From Myxococcota bacterium (GTDB lineage: Bacteria; Myxococcota_A; Bradymonadia; UBA7976; UBA1532), in NCBI GenBank assembly GCA_963169045.1, contig CAUJDF010000044.1, positions 310,001 through 374,000 of the forward strand: a DNA stretch of 64,000 nucleotides. Reading direction: 5' to 3'. The notes beneath the pieces were generated by a model. That model worked only from the letters and a program-made list of their open reading frames with translations. It made no database searches and had not been told where the DNA came from. A program made the translations under genes and the position numbers. Below are positions 1 through 64,000 of the stretch, one piece after another. Positions within the stretch are counted from its first letter, which is position 1. Every line of letters starts with the position of its first letter.

Positions 1-1
1 C

Positions 2-139
2 CTGCCTCCGGCGCGGGACGAAGCCGACGCCCGTCAGGCCGCCGAGCGCGCCGCGCGCGCGACCGCGAGCGATCCCGCGCGGGCGCTCGCCGCGCAGCCC
101 TTCCTGTCCGCCGAGGTCGCGCAGCGCCTTCTGGCGTGA
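2..139 (+). CDS. C-terminal fragment of an unknown protein (5' end outside window)
   Basis: An open frame runs in from the left edge and ends at a TGA, giving the last 45 residues of a protein. The fragment is Ala/Arg-rich and looks helical, ending in FLSAEVAQRLLA. It has third-position GC as strong as its neighbours, and it converges on the leftward gene that ends three bases later. Nothing in the fragment identifies a family, so no function is offered. Confidence 0.5.
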   Translation: MPPARDEADARQAAERAARATASDPARALAAQPFLSAEVAQRLLA

Positions 140-142
140 CCT

Positions 143-1081
143 CTACTTGCTGCTCGTGAAGTAGGCCTCGCGCTCGCGGAACAACACGTTGTAGGTCGTC
201 AGCGTCCCGTAGCAGCGGCGGATGTAGCTGCCCATGGCGTCGGCCTCGTCGGGCGCGATGTGGGGGTGGGCGGCGATCTGCGCTTCGAGCGCGAGCAGAC
301 GGTCCCGCAACACGACGAGGCGGGCGAAGAAGCGCTCCATCGGCTCCTCGACCGACTCGGCATCGACCGAGTACTGGACGCGGCCGCCGATCCACCGCTC
401 TCCGAGCGTGGGCGCCGGCAGCGCGAGCGAGCGGAGCTGGACCTCGGCGAGCAGGTCGCGCAGGCGGACGGCGGCGTCGCGGTCGTCGCCCGGCGCGGGC
501 AGCCACGCCGTCCCCATGTCGCCGACCGCCTGATAGACGAGCGTCACGCGCCGCTGCAGGTCGACCTTCTCGGCGTCGTGCAGCTGCGCGTGGCTGTTCA
601 CCTTCTGCTCGAGGACGCGCAGGTTGTCGCGCATCATGACGATCTTGTGGAAGTAGGCCTCGAGCGCCACCGCCTTGGGGCGCAGGCCGTCGTCGGCGGG
701 CAGGAGCTCCATCTGGCCCGACGTCCAGTGTCGGCCGAGATCGGACGCGCGCAGCATCGCGGCGTGCTCGAGCGCCGCGCCGAGCGCCGCCTTGAGCGCG
801 TCGGTGCCGAGGCCTTCGAGGACCGCCTTCAGCGCGCTCCCCGAGACGTACACCGCCGGCGCGCCGGCCGACTCGCCCCGCCGAATCGGGGCGCGCATGC
901 GACGCCCGCCGTCGTTGGCCACCGGGACCGCGGCCTCGCCGTGCCGCGAGAACGACGAGCACGAGCGCATCCCTTCGCGGAACACGCCCATGACCTTCTC
1001 GAGGCGGCACACGCCGAGCCGGCCGTCGTCGCGTTCCCCCGTGACCTTGAAGAAGCGGCACTCGCCGCAGGTGAGCTCCAT
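143..1081 (-). CDS. Hypothetical protein with N-terminal Cys4 motif and internal duplication
   Basis: I do not recognise the family of this 312-residue protein. It has no signal peptide or membrane segment, so it is probably cytoplasmic. The N-terminus carries Cys5, Cys8, Cys25 and Cys41, a spacing that could bind zinc or an iron-sulfur cluster. Residues about 113-190 and 225-300 are two copies of one helical module: each begins LGxxW, then a run of the type FxxxVxxRDxLxxLE, then a long helix. The start ATG overlaps the stop of the upstream DUF3857 lipoprotein gene as TGATG, so translation is probably coupled. It is the last gene of a three-gene leftward unit and may serve the same unknown envelope process. 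Confidence 0.75.
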   Translation of the reverse strand: MELTCGECRFFKVTGERDDGRLGVCRLEKVMGVFREGMRSCSSFSRHGEAAVPVANDGGRRMRAPIRRGESAGAPAVYVSGSALKAVLEGLGTDALKAALGAALEHAAMLRASDLGRHWTSGQMELLPADDGLRPKAVALEAYFHKIVMMRDNLRVLEQKVNSHAQLHDAEKVDLQRRVTLVYQAVGDMGTAWLPAPGDDRDAAVRLRDLLAEVQLRSLALPAPTLGERWIGGRVQYSVDAESVEEPMERFFARLVVLRDRLLALEAQIAAHPHIAPDEADAMGSYIRRCYGTLTTYNVLFREREAYFTSSK

Positions 1082-4000
1082 CAGTCCCCCTCGTCACCAG
1101 GCACGAGCACCAGGGACCGATCGGTGGCTTCGACGGTCGCGCGCGCCCAGCGGGCGAAAGACGGGTGATCGGCAGGCAGGACGCGGCCGATGCGCAGCGA
1201 CGTCTGCCGTTCGAGGACCAGTCCGTTCTGACCGTTCCCCCCCCGGGTGACGGTCTGCCGCATGGCGCCGATGGGTCCCTCGAGAGCGAAGCTATCCCAA
1301 CCGGACGCGATTCTCCACTGTGGCGGCAGCGACAGTCGTACGCGGACGGTCTCGTCCGAGGCCCGCACCAGCATGGGCGTCTCGCGCCGCTCGAGCGTCA
1401 GGTAGTCGGCGGGCCGGCGCGTACCGCCGATCTCCGCGGTGATCGGACGCGTCAAGAAGCCGGGGAGGCCGCGGCGCCCGGCGCCGAGGTCGCGGAGCGG
1501 CAGCGTCACGGCGAGCGTGATGCGCGCCGGCGCGTCGGGATCACCCAGCCGCAGCGCGACGTCCCCCACGCGGACGCCGGGCAGCGCGCCGCCGAGGAGG
1601 CGCTCGAACAGCGCCGGGTACCGCTCGATCGGCACGGTCGGCAGGGACTGCCGCGCCACCGTCGTCGAGGCGCCGATGCCTTCGAGCGTGAGCGTGCCCT
1701 CGAGAGCGTCGCCGCGCGCGGCGAGGTCGAGGTCCGCCGTCCAGCCGGCGACCGCCGGCGACGCGTCGGGCAGGTGCACCACCGCCACGGGCTCGCGCTC
1801 GATCGCGAGGGCCGGCGCCCCGAGGAGCGCCGGGTCCAGGTGCGCGAAGGGAGCGCGCGGCGCCGACGGATCGAGCCACAGCTCGCCTTCGGGGAGCGTC
1901 ACACGGACGACGGGCAGGTCGTAGTAGCCGGGTTCGTCGTCGGGCGTCGGGTCGTCCGCCGCGTCGCGGCGATGGGCGAGCAGGACCTCGGACTCGAAGC
2001 CGGCACGCCCCAGCAGCGCCCGCAACGCAACGGCGCGGTCCCCTCGCCCGCCGGTCAGCGCGTGGCTGGCCGGGAGCGAGAGCGAGCCGGGATCCGACAG
2101 GCGCACGCGGTCGCGCACGAGCGTGAAGAGCGCCTGCACCCGCGCCCGCGGATCGGCGGTCGCCGGCACCTCGGCGAGCGCCGCGTCGAGGACGCGCCCG
2201 GGGCGCAGGCTCGGCAACATCGCCCGCAGGGCCCGCCGCCCCACGCCGGCCGGATCGACGCCCCAATGGAGCGAGACCCGCGCCGCCGACTCGCTCACCG
2301 GGACCGGGTCCGGCTCCGTCGGCAACGGCGGGACGCCCTCCGCGCGCCACCGGTAGAGCGTGTAGCCGTTCCACGTCGATTTCTCTTGCGCGGGCGCGCC
2401 ATTGCGGGGCTCGAGCGTCACCTGCATGCCCTCGGGGACCAGCAGCGTGAAGTCGGAGCGGAAGACCGGCGCGTCGTCGAGGCGGAACACGAACGCCACC
2501 GCGGTCCCCCGGTCACCGAGGACGGGCGGGTCGTACGCGATGTAACGGTAGTCGACGGCGTCCCCCTCGCCGAGGCGGCTGAACGACGTCTCGCCCTTAC
2601 CGTGGTCGCCCTCGGACTCGACCTCGGTACCGTCGCCACGCAACGTGCGGACCTGAAGGAGCCTGGCCCCCTCCGGCAGGCGGAGCTCGCCGATGCTGTC
2701 CGCCGCCTCGCGGCTGCGGGCGAGCGTGATGCGGTGCGTGAGGTGGTGGACGCCGCCGTCGGGGTGGACGACGGCGACCCACTGGTCGAGGACCTCGACG
2801 CGGCCGGCGTCGCTGAAGGACGCGGCGAGGTCCGCGGACGGCTTCCAGGCGCGCCAGTCCTCGAGCACGCGCCGGCCGTCCAGCTCGAAGAGGTCTTCGA
2901 AGTCGATGTTCGAAAGCTGGGCAAGCGCCTCGTGGGCGGCGGGAAATGGGGCGTTGCCGCCGCTCGCGATCGCCTGCCACGCCGCCTTTGCGCCGTCCCG
3001 ATCGCCGGCGGCGAAGCGCGCGGCGCCGAGCGCGTAGCGGACGCGGTCGTCGCGCGGGTAGAGCGCCAGCAGACGTTCGGCCGCGGCCTCGAGCGCCGGG
3101 CGGTCGTCGCCGGCTTCGGCCAGCGAGACGAGCGCGCGGAGGAACATGGGCTGGTCCGGACGCTCGTCCGCGAGGCGCGCGTACAGGCGCGTCGCGCCTT
3201 CGAGATCGCCGTCGGCGAGCATCCCCTGGGCGACGACGTCGGGCTGCAGGGTGGCCGCCTCGTCGGCGAGGCGCGCCCGCAGGGGCCCGATCGCGGCGAG
3301 GTCGTCCTCCGCCTCGGCGAGGCGCAGCGCGCGCTCGGTGGTGCCCGTCGCGGCGCCGAGCCGCGCGAGCTCCTCGAGCGCGCCTCGCGCCTCCGCGAGC
3401 CGGCGCTCGGCGAGGAGGGCGTCGAAGCGGGCGCGGGCGACGCCCGGATCCCGCGGCGCGACCGCGCGCGCCCGATCGAGGCGCTCGAGGGCGGCATCGC
3501 GCTGGCCGTCGGCGATGTCGATCCGCGCGAGCGCCACGAGCGCCGTGGGATCGTCAGGGCGACGGACCAACGCCGCCCGCCACGCGGCGCCGGCGCGGGC
3601 CTGCCGCATGGGGGGCGGCAGCTCGGCGTCGGCGAGGGCGCTCATGCCACGGGCGAACCAGCCCGGCGCGTGGTCCGGCCAACTCGACGTCCAACGGTCG
3701 GCGATCACCACCGCCGCGTCCGGGTCGCCGCCGAGCGGCGAGGCCGCCAGCGCCCAGGCCTCGCGGAGGGCGCGCGGATCGGTCTCGGCGCGCGCGGTCA
3801 GGGCGTCGAGGGCCGGCCTGCCGCGGGGAACGAGGCGCGCGCCGGCGGTGACCTGCCCGGCGGGCACCGCTGGCGCCCACTCGGCGCACGGGGGCCGACC
3901 GTCGGAGGCGGTCAGGCGCACCGCGACCCGGCTCCCGGGCGAGTCGGCGGCCACCTTCACGAGCAGCCGGTGCCACCCGGGCGCGAGGGCGACGCCCGCC

Positions 4001-4866
4001 ACCGGCGCCGCGCCCGGGGCCGAGCGCCACGGATCGGCGCCCGTCAGCGGCACCCCGTCGATGAAGGCGCGCAGGCCGGTGTCACCGAAGACACGCAGCT
4101 CCCCCGTCCAAGCGGCCTCGGTGCGACACGCGGCCTCTGCGTAGACGACGCCGCCCCCAGGCGGCAGCAGGTCGGCGACGAACTCGCCCGTGGGCGCCGG
4201 GCGATCCACGCGCGCAACGCCGGGCGCCGACGACTCGCCGGACTCCGGCGGCAGCGGGCGCTCGAGGTCGCGGGCGGCGAGCGCCCCCCACGGGCCCGAG
4301 ACGCGCCAGACCTTCGGAAACCCGAGCGCGTCTTCGAGCGCCGCCACGTCCCCGGCCCGCTTCCCGCGACGCGCCACCTGAAGCTGGTAGAGACGGGCCA
4401 GCCAGGTGGCGTCGGGGTGCATCCGCGGCGCCAGCTCGTCGAGGGACGCGGCGAGCGCCTGCTCCCCTGCGGCGTGGTCGCCGAACGCGTCGAGCGCGCG
4501 CGCCAGCACGGCGGCCGCGCCGGGATCGGCGGGCTCGGCGCGCAGCGCATCGACGGCCGCCTCGAGGAAGCGCTCCGGCTCCCGGGCCTCCCACGCGCGG
4601 AGCGCCACGCCGCGCAACGCCGCCCCCGTCCCCCGCTCGCGGTCCACCTGGTCCGCCTGCGCGGCATCGCCTGCGCCGAAGTCGAGCAGGAGCGAGAGTC
4701 GGTCCTGGCCGGCGCCGTCGAGCGCGTGATCGAGGAAGTGCTGCGCGCGCAGACGCTCCATCTCGCGCCGCCAGGCCGGAGCCTCGTTGGGCGCCCGCGT
4801 GGCCGCCCCGCCGCACGCCGCGAGCGCCACGACCGCCAGGGCTGCGAATGGCTTGCGGACCTTCAC
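1081..4866 (-). CDS. Lipoprotein with TPR-like, DUF3857 and catalytically degenerate transglutaminase-like domains
   Basis: The protein has about 1261 residues. The GTG start is preferred because it follows GGGGGGAG and immediately gives a lipoprotein signal, MKVRKPF..ALAAC with the lipid Cys at 18; the frame stays open upstream but without such a signal. Order: an N-terminal repeat region, a PA14-like beta segment (around residues 260-330), TPR-like helices, DUF3857 (around 680-815) and a transglutaminase-like fold near 920-1000. Where the upstream paralogue reads GYGDCKDKA, this protein reads GGRGDRAVA, so the nucleophile Cys is absent, and the usual His is replaced as well. It may be a binding or scaffold partner rather than an enzyme. 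The start overlaps the upstream stop as GTGA. Confidence 0.85.
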   Translation of the reverse strand: MKVRKPFAALAVVALAACGGAATRAPNEAPAWRREMERLRAQHFLDHALDGAGQDRLSLLLDFGAGDAAQADQVDRERGTGAALRGVALRAWEAREPERFLEAAVDALRAEPADPGAAAVLARALDAFGDHAAGEQALAASLDELAPRMHPDATWLARLYQLQVARRGKRAGDVAALEDALGFPKVWRVSGPWGALAARDLERPLPPESGESSAPGVARVDRPAPTGEFVADLLPPGGGVVYAEAACRTEAAWTGELRVFGDTGLRAFIDGVPLTGADPWRSAPGAAPVAGVALAPGWHRLLVKVAADSPGSRVAVRLTASDGRPPCAEWAPAVPAGQVTAGARLVPRGRPALDALTARAETDPRALREAWALAASPLGGDPDAAVVIADRWTSSWPDHAPGWFARGMSALADAELPPPMRQARAGAAWRAALVRRPDDPTALVALARIDIADGQRDAALERLDRARAVAPRDPGVARARFDALLAERRLAEARGALEELARLGAATGTTERALRLAEAEDDLAAIGPLRARLADEAATLQPDVVAQGMLADGDLEGATRLYARLADERPDQPMFLRALVSLAEAGDDRPALEAAAERLLALYPRDDRVRYALGAARFAAGDRDGAKAAWQAIASGGNAPFPAAHEALAQLSNIDFEDLFELDGRRVLEDWRAWKPSADLAASFSDAGRVEVLDQWVAVVHPDGGVHHLTHRITLARSREAADSIGELRLPEGARLLQVRTLRGDGTEVESEGDHGKGETSFSRLGEGDAVDYRYIAYDPPVLGDRGTAVAFVFRLDDAPVFRSDFTLLVPEGMQVTLEPRNGAPAQEKSTWNGYTLYRWRAEGVPPLPTEPDPVPVSESAARVSLHWGVDPAGVGRRALRAMLPSLRPGRVLDAALAEVPATADPRARVQALFTLVRDRVRLSDPGSLSLPASHALTGGRGDRAVALRALLGRAGFESEVLLAHRRDAADDPTPDDEPGYYDLPVVRVTLPEGELWLDPSAPRAPFAHLDPALLGAPALAIEREPVAVVHLPDASPAVAGWTADLDLAARGDALEGTLTLEGIGASTTVARQSLPTVPIERYPALFERLLGGALPGVRVGDVALRLGDPDAPARITLAVTLPLRDLGAGRRGLPGFLTRPITAEIGGTRRPADYLTLERRETPMLVRASDETVRVRLSLPPQWRIASGWDSFALEGPIGAMRQTVTRGGNGQNGLVLERQTSLRIGRVLPADHPSFARWARATVEATDRSLVLVPGDEGD

Positions 4867-7800
4867 GGCGCCTCCCCCCGGGCCGTCACCGGGCGCAGCC
4901 GGCCTCGGTCCGCTTCGGCGGCGTCGATCGCCTCGCAGAAGGCGCGGAACGCCGGGTAGTCGGCCGCCGCGACGCGCGTGACGGTGAGCGCCGCCTCGCG
5001 TTCGACGATCCACCCACCGGGCGCGCGGCGGGCGGTGCGCCGGTAGCGGCCGAACGGTCCGCTCAGGTCGACGTCGCGCGGCGGCTCGAACTCGGCGCCC
5101 TCCGGCGCCTCGACGGTGAGGTCGACGCGGTGCGACCACGGGAACGGCGCGACGAGGTCGGCCGTGCGCACCGAGGCCTGCGCGTAGCGGTGCACCATGC
5201 GCAACGGAAACGGCGAGATCGGCACCGTGGCCAGCCCGTCGTCGGTCGTGCGCGCAAAGCCGGGGAGGCGCACGGTCACGGCCATGCCCGCCGGCCGGTC
5301 GCGCCGCGTCTCCGCGTCTGCGAGGTCCAGCACCGAGGCGCCGGGATGTTGCGCGCCGAGCATCTGCTCGAGGCGTCGCCGCGCCACGATCGGGTCCTGC
5401 AACAGCGCGCGCACCATGGCGGCTCCGGCCCCGCCGGCCCGCTCCTGCTGCACCAGCAGCGCGTCGCCGCCGCCCATGAGCCGCAGCGTCGAGGTCACGC
5501 GCCACGCGTTGATCTCCGCCGGCTCCGTCGGCAGCGTGACCAGCCGGCCCTTGCCGTCACGGCCGACACGCAGCGCCAGCGCGCCCTGGTCGCCCGTCGG
5601 CAGCTCGTCCGGCCCGCCGAAATCGGTCGTGGCGTCGTAGTACCGGTCCAGCGACGGTACGTAGAGGATGGCGTGGTTGAAGAGCCATGGCGATGGGGGC
5701 TCGGTCGGCGGCCGGCCCAGGTCGCGCGTGCGCACCAACACCACCTCGGACTCCACGCCGACCGCCCGCAGCAGCGTGCCGAGCAGGTTCGCTTTGTCCT
5801 TGCAGTCGCCGTAGCCGCGCCGGAAGACCTGCGACGCGGTGTACGGCCGGAAGCCGTGCACGCCGAACTCGATGCCGACGTAGCGGGTGTCGGCCACCAC
5901 GCGGTCGAAGAGCGCCCCCACGACCTTGCGGACGGCCTCGCGGTCGTCCCCCGGCAGGCGGTCCGATCCGAGCGCCTCGGCCGCCACGGCCCGCGCGAAC
6001 CCGCGCAGCTCGTCGTCGAGGGCGCCCTGGTCGGCGATGAGGCCCGCGTACCAGCGCGCCACGTCGTCCCAGGCGCGGAAGGTGCTCAACGACACGAGCG
6101 CCCCGGACTCGACGACGGCGGGCGCGTCCGGCTCCGTCACGCGACCGGGCAGGTCGCGCGCCGTCCAGCGGTACAGCGGACGCCCGTCGACGCGCTCGCG
6201 GGCCGGCTCCCCCAGCCCGGCGCCGCCGAACTGCAGCGGCCGATCGTCGGGCATCCGCACCCACAGCGACCACTCGGCCTTGGGGTACCGATCCTGCGCG
6301 GGCGACAAGTGGCCGAAGAACTCACCCAGCACGTTCTGACGGGAGACGTCCTCGACGACGTAGGCCACGTGGAGCGTGTCGCCCGGCCCGAGGTCGTCGA
6401 AGGCGAGCACGTTCACCTCGTAGTCGCTGTACACGCCGCCCACCTTTCCGAACGGTCGCTCCGCCCAGCGCCGGCGCGCCTCGGCGACGCTCCCGTCCGG
6501 CCGCACCACCTCGGCGGCGAGGACGCGCAGCCGCTGCCAGGCGGGGGTCAGCGCGACCGTCTGGTGGCGCAACCCCTCGGCCAGCGCCGCGTCCTCGAGG
6601 CGGATGGCGTACTGGCGGAACTCGCGGCGAAGCCCATTGGGGTGGACGTCGACGGCGGTCGTGTCGAAGAGGTACCACGCGCCGGCGCCGCGGCCGCTGC
6701 CGGGCTCGACGGCGAGCGCAGCCGCGCGGGCGTCGCGGCGGGCGCGGTCGGAGAGCTCCCGCCGCGCCGGGTCGAGGAACGCCAGGTAGCGGGCGACGGC
6801 GGCGCGCTGCGGCTCGAGCGCGAGCGCGCGCTCCCAGGCGGCCACGGCGGCGGCGGTCTCGCCGGCGCGATGCCGCAGGTCACCTTGGGCCTCCCACAGC
6901 TCGGGGCGCTCCGGCGCGACCGCCGTCGCCTCGTCGAGGAGGGCCAGCGCCTCCGGCCGGCGGCCGGCGCCGAAGAGCGCGCGGGCATCGGCGGCGCGCG
7001 ACTCGGCGGCGAACGGCTCGACACGGCGGCGGGCGGCGCGGGCCGCGACGATCGCCTCGGTGTCGCGGCGGCGCTCGAGGACGGACAAGAGGCGATCCCA
7101 CAGGCCGGGATCCTCGGCGTGCACCTCGAGGGCGCGGCGGAGCACCGCCTCGGCCTCGCCGAGCCGGTCGGCCGCCGTGAGCGCGTCGGCGTAACGTCTC
7201 GCGACCTCTACGCTTTTCGGATGTCTCTCGAACGTCTGCGCCAGACGAGCCCGCACCGCGCCGCCGAGGCCGAGGCGCTCCAGCGGCGCCAACGTCGACA
7301 GCGCGGCCTCCGGGTGGCCGGGCTCGACCGCCTCGACGCGCGCCCACAACGTCCGGGCGGCGCGGTCGAGGTCGCGTTCATCCTGATGGCGGGCGAGCGC
7401 GGCGAGCGCGCGGGCGCTCTTCGGCGCCAGCGCCACGGCCCGCTCCAGCAACTGGCGTCGCCGGTCTCGTTCGCGCGTGAGCGCCGCCGCCTGGTCGATC
7501 AGCACGTCGACGTCCTTCGGCGCGAGCGCGGCCGCGCGGATCCACGCTTCGGGGCGGCGGTCCACCTCCCGGTCGTCCGGCCGGAAGACATCGAGCAGAC
7601 GCGCATAGCGGATGGCGGCGTCCGCGGACTTCGGCGCCGCGGCGGCTGCGGCCTCGGCGGACGCCAGCGGATCGGCGATGGCCACCGGCGGCCCGGGCGG
7701 CGGCGGCGCGGCGTCCGACATCGCGGCGGGATCGGCGGGCCGGAAGGCGAGCGGCTCGCCCTCAGGTGTGGTCAGGCGCACGCCCACCACCGCCGGCTCC

Positions 7801-8453
7801 GCCGAGACGCCGACCTTCAAGAGGAGCGAGTGCGTGCCGGCGCCGAGGTCGAACAGCCAGGCGTCCTGGTCGAAGCGCGCCGGGCGCCGGCCCCCGCCGG
7901 CGCGCCGCTCGCCGTCGACGCGCAGCCGGTAGGGGGCCGAGGCGGCGACGCGCAGGACGACGCGCGCCGGGGCCTCGAGCGTGAACGCCGACCGCGCCAT
8001 GACGACGCCCGGCGCCGCGTTGTGCGACACGGCACCCAGGTCCAGGAGACCGAAGCGCGCCGCGTCGCCGACGCCGTGCCAGTCGACGGGGTGCTCGCGG
8101 CCGTCGAAGGGGCCCCTGGCGGCGGTGTCCTCCGGGGCGAGGCGGGTGTCGAGGTCACCGACGCCGGGGAACGGCAGCGGCCCCACCACCGCCCAGCGCG
8201 TGACGAAGCCGAGCGCCTCGACGTCGGCCCGCGCCGCGTCGGCGTCGCCGCGACGGATGGCCTGGCGGCTGCGCAGCCAGCGGGCGTGGGCGCGCGCCAG
8301 GGGCGGCCCGGCCCCGTCGAAACGCCCGGCCTCGGCGGCGCGGTGCGCCTCGAGCACCGCGTCCGGCAGCGACGGCGCGGCGACGGCGCGAGCGGTGAGG
8401 AGCAGCGCGAGGACGGGCAGGAGGCGGTGTCGGGCCAGCACGGCGCGGAGCAT
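4863..8453 (-). CDS. Exported TPR / DUF3857 / transglutaminase-like protein
   Basis: This is a 1196-residue exported protein with a Sec-type signal (MLRAVLARHR..TARAVAA, cleavage near residue 26) and no lipobox. It shares the layout of its downstream neighbour: a PA14-like beta segment, a TPR array (about 280-560), DUF3857 (about 590-760) and a transglutaminase-like core. The catalytic triad looks intact: GYGDCKDKA supplies Cys near 884, NHAILYVP the His, and YYDATTDF the Asp. Related proteins in other bacteria are usually exported and their substrates are unknown; protein crosslinking, peptidase or amidase chemistry are all possible. It is the first gene of the leftward unit, divergent from dapD across a 47-base gap that should hold both promoters. 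Confidence 0.87.
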   Translation of the reverse strand: MLRAVLARHRLLPVLALLLTARAVAAPSLPDAVLEAHRAAEAGRFDGAGPPLARAHARWLRSRQAIRRGDADAARADVEALGFVTRWAVVGPLPFPGVGDLDTRLAPEDTAARGPFDGREHPVDWHGVGDAARFGLLDLGAVSHNAAPGVVMARSAFTLEAPARVVLRVAASAPYRLRVDGERRAGGGRRPARFDQDAWLFDLGAGTHSLLLKVGVSAEPAVVGVRLTTPEGEPLAFRPADPAAMSDAAPPPPGPPVAIADPLASAEAAAAAAPKSADAAIRYARLLDVFRPDDREVDRRPEAWIRAAALAPKDVDVLIDQAAALTRERDRRRQLLERAVALAPKSARALAALARHQDERDLDRAARTLWARVEAVEPGHPEAALSTLAPLERLGLGGAVRARLAQTFERHPKSVEVARRYADALTAADRLGEAEAVLRRALEVHAEDPGLWDRLLSVLERRRDTEAIVAARAARRRVEPFAAESRAADARALFGAGRRPEALALLDEATAVAPERPELWEAQGDLRHRAGETAAAVAAWERALALEPQRAAVARYLAFLDPARRELSDRARRDARAAALAVEPGSGRGAGAWYLFDTTAVDVHPNGLRREFRQYAIRLEDAALAEGLRHQTVALTPAWQRLRVLAAEVVRPDGSVAEARRRWAERPFGKVGGVYSDYEVNVLAFDDLGPGDTLHVAYVVEDVSRQNVLGEFFGHLSPAQDRYPKAEWSLWVRMPDDRPLQFGGAGLGEPARERVDGRPLYRWTARDLPGRVTEPDAPAVVESGALVSLSTFRAWDDVARWYAGLIADQGALDDELRGFARAVAAEALGSDRLPGDDREAVRKVVGALFDRVVADTRYVGIEFGVHGFRPYTASQVFRRGYGDCKDKANLLGTLLRAVGVESEVVLVRTRDLGRPPTEPPSPWLFNHAILYVPSLDRYYDATTDFGGPDELPTGDQGALALRVGRDGKGRLVTLPTEPAEINAWRVTSTLRLMGGGDALLVQQERAGGAGAAMVRALLQDPIVARRRLEQMLGAQHPGASVLDLADAETRRDRPAGMAVTVRLPGFARTTDDGLATVPISPFPLRMVHRYAQASVRTADLVAPFPWSHRVDLTVEAPEGAEFEPPRDVDLSGPFGRYRRTARRAPGGWIVEREAALTVTRVAAADYPAFRAFCEAIDAAEADRGRLRPVTARGEAP

Positions 8454-8500
8454 AGCGTTCTGCCGCGCGATGGGAGTAAGAAGGCGGCAGGAGCACGCAC

Positions 8501-9310
8501 ATGGATCCGCGCCGCCCTCTCATCGAAGCCGCCTGGTCCGATCCGGACCGGCTTCCCGCCGCCCGCGAGGCGGTGCACTCGGTCGTCGCCGATCTCGATC
8601 GTGGCGCCCTGCGCGTCGCGTCGCCCGACGACGACGGCTGGGTGGTGCACGAGTGGATCAAGCAGGCGATCGTCTTGTTCTTTCGCATCGCGGAGATGCG
8701 GGTGCTCGAGGCCGGGCCGTTCGAGTACCACGACAAGATCCCCACCAAGTCCGGCCTGGCGGCGGCGGGGGTGCGCGTCGTGCCGCCGGGCACCGCGCGT
8801 TACGGCAGCTTCCTCGAGCGGGGCGTCATTCTCATGCCCGGCTACGTGAACATCGGCGCCTGGGTGGGCGCAGGCACGATGGTCGACACGTGGGCGACGG
8901 TCGGTTCATGCGCCCAGATCGGCCGCGACGTCCACCTCGCCGGCGGCGTGGGCATCGGCGGCGTCCTCGAGCCGCCCTCGGCCCGCCCGGTCATCATCGA
9001 GGACGGCGCGTTCGTCGGGTCCCGTTGCGTGGTCGTCGAGGGGGTGCTCGTCGGTCGGGAGGCCGTCCTCGGCGCCAACACGGTGCTCACCGCCAGCACG
9101 CCCATCATCGACGTGACCGGTCCCGAAGAGGTCGTGCACCGCGGCGCCGTGCCTCCGCGCGCCGTCGTGGTGCCGGGCACGCGCCCGAAGACCTTCCCCG
9201 CAGGCACGTATCACCTGCCCTGCGCGCTGATCATCGGGCAGCGCAGCGAGAGCACCGACCGCAAGACGTCGCTGAACGCCGCGCTCCGCGACTTCGACGT
9301 CCAGGGCTGA
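8501..9310 (+). CDS. dapD: 2,3,4,5-tetrahydropyridine-2,6-dicarboxylate N-succinyltransferase
   Basis: DapD transfers succinate from succinyl-CoA to tetrahydrodipicolinate in the succinylase branch of lysine and diaminopimelate synthesis, in the cytoplasm. The 269-residue length fits the family. The N-terminal helical domain ends in the conserved stretch PFEYHDKIPTK. It is followed by a left-handed beta-helix of hexapeptide repeats (GYVNIGAWVGAGTMVDTWAT, then HLAGGVGIGGVLEP) and the C-terminal PRTYHLP-like segment GTYHLPCALIIG. An AGGAG lies ten bases upstream of the ATG. No other dap gene is next to it. The enzyme normally acts as a trimer. Confidence 0.96.
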   Translation: MDPRRPLIEAAWSDPDRLPAAREAVHSVVADLDRGALRVASPDDDGWVVHEWIKQAIVLFFRIAEMRVLEAGPFEYHDKIPTKSGLAAAGVRVVPPGTARYGSFLERGVILMPGYVNIGAWVGAGTMVDTWATVGSCAQIGRDVHLAGGVGIGGVLEPPSARPVIIEDGAFVGSRCVVVEGVLVGREAVLGANTVLTASTPIIDVTGPEEVVHRGAVPPRAVVVPGTRPKTFPAGTYHLPCALIIGQRSESTDRKTSLNAALRDFDVQG

Positions 9311-9375
9311 GGGCAAAGACGCGCGGCGCCGAATTCCGTCGTAGCATTGACGACATCCGAGCACGCGAGGCTGCC

Positions 9376-10188
9376 GTGAACGACCCCCAGCGACCCGCGG
9401 TCGACGACCTCTTCGGTGACGACGAGCCCGGTGGCGCCCCGCCGCCCCCCGGCAGCGGCCCCCCGGCGCGCCGTGGGCGCGCGGGCATCCGGCTCGCCCT
9501 CGCCGGCGCGGTGCTCGGCGCCGTCGCGCTTCTGTGGTTCCTGTCCATGCGCAACCACGACCGCTACTTCCTGACGGTCGAGGACGACACGATCGCCGTC
9601 GAGCGCGGCCTCTGGTTCCCGTTCGGCGCGGCCGAATACCGCGAGAGCCGCGCCTACGCGCCCCTGCAGCTGCCCGCGGGCGTGCTGCCCGAGCGCACCG
9701 GCGCCATGAGCAAGGACGAGCTCGACGACGTGCTGCTGAAGCTCTTCGTCGGCATCGCCGAGCGCGAGATCGCCGACCTCGACAAGGGCGACATGGACCG
9801 CGCCGAGGACGTGCTGCTCCGGGCCGGCAAGCTCGGCAACATCGACCTCCATGACGACCGCCGGGTGAGCTCGCTGATGGGCGACGTCCACTATCGCCGC
9901 GGCCTCAGCGAGGTGCGCGTGCTCACGGACCGCTTCGACGACGCCCTGCGCCACTTCGAGCTCGCCGCGCGGCACGGCGGCGCCCGCTACCGCGGCGCCG
10001 ACCGCTGGGTCGAGTCGATCCGCCGCCTCCGCGAGGAGTTCAAGCGCCTCTCGGTCGAGAGCGGCCTCGACCCCGAGAAGGTGCTCGCCGAGCCGCCTCC
10101 GGCGCCGCCGCCTGCGAGCGCCGCCGTCCCCGAGGAGGCGCCGGGGCCCGTCCCGTCCGAGGCCGCGCCGGCGACCGCCGCCGAGTAG
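9376..10188 (+). CDS. Membrane-anchored hypothetical protein with Pro/Ala-rich tail
   Basis: This is a 270-residue protein of unknown function. The GTG start follows GAGG at a good distance; the open frame upstream belongs to no recognisable protein. It has an acidic, Pro-rich cytoplasmic N-terminus, a positively charged stop (ARRGRAG), and one membrane helix at about residues 38-57. The rest is probably periplasmic: a short beta-like part (YFLTVEDDTIAVERGLWFPFG), then helices resembling one or two TPRs, then a low-complexity Pro/Ala/Glu tail. It follows dapD on the same strand by 65 bases and could be cotranscribed, though no link with lysine synthesis is visible. Confidence 0.8.
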   Translation: MNDPQRPAVDDLFGDDEPGGAPPPPGSGPPARRGRAGIRLALAGAVLGAVALLWFLSMRNHDRYFLTVEDDTIAVERGLWFPFGAAEYRESRAYAPLQLPAGVLPERTGAMSKDELDDVLLKLFVGIAEREIADLDKGDMDRAEDVLLRAGKLGNIDLHDDRRVSSLMGDVHYRRGLSEVRVLTDRFDDALRHFELAARHGGARYRGADRWVESIRRLREEFKRLSVESGLDPEKVLAEPPPAPPPASAAVPEEAPGPVPSEAAPATAAE

Positions 10189-10194
10189 CCGTCG

Positions 10195-10872
10195 CTACAG
10201 GCAGCCCGGATTCGCGCAGAACTCCAGCGGAATGCGCGCTTCGACGACGGTGTCCGGGCACGGATCGCGCGCGAAGACCTCCGGCCCGAAGGTGGCCTCG
10301 CCGCGCGCCATCGGCTCGCCGCGCGCGTCGAGCGCCGTGAAGGTCACCCGCATCGTCCCCGCCGGCACACCTTCGATGGCGCGGTGCAGCCCCTCGCAAT
10401 CGAAGATCTCGTCGAGCGTGTACTCGTCGCCCACGTCGACGGTGACCGACATCTCCTCGACGCCGTTTCCCGTGCAGTCGAGCTCGTTCGTGAACGGCCA
10501 GCGAAGGTCGACGGTGCGACGCCGCCGCAGGAGCGCCAGGTCGTCGATCTGCCGTGTGCCGCCCTCGGCGACGCGCACGTCCTGGCGTGCCTCGTGCGTC
10601 CAGCAGCCGGCGCTGTCGATGCCCTTCAGCCACAGGGTGTAGCTGCCGGCGTCGACGTCGCCGAGGTCGAGAGCGCGTCGGTCGCACGGCGCCTCGAGCT
10701 GCGCGGCCGCAGCTTTGTCGCCGTAGCCGAAGAGCTCTGCGCGGACGCGGTGCACACCGGCCTCGCTGCAGCTGAGCGCCCCCGTGCGCCACGAGACGTG
10801 GACCGCACCGGGCTCGTCACCGTCGCCGCAGCCGCCGAGGCACGCGAAGATCACGAGCGACAATCGCCGCAT
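10195..10872 (-). CDS. Putative lipoprotein with two related beta-type modules
   Basis: This is a 225-residue lipoprotein: MRRLSLVIFACLGGC places the lipid-modified Cys at 15. The mature part is Cys-rich and appears to contain two copies of a beta-sandwich-like module. Each has a W..TG/TN.L.C opening and a later GSYTLW or GTMRVTF strand followed by a D/A-x-x-G turn. Disulfides are likely in the periplasm. The ATG overlaps the stop of the amidohydrolase gene as TGATG, so the two lipoproteins are probably made together. I do not recognise a named family, and a function tied to the amidohydrolase is only inference. Confidence 0.8.
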   Translation of the reverse strand: MRRLSLVIFACLGGCGDGDEPGAVHVSWRTGALSCSEAGVHRVRAELFGYGDKAAAAQLEAPCDRRALDLGDVDAGSYTLWLKGIDSAGCWTHEARQDVRVAEGGTRQIDDLALLRRRRTVDLRWPFTNELDCTGNGVEEMSVTVDVGDEYTLDEIFDCEGLHRAIEGVPAGTMRVTFTALDARGEPMARGEATFGPEVFARDPCPDTVVEARIPLEFCANPGCL

Positions 10873-12551
10873 CAATTCCCTCCGAGGTCGAACACGACCC
10901 GGCCCGCGACGACGACGCCCCGGACGCGGAGGTCGTCCAGCCGGTCGGGAGCCACGCCGAGCGGGTCCTCGTCCAACAACGTGAAGTCGGCGTCCATGCC
11001 CGGCGCGATGCGCCCGCGGCGGTGCTCGGCGAAGCCGGCCCACGCCGCGTCGACGGTGAAGCCGCGCAGCGCCTCCTCCGCGGTGAGCGCCTCCTCCGGA
11101 TACCAGCCGCCCGGCGGCTGCCCGGCCGCGTCCTGTCGCGTGACCGCCGCGTAGAGGCCTTGCACCGGATCGGGCCGCTCCACCGGGAAGTCGCTGCCGA
11201 GCGAGAGGCGGACGCCCCGCCTCATCAGGCTGCGCCAGGCGTAGGCGTTGCGGATGCGCTCCGGACCGAGGCGCCGCTCGGCCCACGGCATGTCGCTCGT
11301 GGCGTGCGTCGTCTGGACGAGCGCCAGCACGCCGAGCCGGGCCATGCGCTGTTGGTCCTCGGGCGTGATGATCTGCGTGTGCTCGATGCGGAAGCGGCGG
11401 TCGTTGCCCGGCGTCAGCACGGCGGCGAAGGCGTCGAGCACGTCGCGCGCGGCGGCATCTCCGATGGCGTGCACGCCCACCTGGAAGCCGCGCTCCGCGT
11501 ACGCGCGCACGCGCGCCCTCAGCGCCTCGCCGTGCAGGATGGGGATGCCGCGCGTGTCGGGCGCGTCGGCGTAGGGCCCGAGCAACCACGCGCCGCGGCT
11601 GCCGAGCGCACCGTCCGCGAAGAGCTTGACGCCGTAAACCGAAACGAATTCACCAGGTTGCGGCCCGGCATCCACGAGCGGCCCGATCTCGGGGTCGTCG
11701 CCGTAGAGCAGCACGTGGACCCGCAGCAGCAGCTCGCCCGCGGCGGCCATCTCGCGCATCACCGCCACCTCGCGGGCCGAGGCGCCGGCGTCGTGCACGC
11801 CGGTGAGGCCCACCCGGTGGCATTCGCCGACCGCCGCCGTGATCCACGCGCGGATCTGGCCCGGCGTCGGCGGCGGGATCGCCTGCCGCAGCAAGTCCAT
11901 GGCCGCGTCGACGAGCACGCCCGTCGGCTCGCCCTGCGCATCGCGGAGGATGCGTCCGCCCGGCGGGTCCGCCGTCGCCGCGTCGATGCCTGCCGCCCTC
12001 ATCGCGGCGGCGTTGGCCCAAAGGGCGTGGCCGTCGATGCGCGTCAGCGCCACCGGCCGCGCGGGCGCGGCGGCGTCGAGCGGCGCCCGGTCGGGGAACT
12101 CGGGGACCGGCCAGTCGTTCTGGTCCCAGCCGCGCCCGGTGATCCAGCCTTCGCCCGTCGCCGCGCGCACCTTCGCCGCCACCTCGTCGGCAGAGCGCGT
12201 GCCTGTCAGGTCGAGCTCGGCGAGCGCGCGCCCGAGGCCCGTGAGGTGGGCGTGGCTGTCGACCAGGCCGGGGACGACGACCGCGTCCGGGCGGTCGAGC
12301 CGGCGCGCGGCGCGGCCCGTGAACCGCTCGGCCGGCCCGACCCAGGTCACGCGGCCACCGCGGATGGCCACGGCGGTGGGCGCCGGGCCCCCGGCCGGGC
12401 TTGCGTTCGGATCGAGCGTCACGACGCGGCGCGCGGTGATCAGAAGGTCGGCGGTCATCGCTCCGTCGTTCGCCGGGCCCGCGGGCGCGGCCCCGCCGCA
12501 CGCGAGGAGGAGCGCGCAGAGCAGGACGGCGCTGGTCGGGAACAGGCGCAC
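10872..12551 (-). CDS. Lipoprotein amidohydrolase (amidohydrolase family 3, YtcJ-like)
   Basis: This is a metal-dependent hydrolase of about 559 residues, probably anchored in the envelope. The GTG start gives a lipoprotein signal (MRLFPTSAVLLCALLLAC, Cys18). The frame continues open upstream, but this start is the only one with a signal sequence. Family-3 hallmarks are present: PGLVDSHAHLTGLG with the HxH metal ligands, DGHALWANAAA, VGVHAIGDAA, a RIEHTQIITPED segment and LGSDFPVE with the metal-binding Asp. Substrates in this family are diverse (N-substituted amides, cyclic imides and others) and cannot be named here. It is divergent from the metallopeptidase gene and translationally coupled to the lipoprotein downstream. 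Confidence 0.9.
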   Translation of the reverse strand: MRLFPTSAVLLCALLLACGGAAPAGPANDGAMTADLLITARRVVTLDPNASPAGGPAPTAVAIRGGRVTWVGPAERFTGRAARRLDRPDAVVVPGLVDSHAHLTGLGRALAELDLTGTRSADEVAAKVRAATGEGWITGRGWDQNDWPVPEFPDRAPLDAAAPARPVALTRIDGHALWANAAAMRAAGIDAATADPPGGRILRDAQGEPTGVLVDAAMDLLRQAIPPPTPGQIRAWITAAVGECHRVGLTGVHDAGASAREVAVMREMAAAGELLLRVHVLLYGDDPEIGPLVDAGPQPGEFVSVYGVKLFADGALGSRGAWLLGPYADAPDTRGIPILHGEALRARVRAYAERGFQVGVHAIGDAAARDVLDAFAAVLTPGNDRRFRIEHTQIITPEDQQRMARLGVLALVQTTHATSDMPWAERRLGPERIRNAYAWRSLMRRGVRLSLGSDFPVERPDPVQGLYAAVTRQDAAGQPPGGWYPEEALTAEEALRGFTVDAAWAGFAEHRRGRIAPGMDADFTLLDEDPLGVAPDRLDDLRVRGVVVAGRVVFDLGGN

Positions 12552-12603
12552 AGTGTAGGCGCATCGTGGCAGCGCCGCGGCGGCTGTGTCAACCTGCGGC
12601 CCC

Positions 12604-13254
12604 ATGGAACGCAAGCGCTTCCGCCGCCTCGCCGAGCGGTACTGGCAGAACGTGCCGGCGCGCTTCCGCGAGGGCGCGACCCTGCTCGTGCACGAGGAGG
12701 CCGAGCCCGATCCCGAGGATCCGGAGGTCTTCCTGCTCGGCGTGTGCGAGCCGGCCTTCCCCGAGCTCGGCGAGACCCGGCAGAGCCTCGTCCACCTCTG
12801 GTACGGCTCGTTCGTGGCCATGGCCGACGCCGCGGTCGACTTCGACTGGGAGGGCGAGCTCGAGGAGACCATCCTCCACGAGCTCACCCACCACTGGGAG
12901 CACCGCGCCGGCCTCGACGGCCTCGACCGGTTCGACGCCGCGCAGATCCTCAACTTCCGGCGCCGCCGCGGCTTCGAGGTCCCGGCCTGGTTCTGGCGCG
13001 ACGGCCACCCCGTCGGCGACGGCCGCTGGGAGATCGACGGCGACCTGTTCGTCGTGGTCGACGGCGAGCCGCCGTGGACGGTGGCGGTGCCGGCATCGCG
13101 CGCGCCGGTCGTCTGCTCCCCCGACCCCGAGACGGGCCTCGCCGTCGTCCCCGAGATGGGCCTGCCGTTCGACGGGGTCCCCGGCGACCTCGTCGTGGCC
13201 CGGGTGAAGCCGGCGACGTTCTGGCAGCGAATCTTCAAGAGAAACCGCAGATGA
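12604..13254 (+). CDS. Minimal zincin-type metallopeptidase
   Basis: This is a small soluble protein (216 residues from the ATG; a GTG 18 bases upstream would add six). It carries LEETILHELTHHWEH, a textbook HExxH zinc site with additional nearby His residues. The preceding part (LLGVCEP..LVHLWYGSF) matches the general layout of the minimal metallopeptidase-like (DUF1025) zincins, whose substrates are unknown. The C-terminal half is a compact beta-rich extension of about 90 residues. There is no signal peptide. Its TGA overlaps the ATG of the BtpA-family gene as ATGA, so the two are probably cotranslated. Confidence 0.82.
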   Translation: MERKRFRRLAERYWQNVPARFREGATLLVHEEAEPDPEDPEVFLLGVCEPAFPELGETRQSLVHLWYGSFVAMADAAVDFDWEGELEETILHELTHHWEHRAGLDGLDRFDAAQILNFRRRRGFEVPAWFWRDGHPVGDGRWEIDGDLFVVVDGEPPWTVAVPASRAPVVCSPDPETGLAVVPEMGLPFDGVPGDLVVARVKPATFWQRIFKRNRR

Positions 13255-14075
13255 TCGAAGACAACCAGTTGATGACCAGAATCTTTCCGGATCGACCGTT
13301 CCTGGTCGGGATGATCCACCTCGGCCCCCTGCCCGGCGCGCCGCGCTTCGGCGGCGATCTGGGCGCGGTGGTGGAGGCGGCGGCGGCGGACGCGCGGGCC
13401 CTGGCCGAGGGCGGGGCCGACGCCCTGCTCGTCGAGAACTTCCACGACGCGCCCTTCTTGAAGCAGGGGCTGGCCCCGGAGACCGTCGCGTCGCTGACCC
13501 GATGCGCCCTGGCGGTGCGCGCGGCGGCGCCCGGCCTGCCGCTCGGGATCAACGCGCTGCGGAACGACGCCCTCGCCGCGCTCGGGGTGGCGGTCGCGGT
13601 CGGCGCCACCTTCATCCGCGTCAACGTGCTGACCGGCGCCGTGGTCACCGACCAGGGCGTGATCGAAGGCGACGCCGCGGCCCTGTTGCGCCGGCGGGCG
13701 GCCCTGCGCGCCGAGGTCGCCATCCTCGCCGACGTCCAGGTGAAGCACGCGGCGCCGCTGGCGGCGCTCGACCCCGCACAGTGGGCACGCGACACCGCCT
13801 ACCGGGGCGGCGCCGACGCCCTGGTCGTCTCCGGCAGCGGCACCGGCGAGCCGACCTCGCCCGAGCGCGTGGCCGCCGTGCGCCGCGCCGTCCCCGACCG
13901 CCCGGTGCTCGTCGGCAGCGGCGCCACCGCCGGGACCGTCGCCGCGCTCGGCGCCGACGGCTACATCGTCGGCACGGCCCTGAAGGCGGCGGGGCGCGTG
14001 GACGCAGCCAGGGTCCGCGCCATCGCCGACGCCATCCGCGGGACGGGGCGCTACTCGGTCGGGTCGACGGTGTAG
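13251..14075 (+). CDS. BtpA/SgcQ-family TIM-barrel protein
   Basis: This protein has 274 residues (a second ATG seven codons in is possible). The hallmarks of the BtpA family are present: VGMIHLGPLPGAP at the N-terminus, GADALLVENFHDAPF, GINALRND, ATFIRVNVLTGAVVTDQG, ILADVQVKHAAPL, ADALVVSGSGTGEPT and a final GSGATAGTVAAL..YIVGTALK phosphate-site-like stretch. In cyanobacteria BtpA affects photosystem I; most homologues occur in non-phototrophs, where the fold suggests binding of a nucleoside or sugar phosphate. No photosynthesis gene is nearby. The gene is coupled to the metallopeptidase upstream, and its last 25 bases overlap the end of the pilin-like gene on the other strand. Confidence 0.9.
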   Translation: MIEDNQLMTRIFPDRPFLVGMIHLGPLPGAPRFGGDLGAVVEAAAADARALAEGGADALLVENFHDAPFLKQGLAPETVASLTRCALAVRAAAPGLPLGINALRNDALAALGVAVAVGATFIRVNVLTGAVVTDQGVIEGDAAALLRRRAALRAEVAILADVQVKHAAPLAALDPAQWARDTAYRGGADALVVSGSGTGEPTSPERVAAVRRAVPDRPVLVGSGATAGTVAALGADGYIVGTALKAAGRVDAARVRAIADAIRGTGRYSVGSTV

Positions 14076-14593
14076 AGGCCGGCGCCGCCCGTCACGCCGT
14101 TGAGCAGGTCCACGTAGCCGACGCGCTCGAAGGTGGCGAAGCGGTCGTCGCAGTTCAGGTTGCCGTTGGCGCGCGCGGTGAAGCGCGCCGTCACGCCCTG
14201 CCCGACGCTGTCGAACGTGTACCAGTAGAAGAACGGGTCCTGCATCGCGAACTCGAGCTTCTGCCAGGTCTCGGGGGCCCAGTCGGCGGGATTGACGATG
14301 CAGCGGCCGGCGACGCCGTCACGGCAGCAGGCGTCGACGCCGGGCGTGGGGGCCGCCGGGTCGGGGAAGCGCGCCGCGAGGGCGACCCCGTTGCGGTCGA
14401 CAGGGTCGCTCTGGAACGAGGTCACAGCGCCGTCGTAGAGTCGGCGGACGTTGACCAGCGCCTCCGTGCTCTTGCTGCGCCGGATGCTCTTCTGAAACGC
14501 AGGGATTGCGATCGCCGCCAGGATCCCGATGATGGCGACGACGATCATCAGCTCGATGAGCGTGAAGCCCCGCCCCCCGCGCGCCAGGCGCAT
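14051..14593 (-). CDS. Type IV pilin-like protein
   Basis: This is a 180-residue prepilin. The N-terminus MRLARGGRG/FTLIELMIVV has a short basic leader, a Gly before the cleaved Phe and Glu at +5 of the mature protein, followed by the long hydrophobic helix IVVAIIGILAAIAIPAF. The globular part contains CC, C and C residues that may pair. The start is fixed by GGAGG five bases upstream. It could be a major or minor pilin or a pseudopilin; no pil or gsp gene lies in the window, so the assembly machine is elsewhere. It is divergent from the TonB-family gene and overlaps the btpA-like gene tail to tail by 25 bases. Confidence 0.93.
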   Translation of the reverse strand: MRLARGGRGFTLIELMIVVAIIGILAAIAIPAFQKSIRRSKSTEALVNVRRLYDGAVTSFQSDPVDRNGVALAARFPDPAAPTPGVDACCRDGVAGRCIVNPADWAPETWQKLEFAMQDPFFYWYTFDSVGQGVTARFTARANGNLNCDDRFATFERVGYVDLLNGVTGGAGLYTVDPTE

Positions 14594-14651
14594 CCGTACC
14601 TCCACCACCTGGATGTAACTTTCTACCAGGAGTGGACGGACGCAACAATGG

Positions 14652-14712
14652 CGCGCGCAACCCCGACGGTCCCGCGGGGCATCGGTGGGTTGGGCCTGGA
14701 AGTTTGCGCGCG
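14652..14712. promoter_or_regulatory. 9-bp inverted repeat in the pilin/TonB divergent region
   Basis: CGCGCGCAA at 14652-14660 and its exact complement TTGCGCGCG at 14704-14712 lie 43 bases apart between the two divergent starts. It may be an operator pair or chance in GC-rich DNA. No convincing -35/-10 pair or sigma-54 site was found here. Confidence 0.25.
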
Positions 14713-14747
14713 TGGTTGCCGATGATGGAGGCGACCGCGGGAGAGAC

Positions 14748-15971
14748 ATGCGTCGCATCCGGGAACGAGCGAGCGATCGGATCCTCATCGCTCTGGCGAT
14801 CGCCATCGGCGTCCACGTCACGCTCATGGCGCCCGCGGTGCAGTGGCTCATGGCCGGCGCGACGTCGCCGCCGAAGGACGAGCCGGCTCCGAAGCCGTCC
14901 GACACGCGCTTCGTCGAGGTGCAGCTCTTCCCGCCCCACCAGAAGCCGGCCTTCGTGGCGCCCCCGAAGGAGGACGTCGTCGAGGCGCCGAAGACGGAGA
15001 CGCCCGAGAAGCCTCCGAAGCCGGAGGAGCCCGAGGAGAAGCCCGACGGGCAGATCGTCGAGATCCCGCCCCCCGAGCGGCAGGAGCGGCCCGAGGACGC
15101 CCAGCTGATCTCCGAGTACGACAGCAAGGTCGACCGCGAGCAGGTTTCGAGCAGCAACGAGGCCCCGAAGCAGCGCCAGATCAAGTCCGACCGGACGATC
15201 GCGTCGGCGGGCGACAACGAGGCGGGCACCGAGACGGCGCGGCGCACGTCGACGAAGGAGCAGAAGTCGAAGGGGCCCACCGGCGACGCCGAGACACCCG
15301 GCAACTCGGCCAAGGCCAACGATGCCCCGGGCGATCCGACCGCCCGCGCCACCGACCCGCAGAAGGCGACCGATCCCGAGGCCGACCGGCCCCAGCGACC
15401 CGAGGGCGGCGGCGACCTCAGCCCGCGCGACGCCGCCGCCCGCGAGGAGCGCCGCATGCTGGGCCGCGGCTCGCCGTACGTCCAGGGCGGCCACGCCGGT
15501 GGCGCGCCGTCGGTGGGGTCGATCCTGCCCTCGCTGGGCCCCGAGGACATCGCGCGCAGCGACGGCTCCATCGACCACCTGCCCGACGTCGACGAGGGCG
15601 ACGTGACGGCGCTGAACACGCGCGCCAGCAAGTACGCGTCGTTCTTCAACCGCGTGAAGAACAGCGTGCAGGAGCACTGGCACGCGGTGGACGTGCACCG
15701 CATGCACGACCCCTACGGCCGCGTCTACGGCGTGCGGGACCGCATCACGATCGTCTCGGTGACGCTGAACCCCGACGGCACGCTCGACGACATCCAGGTG
15801 GAGAAGAACAGCGGCGTCGCCTTCCTCGACGAGGTGGCGCTGCGCGCCTTCCGCGAGGCGCAGCCCTTCCCGAACCCGCCCCGCGGCCTGGCGGACGCCG
15901 ACGGCCGCATCCGCTTCCGTTTCGGCTTCTGCCTCGAGATCAACGGCGGCGGAATGCAGTTCCGCTTCTGA
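14748..15971 (+). CDS. TonB-family protein
   Basis: This 407-residue energy-transducing protein has a basic N-terminus (MRRIRERASDR), one membrane helix at about 12-35 and a long Pro/Glu/Lys-rich periplasmic spacer up to about residue 230. The C-terminal TonB-like domain covers about 300-400 (VKNSVQEHWHAVDVH, VSVTLNPDGTLDDIQVEKNSG, DEVALRAFREAQPFPNPP). Such proteins couple the inner-membrane proton gradient to outer-membrane receptors. No exbB, exbD or receptor gene is adjacent. The ATG after GGGAGAG is preferred over an upstream in-frame start that would add a non-membrane leader. It converges on gcvH. Confidence 0.92.
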   Translation: MRRIRERASDRILIALAIAIGVHVTLMAPAVQWLMAGATSPPKDEPAPKPSDTRFVEVQLFPPHQKPAFVAPPKEDVVEAPKTETPEKPPKPEEPEEKPDGQIVEIPPPERQERPEDAQLISEYDSKVDREQVSSSNEAPKQRQIKSDRTIASAGDNEAGTETARRTSTKEQKSKGPTGDAETPGNSAKANDAPGDPTARATDPQKATDPEADRPQRPEGGGDLSPRDAAAREERRMLGRGSPYVQGGHAGGAPSVGSILPSLGPEDIARSDGSIDHLPDVDEGDVTALNTRASKYASFFNRVKNSVQEHWHAVDVHRMHDPYGRVYGVRDRITIVSVTLNPDGTLDDIQVEKNSGVAFLDEVALRAFREAQPFPNPPRGLADADGRIRFRFGFCLEINGGGMQFRF

Positions 15972-16015
15972 CGCGCAACCGGCCTCCTGGCCCCGCCGAC
16001 CTTCGATGCCGCCGG

Positions 16016-16402
16016 TCAGGCGTTGGCGAGGACTTCGTCGTAGCCGGCCTCGTCGAGCAGGCCGTCGACGTCGGCGGGGTTGGCGGGGCGCAGACGCAGG
16101 ATCCAGCCGCCGCCGTATGGATCGCGGTTGATGGCTTCCGGTGCGCTCGACAGCGCGTCGTTGATCGCGGTCACCTCGCCGGCGATCGGCGCGTACACGT
16201 CGCTGACGGCCTTGACCGACTCGACGACGCCGAACGTCTCGCCAGCGGCGAGGGCGCGCCCGACGGCGGGCAGCTCGACGTACACGAGCTCGCCGAGGGC
16301 GTCCTGGGCGTGCTCGGTGATACCGACGGTGACGGTGCCGTCGTCCTCGCGACGGACCCACTCGTGGGAACGGGTGTAATGGAGCCCGGCGGGCGCTTTC
16401 AT
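16016..16402 (-). CDS. gcvH: Glycine cleavage system H protein
   Basis: This is the lipoyl carrier of the glycine cleavage complex, 128 residues, the usual size. The lipoylated Lys lies in [15 protein letters not shown], and the domain begins with the typical [10 protein letters not shown]. It shuttles the aminomethyl group between the P, T and L proteins in the cytoplasm. It is the last gene of folD-gcvT-gcvH, 19 bases after gcvT. The P-protein gene (gcvP) is not in the window. Confidence 0.97.
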
Positions 16403-16421
16403 GGGTCGACTCCTCGGGAGA

Positions 16422-17495
16422 CTACTTCTTCAGGAACGGCGTGGGGACGACGGTGGCCGTCTCGACGCGGCCACGGATCTCGATGCCGATCTTCGTGCCG
16501 CTCTGGTGCTTGCCGGTGGGCACGTAGGCCAGGCCGATGTTGGTGCCGAGCGAGGGCGAGCGCGTGCCGCTGGTCACCTGGCCGATGACGGCGCCGCCCT
16601 CGTCGACGACCGGATAGCCGTGGCGCGCGGGCACCTTGCCGTCCATCCGGAAGCCGACGAGGCGCCGCGGGACGCCCTTCGCCTTCTGCTCAACGAGCGC
16701 CGATTTACCAATGAAATCAGGCTTGTCGAGTTTGACCACCCAGCCGAGGCCGGCCTCGAGCGGCGTCGTGCCGTCGTCGATGTCGTTCCCGTAGAGGGCG
16801 AGCTTGAACTCGAGGCGCAGCGTGTCGCGCGCGCCGAGCCCACACGGCTGGGCCCCCTGCGCCACGAGCGCATCCCAGATCGTCGGCGCCGCGTGTGGCG
16901 CGACGTACAGCTCGAAGCCGTCCTCGCCGGTGTAGCCAGTGCGGGCGATGATGGCCCGCGACCCGGCCACGTCGCCCTCGACGAACCGCATGCGCCCGAT
17001 GGGGCCGAGGTCGACCGAGGTGATCGCTTGCAGCATCGCCGCCGCCGCGGGGCCCTGGATCGCGATCTGCGCGTAGTCGTCGCTCCGGTCGTGCGCTTCG
17101 GCGCCTTCGAGGTGGCCCGTGATCCAGGCGAAGTCCTTTTCGCGGTTGGCGGCGTTCACGCAGATGAACACGCGGTCCCGCCCGAAGCGGTACACGATCA
17201 GGTCGTCGACGATGCCGCCGTCGGGCCGGCACATCGCCGTGTAGAGGGCCTGGCCGTCGGCGATCGTCTCGAGATCGTTGGTGATCAGGCGATTGACGGC
17301 GGCGATGGCGCCGGGCCCGCGGACGTCGACCTCGCCCATGTGGCTCACGTCGAACAGGCCTGCGCGCTGGCGGACGGCGTCGTGCTCCTGCTGGATGCCC
17401 ACGTACTGGACGGGCATCTCCCAGCCGCCGAACGAAACGAAGCGGGCGCCTGCCTCGCGGTGCTTCTCGTAGAGCGGCGTGCGGCGATCGGACAT
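16422..17495 (-). CDS. gcvT: Glycine cleavage system T protein (aminomethyltransferase)
   Basis: GcvT transfers the methylene of H-protein-bound aminomethyl to tetrahydrofolate and releases ammonia. The protein has 357 residues from the ATG. That start is preferred because [20 protein letters not shown] is the standard GcvT opening and GAGAGG lies upstream; an in-frame extension has no family match. Conserved stretches include [19 protein letters not shown]-type folate contacts ([12 protein letters not shown]), [12 protein letters not shown] and [10 protein letters not shown]. It lies between folD and gcvH in a one-carbon operon. A short AT-richer codon patch covers the [13 protein letters not shown] segment. 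Confidence 0.97.
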
Positions 17496-17535
17496 GTCAG
17501 AGACCTCTCGGAGAGTCGTCGCGCGGGACTCTAGC

Positions 17536-18411
17536 TCAACGGCGAGCGGCCGCAAAGGCGCGCTCGGCGGCCGTGCACGTGTTCGCGAGGAGTGAGGCGA
17601 CGGTCATCGGGCCGACGCCCCCGGGGACCGGGGTGATCGCGCCGGCCACCTCGACCACCTCGTCGAAGGCGACGTCGCCGGCGAGCTTGCCGGTGGCGGG
17701 ATCGCGCGTGGTGCCGACGTCGATGACGCAGGCGCCGGGCTTCACCCAGTCGCGGCGCACGAGGCCCGGCCGCCCGACCGCGGCGACCAGGATGTCGGCC
17801 TCGCGACAGACGGCGGGCAGGTCGGGCGTCCGGCTGTGACAGATGGTGACGGTGGCGTTCGCCTCGAGCAGCAGCAGCGCCATGGGCTTGCCGACGATGG
17901 CGCTGCGGCCGATGACCACCGCGCGCCGGCCCTGCGGGTCGACCCCGGCGTCGGCGATGAGGCGCATGATGCCCGCCGGCGTGCACGACGGCAGCGTCGG
18001 CGCGCCGCTCAGCAGGCGGCCGACGTTGATCGGGTGCAGGCCGTCGACGTCCTTCTCGGGGCGGATGCGCTCCTGGAGCGCGCGCACGGCGTCACCGCCG
18101 ATGCCGCCGGGCAGCGGCAGCTGGAGGAGCAGGCCGTGGACGCTGGGATCGGCGTTGAGCTCGTCCACGACGCGCTCGAGCGCCGTCACGGAGACGTCGG
18201 CGGACAGCCGCAGCGTGCGGCCGTTCATCCCGACCTCGGCCGCCATCTTCTCCTTCTGGCGGACGTAGGTGGCGCTGGCCGGGTCGTCGCCGGCGAGGAC
18301 GACCGTCAGCCCCGGCGTCAGGCCCTGCGCCTTCAACGCGTCGACGCGGACCGCCACCTCGGCCCGCAGGCGGGCGGCCACGGCGCGCCCGTCGATGATT
18401 GTCGCCGTCAT
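17536..18411 (-). CDS. folD: Bifunctional methylenetetrahydrofolate dehydrogenase/cyclohydrolase
   Basis: FolD oxidises 5,10-methylene-THF to methenyl-THF with NADP and hydrolyses it to 10-formyl-THF. The protein has 291 residues from an ATG preceded by GAGGAGG. Motifs include [14 protein letters not shown] with the catalytic Lys, [26 protein letters not shown], the nucleotide-binding [17 protein letters not shown], and [18 protein letters not shown] at the C-terminus. It lies 40 bases upstream of gcvT, so methylene-THF from glycine cleavage has its oxidising enzyme made from the same transcript. Confidence 0.97.
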
Positions 18412-18458
18412 CGGCGCCTCCTCTTTCGGGGGCAGACTCGCGCCGGCGTGGGCGAGAT

Positions 18459-19049
18459 TCAGACGTTGACGAGGTAGGTCTGCAGGGCGAGCGGATCGAC
18501 GCGGGTGAAGCGGCAGCCGAGGTTCATCTCGTCGCCCTCGCGGCGAGCGTGGACGAGCTGACACGCGGTGTCGAGCGCCGGGTGGCCGTTGGCGGCCACG
18601 CTGAGGCGGAACTCGGCCGGGATGCCGCCGTGGAGGCGGAAGCCGGTGATGTAAGCGCCGCCGAGGCTGAGGTTGCGCACCACGACCTGCCCGATCGCCT
18701 CGCCGCCCTCGGGCGGGGTGATCGTGCCGACGATCTCGACGGGCTTGCGGGGGAAGGCGCGCAGCTCGGCGCCGCGGGGCGGGTTCGTCGTCACGGGGGC
18801 CCCGGCCGGCCGCGCGTTGCGGCGGGCCTTCTTGCGGACGTCCTCCTCGTCGTCGAACTCCCGCAGCAGCTCGTTGGCGATGCCGTGCTCGCGCATGAAC
18901 GCCGTCACGCTGTCGCGGTAGATGCGGCGCTCATTGGAGCGAGGCAGGCGGAAGCCCTCGAGCTTGCCCTCGTCGAACCACTTGATGACCGTGTTGATGT
19001 TCACGCTGAAGACGCGCGCGACCTGGCCGGTCGTCAGTACCCGTTGCAT
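18459..19049 (-). CDS. HTH-PilZ fusion protein (putative c-di-GMP-responsive DNA-binding protein)
   Basis: This 196-residue protein has two domains. Residues 1-55 are a MerR/excisionase-type winged helix ([20 protein letters not shown], then [16 protein letters not shown]). A charged linker follows, and residues about 95-190 form a PilZ domain. Both parts of the c-di-GMP-binding signature are present: RxxxR as R97-AFP-R101 and NxSxxG as N126, S128, G131. A transcription regulator that senses c-di-GMP is the simplest reading. It lies between the radical SAM gene and folD with about 50 bases either side. No signal peptide is present. DNA targets are unknown. Confidence 0.88.
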
Positions 19050-19099
19050 CGCTTCCCCCGAACGCCTCGCGATGACCCAGAGTGTATCTCGAATTCGTT

Positions 19100-20389
19100 T
19101 CAGTCAACAGTTCTCACGGCTTCCGGGATCGGGCTCACCACGTGGTCATAGTCGGGCTCGAGCTGCATGTACGCGCAGTGCTTGCAGAAGAAGTTGCCGT
19201 TGATCGGCCGGTTCTCGCGCCGGCGGATCGCGGCCAGGCCCTCGTTGAGACGAAGGAAGTTCTCGAGCGTGTAGACCGGCTCCTCGCCTCGAGTCTTCCC
19301 CGTGACCTTCCAGAAGAGGGAGAAGACCGGCTGGATGCCACGGGGGATGAGGTACTCGCCGCACTCGAGGTTGCTCTCGAGGGCGCGCTCCGGATCGGTC
19401 ATCGCGCCCTCGCCCTCGAGCTCGGCGCCGCCGACGAAGGCGCTCATCACGTCGGCGGGGCCGAACACCTCGGCGGCCTCTTCCAGGGCGCGGATCCAGC
19501 GGTCGCGCCCCACGTGCTTCGCTTTGCCGGGGCAGATGCGCGCGAACTGCGCCGGATCCCAGACCTCGAGGTTGAAACACGCGCCGCGCACGCCGAGGTC
19601 CTTCATCTCCTGCATGCGACGCTTGGGGATCGCGCCGGTGCCGCAGGCGATGTAGTACCGCTCGTGGAGCCCGGCCTCGTGCAGCCGCCGCGCGATCTGG
19701 ACGAAGCGCTCCCCCTCCTGGTCCATGTCGAGCATGCTGCCGCCCACCAGGTAGAGATGCCGGGCGTGCGTTTCCGGGTGGTGACAGGCGTCGGCGATGC
19801 GGTCGAGCGACACCTCGGGCAGCCGCGGCTGGAAGAGCTCCTGGCCGAGCGGCTTCATGCGCTGGTCGGGCAGGCCGTACAGGCAGAACGTACAGCTCAG
19901 GTTCTCGGACTTGCCGCCCTCGAGCGGCGAGACGAAGTACTCGCAGCCCGGCGCCGGGTTGAGCACGAGCATGTCGCCGTGCTGGCTCAGGCCCGTGGCG
20001 CGCATCGGGGTGCCGTCGCGTGTGAGCAGGTCCACCCAAGGCAGCCGCGGCTCGAAGGTGAGCGGCGCCACGGGCACGTCACCCTCGAGCAGCAGGTAGC
20101 GGCGCTCGCCCGTCTGGCGGATGGCGAAAGGGCTGTCGCGCTTGATGCGCAGGCGGACGTGCGTGTCGTCGTCGAACCAGCCCAGGTACGGCACGTTGAA
20201 CTGCATCTTGCCGCGGAACGGCGCCTCACCCGGCAGCAGATGGTGCGGCATGAAGTTCGGGAACGCCCAGTCGCCGGCCTCGGCCAGGCAGGGGTCGTAC
20301 TGGACGCCCGCGTAGAGGAGGGCGGCCTTCATGCGCGCCGGCGGCGGCGTGTTCGGGAACTCCTCGGCCAGTCGGCTCAGCAGCGACAT
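19100..20389 (-). CDS. Radical SAM protein with non-canonical cysteine spacing
   Basis: This 429-residue protein looks like a radical SAM enzyme. The cluster cysteines seem to be Cys149, Cys166 and Cys169 (CX16CX2C, within NPAPGC and LSCTFCLYG) rather than CX3CX2C. A GGSMLDMD segment fits the glycine-rich SAM-binding strand, and an IACGTGAIPKRRMQEM and FNLEVW core continues the barrel. A second CX2C (FFCKHC, about 402-405) near the C-terminus may bind another cluster or zinc. About 140 residues precede the core. Substrate unknown. It lies 48 bases downstream of the MoxR cluster and upstream of the HTH-PilZ gene on the same strand. Confidence 0.8.
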   Translation of the reverse strand: MSLLSRLAEEFPNTPPPARMKAALLYAGVQYDPCLAEAGDWAFPNFMPHHLLPGEAPFRGKMQFNVPYLGWFDDDTHVRLRIKRDSPFAIRQTGERRYLLLEGDVPVAPLTFEPRLPWVDLLTRDGTPMRATGLSQHGDMLVLNPAPGCEYFVSPLEGGKSENLSCTFCLYGLPDQRMKPLGQELFQPRLPEVSLDRIADACHHPETHARHLYLVGGSMLDMDQEGERFVQIARRLHEAGLHERYYIACGTGAIPKRRMQEMKDLGVRGACFNLEVWDPAQFARICPGKAKHVGRDRWIRALEEAAEVFGPADVMSAFVGGAELEGEGAMTDPERALESNLECGEYLIPRGIQPVFSLFWKVTGKTRGEEPVYTLENFLRLNEGLAAIRRRENRPINGNFFCKHCAYMQLEPDYDHVVSPIPEAVRTVD

Positions 20390-20437
20390 CGGCGATCTCC
20401 TCCGGGAAATGCTGGCGAGCGTAGCAGACCGCCGCGC

Positions 20438-23400
20438 TCACGTCGTCGGGCGGCGGGCGGGGCGGCGGCGCGGTCGGAAGCCGGCCCACAGCGCCGCGTC
20501 GCCCAGGGCCAGCGCCAGCGCCGCCAGCGCGAAGAGCGGCGCGGCCGGCCAGCCGCCCGTCGGCCGGCGCGCGGCGAGCACGGGGGCGACGTCCTCGGGT
20601 CCCGAGAGCACCGCGCCGTCCGTGAGCGCGGCCTGCGCGGCCAGCGCGGGGGCGTCGACGCCGACCGCGGAGGCCTCCGCCGCCGGTGGCCGCGCGATCC
20701 GCGTCTCGAGCGGCGCCGCGGCGGTCGCCGTCTCGGCCCGCAGCACCTCCACGGGGCCCGCCGGCAGCGGGGCCACCGCGTGGCCCGGGGCGAGGGGGCG
20801 CCACGGCACCTCGACGGCGCCCTCGCGACCGACGAGGCGCAGCGGAGCCCGTGGCGGACCGTCGCCCGGCGCGCCGACGAGATGCACGCGGTCCCCGTCG
20901 ACGGAGAGCCGGGCGTCGCCGGGCGCGGGGCCGAGCGCCGGCGCCAGCAGCGAGCGCCAACCCTCCGCGGGCAGGTCCCACCGGTCCGTCGCCAGCGCGA
21001 TCACCTGCCCGAGCCCGAGGGACCACTCCGCCAGCAGCGGATCACCACCGGCCCGCGCCAGCACGCGCGCCTCGGGGCGGGCGCGGACGCGGACGCGCCC
21101 GTCGATCGGCGGCGCGGCGCCCCCCACGCGCGCGTCCCAGGCGGGCGTGGGCGCGACCGGGCCGCCCCCGACGACCAGCCAACCGGTGGCCGCCGTGAGG
21201 ACGCCGGCCCCGGCGATCCGCGGCGCTGCCCCGGCGTCGGCCTCGACCACGAGGCCGTTCGTGGCCGCCGCCAGCTCGCCGAGCGGTGAGCGGGCGCGCT
21301 GCTCGCCGACGAGCACGCCGACGAGCCGCGCGCCGCCCGCCTTGAGCTCGGCGAGGATCTCCTCGGTCGTCTCGGGGAGCTCCGTGTCGACGAAGCGGCC
21401 GTCGCTCACGACGACGATCACGCGCGCGTCGACGTCGGCGGAGCGGAGGAGCGCCAGGGCGCGCCCGATCGCCGGGCGAAGGAGCGTGCCGCCACGTGCG
21501 AGGGCCGGCGCGGGGAGCGACTCGCGCCGCACCCGGCCGACCGCGGTCGGCGGGAGCAGCACCTCCGGCGAGCCGCCGAAGGCGACCACCGCGAGCTGAT
21601 CCCCCTCGCCTTCGAGGCCCGCCGCCAGGGACGCGGCGAGCGCGCCGACGCCCTCGGTGCCGATGCCGCCCGCCTCCGTCGCCATGCTGCCGGAGCGGTC
21701 GAGCAGCAGCGCCACGGCGACGCGTTCGCGGCCCGGCTCGCGGGGATCGGCCGCCAGGGGCGAGAGCGCCTCGAGCGACGTGCCGGCCCAGCCGCCGGGG
21801 CCGAAGGCGCGCTGGCGTCCAGCGAGGACGAGGACGCCGCCCGCCGCCGTCCACGCCCCGACGCGGGCCGTCGCCGCGGCGTCGAGATGGCCGGCGCCGA
21901 CGTCGTGCAACACGAGCGCGCGGTAGCCGTCCAGCGGGAGCTCGCCGAGCGCGCCCGGCGGGACCGCGTAGGCGCTGAGGCCGGCGGCGCGCGCCCAGCC
22001 CAGCGCCGCCTCGCCGACGACGAGCGCACGACCGGCAGCGGCGCCCTCGACAGGCGCGGGCAGGCGGTCGTCCCCGGGGGCGACGTCGCCGGCCACCTCG
22101 ACGGCGGCCTCGACCACGTCGACCTCGGGCACGACGGCGGCGACGCTCGTCGGCGCGCCGGCGCGGAGCTTCACGCGGCGCGCGACGATGCCCAGGTGCA
22201 CGGTGGCCTCGACGTCGGCGTCCGCGACGACCCGCGCCGCGACGCGGACGTCGTCGCCGAGGCGCACCGCGCGGACATCGAGCAGGGCGGCGTTGGGACC
22301 GGCGCGTCCGATCGGCAGGGAGAACACGGGGTTGGGCGAGGGCACGGGGCCGTCGGCGGCTCGGCCGTCGCTCACCAGGATGATGGGACCCCCTTCGCCG
22401 GCGAGGGCGGCCGCGGCGGCGAGGAGCGGCCCGTGGCGGGTCGCGCCGCCGCCGGCCGGCGGATCGCCGTCGGGGGCGCCCGCGCGACGGACGCGGTCGT
22501 CGCCGGCGACCCGCCGGCGGGGGGTCTCACCGAGCGCGGCTTCGAGGCGGCGCACAGCGGCCGCGGTCTCCTCAGGCGGCATCGAGCCCGAGACGTCGAC
22601 CGCCACCACGACCGGCGGCAGGTCCCCGGCGCCGAGGCGCCAGGGCGCGAACGCGGCCGCGGCAACCGCCAGCGCGGCCCAGGCGGCCGGAGAGCGCCGA
22701 CGCCGGCCCACCAGGGCGGCGGCGACGAGCAGGGCCAGGGCGAGGCCCAGGGAGAGCGCACGCTGCACGGGCGGCGGGCCGGCGGCGGTCGCCTCGAGCG
22801 CCGCGGGCGGCTCGGCGGCGGGGGGCACGAGCGGCGGCACGACGGCGACCGCGGCCCCGCGGCCGCCGGCGCGGAGACGGTACAGACCGACGGCGTCGAG
22901 GCCGTCGACGACCGCCGCGCCGTCGCGGGCGGGGAATGCGCGCGTCCGCCCGTCGGGCGCGGTGACCTCGACCGGATCGGCGGTGGCGAGGCGGAGCGGC
23001 GCGCCCGCTTCGTGGACGCGGCAGCGCGCGCGCTCCGCGCGGTCGTGTTCGAGCGCGTCGTAGAACAGCACGGGCCAGGCGGCGGTGGCGGGCAGGTCGC
23101 TGTCCGCCGGGTCGAAGCCCAGCCGGATCGCCGCGCCCTCCGGTCCGCTGCGCCGGTCGACGACGACAGCGTCCCCCGCGCGGAGGAGCGGCGTGCCGGG
23201 ATCGGGGAGCGGGCCCCAGCGGCGCACGACGGCGCCCGGCGCCGGCAGTCCCCCATCGCTCCACAGCGGCGCGATGCCCTCGCCGCCCGTGCCCAGCGCG
23301 AACCAGGTCACGGGCGGGGCGAAGGCCGCCCAGCCCGTCGCGCCCGCGGGCGCGGGTCCCGGCCGCCAGACCGCCTCGCCGGCGGGCGCACGGCGCACGC

Positions 23401-24136
23401 CGGGCAGGACGTCGAGCACGTCGTCGAGCGCCGGCGGCCAGCCCGCGTCCGCCACCGGCAGCGGCGAAGCGTCCGGCACGCAGACGGGCCAGGTGTCGTC
23501 GCCCAGCCGGACGAGCGCGGGCCCGGGGGGCAGCGCGCCGACGAGCCGCCAGCCGTCGCCGACGCGCTCGAGCGGGCGCCGCTCGCCGCCGATCTCGAGC
23601 GTCGGCGTGCCCTCGCCGCGGACAACGGCCTCGACGACGACCCGCTCTCCGTCGAGCGCGGCCCCCGCGCCCTGGAAGCGCGGCGTGGGGGGCGGGGCGA
23701 CGAACACCACGCGGGCGCCGGGGGCGCGCTCGCGGCCGAGGACCAGCGCTGCGCCCCACGCGGGTTCGGCGGCGACGGGCAGGATCGGGCCTTCGTCGAC
23801 GACGGTCGGCGGCGAGCCCGCGCGCACGACGGTCACCGGCTCGTCCCACCCGGCGCCTTCGGGAAGCGGGCCGGCGGCGATGACGAGCGTGCCGGGCGCC
23901 GACTCGCCGTGCGGGCCGGCGGCGGCGACCACCAGCGCCGTCGCCGCGGCGAGGCGCAGGCCCAGGAGGAGCGGCGACCTCAGCCGCCCGCCGCGGGCCG
24001 TGGCCCCCGCGGCGCCGGGCAGCAGGTAGAAGGCGCTGTAAGGCCGGTCGCCCCGCGGCCGCGCCCGCCGGTGCAGCCAGACGAGCAGCGGCAGCGCCAG
24101 GAGCCCCAGCAGCGCCCAGGGGGTCGCCAGGCTCAC
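20438..24136 (-). CDS. BatA-type membrane protein with two VWA domains and a GATase-like domain
   Basis: This protein has about 1232 residues. The GTG start gives SLATPWALLGLLALPLLVWLH, the usual opening of aerotolerance (BatA) N-terminal domains, with membrane helices at about 5-22 and 53-73. Further on come beta-rich extracytoplasmic parts, a mid-protein helix pair near 460-500, a first VWA domain with a MIDAS DVSGSM near residue 513 and a glutamine-amidotransferase-like segment (LVVGEAALGWARAAGL..ALVLHDVGAG). A second VWA has DRSGSM near 812 and VIVVVSDGRFVD, and a final membrane helix ends the protein. Proteins of this kind follow MoxR and DUF58 in many bacteria. Having two intact-looking MIDAS motifs in one chain is notable. 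The start overlaps the DUF58 stop as GTGA. Confidence 0.85.
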   Translation of the reverse strand: MSLATPWALLGLLALPLLVWLHRRARPRGDRPYSAFYLLPGAAGATARGGRLRSPLLLGLRLAAATALVVAAAGPHGESAPGTLVIAAGPLPEGAGWDEPVTVVRAGSPPTVVDEGPILPVAAEPAWGAALVLGRERAPGARVVFVAPPPTPRFQGAGAALDGERVVVEAVVRGEGTPTLEIGGERRPLERVGDGWRLVGALPPGPALVRLGDDTWPVCVPDASPLPVADAGWPPALDDVLDVLPGVRRAPAGEAVWRPGPAPAGATGWAAFAPPVTWFALGTGGEGIAPLWSDGGLPAPGAVVRRWGPLPDPGTPLLRAGDAVVVDRRSGPEGAAIRLGFDPADSDLPATAAWPVLFYDALEHDRAERARCRVHEAGAPLRLATADPVEVTAPDGRTRAFPARDGAAVVDGLDAVGLYRLRAGGRGAAVAVVPPLVPPAAEPPAALEATAAGPPPVQRALSLGLALALLVAAALVGRRRRSPAAWAALAVAAAAFAPWRLGAGDLPPVVVAVDVSGSMPPEETAAAVRRLEAALGETPRRRVAGDDRVRRAGAPDGDPPAGGGATRHGPLLAAAAALAGEGGPIILVSDGRAADGPVPSPNPVFSLPIGRAGPNAALLDVRAVRLGDDVRVAARVVADADVEATVHLGIVARRVKLRAGAPTSVAAVVPEVDVVEAAVEVAGDVAPGDDRLPAPVEGAAAGRALVVGEAALGWARAAGLSAYAVPPGALGELPLDGYRALVLHDVGAGHLDAAATARVGAWTAAGGVLVLAGRQRAFGPGGWAGTSLEALSPLAADPREPGRERVAVALLLDRSGSMATEAGGIGTEGVGALAASLAAGLEGEGDQLAVVAFGGSPEVLLPPTAVGRVRRESLPAPALARGGTLLRPAIGRALALLRSADVDARVIVVVSDGRFVDTELPETTEEILAELKAGGARLVGVLVGEQRARSPLGELAAATNGLVVEADAGAAPRIAGAGVLTAATGWLVVGGGPVAPTPAWDARVGGAAPPIDGRVRVRARPEARVLARAGGDPLLAEWSLGLGQVIALATDRWDLPAEGWRSLLAPALGPAPGDARLSVDGDRVHLVGAPGDGPPRAPLRLVGREGAVEVPWRPLAPGHAVAPLPAGPVEVLRAETATAAAPLETRIARPPAAEASAVGVDAPALAAQAALTDGAVLSGPEDVAPVLAARRPTGGWPAAPLFALAALALALGDAALWAGFRPRRRPARRPTT

Positions 24137-25020
24137 CGGCGCCCCGGACCGCCGCGGGCCGCGCCCACGCCCTGGAAGTAGCGCGTGAGGGCCAGCGGCA
24201 ACGAGAGGTCGGCGTCGAGCTCGACGAGCACCGCGCCGTGGCGGCGGGCGGCAACGGGCAGCTCCGCGCGATGGGCCTCGACGCGGGCGGCCCAGGCGGC
24301 GCGCTCGCGCGGATCGTCGGGGACGACGAGGTGGCCGTCGCCCTCGGGGTCGTGCAGCGCCGCGCCGCCCGGCGGCAGATCGAGCTCGCCGGCGGCGGTG
24401 ATGCGGCAGACGTCGACGTCCCAGCCGGCGGCGGCGAGTGTGCGCAGCGCCGGCGCGGCCCCCCGCGGATCGAGGAAGTCCCCGATCACGACCGCCGCGC
24501 CGCGGGCGTGGCCGGTCGGCAGCTCGGTGAAGGCGGCGGCGAGGTCCGTTCCACCCTCGGGGCGGGCGGCGCCGAGCATCTCGAAGGCGCTTGGCGCAAA
24601 CGAGAGGCCGCCGCGCAGCGGGAGCGCGTGCAGCCGCGGTCCCCGGGCGATGCCGAGCAGCACCTGGTGCACCTCGCGCAGGCCGGCGAAGACGAGCGCC
24701 GCCGCCACCTGCCGCGCCAGCCGCCACTTCGACCCGATCGCCATCGAGCCGGAGCCGTCGAGCAGCACGGCGAGCACGCCGGCGCCCTCGTCGGCGAAGG
24801 TGCGCACGTAGAAGCCACGCGTGCGGGCGTACAGCGCCCAGTCGAGGTGGCGCAGATCCATGCCCGGCGCGTACTCGGCGTAGCCCTCGAAGTCGAGGCC
24901 CGACGTCTCGCCCCCGGGGACCGGCCGGCCGTGCACGGGCAGCCCGCCGCCCTGCCGCAGCCAGAGCGAAAATCGCTCGCAGACGGCCAGGGTCTCGGCG
25001 TCGGGGAACCGCTCGGCCAT
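24133..25020 (-). CDS. DUF58 domain protein
   Basis: This 295-residue soluble protein contains the DUF58 signature SGLDFEGYAEYAPGMDLRHLDW, followed by a VWA-like fold whose metal site reads LLDGSGSM (DGSGS). In bacteria DUF58 proteins are almost always encoded between a MoxR ATPase and VWA membrane proteins, and they are thought to be part of the chaperone-like complex the ATPase acts on. The ATG overlaps the moxR stop as TGATG, and the stop overlaps the next GTG. An upstream in-frame extension is Arg-rich and not typical of the family, so it was left out. Confidence 0.92.
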   Translation of the reverse strand: MAERFPDAETLAVCERFSLWLRQGGGLPVHGRPVPGGETSGLDFEGYAEYAPGMDLRHLDWALYARTRGFYVRTFADEGAGVLAVLLDGSGSMAIGSKWRLARQVAAALVFAGLREVHQVLLGIARGPRLHALPLRGGLSFAPSAFEMLGAARPEGGTDLAAAFTELPTGHARGAAVVIGDFLDPRGAAPALRTLAAAGWDVDVCRITAAGELDLPPGGAALHDPEGDGHLVVPDDPRERAAWAARVEAHRAELPVAARRHGAVLVELDADLSLPLALTRYFQGVGAARGGPGRR

Positions 25021-26018
25021 CAGCCGCCGGCGAGCAGCGCGGCGACGACGTCGTCGGCGGTCACGCGTTCGGCGCGCGCGGCGAAGCTGAGCAGGATGCG
25101 GTGGCGCAGGCACGCGGGCGCCGACGCGCGGACGTCGTCGACGGTCACGTGCAGGCGCCCGGCCATCGCCGCCCGCGCCCGGGCCGCCGACAGCAGCGCC
25201 TGCGCGCCGCGCGGGCTCACGCCGAGCCGCACGTAGGGCTTGTACTGCGCCGGGATCGCTTCGGGCCGCGTGCGGCAGACGAGGTCGACGATCTGGTCCT
25301 TCACCGCGTCGGCCGCGGGCAGCGCGCGCACGTGGGCCTGGAACTCGAGAAGCGCCGTCCTTTCGACCACCTGCACGACGGAGGGCAGCGCCGCGGACGG
25401 GTCGACGTCCAAGATGCCGAGCAGGTCGGCGCGCGCCGGCGGCGGCACGTCGAGGCGCATCAGGAAGCGGTCGGCCTGCGCCTCGGGCAGCGGGTACGTG
25501 CCCTCCATGTCGATCGGGTTCTCGGTGGCCATCACGAAGAACGGCGGCCCGAGCCGATGTGTCTCGGCGTCGTACGTCACCTGCCCTTCGGCCATCGCCT
25601 CGAGCAGCGCCGCCTGCGTGCGCGGGTTGGCGCGGTTGATCTCGTCGGCGAGGACGAGCTCCGCGAAGATCGGACCGCGCTTGAAGACCAGCGACGGGCC
25701 CTCGCGCGTCTCGAGCAGGGTCTGTGTGCCGAGGATGTCGGCGGGCATCAGGTCCGGCGTGAACTGCACGCGGGAGACGCGCAGGTCGAGCGCCCGGCCG
25801 AGCGCCTTGATCAGGAGGGTCTTGCCGAGGCCCGGCGCCCCCTCGAGCAGCACGTGCCCGCCGGCGAAGAGGCCGACGAGCAGTCCGTCGACGGCGGCGC
25901 GCTGCCCGACGATGACGCGGCCGAGCTCGGAGCGGACGCGCAGCACCGCGTCGCGCAGGCGTTCTGCCGTCCGTTCCACGTTGTCGACGGGATCGCCCGC
26001 CGGCCCGGTCGCTCTCAT
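25020..26018 (-). CDS. MoxR-type AAA+ ATPase
   Basis: MoxR ATPases are hexameric chaperone-like enzymes that mature or activate partner proteins. This one has 332 residues. Motifs seen: VIVGQRAAVDGLL, Walker A EGAPGLGKT, DLMPADILGTQ, Walker B AELVLADEINRANPRTQAALLEAM, sensor 1 FFVMATENPIDMEGTYPLPEAQ with DRF (arginine finger region) and a C-terminal lid SPRGAQALL. All catalytic positions look intact. The ATG overlaps the upstream stop as ATGA, and it directly precedes the DUF58 gene. Its clients are probably the DUF58 and double-VWA proteins encoded next to it. Confidence 0.95.
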   Translation of the reverse strand: MRATGPAGDPVDNVERTAERLRDAVLRVRSELGRVIVGQRAAVDGLLVGLFAGGHVLLEGAPGLGKTLLIKALGRALDLRVSRVQFTPDLMPADILGTQTLLETREGPSLVFKRGPIFAELVLADEINRANPRTQAALLEAMAEGQVTYDAETHRLGPPFFVMATENPIDMEGTYPLPEAQADRFLMRLDVPPPARADLLGILDVDPSAALPSVVQVVERTALLEFQAHVRALPAADAVKDQIVDLVCRTRPEAIPAQYKPYVRLGVSPRGAQALLSAARARAAMAGRLHVTVDDVRASAPACLRHRILLSFAARAERVTADDVVAALLAGG

Positions 26019-26893
26019 GGTTGCCTCGCGCGGCCCTGGCGGTCCCGATCGAACCAGGCCGCGATCACGGGATGGAAGCGCCGCGGATAGGGGCGCACGG
26101 GATCGACGACGCCGGCGCGCACCGGTCCCGGCGACACGCCCGCCGGGAGACGCAGCCCGGCGCCGGCGCCGTCGGCGAGCGCGACGGCGAGGCGGCCCGC
26201 GGCGCCGCTGCCGATGTCGGAGGACTCGCCGCCCTTGCCTGCCGTCGGGCCGCTCGCCACCGCCGCCGGGCCGGAGGCCGGCGCGCCGGCGTCGTCCGCC
26301 GCTTCGGAGGCGGGCGCCAAGCCGGCCTGGCCGGGGCCCTCGCCGGCCCGCGCGGCCGTCTCCGCCGGCATGTCGGGGAGCGCCGCGGCCCGCGGCTCTC
26401 CGGAGGCCGCGAGCCCCGGGGCCGCCTCTGAAGGCTCGGCAGCAGCCTGCGCGCGGTCATCGGGCGGGGTCGGCGCGCGCAGCGGGATCGCGATCCACAG
26501 CAGCGACGGCAACGCCCACAGGAGGGACGGCCGAGGCGCGGGACGCACCGGTTCCCGCCGGGCGAGGTCCCGGAGCGCGCGGCGTCGCTGCGCGGCGTCG
26601 ATCGGCCTGGGCGAGGCGCGGTGGTCCCAGGCGCACGACAGCGCGCCCTCGAGGCCGGCGGCGTCGTCGAGTCGCGCGGCCACGTCGGCGGCGCGCCGCG
26701 GCCGGAGCCATCCGCCGGCCGCCGCCAGGGGCACCGCCACGGCCACGAGGGCCGGCAGCCCGGCGAGGAGACCGAGGGCGGCGCCGGCGGCGGCCACCGA
26801 CGTCGCGCGCAAGGCGGCGTCCCGGCGCATCACCCGCACCGCGCGCGTCACCCGCGCCTCGAGATCGGCGTCCGCTGGGGCCATGCCGTCCAT
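26015..26893 (-). CDS. Membrane protein of unknown function in the MoxR cluster
   Basis: This protein is about 292 residues from the chosen ATG (MDGMAPADADLEARV). A GTG six bases upstream and an ATG nine bases downstream are alternatives, and none has a strong ribosome site. Two adjacent membrane helices lie at about 35-75 and another at about 137-155 (LLWALPSLLWIAIPL). The remainder is Ala/Pro-rich and probably extracytoplasmic, ending with HPVIAAWFDRDRQ. No family recognised. It lies between the ABC membrane gene and moxR and overlaps moxR as ATGA, so it is likely a component of the same apparatus. Confidence 0.7.
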   Translation of the reverse strand: MDGMAPADADLEARVTRAVRVMRRDAALRATSVAAAGAALGLLAGLPALVAVAVPLAAAGGWLRPRRAADVAARLDDAAGLEGALSCAWDHRASPRPIDAAQRRRALRDLARREPVRPAPRPSLLWALPSLLWIAIPLRAPTPPDDRAQAAAEPSEAAPGLAASGEPRAAALPDMPAETAARAGEGPGQAGLAPASEAADDAGAPASGPAAVASGPTAGKGGESSDIGSGAAGRLAVALADGAGAGLRLPAGVSPGPVRAGVVDPVRPYPRRFHPVIAAWFDRDRQGRARQP

Positions 26894-26934
26894 CTTCACG
26901 TTGCCGAGAACAGTCGGCGAGTCCGGATTCGTCC

Positions 26935-27453
26935 TCAAGCCGACAGCGTCCACGACCAGCCCACGATCGCCGCCCCGCAGAGGGCGCCCACCCCCGCGCC
27001 GGCGGCGGCGGGAGCCCAGGCGGCGACGAGGCCCGCCGCGAGGCCGCCCGCGAGCAGCGCCGCCAGGCCCCCGACATAGGCCTCGGCGATCAGGCCGGCG
27101 GGCGCGGCGCCGATGCGCGCGAGCCAGATCCAGGACGGCAGCGCCGCGAGGCCCGCCACCACCGCCGGCAGGAGGCCCGCGAACACGCCCCCGAGCGCGC
27201 GCTGCCAGCCGCGGGCGGGCAGCGACCCGCTGAACGCGACGGTCCCCACGAGCGGCGGCAGGGCGAGCATCGGCCAGAGCCGCGCCGCCCACGGCACCAC
27301 GAGATCGGCCCAGTAGCCGGGTCCGCCGCCGGACCACTGGGCCCGGTGGGCGTGGGCGACGGCGACGAACAACGGGACCACCGCCGCGGAGAGCACGGCC
27401 AGCGTCCACGTGCCCGCTGCGGTGGCCCGACGCGCCATCGCCCCGAGCCTCAT
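26935..27453 (-). CDS. Small polytopic membrane protein (possible ABC permease partner)
   Basis: This 172-residue protein is almost entirely hydrophobic, with about five predicted membrane helices and short loops. Its ATG overlaps the stop of the ABC ATPase gene as ATGA, and the permease of an ABC module is often encoded at this position, but no permease family motif can be seen. An in-frame extension upstream is Arg/Gly-rich and lies inside the ATPase gene, so the ATG after the overlap was chosen. Confidence 0.72.
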   Translation of the reverse strand: MRLGAMARRATAAGTWTLAVLSAAVVPLFVAVAHAHRAQWSGGGPGYWADLVVPWAARLWPMLALPPLVGTVAFSGSLPARGWQRALGGVFAGLLPAVVAGLAALPSWIWLARIGAAPAGLIAEAYVGGLAALLAGGLAAGLVAAWAPAAAGAGVGALCGAAIVGWSWTLSA

Positions 27454-28151
27454 GCCGACCACCCCTGGCAGGCGGCGACGCGCGCGCGGAAGTCCGCCTG
27501 CGCGCGTACGAGCTCTCCCACCACCGTGCCGCCCTGCAGGTGGAGCACGCGGTCGCACACCGAGGTCGGCAGGTAGGGGGCCGAGGCGGTGAGGATCACC
27601 GTCGCCCCCGACGCCGCCGCGTCGCGCAGGGCGGTCGTGAGTCGCGCCAGGCCATCGCCGTCCAGCCCCTCGGCGGGGCCGTCCAGCAAGAAGAGGCGCG
27701 GCCGACGCACCCACGTCCGCGCGAGCAGCAGTCGCCGCTGCTCGCCCGTGGACAGGCCCTCGACCGGCCGGTCGAGCCGGTCCTTAAGGCCGAAACGCTG
27801 CACCGCCTCGTCGATGCGCGCGGCGCGCTCGCTCCGCGGGACCGCGTCGAGCGCGGCCCACAGCCGAAGCCAGCGCGACGCGTTGAGGTCGCCCGGCCCG
27901 GGCGGCCCCGCCGCGAGCAGCGCCGCGGCCTCGCGCAGCTTCGCCGGGCGCTTCGTCACGTCCCGCCCCTCGAGCAACAGGCGGCCACGGGCGATGCCCC
28001 GCAGGCCGGCGGCGACCTCGAGCACGGTGGTCTTGCCCGCGCCGGTGGTGCCGGCGAGGCCCAGGACCTCACCCGGGCGCACCGTGAACGAGCAGCGATC
28101 GAGTCGGGTGACGCCGCGGTCGACGACGACGACGCCCTTCAGCTCCAGCAA
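27450..28151 (-). CDS. ABC-type ATP-binding protein with degenerate catalytic residues
   Basis: This 233-residue protein has the fold of an ABC nucleotide-binding subunit: Walker A GTTGAGKTT (34-42) and signature LSTGEQRR (133-140) are sound. The rest of the active site is not. Walker B reads LFLLDGPAEGLD, with Gly158 where the catalytic Glu belongs. The switch His position is Ser190 (TVILTASAP), and no Q-loop Gln is visible around 80-85. It should bind ATP but hydrolyse it poorly, unless it pairs with an intact partner; no second ABC ATPase is encoded here. It lies in the MoxR cluster, 55 bases after the preceding gene. Confidence 0.88.
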   Translation of the reverse strand: MLELKGVVVVDRGVTRLDRCSFTVRPGEVLGLAGTTGAGKTTVLEVAAGLRGIARGRLLLEGRDVTKRPAKLREAAALLAAGPPGPGDLNASRWLRLWAALDAVPRSERAARIDEAVQRFGLKDRLDRPVEGLSTGEQRRLLLARTWVRRPRLFLLDGPAEGLDGDGLARLTTALRDAAASGATVILTASAPYLPTSVCDRVLHLQGGTVVGELVRAQADFRARVAACQGWSA

Positions 28152-28206
28152 GGCGATCTGCTCCGGATCACGCGTCGGATGGGCGGAGATCGCACGGCAC
28201 GGCCGC

Positions 28207-29733
28207 TCAGGGCAAGGGCGGCGCGACGGCGGCGCCCTCGGTTCCGGCTTCGAGCACCACGGGCTCGGACGCCGAGGCGCCGGTCAGGTCGACGCGCCAC
28301 GCGGCGAGGACGCCGGGCGCCGCGGGGAACGGCACCGGCGCCTCCCCCTCGAGCGGTCGCAGCGGCAGGCCGGCGAGGGGGCCGGCGGGCCAGGCGGGCA
28401 GGTTGGCCGACGCCTCACCGACCGCGCGCGTCGCCACGTCCTCGGCGCGGGCGCCCTGCAGGCGCGCGAAGAACGCCAGGCGCCGCCGTTCGCCCGGTTC
28501 GCCGCCGAGGATCCACCACGCGGCGCCGGGGCCCGAGGCGAGACAGGCGCCCCGGGGCGAGGCGTCCTCGAGGGCCATGGCGGGCCAACCTTCGAGGAAT
28601 CGCCCGCCGCCCGACACGAGCGTCAGGTCGACGGTGCCGATCGCCAGCGCCTCGCCCGCCACCGGGACGTACAGCACCACGCCCTCGTCGATGGTCTGGG
28701 TCGCGCCGACGGGCGACAGGAACGCCGCGGCGGTCACCGGCGCCGCGCCGAGCAGGAGGGCCGTGACGGGCCGCCGACGGGCCAGGAGGCCCAGCAGAGC
28801 CAGCGCGAGCGGCAGCGCCCACGTCCAGGCGGCGAACGGCGCGCCCTGGTGGGGGGCCAGCGGCGGCCGCTGTTCGAGCCAGCCGAGCAGCGCCCCCAGG
28901 GGATCCTCGCCGAGGCCGAACAGCGCGTCGGCGACCGCCCCCCGCTCGAGGTCGCCGAAGCGCACCGAGGTCACGCGGACGCGGCCGAGGCCCAGCGGCA
29001 CCTCGACGACCACCGGCGCGCCGTCGGCCACGACCGTGGCGCGCGCGCCCGCGCCGGGCACGAGCTCCACCCGGCCGGTACAGGCCGGCAGGGCGTGGCG
29101 CAGCGCCGCGCCGGGGCGCGCGGGCTCGCCGAAGCGGACCGGCGCCAACCCGGCCAGCAGCTCGTCCGCGCCCGCACCGTCCCCGCCGGCGACCACCAGC
29201 GTCGAGCCGGCGACGACCGCCCCGCGGACGGCGTCGCGGGCCTCCGGCGAGAGGCGCGACAGATCCGCAGCCGAGACGAGGATCAGCGGCGCGAAGCGGA
29301 GCGCCGCGAAGGTCGTCGGCACCTGCTCGGGCGCGATGCTCTCGAGCGGCGGCCCCTGCTCGCCGAGCGCGCCGGCGACGGCGGTGCGCTCGGGACCGCG
29401 GTGACCGATGAACAGCGCCGGCGCGCCCGCGGGGAAGGCCACCGGCGGCACCGCGATCGGCGTCATCGCCCCCACGGGCCCGGCCTGCAGGCGCGGCGCC
29501 GGTCCGGACGAACCGTCCACGCACTGCACGAACCAGGGCGCCTCGCCGTAGCCGGGCACCGGCAGGTGCGGCGGCGCGCCGTCCGCGGGGCCCACGCCCG
29601 CCTCCATCGGGTGGACGGTCGCGTTGACGAGCGTCACCCGCACGCCGCCGCCGTCACCGGCCGGCGTGACCTCGGGCGCCGCCGCCGCGACGGCGGGTGC
29701 GAGCACAATCAGCAATGAAAGCGGGTACTTCAC
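28207..29733 (-). CDS. Exported membrane protein with GATase-like domain
   Basis: This protein has about 508 residues. The GTG start gives the signal MKYPLSLLIVLAPAVAAAA. It has an extracytoplasmic N-terminal part with a Rossmann/amidotransferase-like core lacking obvious catalytic residues (PLILVSAADLSRL, AVVAGSTLVVAGGDGAG). Two membrane helices follow around residues 290-340 (WTWALPLALALLGLLARRR), then a beta-rich C-terminal domain. Proteins of this general layout accompany MoxR clusters in other bacteria. The start overlaps the upstream stop as GTGA. Function unknown. Confidence 0.75.
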   Translation of the reverse strand: MKYPLSLLIVLAPAVAAAAPEVTPAGDGGGVRVTLVNATVHPMEAGVGPADGAPPHLPVPGYGEAPWFVQCVDGSSGPAPRLQAGPVGAMTPIAVPPVAFPAGAPALFIGHRGPERTAVAGALGEQGPPLESIAPEQVPTTFAALRFAPLILVSAADLSRLSPEARDAVRGAVVAGSTLVVAGGDGAGADELLAGLAPVRFGEPARPGAALRHALPACTGRVELVPGAGARATVVADGAPVVVEVPLGLGRVRVTSVRFGDLERGAVADALFGLGEDPLGALLGWLEQRPPLAPHQGAPFAAWTWALPLALALLGLLARRRPVTALLLGAAPVTAAAFLSPVGATQTIDEGVVLYVPVAGEALAIGTVDLTLVSGGGRFLEGWPAMALEDASPRGACLASGPGAAWWILGGEPGERRRLAFFARLQGARAEDVATRAVGEASANLPAWPAGPLAGLPLRPLEGEAPVPFPAAPGVLAAWRVDLTGASASEPVVLEAGTEGAAVAPPLP

Positions 29734-30800
29734 TCGATGATGCCGCCGGCCCGCAGCGCGTGGTTCAGGCTCGTCACCGCCCGGGAGGTGGCGAGCAACG
29801 GGTTGCCCTCCCAGTACTTCGGATCGTCGTTGACCCAGGAGCCGTCGGGGCGCTGGAGCGCGACGAGCCGCGTGGCGAGATCCGCTGCCCAGTCGCGGTG
29901 CCGCCCCTTCTCGTCGGGCACCAGGCGCTCGCCGTAGGCGTCGAGGGCCGTCGCCGCCGACTGGTAGTAGAAGTAGAGGCTGGTCGCCCCCTGCCCCGGG
30001 TGCTGGTGGAAATCGTAGTGTTTTCGCACCCATGCCCAGGCGGCGACCACCCGCGGGTCGTCTCTGGCGGCCCGCGTGAAGACCAGGCTCTTGAGCCCGG
30101 CGAAGGTCATCGCGCCATAGCTCCTCGCGCCGATGGCGTTGCCCGGCTCGTAGACGAAGCCGCCATCGTCCCCAGCCCACGGCTGGTCGTTGGACTCGCT
30201 GCGGTTCTGGCAGCGCGTCACGAACACCTGCGCCTTGGCCCAGACGTCGCTGTCGGGGTCGAAGTCCGTCCGGCGGAGCGCGTCGAGCGCGTGCACGAGG
30301 TTCGACAGGTCGGGGCGCTCGTCGCCGCCGTAGCCGATGCCGCCGTAGGACTTGTCGGCCGAGGTGAACTTGTGGTCCTCGTCGACCTGGAAGCGCACGA
30401 GGAAGCGTTGCCCGCCCGCGATCGGCTTCGCGTACCTGGCGGGGTCGAGCAGGTGCAGCGCCACGATCGCCAGGGCAGTGTTGTAGGTCGGCGTCGCGTC
30501 GCCGGTGATCGCGCCGTCGGCGCGCTGCTGGCCGACGAGCCACTCGCTGGCGCGCGCGATGAACGGGCCGTCCGCGTCGCGATACCGGCGCGGGCTCTCG
30601 GCGAACGCCTGCAGGGTCATCGCCGTGAGGCCGACGTGGTTGCCGTAGGAGCCGTTCGCTTCCTGCTTGGACCGCAGGAACTCGAGACCGCGGTCGATGG
30701 CGCGGCGCGCCCTCTCGGCCAACGCCGCGTCCAGCTTCGGCGCCGCCAGCGCGGGCATCGCGACGCACAGGAGCGCCGCGGCCAGCAGCCGATGCCTCAT
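29730..30800 (-). CDS. Exported prenyltransferase/squalene-cyclase-fold repeat protein
   Basis: This 356-residue protein has a Sec signal (MRHRLLAAALLCVAMPALAA) and an alpha/alpha toroid built of prenyltransferase/squalene-oxidase repeats. Examples are FLRSKQEANGSYGNHVGLTA, LVGQQRADGAITGDATPTYN, DDGGFVYEPGN and LVALQRPDGSWVNDDPKYWEG. The DxDD motif of squalene-hopene cyclases is not visible and export would be unusual for one, so a terpene cyclase role is unlikely. Exported proteins with this fold in such clusters may bind peptides or act like alpha-macroglobulin-type helical domains. Strong GGAGGG upstream; the ATG overlaps the preceding stop as ATGA. Confidence 0.88.
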   Translation of the reverse strand: MRHRLLAAALLCVAMPALAAPKLDAALAERARRAIDRGLEFLRSKQEANGSYGNHVGLTAMTLQAFAESPRRYRDADGPFIARASEWLVGQQRADGAITGDATPTYNTALAIVALHLLDPARYAKPIAGGQRFLVRFQVDEDHKFTSADKSYGGIGYGGDERPDLSNLVHALDALRRTDFDPDSDVWAKAQVFVTRCQNRSESNDQPWAGDDGGFVYEPGNAIGARSYGAMTFAGLKSLVFTRAARDDPRVVAAWAWVRKHYDFHQHPGQGATSLYFYYQSAATALDAYGERLVPDEKGRHRDWAADLATRLVALQRPDGSWVNDDPKYWEGNPLLATSRAVTSLNHALRAGGIIE

Positions 30801-31507
30801 GCCACCCTCCTCTCGGGAGACCGCGCGGCGCGCACCGCGAGCGCCGCGCCGGCCACCGCCGCCGCGGCGAACGCGCCGGTCCCGTAGAACCAGGGTAACG
30901 GGCGGGTCTCGACGACGCCGCTGAGGGTGAGTGCGTAGAAGTGCCCATCCTGCAGGGTGGGCAGCCCCGCCGCGGCCAGGGCCGCGCCCGACGGGTGCAG
31001 CCCGACGGCCAGCGTCGAGGGCCAGGGCGCCAGCGCCGGCACCGAGAGCCACGTCACGGCCCACCAGGGGGCCGTGTAGAGCACGATCGAGGCGATCCAG
31101 AGGGTCGCCCACGCGGCGCCGACGGAGGCGGCGCGGCGATCGAGCGCGTCGGCGGCGCACACCAGCATCGCCGTCCACGAGAACAGCGAGGCCGCGGCCA
31201 GGGGGGCCCTCGGCAGCGCGATGACGAGGCCCGTCGCCACGACGAGGAGCGCCGGCGCCAGCTCCGCGAGGACGAGCCGCCCGGCGGCGGGCGCGGCGCG
31301 CAGGGCGGCGCGCAGGCCCTCGGCGCGGCGGCGGACGTCGCGGCCGAGGACGAGCCACGGTGCGGCCAGCGACAGCAGGCCGAGGACGTGGATGCGCGCC
31401 GACGTGTTCTCGGGCAGCCACCAGGGCAGGCTCGCCACCACGGCCAGCCCGACGGCCAGCCGATAGCGCGCGCGGCGCAGGATCCACGCCCACACGTCGG
31501 TCGGCAC
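30797..31507 (-). CDS. Polytopic membrane protein heading the MoxR cluster
   Basis: This 236-residue integral membrane protein has about six hydrophobic helices (for example YRLAVGLAVVASLPWWLP, LLVVATGLVIALP, AATLWIASIVLYTAPWW). The overall size and helix layout are those of an ABC-2-type permease, which would suit the ABC ATPase encoded three genes later, but no diagnostic motif is present. It begins 13 bases after the VanZ-like gene, so it may be read from the same transcript. Confidence 0.7.
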   Translation of the reverse strand: MPTDVWAWILRRARYRLAVGLAVVASLPWWLPENTSARIHVLGLLSLAAPWLVLGRDVRRRAEGLRAALRAAPAAGRLVLAELAPALLVVATGLVIALPRAPLAAASLFSWTAMLVCAADALDRRAASVGAAWATLWIASIVLYTAPWWAVTWLSVPALAPWPSTLAVGLHPSGAALAAAGLPTLQDGHFYALTLSGVVETRPLPWFYGTGAFAAAAVAGAALAVRAARSPERRVA

Positions 31508-31520
31508 CCTCTCCCGTGAA

Positions 31521-31892
31521 TCAGGAAGCGGGCCGCATCCTACGCGCGGCGCGGCGTCGGCTCAACACCCACACGCCGGCCGCCGCGCCGGCCGCGTCCG
31601 CCACCATGTCTCCCACGCTGGGCGACCGGTGCGGGACGTAGGCCTGATGGATCTCGTCGCCGATGCCCCAGAGCACGCCCCCGCCCCACGCCAGCAGCCC
31701 ACGGCCGGGCCCCATCGCGTAGCTCAACGCGGCGCCCAGCGGCGCGTACAGGGCGAAGTGCACGACCTTGTCAAGGCCCGGCAGGGGGACGTCCGGGTAG
31801 TCGGAGCCGGGACGCGAGGACAGGAGGAAGATCAGGACCGCCTGAGCGAGCGGCCAGAGCCAGCGGCCGGCCCTACATCTTGTATTTGCCAA
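31521..31892 (-). CDS. VanZ-like membrane protein
   Basis: This 123-residue protein has about four membrane helices and the VanZ-type pattern: LDKVVHFALYAPLGAALSY and a second-half DEIHQAYVPHRSPSVGDMVADAAGA. VanZ-like proteins occur in many bacteria; the namesake gives teicoplanin resistance, but most have no known role. The ATG lies inside the last 20 bases of the preceding gene; no better start is seen downstream. Confidence 0.9.
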   Translation of the reverse strand: MANTRCRAGRWLWPLAQAVLIFLLSSRPGSDYPDVPLPGLDKVVHFALYAPLGAALSYAMGPGRGLLAWGGGVLWGIGDEIHQAYVPHRSPSVGDMVADAAGAAAGVWVLSRRRAARRMRPAS

Positions 31893-32427
31893 AGTCCTCG
31901 GGATCCATCGCCGCGAGGGCGTCGATCAGGCGGCGGCGCGCCTCGTCGTCGTCGGCGCTGGCGACGCGCGCCGCCGGCTCGGCGCGCTCGGTCTGCTCCT
32001 CGGTGGGCAGCGGGTGCGCGGCCTTGAGCACGGGGCCGGCGACGCGGATGGGCGCCGCCGTGCGCACTGCCAGCGCCACCGCGTCGGAGGGTCGGCAGTC
32101 GAGGCGCAGCTCGGAGCCATCGTCGCGCTCGAGCACGAGCGTGGCGAAGAACGTGCCCTCCTGCAGGTGCGTGACGTCGATGCGCACCACGTGCGCGCCC
32201 AGGCCCTCGATCGCCGTCTTGAGCAGGTCGTGGGTCATCGGGCGCGGCCAGCGATGCCCTTCGAGCTCGGCGGCGATGGCGCCGGCCTCGAACGCGCCGA
32301 TCCAGATCGGCAGGACCAGGCGCCCGCCGTGGTCCTGCAACAGCAGGATGGGCATGTTCGTGTTCGGATCGAGGGTGAGGCCGCGCACCGAGAAGTCGAC
32401 GTAGCGGACGTCCTGAGCGCTGCTCAT
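31873..32427 (-). CDS. Bifunctional nuclease-domain (DUF151/BFN) protein
   Basis: This 184-residue protein contains a BFN domain: LPIWIGAFEAGAIAAELEG, RPMTHDLLKTAIEGLGA, TFFATLVLERDDG and RPSDAVALAVRTAAPIRVA are the family's standard segments. The plant founder has RNase and DNase activity; bacterial members are largely uncharacterised. A charged helical tail of about 40 residues follows. The start is supported by GGAGG, and its ATG overlaps the RNA methyltransferase stop as ATGA. Confidence 0.93.
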   Translation of the reverse strand: MSSAQDVRYVDFSVRGLTLDPNTNMPILLLQDHGGRLVLPIWIGAFEAGAIAAELEGHRWPRPMTHDLLKTAIEGLGAHVVRIDVTHLQEGTFFATLVLERDDGSELRLDCRPSDAVALAVRTAAPIRVAGPVLKAAHPLPTEEQTERAEPAARVASADDDEARRRLIDALAAMDPEDFGKYKM

Positions 32428-33737
32428 CGGCGACCTCCTCGGCGCGGGGGCGTCCCGCGCACCTGGTCCCTCTCCGTTCGGACGCTCGGGGAGCGTCGAT
32501 CGTCGCCGCGGCGGTCCAGGACTGCAAGAACCTCCACGTGTCCGGTGTGCGGGAACAGGTCGAACGAGGTGGCCTCCGCGAGGCGCCAGCCCGCCGCCAC
32601 GAGCGCCTCGACGTCGCGCGCCAGCGTCGCCGGATCGCAGGAGACGTAGACGATCCGGCGGGCGCCGACCCGTTCGGCCACCGAGGCGACCTGGCGGAAG
32701 CCGGCGCGCGGCGGATCCAGCAGCAGCGTCGGCCACTCGCCGCGGGGCGGCCGGGCGGCGTCGGCGCACGCTGCCGTCAACCGCTCGGAGAGGTTGCGGA
32801 ATCTGGCTTCGTCCCGCAGGCGCGCCACCGCGGCAGCGTCGCTCTCGATGGCCGTCACGCGCACGCCGGCGAGCGCGAGGGGGAGCGTGAAGTTGCCGCT
32901 GCCCGCGAAGAGCTCGAGGACGGGCCCCTCGCCCACGGCCGCGCGCACGGCCTCGACGAGGCGCGCGTTGCCCGGCTGGTGCGCCTGGACGAAGGACGCC
33001 GCCGGGTGCGGGACGCGCGCCGGCCCGAAGCGGTTGACGGGATCGCCGAACGTGCGCGGCGCGCGGCCCGGCTCCAGCAGCGCCGCGCCGTGGCAGCGCC
33101 CGGAGGCGGTCACGAACGCCTCGACGCCGGTCGCGAGCCCCGGCGCGTCGGGCAAGACCGCGATCGTGCCGGAGGCGGCGCCAGGGGCGGCGGTGAGGCG
33201 CATCGTGCCCTCGCCCGAGAAGCCGGGCAGGAGCGCGGCGCGGACGTCGGTCAGGAGCGCCTGCACCTCGGGCGTGACGACGGGACACAGGTCGACGTCG
33301 AGGAGGTCGCGGGTGCCCGCCGGTCGGAAGCCGAGGCGCCCGTCGGCCCAGTGGAGGCGCACCGTGCTGCGCCAGGCGCGAGCCGGCGGCGTGTGGACGA
33401 TCGGCCGCAGCGTCGGCGGCTCGCCCTGCCGCGAGGCCGCGCGGCCGAGGACACGGTGCACGTGGGCGTCGAGGGCGGCCCGCTGCGTCTCGTCCGGCAC
33501 CGTCTGCCACGGGCACCCGCCGCACCGTTCGAAGAGGCGGCAGAACGCGACGGCGGCTTCGGGACCGGCCTCGACGCGGCGCACGATCTCGGCGCGGGCG
33601 AAGCGCGGGCGCTCCTCGCAGACGACCGCCTCGACCACGTCGCCCGGCGCGGCGCCGCGCAGGAAGACGACCCGCCCGTCCGGCAGGTGCGCGATCACGT
33701 CGCCGCCGTAGGCCGGCCGCTCGACGACGAGCGTCAC
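32424..33737 (-). CDS. RNA 5-methyluridine methyltransferase (RlmD/TrmA family)
   Basis: This 437-residue SAM-dependent methyltransferase probably makes m5U in 23S rRNA or tRNA. An N-terminal TRAM-like domain precedes the iron-sulfur ligands CX5CX2C (CRLFERCGGC) with a fourth Cys in VDLCPVV. The SAM site is LELFAGSGNFTLPLA. The catalytic core has LLLDPPRAGF and YVSCDPATLARD with the nucleophilic Cys, and FPHTGHVE near the end. About 25 basic residues form an unusual C-terminal tail. Which paralogue (RlmD, RlmC or TrmA-like) cannot be settled from sequence alone. Confidence 0.9.
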   Translation of the reverse strand: MTLVVERPAYGGDVIAHLPDGRVVFLRGAAPGDVVEAVVCEERPRFARAEIVRRVEAGPEAAVAFCRLFERCGGCPWQTVPDETQRAALDAHVHRVLGRAASRQGEPPTLRPIVHTPPARAWRSTVRLHWADGRLGFRPAGTRDLLDVDLCPVVTPEVQALLTDVRAALLPGFSGEGTMRLTAAPGAASGTIAVLPDAPGLATGVEAFVTASGRCHGAALLEPGRAPRTFGDPVNRFGPARVPHPAASFVQAHQPGNARLVEAVRAAVGEGPVLELFAGSGNFTLPLALAGVRVTAIESDAAAVARLRDEARFRNLSERLTAACADAARPPRGEWPTLLLDPPRAGFRQVASVAERVGARRIVYVSCDPATLARDVEALVAAGWRLAEATSFDLFPHTGHVEVLAVLDRRGDDRRSPSVRTERDQVRGTPPRRGGRR

Positions 33738-33750
33738 GCGCTCGCGCGGC

Positions 33751-34329
33751 TCAGGTGTCGATGAATCGCTGATAGGGAGGCCCTCGGCGCAGGGTGAAGT
33801 CGAAGGAGCCCCGCAAACGGCCCAGGAGCGCCCCCGTGCGGGCGTCGCGGACGACCAGCTCCTCGACGCGACCGGCCACGCGGTCGCCCTTGTCGATGCC
33901 GAAGTCGGTGAAGACGATTCGCCCGCGCAGATCGAAGCTCTGGGTGCTCTCCGGGCAGGTGTCGGCGAGGACGAGCGCGGCGCGGATGTCCCGCTCGGGG
34001 CCGATCTCGAGCCCCTGCCCCAGCTGGCCGCGCAGCAAGCGCACGTCGCGAATCTCGATCAACAGGCCGTCGGTCGTCGCCAGCGCCTGGCCGCCGTGCT
34101 GCATGCGGATGAAGGCCGCGTCCTCGAACCGCTCGAGCGCGAAGAAGTCGACGTCGAGGTCGAAGGCGGCGCACTCGTCCGCGGGCACGTCGGGCAGGCA
34201 GACCCAGCGGTCCTCGTCGCCGCGCGACTCGCAGTCGGGCACGACGAGGCTGCCCACGATCTCGCCGGAGCCCTGGTCCTCGCCGCACCCCCCGGCGAGG
34301 AGCGACAGCAGAAGCGCGATGCGTCTCAC
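33751..34329 (-). CDS. Putative lipoprotein
   Basis: This is a lipoprotein of about 192 residues. The GTG start gives MRRIALLLSLLAGGC with the lipid Cys at 15; longer in-frame starts do not place a signal at the N-terminus. The mature part holds several Cys residues and beta-type segments (FDLDVDFFALERFEDAAF, RGRIVFTDFGIDKGDRVAGRVEEL). The family is not recognised; proteins of this style are common in Myxococcota. The start overlaps the DUF62 gene's stop as GTGA, and the RNA methyltransferase gene follows after 13 bases. Confidence 0.78.
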   Translation of the reverse strand: MRRIALLLSLLAGGCGEDQGSGEIVGSLVVPDCESRGDEDRWVCLPDVPADECAAFDLDVDFFALERFEDAAFIRMQHGGQALATTDGLLIEIRDVRLLRGQLGQGLEIGPERDIRAALVLADTCPESTQSFDLRGRIVFTDFGIDKGDRVAGRVEELVVRDARTGALLGRLRGSFDFTLRRGPPYQRFIDT

Positions 34330-35117
34330 GGGGCGGATGATGGAGGCAGGTCGGGCGTGAAGCAAGCGACGGGGGTGCCGGCGCGCGCACCGAGGCGGGC
34401 CGCGGCCGAGCCGTCGCGCACCGCGACCTCGAGCGTGCCCTCGCTGCCCACGACGACCAGGAGCGCTTCGGCAGGCACGGCGGCGTAGGCCGGAGACGGT
34501 CCCTGCACGGCGACGCCGGCGATTTCGAGCCGAAGGGGGCCGGGCAACGGCGGCAGGTCGGTGATCAGGTTGCCGTAGCGATCGACCTCCACGACGCGGC
34601 CGCGCCACACGCCCCCGGGATCACGGACGGGCCGCGGCGCGTCCAGGCGTACCCAGTCGTCGACCGGCGACCCGACGGCCTCGAGCGGCAGACCGGCGGC
34701 CAGCGCGCCCGCCACCGGCGCGAAGACGTCGCGCCCATGGAACGTGCGGCTCGGCGTGCCGCGCCAGAGCGAGCGCTCCGTGAGCGCGCGCGCCTCCGTC
34801 ACGCCGCCCAGCGCCTCGGCCGCCTCGATCAGGACGCCGTTGTCGGGCCCGACGAAGACGTGCCCGCCTGCCCGGAGCGCCAGCGGCCGCCGATCGGAGC
34901 CCACGCCGGGATCGACGACGACGAGGTGCACCGTTCCGGGCGGAAAGCACGGGGCCGCCCGCCGGAGCACGCGCGCCGCCTTCACCACGTCCCCCGGCGG
35001 CACGTGGTGCGCGAGGTCCGCGAGCACCGCGCCCGGCGCGCGCCCGAGCAGGACGCCGCGCATCGCGCCGACGAAGCCGTCCTCGTCGCCGAAGTCGGTG
35101 AGGAGCGTGACGATCAC
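34326..35117 (-). CDS. S-adenosyl-L-methionine hydrolase (DUF62 / hydroxide adenosyltransferase)
   Basis: This 263-residue protein is of the DUF62 family, which cleaves SAM to adenosine and methionine using water and is related to the fluorinase and chlorinase. Key segments: ITLLTDFGDEDGFVGAMRGV-type opening, DLAHHVPPGDV, GTVHLVVVDPGVGSDRRPL, FVGPDNGVL, FHGRDVFAPVAGALA and VVEVDRYGNLITDL. The Asp/Arg/His signature of hydrolases (DPGVGSxRR, FHGRD) favours hydroxide over halide chemistry. It is encoded just upstream of a SAM-using methyltransferase but separated from it by a lipoprotein gene. Confidence 0.92.
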   Translation of the reverse strand: MIVTLLTDFGDEDGFVGAMRGVLLGRAPGAVLADLAHHVPPGDVVKAARVLRRAAPCFPPGTVHLVVVDPGVGSDRRPLALRAGGHVFVGPDNGVLIEAAEALGGVTEARALTERSLWRGTPSRTFHGRDVFAPVAGALAAGLPLEAVGSPVDDWVRLDAPRPVRDPGGVWRGRVVEVDRYGNLITDLPPLPGPLRLEIAGVAVQGPSPAYAAVPAEALLVVVGSEGTLEVAVRDGSAAARLGARAGTPVACFTPDLPPSSAP

Positions 35118-35121
35118 CGGC

Positions 35122-35739
35122 TCACTCGGTCAGGCGCACCCGCACCCGGACCTTGAAGTTGAGGCGCAGCTTCAGCGCCTCCGCAGGGATCGGACGGTTC
35201 GGCTCGAGCGTGAGTCGCGTGCTCGCGAGCAGGGTGAAGCGCAGCGCTTCGAGGATGCCCGACGCGATCTCGAGGCTGCCGTCGGCGTACTCGAGCTCGC
35301 GCGTCGCGATCGCACGCTCCGCGGCGACGCCCACCGTGCGCCCCAGGAGGGCGGTCTCCGCCGACGTCCGCGCCTCGTAGGGGCCGATCTCGACGGCCAC
35401 CGGTTCGATCGCCACCGGCAGCCGGTTCGGATCGCCCACCTCGTACTCCACCTCGCGCAGCTCGACGCCTTCGAGACGGTCGCGCTCGCCCTCGATGAGG
35501 TCGGCCTCGTCGTGACGGCCCTGCTCGCGCAGGACGGCGACGAGATCCATGGGGACGGGCACCACGACGTCGAGGCGGGCGGCGGTCGGCGACGCGGGCA
35601 GCGCCTGCTGCGGGAGGCGGACGAAGGCCGGGATCTCGGCCTCGACGGTGATCAGGCTGGCCTCATCGGCGCCGACGGCGTCGACGAAGTCCGCGCAGCC
35701 GGCGAACAGGAGCGCCGAGAGAACGTACACGGCGCGCAT
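35122..35739 (-). CDS. Putative lipoprotein
   Basis: This 205-residue lipoprotein begins MRAVYVLSALLFAGC (Cys15). The mature region looks beta-rich, with an alternating ending (LKLRLNFKVRVRVRL) that suggests a beta-sheet edge. No named family is recognised. The ATG overlaps the stop of the RING-like gene as TGATG and has GGGAGG upstream; the DUF62 gene starts four bases after its stop. Confidence 0.8.
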   Translation of the reverse strand: MRAVYVLSALLFAGCADFVDAVGADEASLITVEAEIPAFVRLPQQALPASPTAARLDVVVPVPMDLVAVLREQGRHDEADLIEGERDRLEGVELREVEYEVGDPNRLPVAIEPVAVEIGPYEARTSAETALLGRTVGVAAERAIATRELEYADGSLEIASGILEALRFTLLASTRLTLEPNRPIPAEALKLRLNFKVRVRVRLTE

Positions 35740-36593
35740 CACGCCACCTCCCGCTCTCGGCGACCGCCGGGCACGGCGTCCGGCGCCGCGCCGCAGGCCG
35801 CCGACACGCAGCCGCCGACCATCTCGCGGCAGCCGCGGTGGCTGCGCGCGCCGCACGTCCTGCACAGCGCGGGATCTTCGCCCAGCTCCGCCCAGCAGGC
35901 CGGACAGACGGCCCCGGGGGGCCCGCCCTCGGCCTCGTCGAGCGCGTCGGCGAGGTCGTGGAGGTCGGTCGACAGGCGCCGCAGCGCGGCCACGAGCGGC
36001 GGACCGGCCATCTCGACCGCCGACCCCGCGGGGATGCCGGCGCGCATGCTCGCGCGCACCAGCACGAGACCGCCGCCGAGCAACACCTCGATGTTCACCG
36101 CCTTCGTCTCGTCGAGCAGGCCGTCGAGGCAGCGGCGCGTCTCCGCGTGACGGAGCAGCCAGCGGAGGAGGCGCTCGTCGGTGGTCTCGAGCGACGACGC
36201 GTCGACGTGCTCGGCCTCGCCCGGGAAGAGCTCGAGGGGCGCGAGCCCCGGCGCGCGCCAGCGGACGGGAGGGGACGGCGGCGCGCACAGGCGGGCCGCG
36301 AACCGGAACGGCCGGCGCTGGTAGGCGCGCGCCTCGATCGTCCAGCCGCGCCGGAGCGGCGTGCGCACGGCCCGCAGGCGCGCCTCCCCATCGGGCAGCG
36401 GGAAGAGCACCACCGGCGAGCCGCGACGGCCCCACGGGACGTGGCAGGTGCCGCCGACCGCGCGCGCGACCGTCCAGAAGCCCACGTCCCGGGGTCCGGT
36501 GCGCCAGGCGTCCTCGACGGCGGCCACGATGGCCGGCGCGACGAACAGCAGGAGGGCGGCGGCGGCGACCCACAGCATTGCGGCAACGGCCAT
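35739..36593 (-). CDS. Membrane-anchored protein with C-terminal RING-like zinc finger
   Basis: This protein is about 284 residues from the ATG; a TTG two codons upstream, better spaced from GGAAAC, is an alternative. One N-terminal membrane helix (MLWVAAAALLLFVAPAIVAA) is followed by a soluble domain of about 200 residues. The C-terminus has a cysteine-rich finger CX2C-X10-CX2C-X4-HX2C-X6-C-X4-C, the arrangement of prokaryotic RING-type fingers. These are proposed from comparative genomics to work in ubiquitin-like or chaperone-linked systems; no ubiquitin-like gene is visible here. It is the first gene of the long leftward run and diverges from the giant activator gene. Confidence 0.75.
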   Translation of the reverse strand: MAVAAMLWVAAAALLLFVAPAIVAAVEDAWRTGPRDVGFWTVARAVGGTCHVPWGRRGSPVVLFPLPDGEARLRAVRTPLRRGWTIEARAYQRRPFRFAARLCAPPSPPVRWRAPGLAPLELFPGEAEHVDASSLETTDERLLRWLLRHAETRRCLDGLLDETKAVNIEVLLGGGLVLVRASMRAGIPAGSAVEMAGPPLVAALRRLSTDLHDLADALDEAEGGPPGAVCPACWAELGEDPALCRTCGARSHRGCREMVGGCVSAACGAAPDAVPGGRREREVA

Positions 36594-36646
36594 TTTCAAT
36601 TAGTTTCCGTGAGATACACGTCTAGCACCCCGGTGTCGCGGCGTCC

Positions 36647-39600
36647 ATGTCCCAGATGAGCGTCCCGCGGGACGCGTTCGACCTCGTCGGGCGCGAGCGA
36701 GAGCTGGCCCGTCTCGCCGAGCTCGCCGCCGCCGGGCGCGCCGAGGGCGGGCGCGCGCGCGCAGTCCTGGTGACCGGCGTGGAGGGCATCGGCAAGTCGC
36801 GCCTGCTGGCCGAGCTCAAACGCGGCCTGCGGGCCGACGGCGAGACGGTCTTCGAGGGTCGTTGCCACGTCACCGACCGGCGTCCCTACGCGGCGCTCGT
36901 CGACGTGCTGGGGGCCGCCGCGAGCCTCCTCGGAGATCTCGGCTATCGCACGCCGGCGCTGGAGCGCGCGCTCGGCCACCTCGCCGGGCTCCCCCCCGGG
37001 GGCGACCGCGACGCCGCCGGAGAGGACGCCCTCCTGCGCTTCTGCGAGTCCGTGCGCCTCGCGCTCCTCGAGGTGGCGCGCGTCCGCCCGCCGGTGGTCT
37101 TCCTCCACGATGTCCACCGCGCGGACTCGGCGACGGCGGGCCTGCTGCGCTACCTGCTCGAGAACCTGCTCGCCGATCCCGCGTTCGACTGGGCGCCCGA
37201 CGCCGTCGAGAGCGCGCCCGCGGCCGAGGGCTTCCGCGGTCTGCTCGTGCTCTCGTTCCGGGAGTCGCCGTCGACCCGCCCGTTCGTCGAGCTGGCGCGC
37301 GCCTCGGCCGTCGTGGAGCACCTGCCCCTCGAGCCGCTGGACGCGAGCGGCGTCGCCGCCTTCCTACAGCAGCGGCACGTCGTCGAGCGCCTCCTGGCGG
37401 CCTCCGGCGGCCTCCCGGCGGCCCTCGAGCAGATCATCGACTCCGTCCCGGCCCGCCCCGACGACCTCTGGACGCGCCGCCTCGAGGCCGTCCCGCGCGA
37501 GGCCGAGCCGCTGCTGGGCGCGCTGGCCGTCTATGAGCGCCCGGTCTCGCCCGAGCAGTTGGCCGACCTCGTCGGATCGAGCGTCGGCGTGCTCCCGCTG
37601 CTCAACGACCTCGTCGGACGCAAGGTCCTCGCCCGGACGCTGGATCGCGGCGCGGTGCGCTTCCGCTTCGTGCGCGAGGCGCTGCGGGAGACGTGGTGCG
37701 CGGGCCTCGACGCGGAGGCGCGAGGGGCGCTGCATCTGCGGGTCGCGCGACGCCTGGCCGAGGTCGGCGGCATGGGCGCCGAGCCGGAGGAGGTCGCCCA
37801 TCACTTCCTCGCCGCCGGGCGACCGCGGGAGGCCGTGCCGTTCGCGCTCGAGGCCGCCGAGCGACTGGAGCGCGCCTTCGCGTTCGCCCGCGCCGCCGAG
37901 CTCCTCGAACGCGTGGCCGCCGCCGCCGACGAGCGCGAGCGCGCGCACCTGCTCGACCGGCTCGCGGCCCTCTACCTGCTCGCCGGCGAGCGCGGCCGCG
38001 CCCGCGAGGTCCTGACGACGCTGGCGACGGAGTTCCCGGGACACCTCGAGCCGGCGGTGCTCGCCGAGCGGCGCGCCCGGGTGCACCTCGCCGCCGGCGA
38101 GCCCCCGGCTGCGCTCAGCCAGGTGGACGCGGGCCTCGCCGCCGAGCCCGCCCCGGCGCTGCGCCGCCGCCTGCAGGCCCTGGGCGCCGAGGCCGCCTAC
38201 GTTGCCGGCGATCTGGCCGACGCCGCCCGGCGCGCGGAGGGCGTCCCCGACAGCGCCGACGCCACCGGCGTCGCCCTGCGCAACACCCTCGGCAAGGTGC
38301 ACCTGGCCCGCGAGGCGCTCGACGAGGCCCAGGCGCTGTTCGAGCGCAACCTCGACGCCGGCGGCGATGCGCGCGCCCGCGCCCGGGCGCTGATCAACCT
38401 CGGCATCGTCCACCTCCAGCGCGGCGAGCCCGACGCCGCCGCCGGACGCTTCGAGCAGGCCCTCGCGCTGGCCGAGGCGGACGCCGACCTACGCAACCTC
38501 GCGATCGCACTCGGAAATCTGGCGGTGCTGCACCACCGCCGCCAGAACTACCGGCGCGCGCTCGAGTTCTACCACCGCTCGTCGGCGGCCTTCCGCAAGC
38601 TCGGCAACCAGGACCAGCTCACGGTCACGGTCCTCAACCTCGCCGACCTGTACCTGACGGTGGGCGACCGCGACCGGGCGCACCGCCTGGCCGACATCGC
38701 CGCCACTCACGTGCGCCGCGGCCGCTATCGCAGCCTCGAGGCCCAGGTGACGCTGCTCGAGGGCGATCTCGCGCGCACCGACGGCGATCCCGAGCGCGCC
38801 GCCGGCCATTACGCGGCCGCCATCCGCCTGATCGAACAGGGCGGGGGCAACAACCAGCGCCTCGGTCCCCTGCTCCTGAGCCAGGCCGAGATGCTCCTCG
38901 AGTCGGGCAGCCTCGCCGCCGCCGACGGCCTGCTGGACCGCGTGGCGACGCTGCCCGAGGCGAACCGCACCGACGCCGTCGAGGCGCGCCTCCGCCTCGT
39001 CCGCGGCGCGGTGCGCACGGCCGCCGACGACCCGGGCGCCGCGCGCGCCGAGCTCGAGGCCGCCGTCTCGCTCGCGCTGCAGAGCGGCGACCGCGAGGTG
39101 GCGTGGCAGGCGCTCGCCCGCCTGGGAGCGCTGCGCTGGGCGCTCGGCGACCGCGCGGGGACGCTCCAGGCGCTCGTCGAGGCCGTGGAGACCATCGAAC
39201 AGCTGGCCGCCGAGCTGCCGCGGGCCCTGCGCGCCGGTTACCGCGACACGCCGCGGCGCCGCGCCGTCCACGAGGCGCTGCGCCGCGTCCGCGCGGGCCT
39301 GCCGCCGGAGCGCCCCGCCGCCGAGCGGCGCGCCGACCGCGCCGCCCCGCGCATGCGCCGGCCCGAGGCCGACTGGCAGCCGCACTGGCGCGAGCGGTAC
39401 CCCGACATCATCGGCCGCTCCCCGAACCTGCTCCCGCTCTTCAAGACGCTGGACCGCGTCTCGGGCAGCGACAGCATGGTGCTCATCCGCGGCGAGAGCG
39501 GGACGGGCAAGGAGCTCGTCGCCCAGGCGCTCCACGGGCACGGGCCGCGGGCAGGGCGCCCCTTCGTCAAGGTGAACTGCGGCGCGTTCGTCGAGACGCT

Positions 39601-40588
39601 GCTGCTGAGCGAGCTGTTCGGTCACGAGAAGGGCGCGTTCACCGGGGCGCTCGCGCTGAAGCGTGGCCGCTTCGAGCTGGCGCACACCGGCACGATCTTC
39701 CTCGACGAGATCGGCGACATCTCGCCGAACACGCAGGTGGCGCTGCTGCGCGTGCTCCAGGAGGGCACGTTCGAGCGCGTCGGCGGCCAGGAGACGCTTC
39801 AGGTCGACGTGCGCGTGATCGCGGCGACCCACCGCAACCTCGAGGACATGGTCCGCCGCGGCGAGTTCCGCGCCGACCTGTACTACCGCCTGCGCGGCGT
39901 GGTCATCGAGCTGCCGCCGCTGCGCGACCGGCGCGAGGACATCCCGTTGCTCGTGCGCCACTTCCTGTCGCGCCGCCCGCATGCCGAGGGCCGCCCGCTC
40001 GTGTTCTCTCGCGAGGCCGTCGCGAGCCTGCTGCAGCACGACTGGCCCGGCAACATCCGCGAGCTCGAGAACGTCGTGCGGAGCGTGTCGCTGTTCGCGG
40101 ACGGCGCGGCGGTGGGCCTCGCGGAGCTGGCGGAGCTCGGCGACATCTTTCGCGCGCCCGCCGACGCGGCGCTGCTCGAGGCCGCCGAGCGTCTCTCGGA
40201 GCTCGACGGACCGCCCCCGCCTTCGCTCCCCCCGCCGGTCCCCTCGCCCGTCGATGGCGAAGACGAAGAGGTCGACGACGACGACGACGGCGCGGAAGAC
40301 GACGACGACGTGCCGTTCGTCTTCCGGCCGCGGAGTCCCGACGACGAGGACGGGCATCTGTTCCTCGGCGACGGGGACTGGCTCGACGCGCTGCTCCAGC
40401 AGGAGGGCGGGCTGGCCGAAGTGAAGAAGCGGATCGAATACGAGGCGATCGCCCGGGCGCTGCGCGCGACGAACGGGAACATCACCCAGGCGGCGAAACG
40501 GTTGGGGATGAAACGTCCTCGACTTTCCCAGATAATCCATGCGACACCTGCCCTGGGTGACCTGAAAGGCCGGGAGGTCAAGACATGA
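36647..40588 (+). CDS. ATPase-TPR-sigma54 activator-Fis giant regulator
   Basis: This 1313-residue protein joins four modules. Residues about 10-330 form an AAA_16-type ATPase with intact Walker A ([13 protein letters not shown]) and LHDVHRAD. About 370-900 is a helical TPR array. About 925-1165 is a sigma-54 activator AAA+ domain with GESGTGKE, the sigma-54 contact loop GAFTGA (near 996), FLDEIGDIS and the arginine fingers. An acidic linker with runs of Asp lies at about 1200-1225, and a Fis-type HTH at about 1265-1300 ([19 protein letters not shown]). Peptide or protein sensing by the N-terminal parts would drive sigma-54 transcription; this is inference. No receiver, GAF or PAS domain is present. 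The stop overlaps the next ATG (ATGA). Confidence 0.92.
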
Positions 40589-41547
40589 AGCGCCTCCTCA
40601 CCGTGCTGGCCGCCGTCGCGCTGCTACAGGGCTGCGACGGTGGTGATGTCTCGACGGCGCCGACGGCGCCGGGCGCCGAGACGCCCGCCGAAGGCAGCGC
40701 GCCCGCCGAAGGCGCGCTGCATCTGCGCCCCCGCCTGCAGCTCGTGGGCATCGGCGACGTGCACCAGGCCCTCTCGGTCTCCCGATTGGCGTTCGACGCG
40801 GAGCTCGTCGTGCTGTCCGACGAGGCGGGCGGTACGAACGCCGGCGACGCGCTCGACGTGCGCTTCTCATTCGACCGCGGACGCGCCTCGACGATCTTCA
40901 CCGACGACGACCGTCTCAGCCTCGCGCGCGCGGGTCGATACAGCCTCTTCATCCGCGTGCGCCCCGACGGTGACGACGCGGCCTCGGTCACGGTCGGCGG
41001 CGCGCTCGCCGCGCCCGAGGAGCCCGCCGACGGGCCGCGGCACAAGGCGGACGAGCCTGCGCCCATCCCCGCCGAGCCTGCGCCCATCCCCGCCGAGCCC
41101 GCGCCCATCCCCGCCGACCAGGGTGGCAGCCCGGCCGACGAGCCCGCGCCGATCCCCGCCGACCAGGGCGGCAGCCCGGCCGACGAGCCGGCGCCCATCC
41201 CCGCCGACCAGGGCGACGAGGAGCCGGCGCCCATCCCGGCCGACGAGGGCGCCGAGGAACCGGCGCCGATCCCCGCGCGCCAGAAGGCCGACACCGAGAT
41301 GCCCGGTGTCGGCGAGGCGGCCTTCGAGCCGCTGTACGTGCGGTCCAGCCGCGCCTTCAACTTCTATGCGGGCACGGTCGAAGTGCAGCCGGGCGACAGC
41401 GAGCTCGTCGTCACGTGGGACGTCCGCACCTGGCTGCGCTCCGTCCTCGCCGATCAGCTCGGCACGCAGCCCGATGAGGTGCAGGAGACGCAGCAGCAGC
41501 CCGGGTTCTCCGACGTCCCCAGCGACTTCCGCCTCGACGCTCACTGA
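40585..41547 (+). CDS. Lipoprotein with tandem EPAPIPA repeats
   Basis: This 320-residue lipoprotein has the signal [17 protein letters not shown], Cys17. A beta-type N-terminal domain (about 45-150) and a C-terminal domain (about 245-320) flank a linker of seven EPAPIPA units, some spaced by DQGGSPAD. The repeats should give a stiff, acidic, Pro-rich spacer, perhaps across the cell wall. Its ATG overlaps the stop of the giant regulator, so the two are translationally coupled and probably act in one pathway. Family not recognised. Confidence 0.82.
   Translation: MKRLLTVLAAVALLQGCDGGDVSTAPTAPGAETPAEGSAPAEGALHLRPRLQLVGIGDVHQALSVSRLAFDAELVVLSDEAGGTNAGDALDVRFSFDRGRASTIFTDDDRLSLARAGRYSLFIRVRPDGDDAASVTVGGALAAPEEPADGPRHKADEPAPIPAEPAPIPAEPAPIPADQGGSPADEPAPIPADQGGSPADEPAPIPADQGDEEPAPIPADEGAEEPAPIPARQKADTEMPGVGEAAFEPLYVRSSRAFNFYAGTVEVQPGDSELVVTWDVRTWLRSVLADQLGTQPDEVQETQQQPGFSDVPSDFRLDAH
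41053..41277 (+). repeat. Seven in-frame copies of an EPAPIPA-coding repeat
   Basis: A 21-base unit coding EPAPIPA occurs seven times within the lipoprotein gene. Copies one to three are contiguous, copies four and five are joined by an identical DQGGSPAD spacer, and copies six and seven have shorter acidic spacers. The DNA copies differ mainly at third positions, which indicates the protein sequence is under selection. Copy number is likely to vary between strains. Confidence 0.9.
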
Positions 41548-41549
41548 AA

Positions 41550-41575
41550 CGCGGCGGCCCGTGCGAGCCGCCGCG
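41550..41575. terminator. Hairpin between convergent genes
   Basis: CGCGGCGGC and GCCGCCGCG form a perfect 9-bp stem with an 8-base loop, directly between the lipoprotein stop and the clpB stop on the opposite strand. There is no clear U-tract on either strand. A bidirectional terminator or transcript-end hairpin is likely. Confidence 0.55.
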
Positions 41576-41582
41576 CCCCCGT

Positions 41583-44186
41583 CTACTTCTTCCTGAAGAC
41601 GATCTGCTGGTTGTCCGCGTCGGCGACGACGGTGTCGCCGTCGCTGAAGCTGCCGGACAAGAGCTCCATCGCGAGCTGGTTCTCGAGCAGCCGCTGGATG
41701 GCGCGCTTGAGCGGGCGCGCGCCGTAGGCCGGGTCGTAGCCCGCCTCGGCGACCGCCTTGCGCGCCGCCGGGGTGAGCTCGAGCGACAGGTCCCGCGCGG
41801 CGAGGCGGCGCCGGAACTGGTCCAGCTGCAGGTCGACGATATGGTCGAGCTGCTCGCGACCGAGGCGCTCGAAGACGACCACCTCGTCGATTCGATTGAG
41901 GAATTCCGGGCGCAGGCTCGCGCGGAGCACCGTCCAGACCTCGCGCTCCATCTCGGCGCGGTCGGTGATCGACATGATCAGGTCCGAGCCGAGGTTGCTG
42001 GTCATGATGATGACGGTGTTCCGGAAGTCGACCGTTCGCCCCTGCCCGTCCGTCAGGCGGCCGTCGTCGAGGACCTGCAGCAGCACGTTGAAGACCTCGG
42101 GGTGGGCCTTCTCGACCTCGTCCATCAACACGACGGAGTACGGGCGGCGGCGGACGGCCTCGGTGAGCTGACCGCCCTCCTCGTACCCGACGTACCCCGG
42201 CGGGGCGCCGATCAGGCGGGCCACGCTGTGCTTCTCCATGTACTCGGACATGTCGATGCGGACCATCGCCCGCTCGTCGTCGAAGAGGAACCACGCGAGG
42301 CTGCGCGCGAGCTCGGTCTTGCCGACGCCGGTGGGGCCGAGGAACAGGAAGCTGCCGATCGGCCGGTTCGGGTCCGACAGGCCGGCTCGCGAGCGGCGCA
42401 CCGCGTTGGACACGGCTTTCACGGCGCGGTCCTGGGCGATGACGCGCTCGTGGAGCCGCGCCTCCATGTCGCGCAGCTTCTCCATCTCGGACTCGAGCAT
42501 CCGCTCCACCGGGATGCCGGTCCACTTCGCGACCACGGCGGCGATGTCGTCGCTCGTGACCTCCTGGCGCAGGAAGCTCTGGCCCTCGTGCTGCAGATCG
42601 TCGAGGCGGCGCTCGGCGTCGGAGATCTCCTTGCGCATCGAGTGGATGCGCGCGGAGAGCTCACCCACCTTCTGATACATGCGCTCGCGCTCTTCGTAAC
42701 TGCCGACCGTCGGCAGCATCTGACGCAGGCGCTCCTCCTCGCTGGCGCCCTGCTCGAGCTGCTCACGCAGCTGATTGATGCGCTGCAGCGCGGCGCGCTC
42801 GGCCTGCCAGGCGCCGTTCATCGCGTTGCGGCGCTCGCGCAGGCCGGCCAGCTCGCGCTCGATGCCGTCGGCTCGCGATCGGGAGCCCTCGTCGCGCTCC
42901 TTGCGCAGCGCCATCAGCTCGATCTCGAGACCGGTGATCTTGCGCTCGACGTCGTCGATCTCCGCCGGCCGGCTGTCGAGCTGCAGGCGGATGCGGCTGG
43001 CCGCCTCGTCCACGAGGTCGATGGCCTTGTCCGGCAGCTTGCGGTCCGTGATGTACCGGTGCGACAGCTGCGCGGCGGCGACGATGGCCCCGTCCTGGAT
43101 GCGGATGCCGTGGTGGACCTCGTACTTCTCCTTGAGGCCGCGCAGGATGGAGATGGTGTCCTCGACCGACGGCTCGCCGACGAACACCGGCTGGAAGCGG
43201 CGCTCGAGGGCGCGGTCCTTCTCGATGAACTTGCGGTACTCGTCGAGCGTCGTCGCGCCGATGGTGCGCAGCTCGCCGCGCGCGAGCGCCGGCTTGAGCA
43301 TGTTGCTGGCGTCCATGGCGCCCTCGGCGGCGCCGGCGCCCACCAGCGTGTGCAACTCGTCGATGAAGAGGATGATGCGGCCGTCGCTGCCGGCGACCTC
43401 CTTGAGCACCGCCTTCAGGCGCTCTTCGAACTCGCCGCGGTACTTCGTGCCGGCGATGAGCGAGCCGAGGTCGAGGCTGGCGAGTCGCTTGCCGCGCAGG
43501 CCCTCGGGCACGTCGCCGGTGACGATGCGCCGCGCGATGCCCTCGACGATGGCCGTCTTGCCGACGCCCGCCTCGCCGATGAGCACCGGGTTGTTCTTGG
43601 TGCGACGCTGCAGGACCTGCATGACGCGCCGGATCTCCTCGTCGCGGCCGACGACGGGGTCGAGCTTGCCCTGCTCGGCGAGCTGCGTGAGGTCGCGCGT
43701 GTACTTCTCGAGGACCTGGTACTTGCCCTCGGGTTCCGGATCGGTGACGCGGGTGTTGCCGCGGACCTCGCGCAGCGCCGCGAGCACGGCGTCGCGGGCG
43801 AGGCCGAGCTCGCGCAGCGCGCGACCGATGGCGCCGCCCTCGAAGAGGGCCAGGAAGAGGTGCTCCGTCGAGACGTACTCGTCGCCCATGGCGCGGGCCT
43901 CGTCGCTGGCCACCTGGAAGGCGCGCCGCAGGTCGACGCTCTCGCCGACGTGGTGGGAGCCGCTCACCTTCGGCCGCTTTCGCAGGGCCTCCTCAGCGGC
44001 CTGGGTCAGCGCGCCGGGCTTGCGCCCCAGCTTCTGCAGCAGGGCCGGGACGACGCCGTCCTCCTGGTCGAGCAGGGCCAGCAGCAGGTGCTCCGGGTAG
44101 AGCTCCGGGGCGCCGGTCTCCTGGGCCCGTTCGAGGGCCGATGCGACGGCTTCGCGCGCCTTGATCGTCATCTTCTCGAAGTTCAT
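41583..44186 (-). CDS. clpB: ATP-dependent chaperone ClpB
   Basis: ClpB is the hexameric disaggregase that works with DnaK. It has 867 residues, the usual length, from an ATG preceded by AGGAG. The N-terminal Clp_N domain begins [21 protein letters not shown]-1 has [13 protein letters not shown] and [11 protein letters not shown]. The coiled-coil M-domain is at about 410-520, and AAA-2 has [38 protein letters not shown] and [16 protein letters not shown]. All Walker residues are intact. No CIRCE element or clear sigma-32 promoter was seen upstream. Confidence 0.97.
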
Positions 44187-44326
44187 CGACCGCTCCTGCA
44201 CGTGGAGGTGACGTTCGAGACCGTAAGCACCGCCGAAGGGGTGCAAGGGGTGGGCCCGTGAAGAAGCGCTTGCATCGTCCGTCGGGCTCTGGTGGAACTG
44301 CTCCCTCTCAATCGCAGGAGACACCC

Positions 44327-44947
44327 ATGTTTCGTCAGACAGCGCGGCCGGTGGCCTTCGTGCTGGCGCTCGTGCCGGCGGCGGCTGCGGCGCAGCCCGT
44401 CGAGAAGCAGAAGTCGGAGGGCGGCGCCGGCAGCATCGTGGGCTCGCTGGCGTTCATGATGGGCTTCGGCGACGAGTCCGAAGTCGAGGGCGAGGTCGGT
44501 GGCGTTGACGTCAGCGGCGACAGCGACGCGGACAGCACCCTCGGGATCATCCCGTCGATCGAGAAGAAGTTCGGGAACGTCGTCGGGATCGGCGCCGAGT
44601 ACATCTTCGCCTGGGCCAAGGGCGAGGACGCCGACGAGCGCCGCCTGCTCATGAGCCCGCACCTGCGGGTGCGCATGAGCTTCCCGGTCTACGACAAGAC
44701 GACGTTCGACGGCATGCTCGGCATCGGGCCGACCATCTGGACGTCGAACGAAGACACGCCCGGGCCCGCCGGCGACACGCGCTTCGGCTGGAGCCTGCGC
44801 TTCGCGTTCGGCGGCAGCTACGCGTTCAACGACGCCGTGTCCGCTTTCCTCGACGTCGGTTACTACCGCAGCACCACCTACGGCGACGACCTCACGACGA
44901 CGCTGACGTCCGTCCCGCTGACGCTCGGCTTGCGCAGCAGTTTCTAG
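44327..44947 (+). CDS. Putative outer-membrane beta-barrel protein
   Basis: This 206-residue exported protein starts at the ATG after AGGAG; the longer in-frame start would place polar residues before the signal. The signal is [23 protein letters not shown]. The mature part alternates short amphipathic strands rich in Gly, Tyr and Phe ([49 protein letters not shown]), and the protein ends in Phe (LRSSF), as outer-membrane barrels often do. A small barrel of eight to ten strands is likely. It is divergent from clpB. Confidence 0.82.
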
Positions 44948-45116
44948 ACTCGAGTTTCGCCATTCTCGGCTGCCTGCGACCGGCCGCCGCTGCGTCGCGC
45001 GGCGTATTTCGGTCTCGACGTGCATCGAGCACGCCCGCGACTGAAATTCGCCTTGCTCCTTGCTGCGACTCGGTCGTTGCTCGGCCTCGTCCGCGCCGAA
45101 ACGGCGAAACTCGAGT
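44948..45116. repeat. 169-base intergenic element with 14-bp terminal inverted repeats
   Basis: The whole gap between two convergent stops is bounded by a perfect inverted repeat: ACTCGAGTTTCGCC at 44948-44961 and GGCGAAACTCGAGT at 45103-45116. Inside lie a second near-perfect pair (GGCGTATTTC at 45001-45010, GAAATTCGCC at 45043-45052) and a central CGTGC/GCACG stem around 45026. All are roughly concentric, so a long imperfect hairpin is possible. It could be a terminator, a MITE-like insertion or a structured RNA. No target-site duplication is obvious. Confidence 0.6.
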
Positions 45117-48100
45117 TCAGAGCGCGAGGGCCGCGAGCCGCGCCCGGCAGCGGGCGGCCTCGTCGGCGCGGCGGAGCGCCGTCCACACCTCGACGGCGCG
45201 TACGAAGAGCCGCTGCGCCCGCCGGCGGTCGCCCTCGGCGGCAAGCCCCTCGCCCAGCTCCTCGAGGATGCGCGGCCAGTCGGCGACGATGAGCGGCCGC
45301 GCCGCGTCGATGCGCAGCGCCGCCTGCAGGCGGTGCTCGCGGGCCGCCCGGTCGCGCCGCCGCTGCGCGAGGCGCGCGAGGAAGGCGTGCAGCACGCCGA
45401 CGCGGACGGGGTCGTCGAACTGCTCGAAGTGCGCGAGCGCGCGCTCGAACCAGGACTCGGCGGCGCCGGTGTCGCCCGCCTCGCCGGCCAGGCGGCCGAG
45501 CTGCGTGAAGCAGATGGCCAGCTGAAAGCGGTCGTCGAGCGCCTCGAAGACCTCGGCCGCCCGCTCGTAAACACGAGTCGTTTCAGGACGTTGCAGCAGC
45601 CTCAACGTGTCGCCCAGGCCGCGCAGGCTGCGACCCGCGCCCGCCTGGTCGCCCGCGGCCTCGCAGGCCTCGAAGGCCTGCCGGTACCGGACGGCGGCCT
45701 CCTCGAGGTGTCCCGCCTGGCGCAAGAGCTCGCCGAGTCGCCAGCTCGCCTGCGCCAGGAGCCGGTGGTCGGCGGTGCCGGCCGCCATCGCCGCGGCCTC
45801 CGAGAGCAGGCTGCGCGCCGCGTCGCGCTCGCCGGCGCGCGCCGCGAGCTCGCCGAGCGCGCGCTTTGCCGCCGCCTTGCCCCGCACGTCACCGGCGGCG
45901 GCGAACTCCGCCGCGGCCGCCGCGAAGAGGCGCCGCGCCTCGTCCAGCGCCCCCGCCTGCAGGGAGGCGCGTCCGCGCGCCACGTCGACCCGCGCCACTG
46001 CCGCCCGCTCGCCGCGCGCCTCGAGGAGCGCCCGCGCCTCGTCGAGGGCCCGGCCCGCCTCCTGCCACCGGCCCGCGGCCACCGACGCCTCGCCGCCGAG
46101 GCACAGCGCGAGCGCGAGGCGCGCCGTGTCGCCGGCCTCGCGGGCCCACTGCTGAAGGCGCGTCGCCATGCGCAGCGCGCGCTCGTGATCGCCGGCGTCG
46201 AGCGCCACCTCCGCCAGCCCCGACATGCCGTCGGCCCGCAGCGCCGCCGTGCGCGGTCCCGCCTCCGCCTCGCCGATCCAGCGGTCCGCCTCGAGGTAGA
46301 GGGCGGCGGCGGCGGCCTGCTGCCCGGCCTCGCGGGTCGTGCGGGCCGCCAGCAGGAGGCGCTCGACCGCGTCGTGCACCCGCCCGGCGGCGCGCAGGTG
46401 CCGGGCCACCTCCTCGGCCACGCGGTCCAGCCGCTCTCCGGCCCAGGCCAGCTTCGCCTCGGCCGCGCGCTCGTGCAGACGGGGCGTGTCGGCGCGGCCC
46501 GCCAGCTCCTCGAGCAGCGCCTGGCGCACCACCTCGTGGACGAACGCATAGGCGTCGCCGGCCTCGTCGAGGAGGACGCCGAGGCGCACGAGCCCCTCGA
46601 GGCCGGTCTCGAGCCGCACGGGATCGGCGCCGCCGGCGCGCTCGAGCGCCTCGATCAGATCGAACGGGAAGGCGCCGCCGAGCAGCGCGAGCCGCTCCGC
46701 CAGCCCTCGCCGGAAGGCGCCGTCCCCGCCGCCTTCGAGCGCCGCACCGAGACGTCGCCGGACCAGCTCGACGAGTGTGTGGGGCAGCGCGGCGTCGGCG
46801 CGCAGGTCGCCGAGGTACTGGAGCGCCTCGACCACGAAGAGGGGGTTCCCGCGGGACGCCTCCACGACGCGGCGGACGACGTCGCCCTCGATCGGGAGCA
46901 GCGCCCGCGCGAGGTTCGCGGTGCTCTCGTCGCTCATTCGGGGCACCTCGCGGGCCTCGATCGCGCCGTGGTGCCGCTCCAGCAGGCGGGCGAGCGTCCC
47001 GGCGGCGCTGCCGGCGGGCTGGGCGTCGCTGCGGCGCGTGGCCACGACGAGCACCCGCGCCGGGCGGGCCGTGAGGTGCGCGGCGAGGTGGTCGAGGAGG
47101 AGCAGCGCCTCGCCGTCCGCATGCTCGAGGTCGTCGAGCCAGACCAGCAGCGGCCGCCGGCCCGCGATGACGCGGGCGAGCTCCTCGACGACACGCACGA
47201 CGCGGCCGAGCGGTGGGCGTAGACCGCGACCCGGCCAGAGGTAGCCCGCGAGGGCGTCGCGATCGACGCGCTCCTCGGGATCGAGGTCGGTCAACGCGTG
47301 GTGCAGGGCCTCCGCGCCGGCGGGGCGCTGCCCGATGCCGAGCGCCTGCTGGATCATGCCGCGCAGACCGCGTGGGGCCACCCCCGTGCGGAACCGCGCG
47401 TCGATGGCCGTCATCCAGCCGCCCTCGGCCACCGTGCGGCCGAGCCACGCGCAGAGGCGACTCTTGCCGATGCCCGCCGGCCCGTCGAGCAGCACGAGGC
47501 GCGCCCCACCGCCGTTACAGACGGCGACGACCCGCTCCCAGAGCCACCGCTGAAGAGCGTCGCGGCCGACGAGCGGCGCCTCCTCGGGGCTCGGCCCGAG
47601 CGCGAATCCCTCGGCGGCCTCGACGACCGCGAGCTCCGCGACCGTGATCACGCTCGCGTCGCCGGCCTGGCGCTCCACGGGCGGCGGCGGCTGGTTGACC
47701 ACCGTCTCGGTCGGCTCGCCGTCGTCCCCGTCGAAGACCGCCGCCACGGCGCGGCGCATCGAGGCGGCGGAGGTGAAGCGGCGGCCAGGCTCCTTCTCGA
47801 GCGCCTGCCGGAGGACGCCCTCCATGCCCGCCGGCACCCGACGGCCGGGTAAGGGCAGGAACGCAGGGAGCGGCGCCGTGACGTGCTGGACGACGGTGTC
47901 CGTCGCCGTCTCGCCGCTGAATGGCGGCGCTCCGCACAGCAGCTCCCACAGGATGACGCCCACCGCGTAGAGGTCCGTCGCCGGCCCGACGTCGTGGTCG
48001 CCGGTCGCCTGCTCGGGCGCCATGTACGTCGGCGTGCCGAAGACGTCGCGGCGGGCGGCGGTGAGCTGGTCCTCGTCGTTCTCGACGCGGGCGAACCCGA

Positions 48101-48569
48101 AGTCGAGGATCTTCACCACGTCCTCACCGTCGGCGCCTGAAGTCACAAAAATATGATGTGGCTTCACATCACGATGAACCACGCCGCGGGCGTGGGCGTA
48201 AGCGAGCGCGCCGAGCACCTGCTCGACCAGTGCCACCAGGCGCGGTGCCCCGACCTGCGGGTCGCGGCCGAGGTCGGCGAGCGTCGGTCCGGCGACGCGC
48301 TCCATGGCGAGGAACGGCGCCCCCTGCTCGTCGACGCCGACGTCGTACAGGCGCACGATGTGCGGGTGCTCGAGACGGGCCACCGCGCGGGCCTCGCGAC
48401 GCAGTCGCCGCCGCAGGCGCGCGTCCTGGGCGACCTCGGCGCGGAGCCGCTTGAGCGCCACCGCCCGTCCGGCGAGGACGTCGTGGGCGCTCCACACGTC
48501 GCCGGTCGAGCCGCGGCCGATGAGGTGGTTGAGGCGGTACCGACCGCCGACGAGGTCGGGGCCGCTCAC
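45117..48569 (-). CDS. Ser/Thr kinase-ATPase-TPR protein with altered kinase catalytic loop
   Basis: This protein has about 1150 residues. The GTG overlaps the upstream stop as GTGA and gives SGPDLVGGRYRLNHLIGRG, a normal kinase opening. The kinase domain (about 8-275) has the Lys (VALKRL), the Glu (RREARAV) and LDFGFA, but the catalytic loop reads HRDVKPHH: the Mg-binding Asn is His. A STAND-type ATPase follows with intact Walker A (GPAGIGKSRL, near 365) and LVWLDDLEHAD, then a TPR array to the C-terminus. The layout resembles PknK-type sensor proteins. The catalytic-loop codons are unusually AT-rich. It is cotranscribed with a full paralogue upstream. Confidence 0.9.
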   Translation of the reverse strand: MSGPDLVGGRYRLNHLIGRGSTGDVWSAHDVLAGRAVALKRLRAEVAQDARLRRRLRREARAVARLEHPHIVRLYDVGVDEQGAPFLAMERVAGPTLADLGRDPQVGAPRLVALVEQVLGALAYAHARGVVHRDVKPHHIFVTSGADGEDVVKILDFGFARVENDEDQLTAARRDVFGTPTYMAPEQATGDHDVGPATDLYAVGVILWELLCGAPPFSGETATDTVVQHVTAPLPAFLPLPGRRVPAGMEGVLRQALEKEPGRRFTSAASMRRAVAAVFDGDDGEPTETVVNQPPPPVERQAGDASVITVAELAVVEAAEGFALGPSPEEAPLVGRDALQRWLWERVVAVCNGGGARLVLLDGPAGIGKSRLCAWLGRTVAEGGWMTAIDARFRTGVAPRGLRGMIQQALGIGQRPAGAEALHHALTDLDPEERVDRDALAGYLWPGRGLRPPLGRVVRVVEELARVIAGRRPLLVWLDDLEHADGEALLLLDHLAAHLTARPARVLVVATRRSDAQPAGSAAGTLARLLERHHGAIEAREVPRMSDESTANLARALLPIEGDVVRRVVEASRGNPLFVVEALQYLGDLRADAALPHTLVELVRRRLGAALEGGGDGAFRRGLAERLALLGGAFPFDLIEALERAGGADPVRLETGLEGLVRLGVLLDEAGDAYAFVHEVVRQALLEELAGRADTPRLHERAAEAKLAWAGERLDRVAEEVARHLRAAGRVHDAVERLLLAARTTREAGQQAAAAALYLEADRWIGEAEAGPRTAALRADGMSGLAEVALDAGDHERALRMATRLQQWAREAGDTARLALALCLGGEASVAAGRWQEAGRALDEARALLEARGERAAVARVDVARGRASLQAGALDEARRLFAAAAAEFAAAGDVRGKAAAKRALGELAARAGERDAARSLLSEAAAMAAGTADHRLLAQASWRLGELLRQAGHLEEAAVRYRQAFEACEAAGDQAGAGRSLRGLGDTLRLLQRPETTRVYERAAEVFEALDDRFQLAICFTQLGRLAGEAGDTGAAESWFERALAHFEQFDDPVRVGVLHAFLARLAQRRRDRAAREHRLQAALRIDAARPLIVADWPRILEELGEGLAAEGDRRRAQRLFVRAVEVWTALRRADEAARCRARLAALAL

Positions 48570-51500
48570 GGCACGAGACCGTGCCGGCTCAGCTTGTCCT
48601 CGACGCGCGCGGCGGCGGCGAGGGCGTTCGCGTCGCGGAAAATCTGGCTCGCGCGGGCGTAGAGCGCGCGGACGCGAGGCGAGCGCCCCCGCAGGACCTC
48701 GACGTCGGCGACGCCCTCGAGCGCACGGGCGAACTCGAGCTCGGCGATGGGGTGCCGCGAGTCGAGCTCGAGCGCCGCCTGAAGCTCGGCTGCCGACGTG
48801 TCGGCGTCGCCGGCGGCGGCCGCCACCCATGCCAGACCGGCCCGCACGATGGCCTCGCGCTGGCGATCGCCGGACTCGACCGCGGGCGGCAGCGCCTCGC
48901 CGAAGCTGTGCCAGGCGCGCTCGAGATCGCCGCGCTCCGCCGCGTTCACCCCGAGCTCGCCGCGCGCCATCGCCGCGTGCGTCGCGTCGCCGATGTCGGC
49001 GAAGCCGTCGCCCGCCAGGCGGAGGCACTCCTCGCCCTCCGGCCAGCGCCCGGCGGCGAGGTGCAGACGACCGAGCGCGAACTGGCAGCGGGCCAGGCCC
49101 GCGCGGTCTCCCAAGGCGCCGTACCCGTTCGCGGCGGCGGAGAGGTTGGCGAGGGCGCGCGCGGGATCGCCGAGGCGCCGCCAGCTCTCGCCGAGCAGCC
49201 ACTGGCACTGCGTGGCGCCGGCGCGATCGCCACCCGCGAGGAAGCGCGCCCGGGCGGCCTCGAGGTGCTGGCTCGCCTCCGCGTAGTCGCCGCGGCGGAG
49301 CGCGAGGTCGCCGAGCCCGCGTGAGGCACGCGCGCTCCCGGCCGCGTCGTCGACGGCGTCCATCGCCTCGCGCGCCCGCTGGAAGAGGTTGCGGGCCACG
49401 TCGAGCTGCCCGCGGCCGCGCTCGACCATCGCCTGCCCGAGGAGGCAGCGGGCCACGCCCGGCCCGTGGCCGGCGCGTTCGAAGGCCTCGCGCGCGCGGG
49501 CATAACCGGCCGACGCCTTCGCGGAATCGTTGCCGGCCCGCATCCCGGTGCGGAGCAGATCGCTCACGAGCAACAGGGCCCGCCCCTCGAGGAGCGGCTC
49601 GCCGGCGTGCCGCGCCCAGTCACACACGCGCGAGCCCAGCGCGAGCGAGCGCTGCGCATTGCCGTGCTTCAGCTCGAGCTCCCCCAGGTCGAGCCAGAGC
49701 ATCGCCCGCTGTCGCTCGGCGGCCTGCCCTGACAGGGTGGCGAGGAGCCGGTCGGCGGTCTCGAGCAGCGCCCGCGCGCGGTCGAACTGCTCCTCGCGAT
49801 GCGCGTGCCCGGCCGCTTCGACAAAGAACCGCGCGGCCTCAGCGGCCATCCCCGCAGCGCGGAAGTGCTCGGCGATCTGCACGGCCACCGCCAACCCGCG
49901 GACGGGCGCGTGGACGATCTTCGCGTCGGCGGCGAGCCGGTGCAGCCGCGGTGCGATCCCGCGCGCCGCGACGTCGGCGAGGAGCGCCTCGCCGAGCGGA
50001 CCGTGGGCAATGTGTAGCCGGTCGACGCGAGACCCGCGGTTCTCGACCAGCAAGTGCGCGCGGATGAGCGACTCGATGGCGGCCTCGACGCGGGCCTCCT
50101 GTCCGGCGGCGCGCGCCAGGAACGCCGAGAGCAGGTCATAGTCGAACGAGGGTCCGAGCACGACCGCATGGTCGAGGACCGTGGCCGCGAACTCGGCGTC
50201 GGGCAGGTGCGCGAGGGTGGCGCGCGTGCGCCGCAGGACGGTCTCCGTCAGGGTCGCCGGCCAGCGGGACGGATCGGTGTCGCCCAGGCGCACCACGCCT
50301 CCGCCATCGACCAGATCGCCGGTCTGACGCAGCAGCAATGCGAGCTCGCGCGCGAAGAACGGATTGCCCTGGACGCGGCGCGCGATCGCCTCCGCGGCGG
50401 CGTCGTCCACCGGCGCCACCGTGCGCAGCAGCGCGACGACATCGTCGTCGGCCAGCGGCTCGAGCACTCGACTCGACACGACGCCGTCGTCGGCGACGAG
50501 CGACTGGAGCTGCCGCGCGAGCTCCGGCGTGGGCAGCCCGTGCTCGTCCGTCTCATACGTCGTGAGCACCAGGATCGGAAACGGACGGCGACGCAGGGCC
50601 CGGGCCAGAAAGCGCAACAGGCCGAACGTCTCCGGCGCCGCGTGCTCGAGCCCTTCGAGCGTCAGCAGGACGGGCCGATCCGCTGCCGCGACGCGCAGCA
50701 CTTCGCTCACGCGGTCGAAGAGGACGTCGCCGCGAATGCGGCTCGGCTCCGAGAGGCCCTCGTTCGCGGCGATCTCCGGCCGCAGGTAGGAAAGCAGCGC
50801 CGAGAAGCGCGACGCGTCCACCGGCGCGTCCCGCGCGCCGTTCCAGCGACCGAGGAGCGCGCGGACGCGACCTTCCGCCTCGCGGCGGTCCTCGGGCAGG
50901 TGCCCGAAGAGCTCGTCGAGCGCGCCCCGCAGTCCCTCCTCGCCGTCGTCGCCGGCGCCGTGGACGCCGCCGACGCAGAGCATCCAGCCGCCCTCGGCCA
51001 TCTGGTCGCGGAGCCAGCGCGTCACACGGTTGCGGCCCATGCCCGCTCGCGCGCCCAGGAGCGCGACGCGCCCCTGGCCGCCCTCGACGACCTCCTGAAC
51101 GAGGCTCCAGAGCCAGATGAGATCGGCGTCGCGACCCACGAGCGGCGACGCGGCGTCCTCGATGGCCCGCTCCGCCGCCGCCGGCGCCTCGGCCTCGACG
51201 ACCAGCGGCGCCAGCACCTCGCCGACGGCGGTGTCGTCGTAGCCCGAGATCAGTGGCCCGGCGGCGTGGCCGATGGTGCGATCGGCGTCGGGCAGCTCGT
51301 CGAGGGCGTCGTCGTCGAAACCGGTGCGCTGAAGGAACGGGCTGAGGGCCCGGCGCATGTCGGCTGCCGTCTGGAAGCGGTCGCCCGGATCCTTCTCGAG
51401 CGCCCGCAATACGACGTCCGTCAGGCCGAGCGGCAACTCGAGCCCGGGCCGGGGCACGAGCGGCGGCACCGCCTCCATCAGGTGCTTGAGCGCGACGGCC

Positions 51501-52165
51501 ATCCCGTGGGCGCCGGTGAATGGCGGCTTGCCCGACAGGAACTCGAACAGGACGACGCCGATGCCGTAAAGGTCCGTCGGCGGGCCGATGTTCCCCTTGC
51601 CCGTCGCCTGCTCCGGCGCCATGTAGAGCGGCGTGCCGAAGGCGTCGCCGTGCGCCTGCGTCAGGCGCGGATCCTGATCGTCCTCGACACGCGCGAACCC
51701 GAAGTCGAGGAGCTTGGTGCCCGGCACGGCGCCGTCCAGCTCGACGATGATGTTCTCTGGCTTGACGTCACGGTGCACGACGCCGCGCGCGTGGGCGAAG
51801 GCAAGCGCCGAGAGCGTCTGGTCCATGACGATCAGAAGCCGTTGTAGATCGAGACCTTTCGCGCGCAGACCCGACAGCGACTGGCCGGTGAGCAGCTCCA
51901 TCACCAGGTAGGGCGCGCCGGACGGGTCTTCGCCGTACGACAAGAGTCGCACGATGTGAGGGTGGACGAGGCGGCCGACCGCGCGCGCCTCGCGGCGGAA
52001 CCGGCGCCGAACGCGGGCGTCGCGGGCGAACTCCGGGCGCAGGACCTTGACGGCCACTGGCGTCTGGGTACGCAGGTCGGAGGCGCGATAGACCCGGCCG
52101 ATGCCGCCCTCGCCGATGGGCTCTTCGATGCGGAAGCGGTCGGCGACGACCAGACCTGACTGCAT
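48566..52165 (-). CDS. Ser/Thr kinase-ATPase-TPR protein with altered P-loop
   Basis: This protein has about 1199 residues from the ATG after CGGGA; a GTG 63 bases upstream is less likely. The kinase domain (about 8-275) is complete: IGEGGIGRVY, VAVKVL, Glu in RREARAV, HRDVKPENI, LDFGFA and GTPLYMAPEQ. The following ATPase module has LLGARAGMGRNRV where the Walker A Lys-Ser should be, so nucleotide binding there is doubtful. A long TPR region fills the C-terminal half. No membrane helix is present. It is the first gene of the kinase pair, 86 bases from the acyl-carrier-like gene, which is upstream and on the same strand. Confidence 0.9.
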   Translation of the reverse strand: MQSGLVVADRFRIEEPIGEGGIGRVYRASDLRTQTPVAVKVLRPEFARDARVRRRFRREARAVGRLVHPHIVRLLSYGEDPSGAPYLVMELLTGQSLSGLRAKGLDLQRLLIVMDQTLSALAFAHARGVVHRDVKPENIIVELDGAVPGTKLLDFGFARVEDDQDPRLTQAHGDAFGTPLYMAPEQATGKGNIGPPTDLYGIGVVLFEFLSGKPPFTGAHGMAVALKHLMEAVPPLVPRPGLELPLGLTDVVLRALEKDPGDRFQTAADMRRALSPFLQRTGFDDDALDELPDADRTIGHAAGPLISGYDDTAVGEVLAPLVVEAEAPAAAERAIEDAASPLVGRDADLIWLWSLVQEVVEGGQGRVALLGARAGMGRNRVTRWLRDQMAEGGWMLCVGGVHGAGDDGEEGLRGALDELFGHLPEDRREAEGRVRALLGRWNGARDAPVDASRFSALLSYLRPEIAANEGLSEPSRIRGDVLFDRVSEVLRVAAADRPVLLTLEGLEHAAPETFGLLRFLARALRRRPFPILVLTTYETDEHGLPTPELARQLQSLVADDGVVSSRVLEPLADDDVVALLRTVAPVDDAAAEAIARRVQGNPFFARELALLLRQTGDLVDGGGVVRLGDTDPSRWPATLTETVLRRTRATLAHLPDAEFAATVLDHAVVLGPSFDYDLLSAFLARAAGQEARVEAAIESLIRAHLLVENRGSRVDRLHIAHGPLGEALLADVAARGIAPRLHRLAADAKIVHAPVRGLAVAVQIAEHFRAAGMAAEAARFFVEAAGHAHREEQFDRARALLETADRLLATLSGQAAERQRAMLWLDLGELELKHGNAQRSLALGSRVCDWARHAGEPLLEGRALLLVSDLLRTGMRAGNDSAKASAGYARAREAFERAGHGPGVARCLLGQAMVERGRGQLDVARNLFQRAREAMDAVDDAAGSARASRGLGDLALRRGDYAEASQHLEAARARFLAGGDRAGATQCQWLLGESWRRLGDPARALANLSAAANGYGALGDRAGLARCQFALGRLHLAAGRWPEGEECLRLAGDGFADIGDATHAAMARGELGVNAAERGDLERAWHSFGEALPPAVESGDRQREAIVRAGLAWVAAAAGDADTSAAELQAALELDSRHPIAELEFARALEGVADVEVLRGRSPRVRALYARASQIFRDANALAAAARVEDKLSRHGLVP

Positions 52166-52251
52166 GCAATCCCGGCTGACGGCTCGTCCGGCAAGCGTAT
52201 CGATGCCGGTGTGCGGCCGCAATGTCACGGTCGGGCGACGCCCTGCGGGTC

Positions 52252-52503
52252 TCAGGCCGCCGGGCGATGCCGCTGTTCGATGAAGCCCACGAGGCCGCCC
52301 AGCGAGCGGATGGAGCGGTACTCGTCCGGAGGCGCGTCGACGCCGAACTCACGCTGGATGAAAGAGACAAGGTCGACCAGGTCGAGCGTGTCGAGCATCA
52401 AGGTACCACGCAGGGTGGCATCGGGCGTGACGAGCGTCTCGTCCCGGGAGAAGTCGTCCATCAGGATGCGCTTCAGCCGCGTGAAGATGGTCTCGCGCGT
52501 CAT
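52252..52503 (-). CDS. Acyl carrier-like protein with Thr at the prosthetic-group position
   Basis: This 83-residue protein starts at an ATG preceded by GAGG; a longer in-frame start would add an Arg/Pro-rich leader. The size, four-helix pattern and charge are those of acyl carrier proteins, with LRGTLMLDTLDLVDLVSFIQREFGV in place of the usual xxLDSLDLVELV. The residue that should carry 4'-phosphopantetheine is Thr39 (ACG), not Ser. It may be a non-acylated adaptor or an atypical carrier. It is upstream of the kinase pair and divergent from the alpha/beta hydrolase. Confidence 0.85.
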   Translation of the reverse strand: MTRETIFTRLKRILMDDFSRDETLVTPDATLRGTLMLDTLDLVDLVSFIQREFGVDAPPDEYRSIRSLGGLVGFIEQRHRPAA

Positions 52504-52707
52504 GCCGTGCCTCGGGGACGCGACCGGCGGTCGCCTGCACCCTCCCCTATGCAAGCGTTTTGCCGACCGGCGGCCCCCGCCCGCCGCCATGTCTACCGCG
52601 GTCGACGGGGCGGCCACCGCGGCCGCCGGTGGCCAGTCCATCCGCCCGCTCGACGCTTCGCGAGCGCGCTGCTACAACCGAGGCCCCCCACGACATCGAG
52701 GTCCGAG

Positions 52708-53670
52708 GTGGAGCGTCGAACGCATCACATCGACAACGGCCACGGCTGGCGCCTGGCGCTGCACCGCTTCGTGGTCCCCGGGCGACTGCGGCGGAGCGGA
52801 CGACCGCTCGTCATCGTGCCTGGCTTCGCGATGAACAGCTTCATCTTCAGCTACCACCCGCGGGGCGCGTCACTGGTGGAGTTCCTCGCTCGGCGCGGGT
52901 TCGAGGTGTGGACGGTCGACCTGCGCGCGCAGGGAGAGACCGAGCGGCGAGGCGGACACTTCCGCTTCGGCCTCGTGGACGTCGGCCTGCACGATGTGTC
53001 CGCGGCGCTGGCCGGCGTGCTGCGCCACAGCACCCTCGGCGCGAGCGCCGTCGACGCTGTCGGCTGCAGTCTCGGCGGCACCTTCCTCTTCATGCAGGCG
53101 GCCTGGAGTCCCGAGGCGCCGATCGCCCGGCTGGTGAACGTCGGCGGCCCCCTCCGTTGGAATCGCACCCACCCCGTCGTTCGTGCGCTGGCGTCGTATC
53201 CCCCGCTCTACCGCGCCGTCCGCCTCCGCGGGACGCGGCGCCTCGCGTGCCGCGTCCTGCCGCTCGCGGCGCGAATTCCGGGCGCGCTGCACCCGTACCT
53301 GCACCCGGCGATCTGCGACCTGAGCAGCCCGGAGATGCTGTGTCGGACCGTCGAGGATCCGGTGCCCCGGGTCAACGAGGAGATCGCCCGCTGGATTCGC
53401 GACCGAGACTTCGTTTTCGGGGATCGCAACCTCACCGCCGACGCCCGCGCCATCCGCCTGCCCCTGCTCACGATCGTCGCCAACGCCGACGGCGTCGTTC
53501 CGCCGGAGACCGCACGCTCGGGGCACGACGTCGTGGCGAGCGCCAGGCGGCACCTCGTCACCGCCGGTGACGCTCGACGCCCCATGGCGCACGGCGACCT
53601 GTTCGTCAGCGACCTCGCCGAGGAGAGCGTCTTTCGACCGTTGGCGGACTGGCTGGACGAGGAGAGCTGA
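52708..53670 (+). CDS. Alpha/beta hydrolase (lipase/PHA-synthase-like)
   Basis: This protein has about 320 residues. The GTG is chosen because GAGGTCC precedes it; the frame is open farther upstream but without family similarity. The oxyanion segment is PLVIVPGFAMN, the nucleophile elbow VGCSLGGT (Ser121), the acid Asp in IVANADGVVP and the base His in PMAHGDLF. The motif GxSxGG and the VDLRAQGETERRG segment recall lipases and PHA-synthase-like hydrolases. No signal peptide, so probably cytoplasmic. It diverges from the acyl-carrier-like gene across about 200 bases in which no clear promoter was seen. Confidence 0.87.
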   Translation: MERRTHHIDNGHGWRLALHRFVVPGRLRRSGRPLVIVPGFAMNSFIFSYHPRGASLVEFLARRGFEVWTVDLRAQGETERRGGHFRFGLVDVGLHDVSAALAGVLRHSTLGASAVDAVGCSLGGTFLFMQAAWSPEAPIARLVNVGGPLRWNRTHPVVRALASYPPLYRAVRLRGTRRLACRVLPLAARIPGALHPYLHPAICDLSSPEMLCRTVEDPVPRVNEEIARWIRDRDFVFGDRNLTADARAIRLPLLTIVANADGVVPPETARSGHDVVASARRHLVTAGDARRPMAHGDLFVSDLAEESVFRPLADWLDEES

Positions 53671-53674
53671 GGGG

Positions 53675-53701
53675 CCGGGCCGGTACGGAGGTCCGGCCCG
53701 G
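53675..53701. terminator. Hairpin between convergent genes
   Basis: CCGGGCCGG and CCGGCCCGG form a perfect 9-bp stem with a 9-base loop between the hydrolase stop and the stop of the metalloprotease gene on the other strand. No U-tract follows on either strand. It is probably a shared transcript end. Confidence 0.55.
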
Positions 53702-53712
53702 ATCGGGCGGCA

Positions 53713-56700
53713 TTACTCGTCGGCGGTGTCGACGGCGGCGCGAAGCAGGCGGACGGCGTTGACGACTTCCATGTACTCGCCGAGCCGGCGGTCGGCGTTG
53801 TGGAAGGCATTCAGCGCCTCTTCGGACGGGTTGCGGACGTTCACCGCGTCCCACGCCGGCTGCCACTGGTCGGCGACGAACTCATTGATGCGGCCGAGCA
53901 GGTCGAAGGCGATCGACCGCCCGTCGCCCGTCTGCGCTGCCCGGTAGAGCGCCTTGCTGCGCGGGTGCTCGAACTCGATGACGTCGACGCCGTCGGGATA
54001 CGCCCGGTCTTCTTCGGTGCCAGCCTCGGTGATCGTCAGGTACTCGTTGAAGTCCATCTCCGAGTCGAAGCTCGACGTGTTGTAGAGGGACATCAGTACG
54101 AGGCCCTGCCACAGCAGGTTGTAGCCCATGGGCGAGTGGATGCGCGGGCGGCCGGCCATGCCGTCCGGATCCTGGCCGAACGCCGCCGCGTCGACGAGCG
54201 CGCGCGGCACGATCTGGTCCTGGTCGTCGAGGAGACCGGCGAACGCGTCACCGGTGCCGTCGTCGAGGACCGAGCCCAGGAGGTCGCCCATCAGCTTCAC
54301 CAGCTCCGGACGGAACAGGCGGTAGAAGCCGATGGAGAAGCGGCGCGAGTCACCCAGGTTCGCCACCTGGAAGAACGACGTCGACGTATCGGTGAGGTAC
54401 TGCAGGATGTTGATCTTGTCGAAGTACCAGCCCACGTAGTCGATCTGGTAGTAGTACTCGTCGTTGAAGCGCATGAACTCGTCGCGACCCGTCCCGATCG
54501 GGATGTCGAGCGCGGCGGGGTGCCCGCTGGGCGTCGCCTGGCCGAGCTCGCAGCGCTCCCGCAGATCCTCGCCGGCCTCACCGTACGGCACGTACAGGTT
54601 GCGGGTCGTGTCGAGGCAGTGGCGGCCGGGCTCCGGCGTGCCGAGCACCTGGTTGATGAAGTTCAGGCCGACGCGCGACGCGCGGTACAGGTCGTTGCGC
54701 AGGCCGATGTCGTAGTTCTGGAAGAAGTAGTAGTACTTGAAGGGATAGGTCAGGAACTCGCCCAGGCGATCCTGACGCGTGAAGTATCCGTTGAGGAACG
54801 AGTACTCGTTGCGGCCGCGCCGGAACGCGTTGAACGCGTAGTAGTTCCAGTAGTTCTGGATCGCCGACTCGACCACCTCGGTGTGCGTCGCGCCCTCGTC
54901 GTACACGCGGCAGGTCAGGTTGCCCTGGAACGTGTCGAGGCAGTAGCCGAACGGCACCTCGCGGCTGATCCAGTACGGCGAGTTCTCGGCGTCGGGATCG
55001 GCGTTGCTGATGAGCAGCTCGGCGTTCTTCAGGGCACCCTGGCGACGTGCCTCGATCTGGTCCTCGACGCGGCGGTCGACGCGCTTGGTCAGGTTCTCGA
55101 CGCCGCCGATCGCTGCCGGCAGGGCCTTGTAGCCGTCGAGGAACACGACGCTGCCGAGGTCCTCCTTCAGGGGCACCGTCTCGTCGAACTCCTCGACGAC
55201 ACCGCCGTACACGAACTTGATCGTGGCGTGGTCGTACTTGCCGAGGCCGTGCAGATCGGAGTTGAAGCGGCTGCCGTACTCCATGATCGACGAGTAGCGG
55301 TACTCGGTCGCCTTCGCGGCGTTGCGGTCGGGCTCCTGGTCGTCCTCGGGGAACTCCTCGAAGATCTTCCAGAACTCGTCGCCGTAGTTGATGGCGTCGA
55401 ACGAGGCCTCGAAGTTGTGGGTCATGCCGACGGTGTGGCCGATCTCGTGCAGCATGACGCCGCGGTAGATGGCCTTGCGCAGGCGCTGATACACGAACTC
55501 GGGGTCGAGGCCCTTCAGCTCGAGCGCGGTACCGATGACCGAATCGTCGATGAACTCGGCCAGATAGACGCAACCCTTGTGCTTGTGGCTGCCCTCGAAG
55601 TGCTTGAAGCGGTCTCGCAGCCGCTCACGCATCGCCTTGCGGTCGAGGAGGAGGTCCATCGCCAGCTCGTCGGTCTGCTCGGTGACCTCGTCCCCCGGGC
55701 GCCAGCCGTTCATGCGGCGGGCCACCTCGAGGGTGTCGTTGTCGACGAGCATCGCCTGGATGCGCGGATCCTTCTTGACCTTCTCGAGACGCGCGCGCCC
55801 CTCGTCGAGCGGCCGGCCCATGAGGTCGGCAACCGGATCGCGCGGATCCGGGTCCTGCAGGCGGCGGCGCATGTTGCGGATGATCGCCGCCTTGTCGGCC
55901 TTGCCGTTCGGCAGCTGGAAGGCGCCGTAGACCCGCTCGAGATCGAACGTGCCGAGCCGCTCGTTCATCGCCCGGTGCTGCTCCGGACCCACCTTCAGCT
56001 CGTTCTCCATGTCGACCACGGTCTTGCCGCTGTCGAGCCACTGCTGGTAGCTGGCGCCGCTGATCACGTCGTTGAGGTCGAGGTCCTCGTTCATCGCGCG
56101 CACGATGTCGGCCGCCGCGCGGGCGTACGAGTCCACGCCGGCGCCATACACGTGGGCGTTGCCGCTGATGATGTGGCCGTTCTCGGGGTCGGCGGAGGAG
56201 GGGCCGAAGCCCAGCGGGCCAGAAGGCTGCTCTTCGTGCACCCAGTCGATGAAGCTGAAGCGCACGTCGCCGATCTGCTGCCAGGCGAACTTCTCGTCGA
56301 GATCGCGCTCGCGGCTGAAGTGGCGCAGCCCGGCGCAGACCTTCTCGAGGTTGCCCGCCGTCAGCTCGCCGCCGCCGCGCGCCTCCTCGGCCACGTCGGC
56401 CATCTCGGGGTTGCGCGCGAGGTAGGCCTCGACGCCGCGAATCGAGCAGCTGTTGGCGCGGACCTGGAACATCGCCTCGGGGCCATAGCCGTCGAGCTTC
56501 TCTTCCTCGTCCCCGTCGATCAGGTACAGCGGATGCTGCTCGTTGCTCTCCGTCCAGCTGCGGACCTGCTCGCGGACCCACTGCGTCTTGATGTAGCGAG
56601 CGCAGCCGCGATCCAGGTTCGCCTCGAGGAGCGCATCGGCGTCGGCCGAAGCCGCCGGGCACTTCTCGACGCCGGCGACGTCCTTGGAGACGCGCGCCAG

Positions 56701-58314
56701 TTCGCGCTGCACGTCGGCGAGCTCATCGGAGGCGTTGACGCGGCGCAGCGCCACGTCAGCCAGGCGCGCGCGGTCCGCCGCGCTCGTCGCGTCGCTGAGG
56801 CGGCCCACCTGCGCGGCGAGGTCGGTCAGCTCGCTGCGCAGCTGGCCCCGCTTCGTCTCGAGCTCCGTCTTGCGAGCGCTCAGCTTCGACGAGGCCTGCT
56901 TCGCGCGGCCCAGCTCGTCCTTCACCCACGAGCGCTCGACGGCGTCGAGCTTCGTGGCGGCGGCCGCCATCTCGGTGAAGGCAGCGTCCCAGTCCTGGCC
57001 GATGCGGACCGTGGTCTCGACCAGATCCTCGGGGTAGTCGACGTTGACGTAGTAGACGACCGGACGCGGCAACCGCGTCTCGACGGTCACGTCCTTGCCG
57101 TTGATGCGGACGGTGTTGCTGACCTTGCCGTCCCAGGTGTTGTGGATGTTGGCGTAGTACTCGCGCAGCTCGTCGCGACCGCCGCCGGCGCGGCGATCCC
57201 AGAGATGCCGCTCCGTGCGGAAGACACCGAAGCGGTCCGCCTGCTGGTACCGGACGTCGCTGCAGTCGTTGCGGGCGACGAAGTAGCCGGGCGCGAACAC
57301 CTCGTCGAGGAAGGAGATGAACTCCGGCGTGCAGGCGAACTCGATCGCCTGGCCGCTGCGCATCGTCAGCGTGACCGAACGAATCGGACCGCCGTCGACG
57401 AAGCGGCCGTCTCCGTTCCGGTCCTTCGTGGCGTCGGCGAGGGCCGCGCAGGCGCGCTTGAGGTTCTGATAGCCCAGCGGGCGGTTCCAGAGCGCCTTGT
57501 CGACGACCGGCTGCAGGTCCTTGTTCTTGGCGAGGAAGTCGCGGACCTCGGTCATCGAGCACTGACCGGCGTAGGACGGAACATTGTCGAGGTAGGTCCG
57601 CGGCTCGAACTTGGCGGCCTCGTCGGCGTCGATCTTCGCGAACGACAGCCGCAGGTTCACCTCGGACGTTCCGCAGTTGTAGTCGCCGTACAGGTAGAAG
57701 CAGGTCTCCTGGTCGGAGATCGCGCCGATCTGCGTGACCTGGATGTAATCGTCGGTCAGCTGGAGCTGGTCCGGGTGGAACACCTCGGTCTCGGGCACGT
57801 GATAGTTGCCCGTCAGGCCGATGTCGGCGGGACCCCACATCGGCCCGGTGTTCCAGTTCACGCGGATGTAATCGCGCTCGTACCAGGGGCGGTCGCTCTG
57901 GTTCTCGCCGATGACGTTGTTCTCTTCACCGGTGCTCGCGTTGTAGCCCTTCTTGATGTCGAAGTGCGCCGAGATCGCGAACGCCGCCACCGGGTCGCCC
58001 TTGTAGACGGCGCCCGGCTGCGTGTCGTCCTCGTCGAGCCCGAGAATCGCCTCGTGCGTCCGGTACGCGTAGAGGGTGTCCTCGGTGATCTCCCAGCGCA
58101 CCTTCTCGAGGCTGCCCTCGAGGCCGACGAACGCCGCCCCCTGCAGCGGCGACGCGTCGACGATCGTCTGGCGGTAGTACCACTCGCCTTCGAACAACGC
58201 CTTGCTGACGTAGCCCGGCTGGACCGTGTTGACCTCCTCGACCGGCTCGGCGCAGCCCGCGATCAGGCCCACCGCCGCGAAGGACAACACCGTCGACTGA
58301 ATCGAAGCCCTCAT
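53713..58314 (-). CDS. Giant lipoprotein metzincin-like metalloprotease with coiled-coil insertion
   Basis: This protein has about 1533 residues. The ATG after GAGGGAACGGA gives MRASIQSTVLSFAAVGLIAGC (lipid Cys21). The N-terminal beta-rich region starts EGEWYYRQTIVDAS. The zinc site is MLHEIGHTVGMTHNF near residue 958, an exact HExxHxxGxxH metzincin motif, and SSIMEYGSRFNSD provides the Met-turn. The arrangement resembles the bacterial met-zincin (DUF4953-like) proteins. Compared with its upstream paralogue it has an extra coiled-coil at about 450-570. A long C-terminal region has repeated Y/F-rich helices. Substrates unknown; action at the cell surface or in the periplasm is likely. Confidence 0.9.
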   Translation of the reverse strand: MRASIQSTVLSFAAVGLIAGCAEPVEEVNTVQPGYVSKALFEGEWYYRQTIVDASPLQGAAFVGLEGSLEKVRWEITEDTLYAYRTHEAILGLDEDDTQPGAVYKGDPVAAFAISAHFDIKKGYNASTGEENNVIGENQSDRPWYERDYIRVNWNTGPMWGPADIGLTGNYHVPETEVFHPDQLQLTDDYIQVTQIGAISDQETCFYLYGDYNCGTSEVNLRLSFAKIDADEAAKFEPRTYLDNVPSYAGQCSMTEVRDFLAKNKDLQPVVDKALWNRPLGYQNLKRACAALADATKDRNGDGRFVDGGPIRSVTLTMRSGQAIEFACTPEFISFLDEVFAPGYFVARNDCSDVRYQQADRFGVFRTERHLWDRRAGGGRDELREYYANIHNTWDGKVSNTVRINGKDVTVETRLPRPVVYYVNVDYPEDLVETTVRIGQDWDAAFTEMAAAATKLDAVERSWVKDELGRAKQASSKLSARKTELETKRGQLRSELTDLAAQVGRLSDATSAADRARLADVALRRVNASDELADVQRELARVSKDVAGVEKCPAASADADALLEANLDRGCARYIKTQWVREQVRSWTESNEQHPLYLIDGDEEEKLDGYGPEAMFQVRANSCSIRGVEAYLARNPEMADVAEEARGGGELTAGNLEKVCAGLRHFSRERDLDEKFAWQQIGDVRFSFIDWVHEEQPSGPLGFGPSSADPENGHIISGNAHVYGAGVDSYARAAADIVRAMNEDLDLNDVISGASYQQWLDSGKTVVDMENELKVGPEQHRAMNERLGTFDLERVYGAFQLPNGKADKAAIIRNMRRRLQDPDPRDPVADLMGRPLDEGRARLEKVKKDPRIQAMLVDNDTLEVARRMNGWRPGDEVTEQTDELAMDLLLDRKAMRERLRDRFKHFEGSHKHKGCVYLAEFIDDSVIGTALELKGLDPEFVYQRLRKAIYRGVMLHEIGHTVGMTHNFEASFDAINYGDEFWKIFEEFPEDDQEPDRNAAKATEYRYSSIMEYGSRFNSDLHGLGKYDHATIKFVYGGVVEEFDETVPLKEDLGSVVFLDGYKALPAAIGGVENLTKRVDRRVEDQIEARRQGALKNAELLISNADPDAENSPYWISREVPFGYCLDTFQGNLTCRVYDEGATHTEVVESAIQNYWNYYAFNAFRRGRNEYSFLNGYFTRQDRLGEFLTYPFKYYYFFQNYDIGLRNDLYRASRVGLNFINQVLGTPEPGRHCLDTTRNLYVPYGEAGEDLRERCELGQATPSGHPAALDIPIGTGRDEFMRFNDEYYYQIDYVGWYFDKINILQYLTDTSTSFFQVANLGDSRRFSIGFYRLFRPELVKLMGDLLGSVLDDGTGDAFAGLLDDQDQIVPRALVDAAAFGQDPDGMAGRPRIHSPMGYNLLWQGLVLMSLYNTSSFDSEMDFNEYLTITEAGTEEDRAYPDGVDVIEFEHPRSKALYRAAQTGDGRSIAFDLLGRINEFVADQWQPAWDAVNVRNPSEEALNAFHNADRRLGEYMEVVNAVRLLRAAVDTADE

Positions 58315-58397
58315 TCCGTTCCCTCGCGTGGTGGCCCGGCGATCCGGACCGACGGCCGACTCGTTCGCCTGCATCTTCTGGTTCCGGTCGCCGCGCA

Positions 58398-61300
58398 TCA
58401 CAGCCGCCCCCAGTCGAAGAGGGAGCGCAGCGAGCGCATGTCCTGCATGAGCTCGACGAAGTCCTGCAGGCGCTGGTCCGCGTCCTCGAACTGCTGGCGG
58501 AACTCCTCCGCCCGCGGGCTCTCGAGGTTGCGCTGCCAGGCGTCGTACGCCGGCTGCCACTCTTCGCGGACGTAGTCGTTCGCTTCCTTGATGATGTCGT
58601 AGGCGAGCGAGCGGCCGTCGTTCGTCTGGCACGCGTTGAAGGTGGCCCCCGTCGTCGGGTTCGTGAACGAGATGGCCTGGGCGGACGCACCACAGAGGCG
58701 GTCGTCACCGGAGCCCTCTTCGCCGATCTGCAGGTAGTCGATGAAGTCCAGCTGGCGGTCGTACATCGTCGTGCCGAAGGCCGACGCATAGAGCATCGTG
58801 TTGTAGAGCAGGTTGTAGGGCACCGGCGCATAGATGCGGGGTCGGGTGTTCGGCGGACGCTGCCCGCCCTTTCCGAACGTCTCCGGATCGATCATCAGGC
58901 TCGGCACGACCTTGTTCTGGCGATCGAGGTAGTAGGCGAAGTTCGAGTTCGACCGCCCGGTGCCGAGGTAGCCCTGCATCAGGTCCTTCGCGAGGTTCAC
59001 CAGCTCGTCACGGAAGCCGTTGTAGTAGCTGACGGTGAACTGGCGATCGTCGGTCTGATCGGAGATGCGGAAGAAGCTCGTGCTCGGGTCGAACAGTTGG
59101 AAGATGAACGTGGTCTTGTCGTAGAAGGTGCCGATGTAATCGATCTTGTAGACGTAGTCGTCGTTGAAGTCGATGTACATGTCGCGGCCCTGCCCGACGG
59201 GCAGCTCGACGGACTGACACGTCTTCTGCGTGTCGAAGTCGAAGAACTGGGACGGGTAGAAGACGTTCGACCGCGTGTCGAGGCAGTAGCGACCCGGCTG
59301 GGGCGAGCCGAGCACCTGATTCATGAAGTTGATGCCCGTGAGCGACGCCTCGAGCAGGTCGTCACGCAGGTGCGTCGGATAGGAATCGAAGAAGTAGTAG
59401 TACTTCCAGGGGTAGACGAGGTACTCGGCGAGGCGATCCTGGCGGCTGAAGAAGCCGTTGATGAACTCGACCTCGTTGCGGCCGCGCCGATACGAGTTGA
59501 AGACGTAGTAGTTCCAGTAGCGCTGGATGGCCGACTTCACCGCCTCGGCGTGGGTGGCGCCTTCGTCCCAGGTGCGGCAGCGCAGGTCGCCGTTGAAGCC
59601 GTCGGCGCAGTACTGGTAGGGCACCGTGCGGTCGATCCAGAAGTCGCTCGCCGGCCGGTTCGGGTTCTGCGCGTACTTCTGCGCATTGTCGAGCACGCCC
59701 TTACGACGCTTCTCCATCTGATCTTCGATGGGAACGTTCTTGCGCTTCTGCAGGTTGGCGGCACCGCCGAGGCGATCGGGCAGCTCGCGATAGTCACCGA
59801 AATCGATCTGGAAGCGCAGGTCGCCCGGCACGCGGACGTTGTCGTCGAAGACCTCGACGCGGTCGCCGTACACGAACTTGATCGCCGCGTAGTCGTACTT
59901 GCCGAGGCCGGCGAAGTCCGAGTTGAAGCGGCTGCCGTAGTCCATGATCGAGCCGTAGCGGTAGTGCGTGATCTTGGCCTCGTTGCGGGCCCGCTCGTCG
60001 TCCGCGTTGTCGCCCGGGAAGCGCTCGTGGATGTCCCAGAACTCGTCGTGGTAGTTGAGCGCGTCGAACGACGACTGGAAGTTGTGCGTCAGACCGACGG
60101 TGTGGCCGATCTCGTGCAGCGTCACGCCGCGGTAGATCTCCCGGCGAAGGGCCTGGTAGACCTCCTCCGGATCGCGGTCCTTCATCTCGAGCGCCAGACC
60201 GATGACCGAATCGTCGAGGAAGTCGGCCATGTAGACGCAGTTGTCGACGAGGAGACGCTCTCGGGCGCGGACCCACTTCGAGTAGGCGGTCGGATTGACC
60301 GCCATGTTGGTCGCGAACTCGACCATCTTCGGCGGCATCTCCTCCCCCTCGTGCCAGCCGAACAGCGGGCCGACGACGGCGAGGATCTCGGGGGTGAGCA
60401 ACTTGGCGCGGAACTCGGGGTCCTGCTTGAGCTGCTCGAGCCGCTGGCGCCCGGGGTTGGTCGGCGCCTGCAGCGCGAAGCGCGCGGGATCGCTCGCCTT
60501 CGGCTGCTGAAGACGCTTCTGCATGTGGCGCATCATCTCGGCCGGGTCGATCTTGCCGTTCTTCATGAAGCGGTCGCGGCCGGGCACCTGGTCGGTGCCG
60601 ATGCGGCGCGACATCTCGCGCTTCATTTCCGCGGTCGGCTTCATGTCCATGTCGGCGACGTTGGTGCCGCTGTTCTGGATCCAGTTCAGGTAGGTGTCGC
60701 CATCGAGGATGCCGTCGAGCGTGAACTCGCCGTTCAGCACGCGGATGATGTCCGCGGCGCTGCGGGCGTAGGAGTCGAGCGCCGCGCCGTAGATGTATGC
60801 GTTGCCCGAGATGATGTGGCCGTTCTCCGGGTCGGCGGACGACGGGCCGTAGCCGAGGGGACCGCCCGGGCTGTTCTCGTTGACCCAGTAGAGGTGGCTG
60901 AAGCGCAGATCGCCGATCTGCTGCCAATCGAACTTGTCGTCGAGGCCGCGCTCGCGCGATTCGAAGACGAGGCCCGCGCACACGCGCTCGAGATGACCCG
61001 GCAGGAGCTCGTCGGGGTTGGTCGTCTCGGCGACCTCCTCGAGGACCTCGGCCATGTCCGGGTTGGCGCGGACGTAGCTTCGAATGCCCGGGATCGAGCA
61101 GTTGTTGCGGCGGATCTGGTAGAGGGCCTCGGGGCCGTAGTCGTCGGCGAGGAACGTCCCCCGCTGGCCGCTCGCCTCGAAGTCGGCGCGCAGCTGACTC
61201 TCGATGGCGCTGCGCGACTTGCCGGTGGCCTCGACGGCAGCCGTCATGAAGGCCTCGTTCCAGTCGCGGCCGAGCTTGACCGTCTCCTCGATCAGGTCCT

Positions 61301-62459
61301 CGGGGAAGGTCGGGTTCAGGTAGTAGACGATGGGACGAAGCTGCCGCTGCGACTCGGGGATGACCTTGCCGTCGTCGCCGATCGCCTGCTTCCAGATGCT
61401 GTGGTGGTTCGCGAAGTACTGGCGCAGGTTGTCGTTGCCGGGGCCCACGCGGCGCTCGAAGCCGTGGCGCTCGGTGCGGAAGAAGCCGAAGCGACCCTGC
61501 TGGTCCCACTGCAGCTCGCGGCAGTCGGCGAGGGTCACGTCGGGCCCGAGCTTCTCGAGGACCTCGGGGGTGCAGGCGACGTCCACCGTCTCGTTCTTGT
61601 CGGGTCCGACGCTCACCGTCGTGTAGCGAATCGGCTCCGCCGCGCCGTCGCCGTCGCTGTCGTCCGTGAGGAGCTCGCGGTCGAAGTACTTCCGCGGGAC
61701 GAAGCCCTTGTCGGCGTCGGCCGGGATCTTGACGAACGAGTGACGCAGCCGGAGCTCGACCTCGCCACAGTTCTCGAAGCCGAGGGCGCCCTGGCCGTAC
61801 TCGTAGTAGCAGGTCTCGAGGCTGTCGAGCGCGTACGAGTACTGGACCGTGAACTGGATGAAGTCGTCCTCGAGCCGCATTCGGTTCGGGTCGAACTTGT
61901 CGGTCTCGCGGATCCACTCGCTCGTGCCGCCGGTGAGGCCCGCGACGAACTCGAGGAGCCCGCCGAAGTCGACCGCGTCCGGCACGGAGTTCGACGTCCA
62001 GTCGACGCGCATGTACTTGCGCTTGTACCAGGGGTTCAGCGAGCGGTCCTCGGTGAGGACGTTGCTCTGCTCGCCCGTCTGCAGGTTGACGTCGCGGATG
62101 ATGTCGAAGTGGTCGGTGATCGCGAAACTCGCCACCGGGTCACCCTTGAAGGTGGCACCGGGGCGTGACTCGAGCTCATCGACGCCGGGAACCGTCTCAT
62201 GGATCCGGAAGGCGATGAGGAAGTCCTCGCGGACCTCCCAACGGATCTTCGCCAGGCCACCCTCGATGCCCGTGAAGGCGAAGGAGGTCTGGGGCGGCAC
62301 GTCGACGATGGTCTGCCGGTAGTACCAGTCCCCCTCCAGGAGCGCCTTCTCCACGTAGTGCGGCTGGATACGGTCGACGTCCTGGACCTGCTCGGCGCAG
62401 CCCGGGACCATCGCGCCGACGACCAGCAGCAGGCCAACGAGCCTTCTGCTCAAGCGCAT
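58398..62459 (-). CDS. Giant lipoprotein metzincin-like metalloprotease
   Basis: This 1353-residue protein has the lipoprotein signal MRLSRRLVGLLLVVGAMVPGC (Cys21). The start ATG follows GGGGTG. It is a full-length paralogue of the next gene downstream: the same opening (EGDWYYRQTIVDVPP), a zinc site TLHEIGHTVGLTHNFQ near residue 783, and a Met-turn segment GSIMDYGSRFNSDF. Many downstream stretches match, for example YWNYYVFNSYRRGRNE and SRQDRLAEYLVYPWKYYYFF. The pair is spaced by 83 bases and probably cotranscribed from the 270-base gap upstream. Substrates and partners are unknown. Confidence 0.9.
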   Translation of the reverse strand: MRLSRRLVGLLLVVGAMVPGCAEQVQDVDRIQPHYVEKALLEGDWYYRQTIVDVPPQTSFAFTGIEGGLAKIRWEVREDFLIAFRIHETVPGVDELESRPGATFKGDPVASFAITDHFDIIRDVNLQTGEQSNVLTEDRSLNPWYKRKYMRVDWTSNSVPDAVDFGGLLEFVAGLTGGTSEWIRETDKFDPNRMRLEDDFIQFTVQYSYALDSLETCYYEYGQGALGFENCGEVELRLRHSFVKIPADADKGFVPRKYFDRELLTDDSDGDGAAEPIRYTTVSVGPDKNETVDVACTPEVLEKLGPDVTLADCRELQWDQQGRFGFFRTERHGFERRVGPGNDNLRQYFANHHSIWKQAIGDDGKVIPESQRQLRPIVYYLNPTFPEDLIEETVKLGRDWNEAFMTAAVEATGKSRSAIESQLRADFEASGQRGTFLADDYGPEALYQIRRNNCSIPGIRSYVRANPDMAEVLEEVAETTNPDELLPGHLERVCAGLVFESRERGLDDKFDWQQIGDLRFSHLYWVNENSPGGPLGYGPSSADPENGHIISGNAYIYGAALDSYARSAADIIRVLNGEFTLDGILDGDTYLNWIQNSGTNVADMDMKPTAEMKREMSRRIGTDQVPGRDRFMKNGKIDPAEMMRHMQKRLQQPKASDPARFALQAPTNPGRQRLEQLKQDPEFRAKLLTPEILAVVGPLFGWHEGEEMPPKMVEFATNMAVNPTAYSKWVRARERLLVDNCVYMADFLDDSVIGLALEMKDRDPEEVYQALRREIYRGVTLHEIGHTVGLTHNFQSSFDALNYHDEFWDIHERFPGDNADDERARNEAKITHYRYGSIMDYGSRFNSDFAGLGKYDYAAIKFVYGDRVEVFDDNVRVPGDLRFQIDFGDYRELPDRLGGAANLQKRKNVPIEDQMEKRRKGVLDNAQKYAQNPNRPASDFWIDRTVPYQYCADGFNGDLRCRTWDEGATHAEAVKSAIQRYWNYYVFNSYRRGRNEVEFINGFFSRQDRLAEYLVYPWKYYYFFDSYPTHLRDDLLEASLTGINFMNQVLGSPQPGRYCLDTRSNVFYPSQFFDFDTQKTCQSVELPVGQGRDMYIDFNDDYVYKIDYIGTFYDKTTFIFQLFDPSTSFFRISDQTDDRQFTVSYYNGFRDELVNLAKDLMQGYLGTGRSNSNFAYYLDRQNKVVPSLMIDPETFGKGGQRPPNTRPRIYAPVPYNLLYNTMLYASAFGTTMYDRQLDFIDYLQIGEEGSGDDRLCGASAQAISFTNPTTGATFNACQTNDGRSLAYDIIKEANDYVREEWQPAYDAWQRNLESPRAEEFRQQFEDADQRLQDFVELMQDMRSLRSLFDWGRL

Positions 62460-62465
62460 CGTTCA

Positions 62466-62729
62466 CCCCTCACGGCGCCGGTGATGGCGCCGAATCCCGC
62501 TCAGACCTGGTGGCGTTCGTGACCTGACGCCCCGATACCAGGGGAGCCCCAACTAGCAAGCGACGGGCCATCCAATGCGATCGTCACTCCGGCGTCAAGG
62601 CCGCCGTGGCGTCCCCTCTGCCGGTACGTCGCTGGCCGTCTGAATGTCGAATCCGGCGGATATTCCCGAAGAGCCGGGAGCGTGCGTTTTCTGTCGCCCG
62701 CCCGCCGACCCAACCCTGGTAGGCACCGC
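62466..62729 (-). other. Intergenic region upstream of the metalloprotease pair
   Basis: This gap holds no gene. It follows the greA stop and should contain the promoter of the metalloprotease genes. A TTGACG ... 17 bases ... TTGGAT pair on the leftward strand (around 62570-62605) is the best -35/-10 candidate, with a weak -10. A GGCGCC pair sits just before the protease start. Nothing else is evident. Confidence 0.3.
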
Positions 62730-63206
62730 TCACTCGAAGCGGATGTCGGTGATCTCGTAGGACTTGCGGCCGCCGGGCGCCTGCACCGACACGGTGTCGT
62801 CGACGGCCTTGCCGATGAGGGCCCGCGCCATGGGCGAGCTGACGGAGATGCGGCCGAGCTTCAGGTCGGCCTCGACGTCTCCGACGATCTGGACCGTGAG
62901 CTCCTCGTCCGTCTCGCCGTCGACGAGGTCGACGGTCGCGCCGAAGACGACGCGGTCTCCGCTGAGGTTCGTGACCTCGATGACCTCGGCGCGGGCGACC
63001 TTGTCCTCGAGGTCGCGGATCGTCGCCTCGATCATCCCCTGCTTGTTCTTGGCCGCCTCGTAGTCCGCGTTCTCGCGCAGGTCGCCGTGGCCCCGCGCGA
63101 TCTCGATCTCGTTGGCGACCTGGCGGCGGTCGTTCGTCTTCAGGCGCTTCAGGTCTTCCCGCAGCCGTTCGTAGCCGGCGCGGGTCATCGGCAGGCGATC
63201 GCTCAC
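62730..63206 (-). CDS. greA: Transcription elongation factor GreA
   Basis: GreA stimulates RNA cleavage by backtracked RNA polymerase. From the GTG after GGAGGGGA it has 158 residues, the standard length; an in-frame TTG upstream would overlap carB and add six non-conserved residues. The N-terminal coiled-coil has ARGHGDLRENADYEAAKN with the acidic tip residues (Asp of GDL and Glu of REN). The C-terminal FKBP-like domain has VVFGATVDLVD and ISVSSPMARALIGK. It follows carB by 14 bases and is probably cotranscribed with it. Confidence 0.96.
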   Translation of the reverse strand: MSDRLPMTRAGYERLREDLKRLKTNDRRQVANEIEIARGHGDLRENADYEAAKNKQGMIEATIRDLEDKVARAEVIEVTNLSGDRVVFGATVDLVDGETDEELTVQIVGDVEADLKLGRISVSSPMARALIGKAVDDTVSVQAPGGRKSYEITDIRFE

Positions 63207-63220
63207 CGTCTCCCCTCCTC

Positions 63221-64000
63221 TCAATGGCCCGCGCGGGCGTGGTGGTCTTGGATGGAACGGACGTCGATGGCGCCGGCGGCGAGGCGCTCGATGGCCCCCA
63301 CCGCGGCGCGCGCGGCGCTCAGCGTGGTGCAGTACGGAACGCCGGCGCGCACGGCGGCGCGGCGCATGCCGCGCGACAACGGGATCTGGGACGGCTCGCG
63401 CGTGGTCGTGAGCACGAGCTGCACGTCGCCTTCGACGATGGCGCGCACGGTGTTGTCGGGGCCCTCGTGCTCCTTCGCGACCACCCGGACCGCGTGCCCC
63501 GCCTCGCGGAGCGCCCGCGCCGTGCCCTCGGTGGCGACGAGCTCGAAGCCGAGCGTCGTCAGGCGGCCGGCGAGGCGAACGAGCGCCGCCTTGTGCTCGT
63601 CGGCCACGGAGATGAGGACGCGGCCCTTCGTGGGCAGGGCGTTCCCCGCGGCCTGCTGGCTCTTTGCGAACGCCGTCGCGAAGTCGCCGGCGATCCCCAT
63701 CACCTCGCCCGTCGACTTCATCTCCGGGCCGAGCAGGGTGTCGACCCCGGGGAACTTCACGAACGGGAAGACCGACTCCTTGACGCTCACCATCGGCGGC
63801 TGCACGGACTGCACGAAGCCCAGCTCGCGCAGGGTCCTGCCGGCCATCACCCGCGCCGCCATCTTCGCCAGCGGCACGCCGATCGCCTTGCTGACGAACG
63901 GCACGGTGCGGCTCGCGCGCGGGTTCACCTCGAGGACGTAGATGTCCTCGGCCTGACCCGGCTCGAAGCGCAAGGCGAACTGGACGTTCATCAAGCCAAT
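63221..64000 (-). CDS. carB: Carbamoyl-phosphate synthase large subunit, C-terminal part (5' end outside window)
   Basis: These are the last 259 residues of CarB, which makes carbamoyl phosphate for arginine and pyrimidine synthesis. The piece begins IGLMNVQFALR within the second ATP-grasp domain and has VLEVNPRASRTVPFVSKAIGVPLAKMA. It continues to LGPEMKSTGEVMGI and the C-terminal MGS-like allosteric domain (GRVLISVADEHK, FELVATEGTARALREAG, GPDNTVRAIVEGDVQLVLTTT). The frame is open to the right edge, so the gene continues outside. Confidence 0.96.
   Translation of the reverse strand: MGLMNVQFALRFEPGQAEDIYVLEVNPRASRTVPFVSKAIGVPLAKMAARVMAGRTLRELGFVQSVQPPMVSVKESVFPFVKFPGVDTLLGPEMKSTGEVMGIAGDFATAFAKSQQAAGNALPTKGRVLISVADEHKAALVRLAGRLTTLGFELVATEGTARALREAGHAVRVVAKEHEGPDNTVRAIVEGDVQLVLTTTREPSQIPLSRGMRRAAVRAGVPYCTTLSAARAAVGAIERLAAGAIDVRSIQDHHARAGH

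Follow-up and report, generated by a model that had tools for sequence, protein, structure and literature searches.

The window analysed here, a 64-kb stretch of DNA within contig C44 of a 9.0-Mb assembly of 109 contigs, carries two STAND Ser/Thr kinases of the PknK type in tandem, a pair conserved in eight genomes of a single bacterial family. The two proteins differ at their ATPase sites, which are eroded in the upstream member (U) and largely kept in the downstream member (D), and on balance we favor a reading in which U is a working kinase mounted on a pseudo-ATPase domain, any ATP switch comes from D, and the two join as a heteromer. An apparent loss of a catalytic residue from the D kinase, on which a reciprocal division of activities between the two proteins had been proposed, is a one-genome anomaly and not a conserved trait.

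U and D share one layout by profile matches, with an N-terminal Hanks-type kinase followed by an AAA_16 NTPase and then TPRs (Table 1). The TPR_12 profile is matched in both proteins alike and the repeats are visible in the AF2 models of both. These models are used here to judge the kinase and TPR folds alone, as the structure-search lists obtained from them were filled by kinase-domain matches; when the NTPase region of D was searched with phmmer against proteins of solved structure, no match was returned. The catalytic loop of U is HRDVKPEN (residues 131-138), and the catalytic kinase residues are invariant across eight U proteins. In D, the corresponding loop is HRDVKPHH (residues 132-139), with all other kinase motifs intact. 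These letters, together with the U sequence GARAGMGRN (residues 371-379) and the D sequence GPAGIGKS, agree with those given in the preliminary description of this DNA, and the stop of U and the start of D share the four nucleotides GTGA, as it had also stated, in the junction sequence ...CCGTGAGCGG.... The order kinase, AAA_16, repeats is that of PknK of Mycobacterium tuberculosis, which likewise places a Ser/Thr kinase on a STAND NTPase and to which we liken U and D by architecture, not sequence. Both PMC4381067 and PMC9045387 place PknK among the STAND kinases; the present case differs in that there are two adjacent paralogues, the first of which is without intact Walker motifs. Kinase domains abound in the genome, where U as a query gave about 120 matches, most of them containing kinase domains. 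Two other assignments were rejected. The TOMM kinase/cyclase fusion protein (TIGR03903) has a related kinase domain, but the scores of 201 and 217 bits fall well below the cut-off of 706, and the best PADLOC matches to anti-phage kinase systems (PD-T4-6, MADS) stop at residues 218-318, covering the kinase domain only.

Table 1. Features of the tandem kinase genes, their proteins, and the AT-rich patch, by position in the window
Feature	Position	Strand	Detail
U (upstream gene)	48566..52165	-	1199 aa, kinase-AAA_16-TPR; 8 other family genomes have a full-length relative
U protein kinase domain	51374..52132	-	PF00069 1.7e-43; complete, HRDVKPEN + DFG; AF2 model vs PknB Z 28
U degenerate Walker A, ARAGMGRN	51029..51052	-	Strict Walker A in 0/9 U proteins
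U AAA_16 NTPase domain (predicted pseudo-ATPase)	50567..51145	-	PF13191 32.9 bits, cut-off 32.6
U lost Walker B, LLTLEGLEH	50642..50668	-	Walker B in 0/9 U proteins
U TPR array	48626..49531	-	PF13424 1.7e-19; helical repeats in AF2 model
D (downstream gene)	45117..48569	-	1150 aa, kinase-AAA_16-TPR; GTG start overlapping U stop
D protein kinase domain	47766..48539	-	PF00069 3.8e-45; DFG present; AF2 model vs PknB Z 29
AT-rich patch, D codons 131-144	48138..48179	-	42 bp; holds HRDVKPHH (48153-48176)
Terminator-like hairpin in patch	48153..48172	-	8-bp stem, 4-nt loop, ATTTTTG T-run tail
D AAA_16 NTPase domain	47043..47576	-	PF13191 51.2 bits
D intact Walker A, GPAGIGKS	47460..47483	-	Residues 363-370
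D intact Walker B, LLVWLDDLEH	47121..47150	-	In 7/7 D proteins having an NTPase

The description of U and D as coupled paralogues is strengthened by the comparison of genomes, as the tandem pair recurs in seven further members of the family (relatives labeled G002, G004, G005, G007, G008, G009, and G012; C and L numbers below denote contigs and loci). This family is known from metagenome-assembled genomes only, all of them fragmented, and belongs to a class that is probably Bradymonadia. Among the genomes searched outside the family, only single homologues were seen and no pair, and this class-level comparison included three single-contig genomes of 5.0, 5.8, and 8.0 Mb; three complete genomes in the range of 5.0-8.0 Mb have been reported for Bradymonabacteria (PMC7460792), and it is on this agreement that the probable class assignment rests. 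A maximum-likelihood tree places the U proteins in one clade (support 100/100) and groups D with a third paralogue of the family (98/100). The surroundings of the pair are also shared to varying extents. The order ClpB, outer-membrane barrel, D, U, alpha/beta hydrolase is found both here and in G007, and G002 has the same order from ClpB through U, while the pair is flanked by ClpB and the hydrolase in G009 and by the barrel and the hydrolase in G005. A different arrangement occurs in G006, where the C terminus of U (L057, G006:C237, 4697-9976) is joined to another Ser/Thr kinase domain, distinct from its own, in an open frame of 1759 aa, and no separate gene for D lies alongside.

The loss of the U ATPase site that had been proposed from this one sequence is borne out across the family and extends to Walker B, as seen in a motif table of 52 rows covering U, D, the third paralogues, and class-level homologues. 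Aligned with its relatives, the Walker A region of U has substitutions at the first Gly, the Lys, and the Ser/Thr, and at the Walker B site, U reads LTLEGLEH, without the acids, where D reads VWLDDLEH. Two of the nine U proteins (G005, G012) retain GKS despite having no strict Walker A. The codons of the U P-loop are of ordinary composition, and its wording is mostly common to the U of G008 (ARAGMGKN). Neither Walker A nor Walker B is damaged in any class-level homologue from outside the family. Nei-Gojobori estimates of dN/dS from two genus pairs were 0.26-0.28 for the NTPase domain of U, compared with 0.14-0.35 in D; these figures are approximate, given the partial saturation of synonymous sites in the more distantly related pair. 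The degenerate U domain is thus still constrained, and, judged from these substitution rates, it is held under purifying selection even though its ATPase activity has presumably been lost. One alternative is that the erosion in U is plain decay following duplication, with no dedicated partner role. Three third paralogues (L058, L059, and L160, at G009:C629, G002:C432, and G007:C200, respectively) likewise lack Walker B and have a broken P-loop, reading GKH or GRT, and ATPase-site loss is therefore frequent in the lineage. However, the purifying selection on the U NTPase domain and the persistence of full-length U beside D in seven other genomes speak against decay, which we regard as unlikely, albeit the best of the alternatives to the conserved pair outlined above.

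For D, Walker B is more uniform than Walker A, which is strict in four of the seven D proteins that have an NTPase; in the remaining three (G005, G008, G012), the Lys is replaced by Arg, so that some pairs have a D that is no clean ATPase. In the D of G007 (L054, G007:C35, 3428-5164), the NTPase core is missing altogether, leaving the kinase with apparent winged-helix and TPR remnants. Since the pair persists there, an ATP switch driven by D cannot be general, and the motifs of these relatives indicate that such a role of D would not be universal, the P-loop being altered in some pairs and absent from that of G007. We also considered a rule of one canonical P-loop per pair, scored by GK[ST] only. 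By this measure, D has the motif and U does not in the genome analysed here, G002, G004, and G009, with the reverse in G005 and G012, but neither protein has a canonical P-loop in G008, and the rule was dropped. The split would correspond to a hypergeometric p of about 0.14 (3/21, seven pairs, before relatedness), and the rule is consequently not claimed.

The kinase site of D presents a very different picture from the ATPase site of U, in that the substitution is found in one genome alone. The catalytic Asn is present in all U, D, and single homologues examined except the D protein described here, which is also the sole exception among 21 distinct kinase catalytic loops of its own genome, and Asn occupies this position in all 126 loops from other genomes. 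The D proteins of G002, G004, and G009 combine a full kinase site with strict Walker A and Walker B motifs, and that of G007 has kept its kinase, Asn included, while losing its NTPase core, the opposite of what would be predicted if D were retained as the ATPase. Thus, of the complementary loss originally proposed, the degenerate ATPase of U stands family-wide, whereas the loss of the D kinase does not: none of the other pairs shows the same split of active sites. The motifs of the orthologues rule out reciprocal loss as a conserved trait, and the Asn in all other D proteins likewise excludes D as a pseudokinase by inherited residue loss.

The sequence encoding HRDVKPHH is itself unusual. It lies in a run of 14 codons (GTT CAT CGT GAT GTG AAG CCA CAT CAT ATT TTT GTG ACT TCA) in which G or C is found at just 3 of the 14 third positions, compared with 93% for the D gene overall. 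No other 45-bp stretch of the window is as poor in GC as 48138-48182 (40%), and among 91,829 14-codon windows inside high-GC3 coding sequence of this genome (464 kb), the patch ranks as the most extreme. A codon bias general to catalytic loops was rejected as an explanation, as other kinase loops have G or C at 10-15 of 15 third positions. No AT-rich loop was found in 18 other kinases of the same genome or in the D and U orthologues, and no second copy of the patch was found in the genome. Searches for a donor gave no near match at up to three mismatches in 379 genomes of the phylum, this one included, and none in a viral collection. The patch leaves the frame and the expected flanking residues intact, with VHRDVKP before and IFVT after the two His residues, the latter as in G005, and it therefore has the appearance of homologous but AT-richer sequence. 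It looks like either a chimeric consensus from metagenome assembly or a micro-conversion from an AT-richer homologue, which are about equally good explanations. A second, milder AT-rich patch (5/14 GC3) occurs at 13251-13292 on the reverse strand, IRKDSGHQLVVFDH, within a high-GC3 open frame (10872-13748) that contains an amidohydrolase domain. The patch in D is also a caution: when a catalytic site appears lost in a single metagenome assembly, the change may sit in a short foreign-looking stretch, something that codon composition reveals at once.

The patch could alternatively be a real DNA element, either a terminator-like hairpin with a T-run or the product of a template switch at an inverted repeat, with the codon changes as a by-product. 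A hairpin of the type listed in Table 1 would be expected 0.3 times per 1.5 kb, and perfect 7-bp inverted arms are present, the 3' arm of which contains the codons for the two His residues. On the other hand, the stem is weak, with three G-C pairs and a folding z of only -1.3 to -1.9, 7-bp inverted repeats are common locally (7 in 500 bp), and the AT-rich loop is missing from all orthologues, making a functional element or template switch of this kind improbable. We give still less credence to a real reciprocal loss in this species, whereby U would be the sole working kinase and D the sole working ATPase of an obligate pair. The letters of this genome fit it, as do the conserved tandem arrangement and the family-wide loss of the U ATPase site, but Asn is found in every other D protein, even the one from G007 without an NTPase core, and no patch of the window is richer in AT than the one that holds the His. 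Because the D relatives keep their Asn and the His sits in this foreign-looking patch, a reciprocal division of labor is not conserved. The chance is slim that the D protein of this species is a CASK-like atypical kinase with an altered metal site that still phosphorylates. D does resemble pseudokinases and atypical kinases, CASK among them, in having a changed metal-binding residue in an otherwise intact fold (PMC4718504), and CASK, which is active without Mg though its canonical metal ligands are absent, offers a precedent (PMC4718504); the HRD, beta3 Lys, DFG, and other kinase motifs of D are all intact. Nevertheless, it is the DFG Asp that CASK lacks and D retains (PMC4718504), and the change in D is restricted to a single genome, common to no relative, and lies in an AT-rich patch of doubtful sequence.

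Several neighboring genes of the window may be recorded alongside the pair. Just upstream of U, at 52252-52503 on the reverse strand, is a small acyl-carrier-like protein (PF00550, E 1e-6) with DTLD at the expected phosphopantetheine serine site (DSL), and it may therefore not be modifiable in the usual way. Also on the reverse strand (53713-62459), two very large proteins stand side by side, about 1600 and 1353 aa long, with matches to Met-zincin-like metalloproteases (DUF4953). On the forward strand, 36647-40588 encodes a 1313-aa protein with AAA_16, TPRs, and a sigma-54 activator domain, a STAND-like regulator near the pair.

In the conserved STAND kinase pair that we favor, U and D would assemble via their NTPase and TPR parts, with the TPRs sensing a signal. 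STAND proteins are described as switching from an ADP-bound resting form that opens on a signal to an ATP form that assembles, with hydrolysis resetting the system (PMC4381067). The D NTPase would be the source of whatever nucleotide switch remains, and the U pseudo-ATPase may serve as a fixed structural, hydrolysis-dead partner carrying an active kinase. Brought together in this manner, the kinases would phosphorylate each other, with phosphorylation presumably also directed to targets; the other family members have a complete site in both kinases. An arrangement with comparable features is known from plant paired NLRs (RGA4/RGA5, RRS1/RPS4), in which function is abolished by P-loop mutation of one member but not of the other (PMC9528088), so that one STAND member can do without its P-loop. 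There, too, two STAND proteins lie side by side and do not depend equally on the P-loop, and the likeness concerns arrangement only, with no sequence kinship claimed, as the plant proteins have other output domains and belong to another kingdom. It is highly doubtful that the present pair is a full bacterial counterpart of such sensor/helper systems, in which the two would work only as a mixed assembly, U would be permanently hydrolysis-dead throughout the family, D would here be an atypical or dead kinase, and the roles would be fully divided. PknK-type STAND kinases are usually described as single proteins, and what this family adds is a tandem pair with a conserved member predicted to be a pseudo-ATPase. 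If the favored reading is true, the pair would offer a simple setting in bacteria for studying the control of an active STAND subunit by an inactive one, a problem currently worked on mostly in plant immune receptor pairs.
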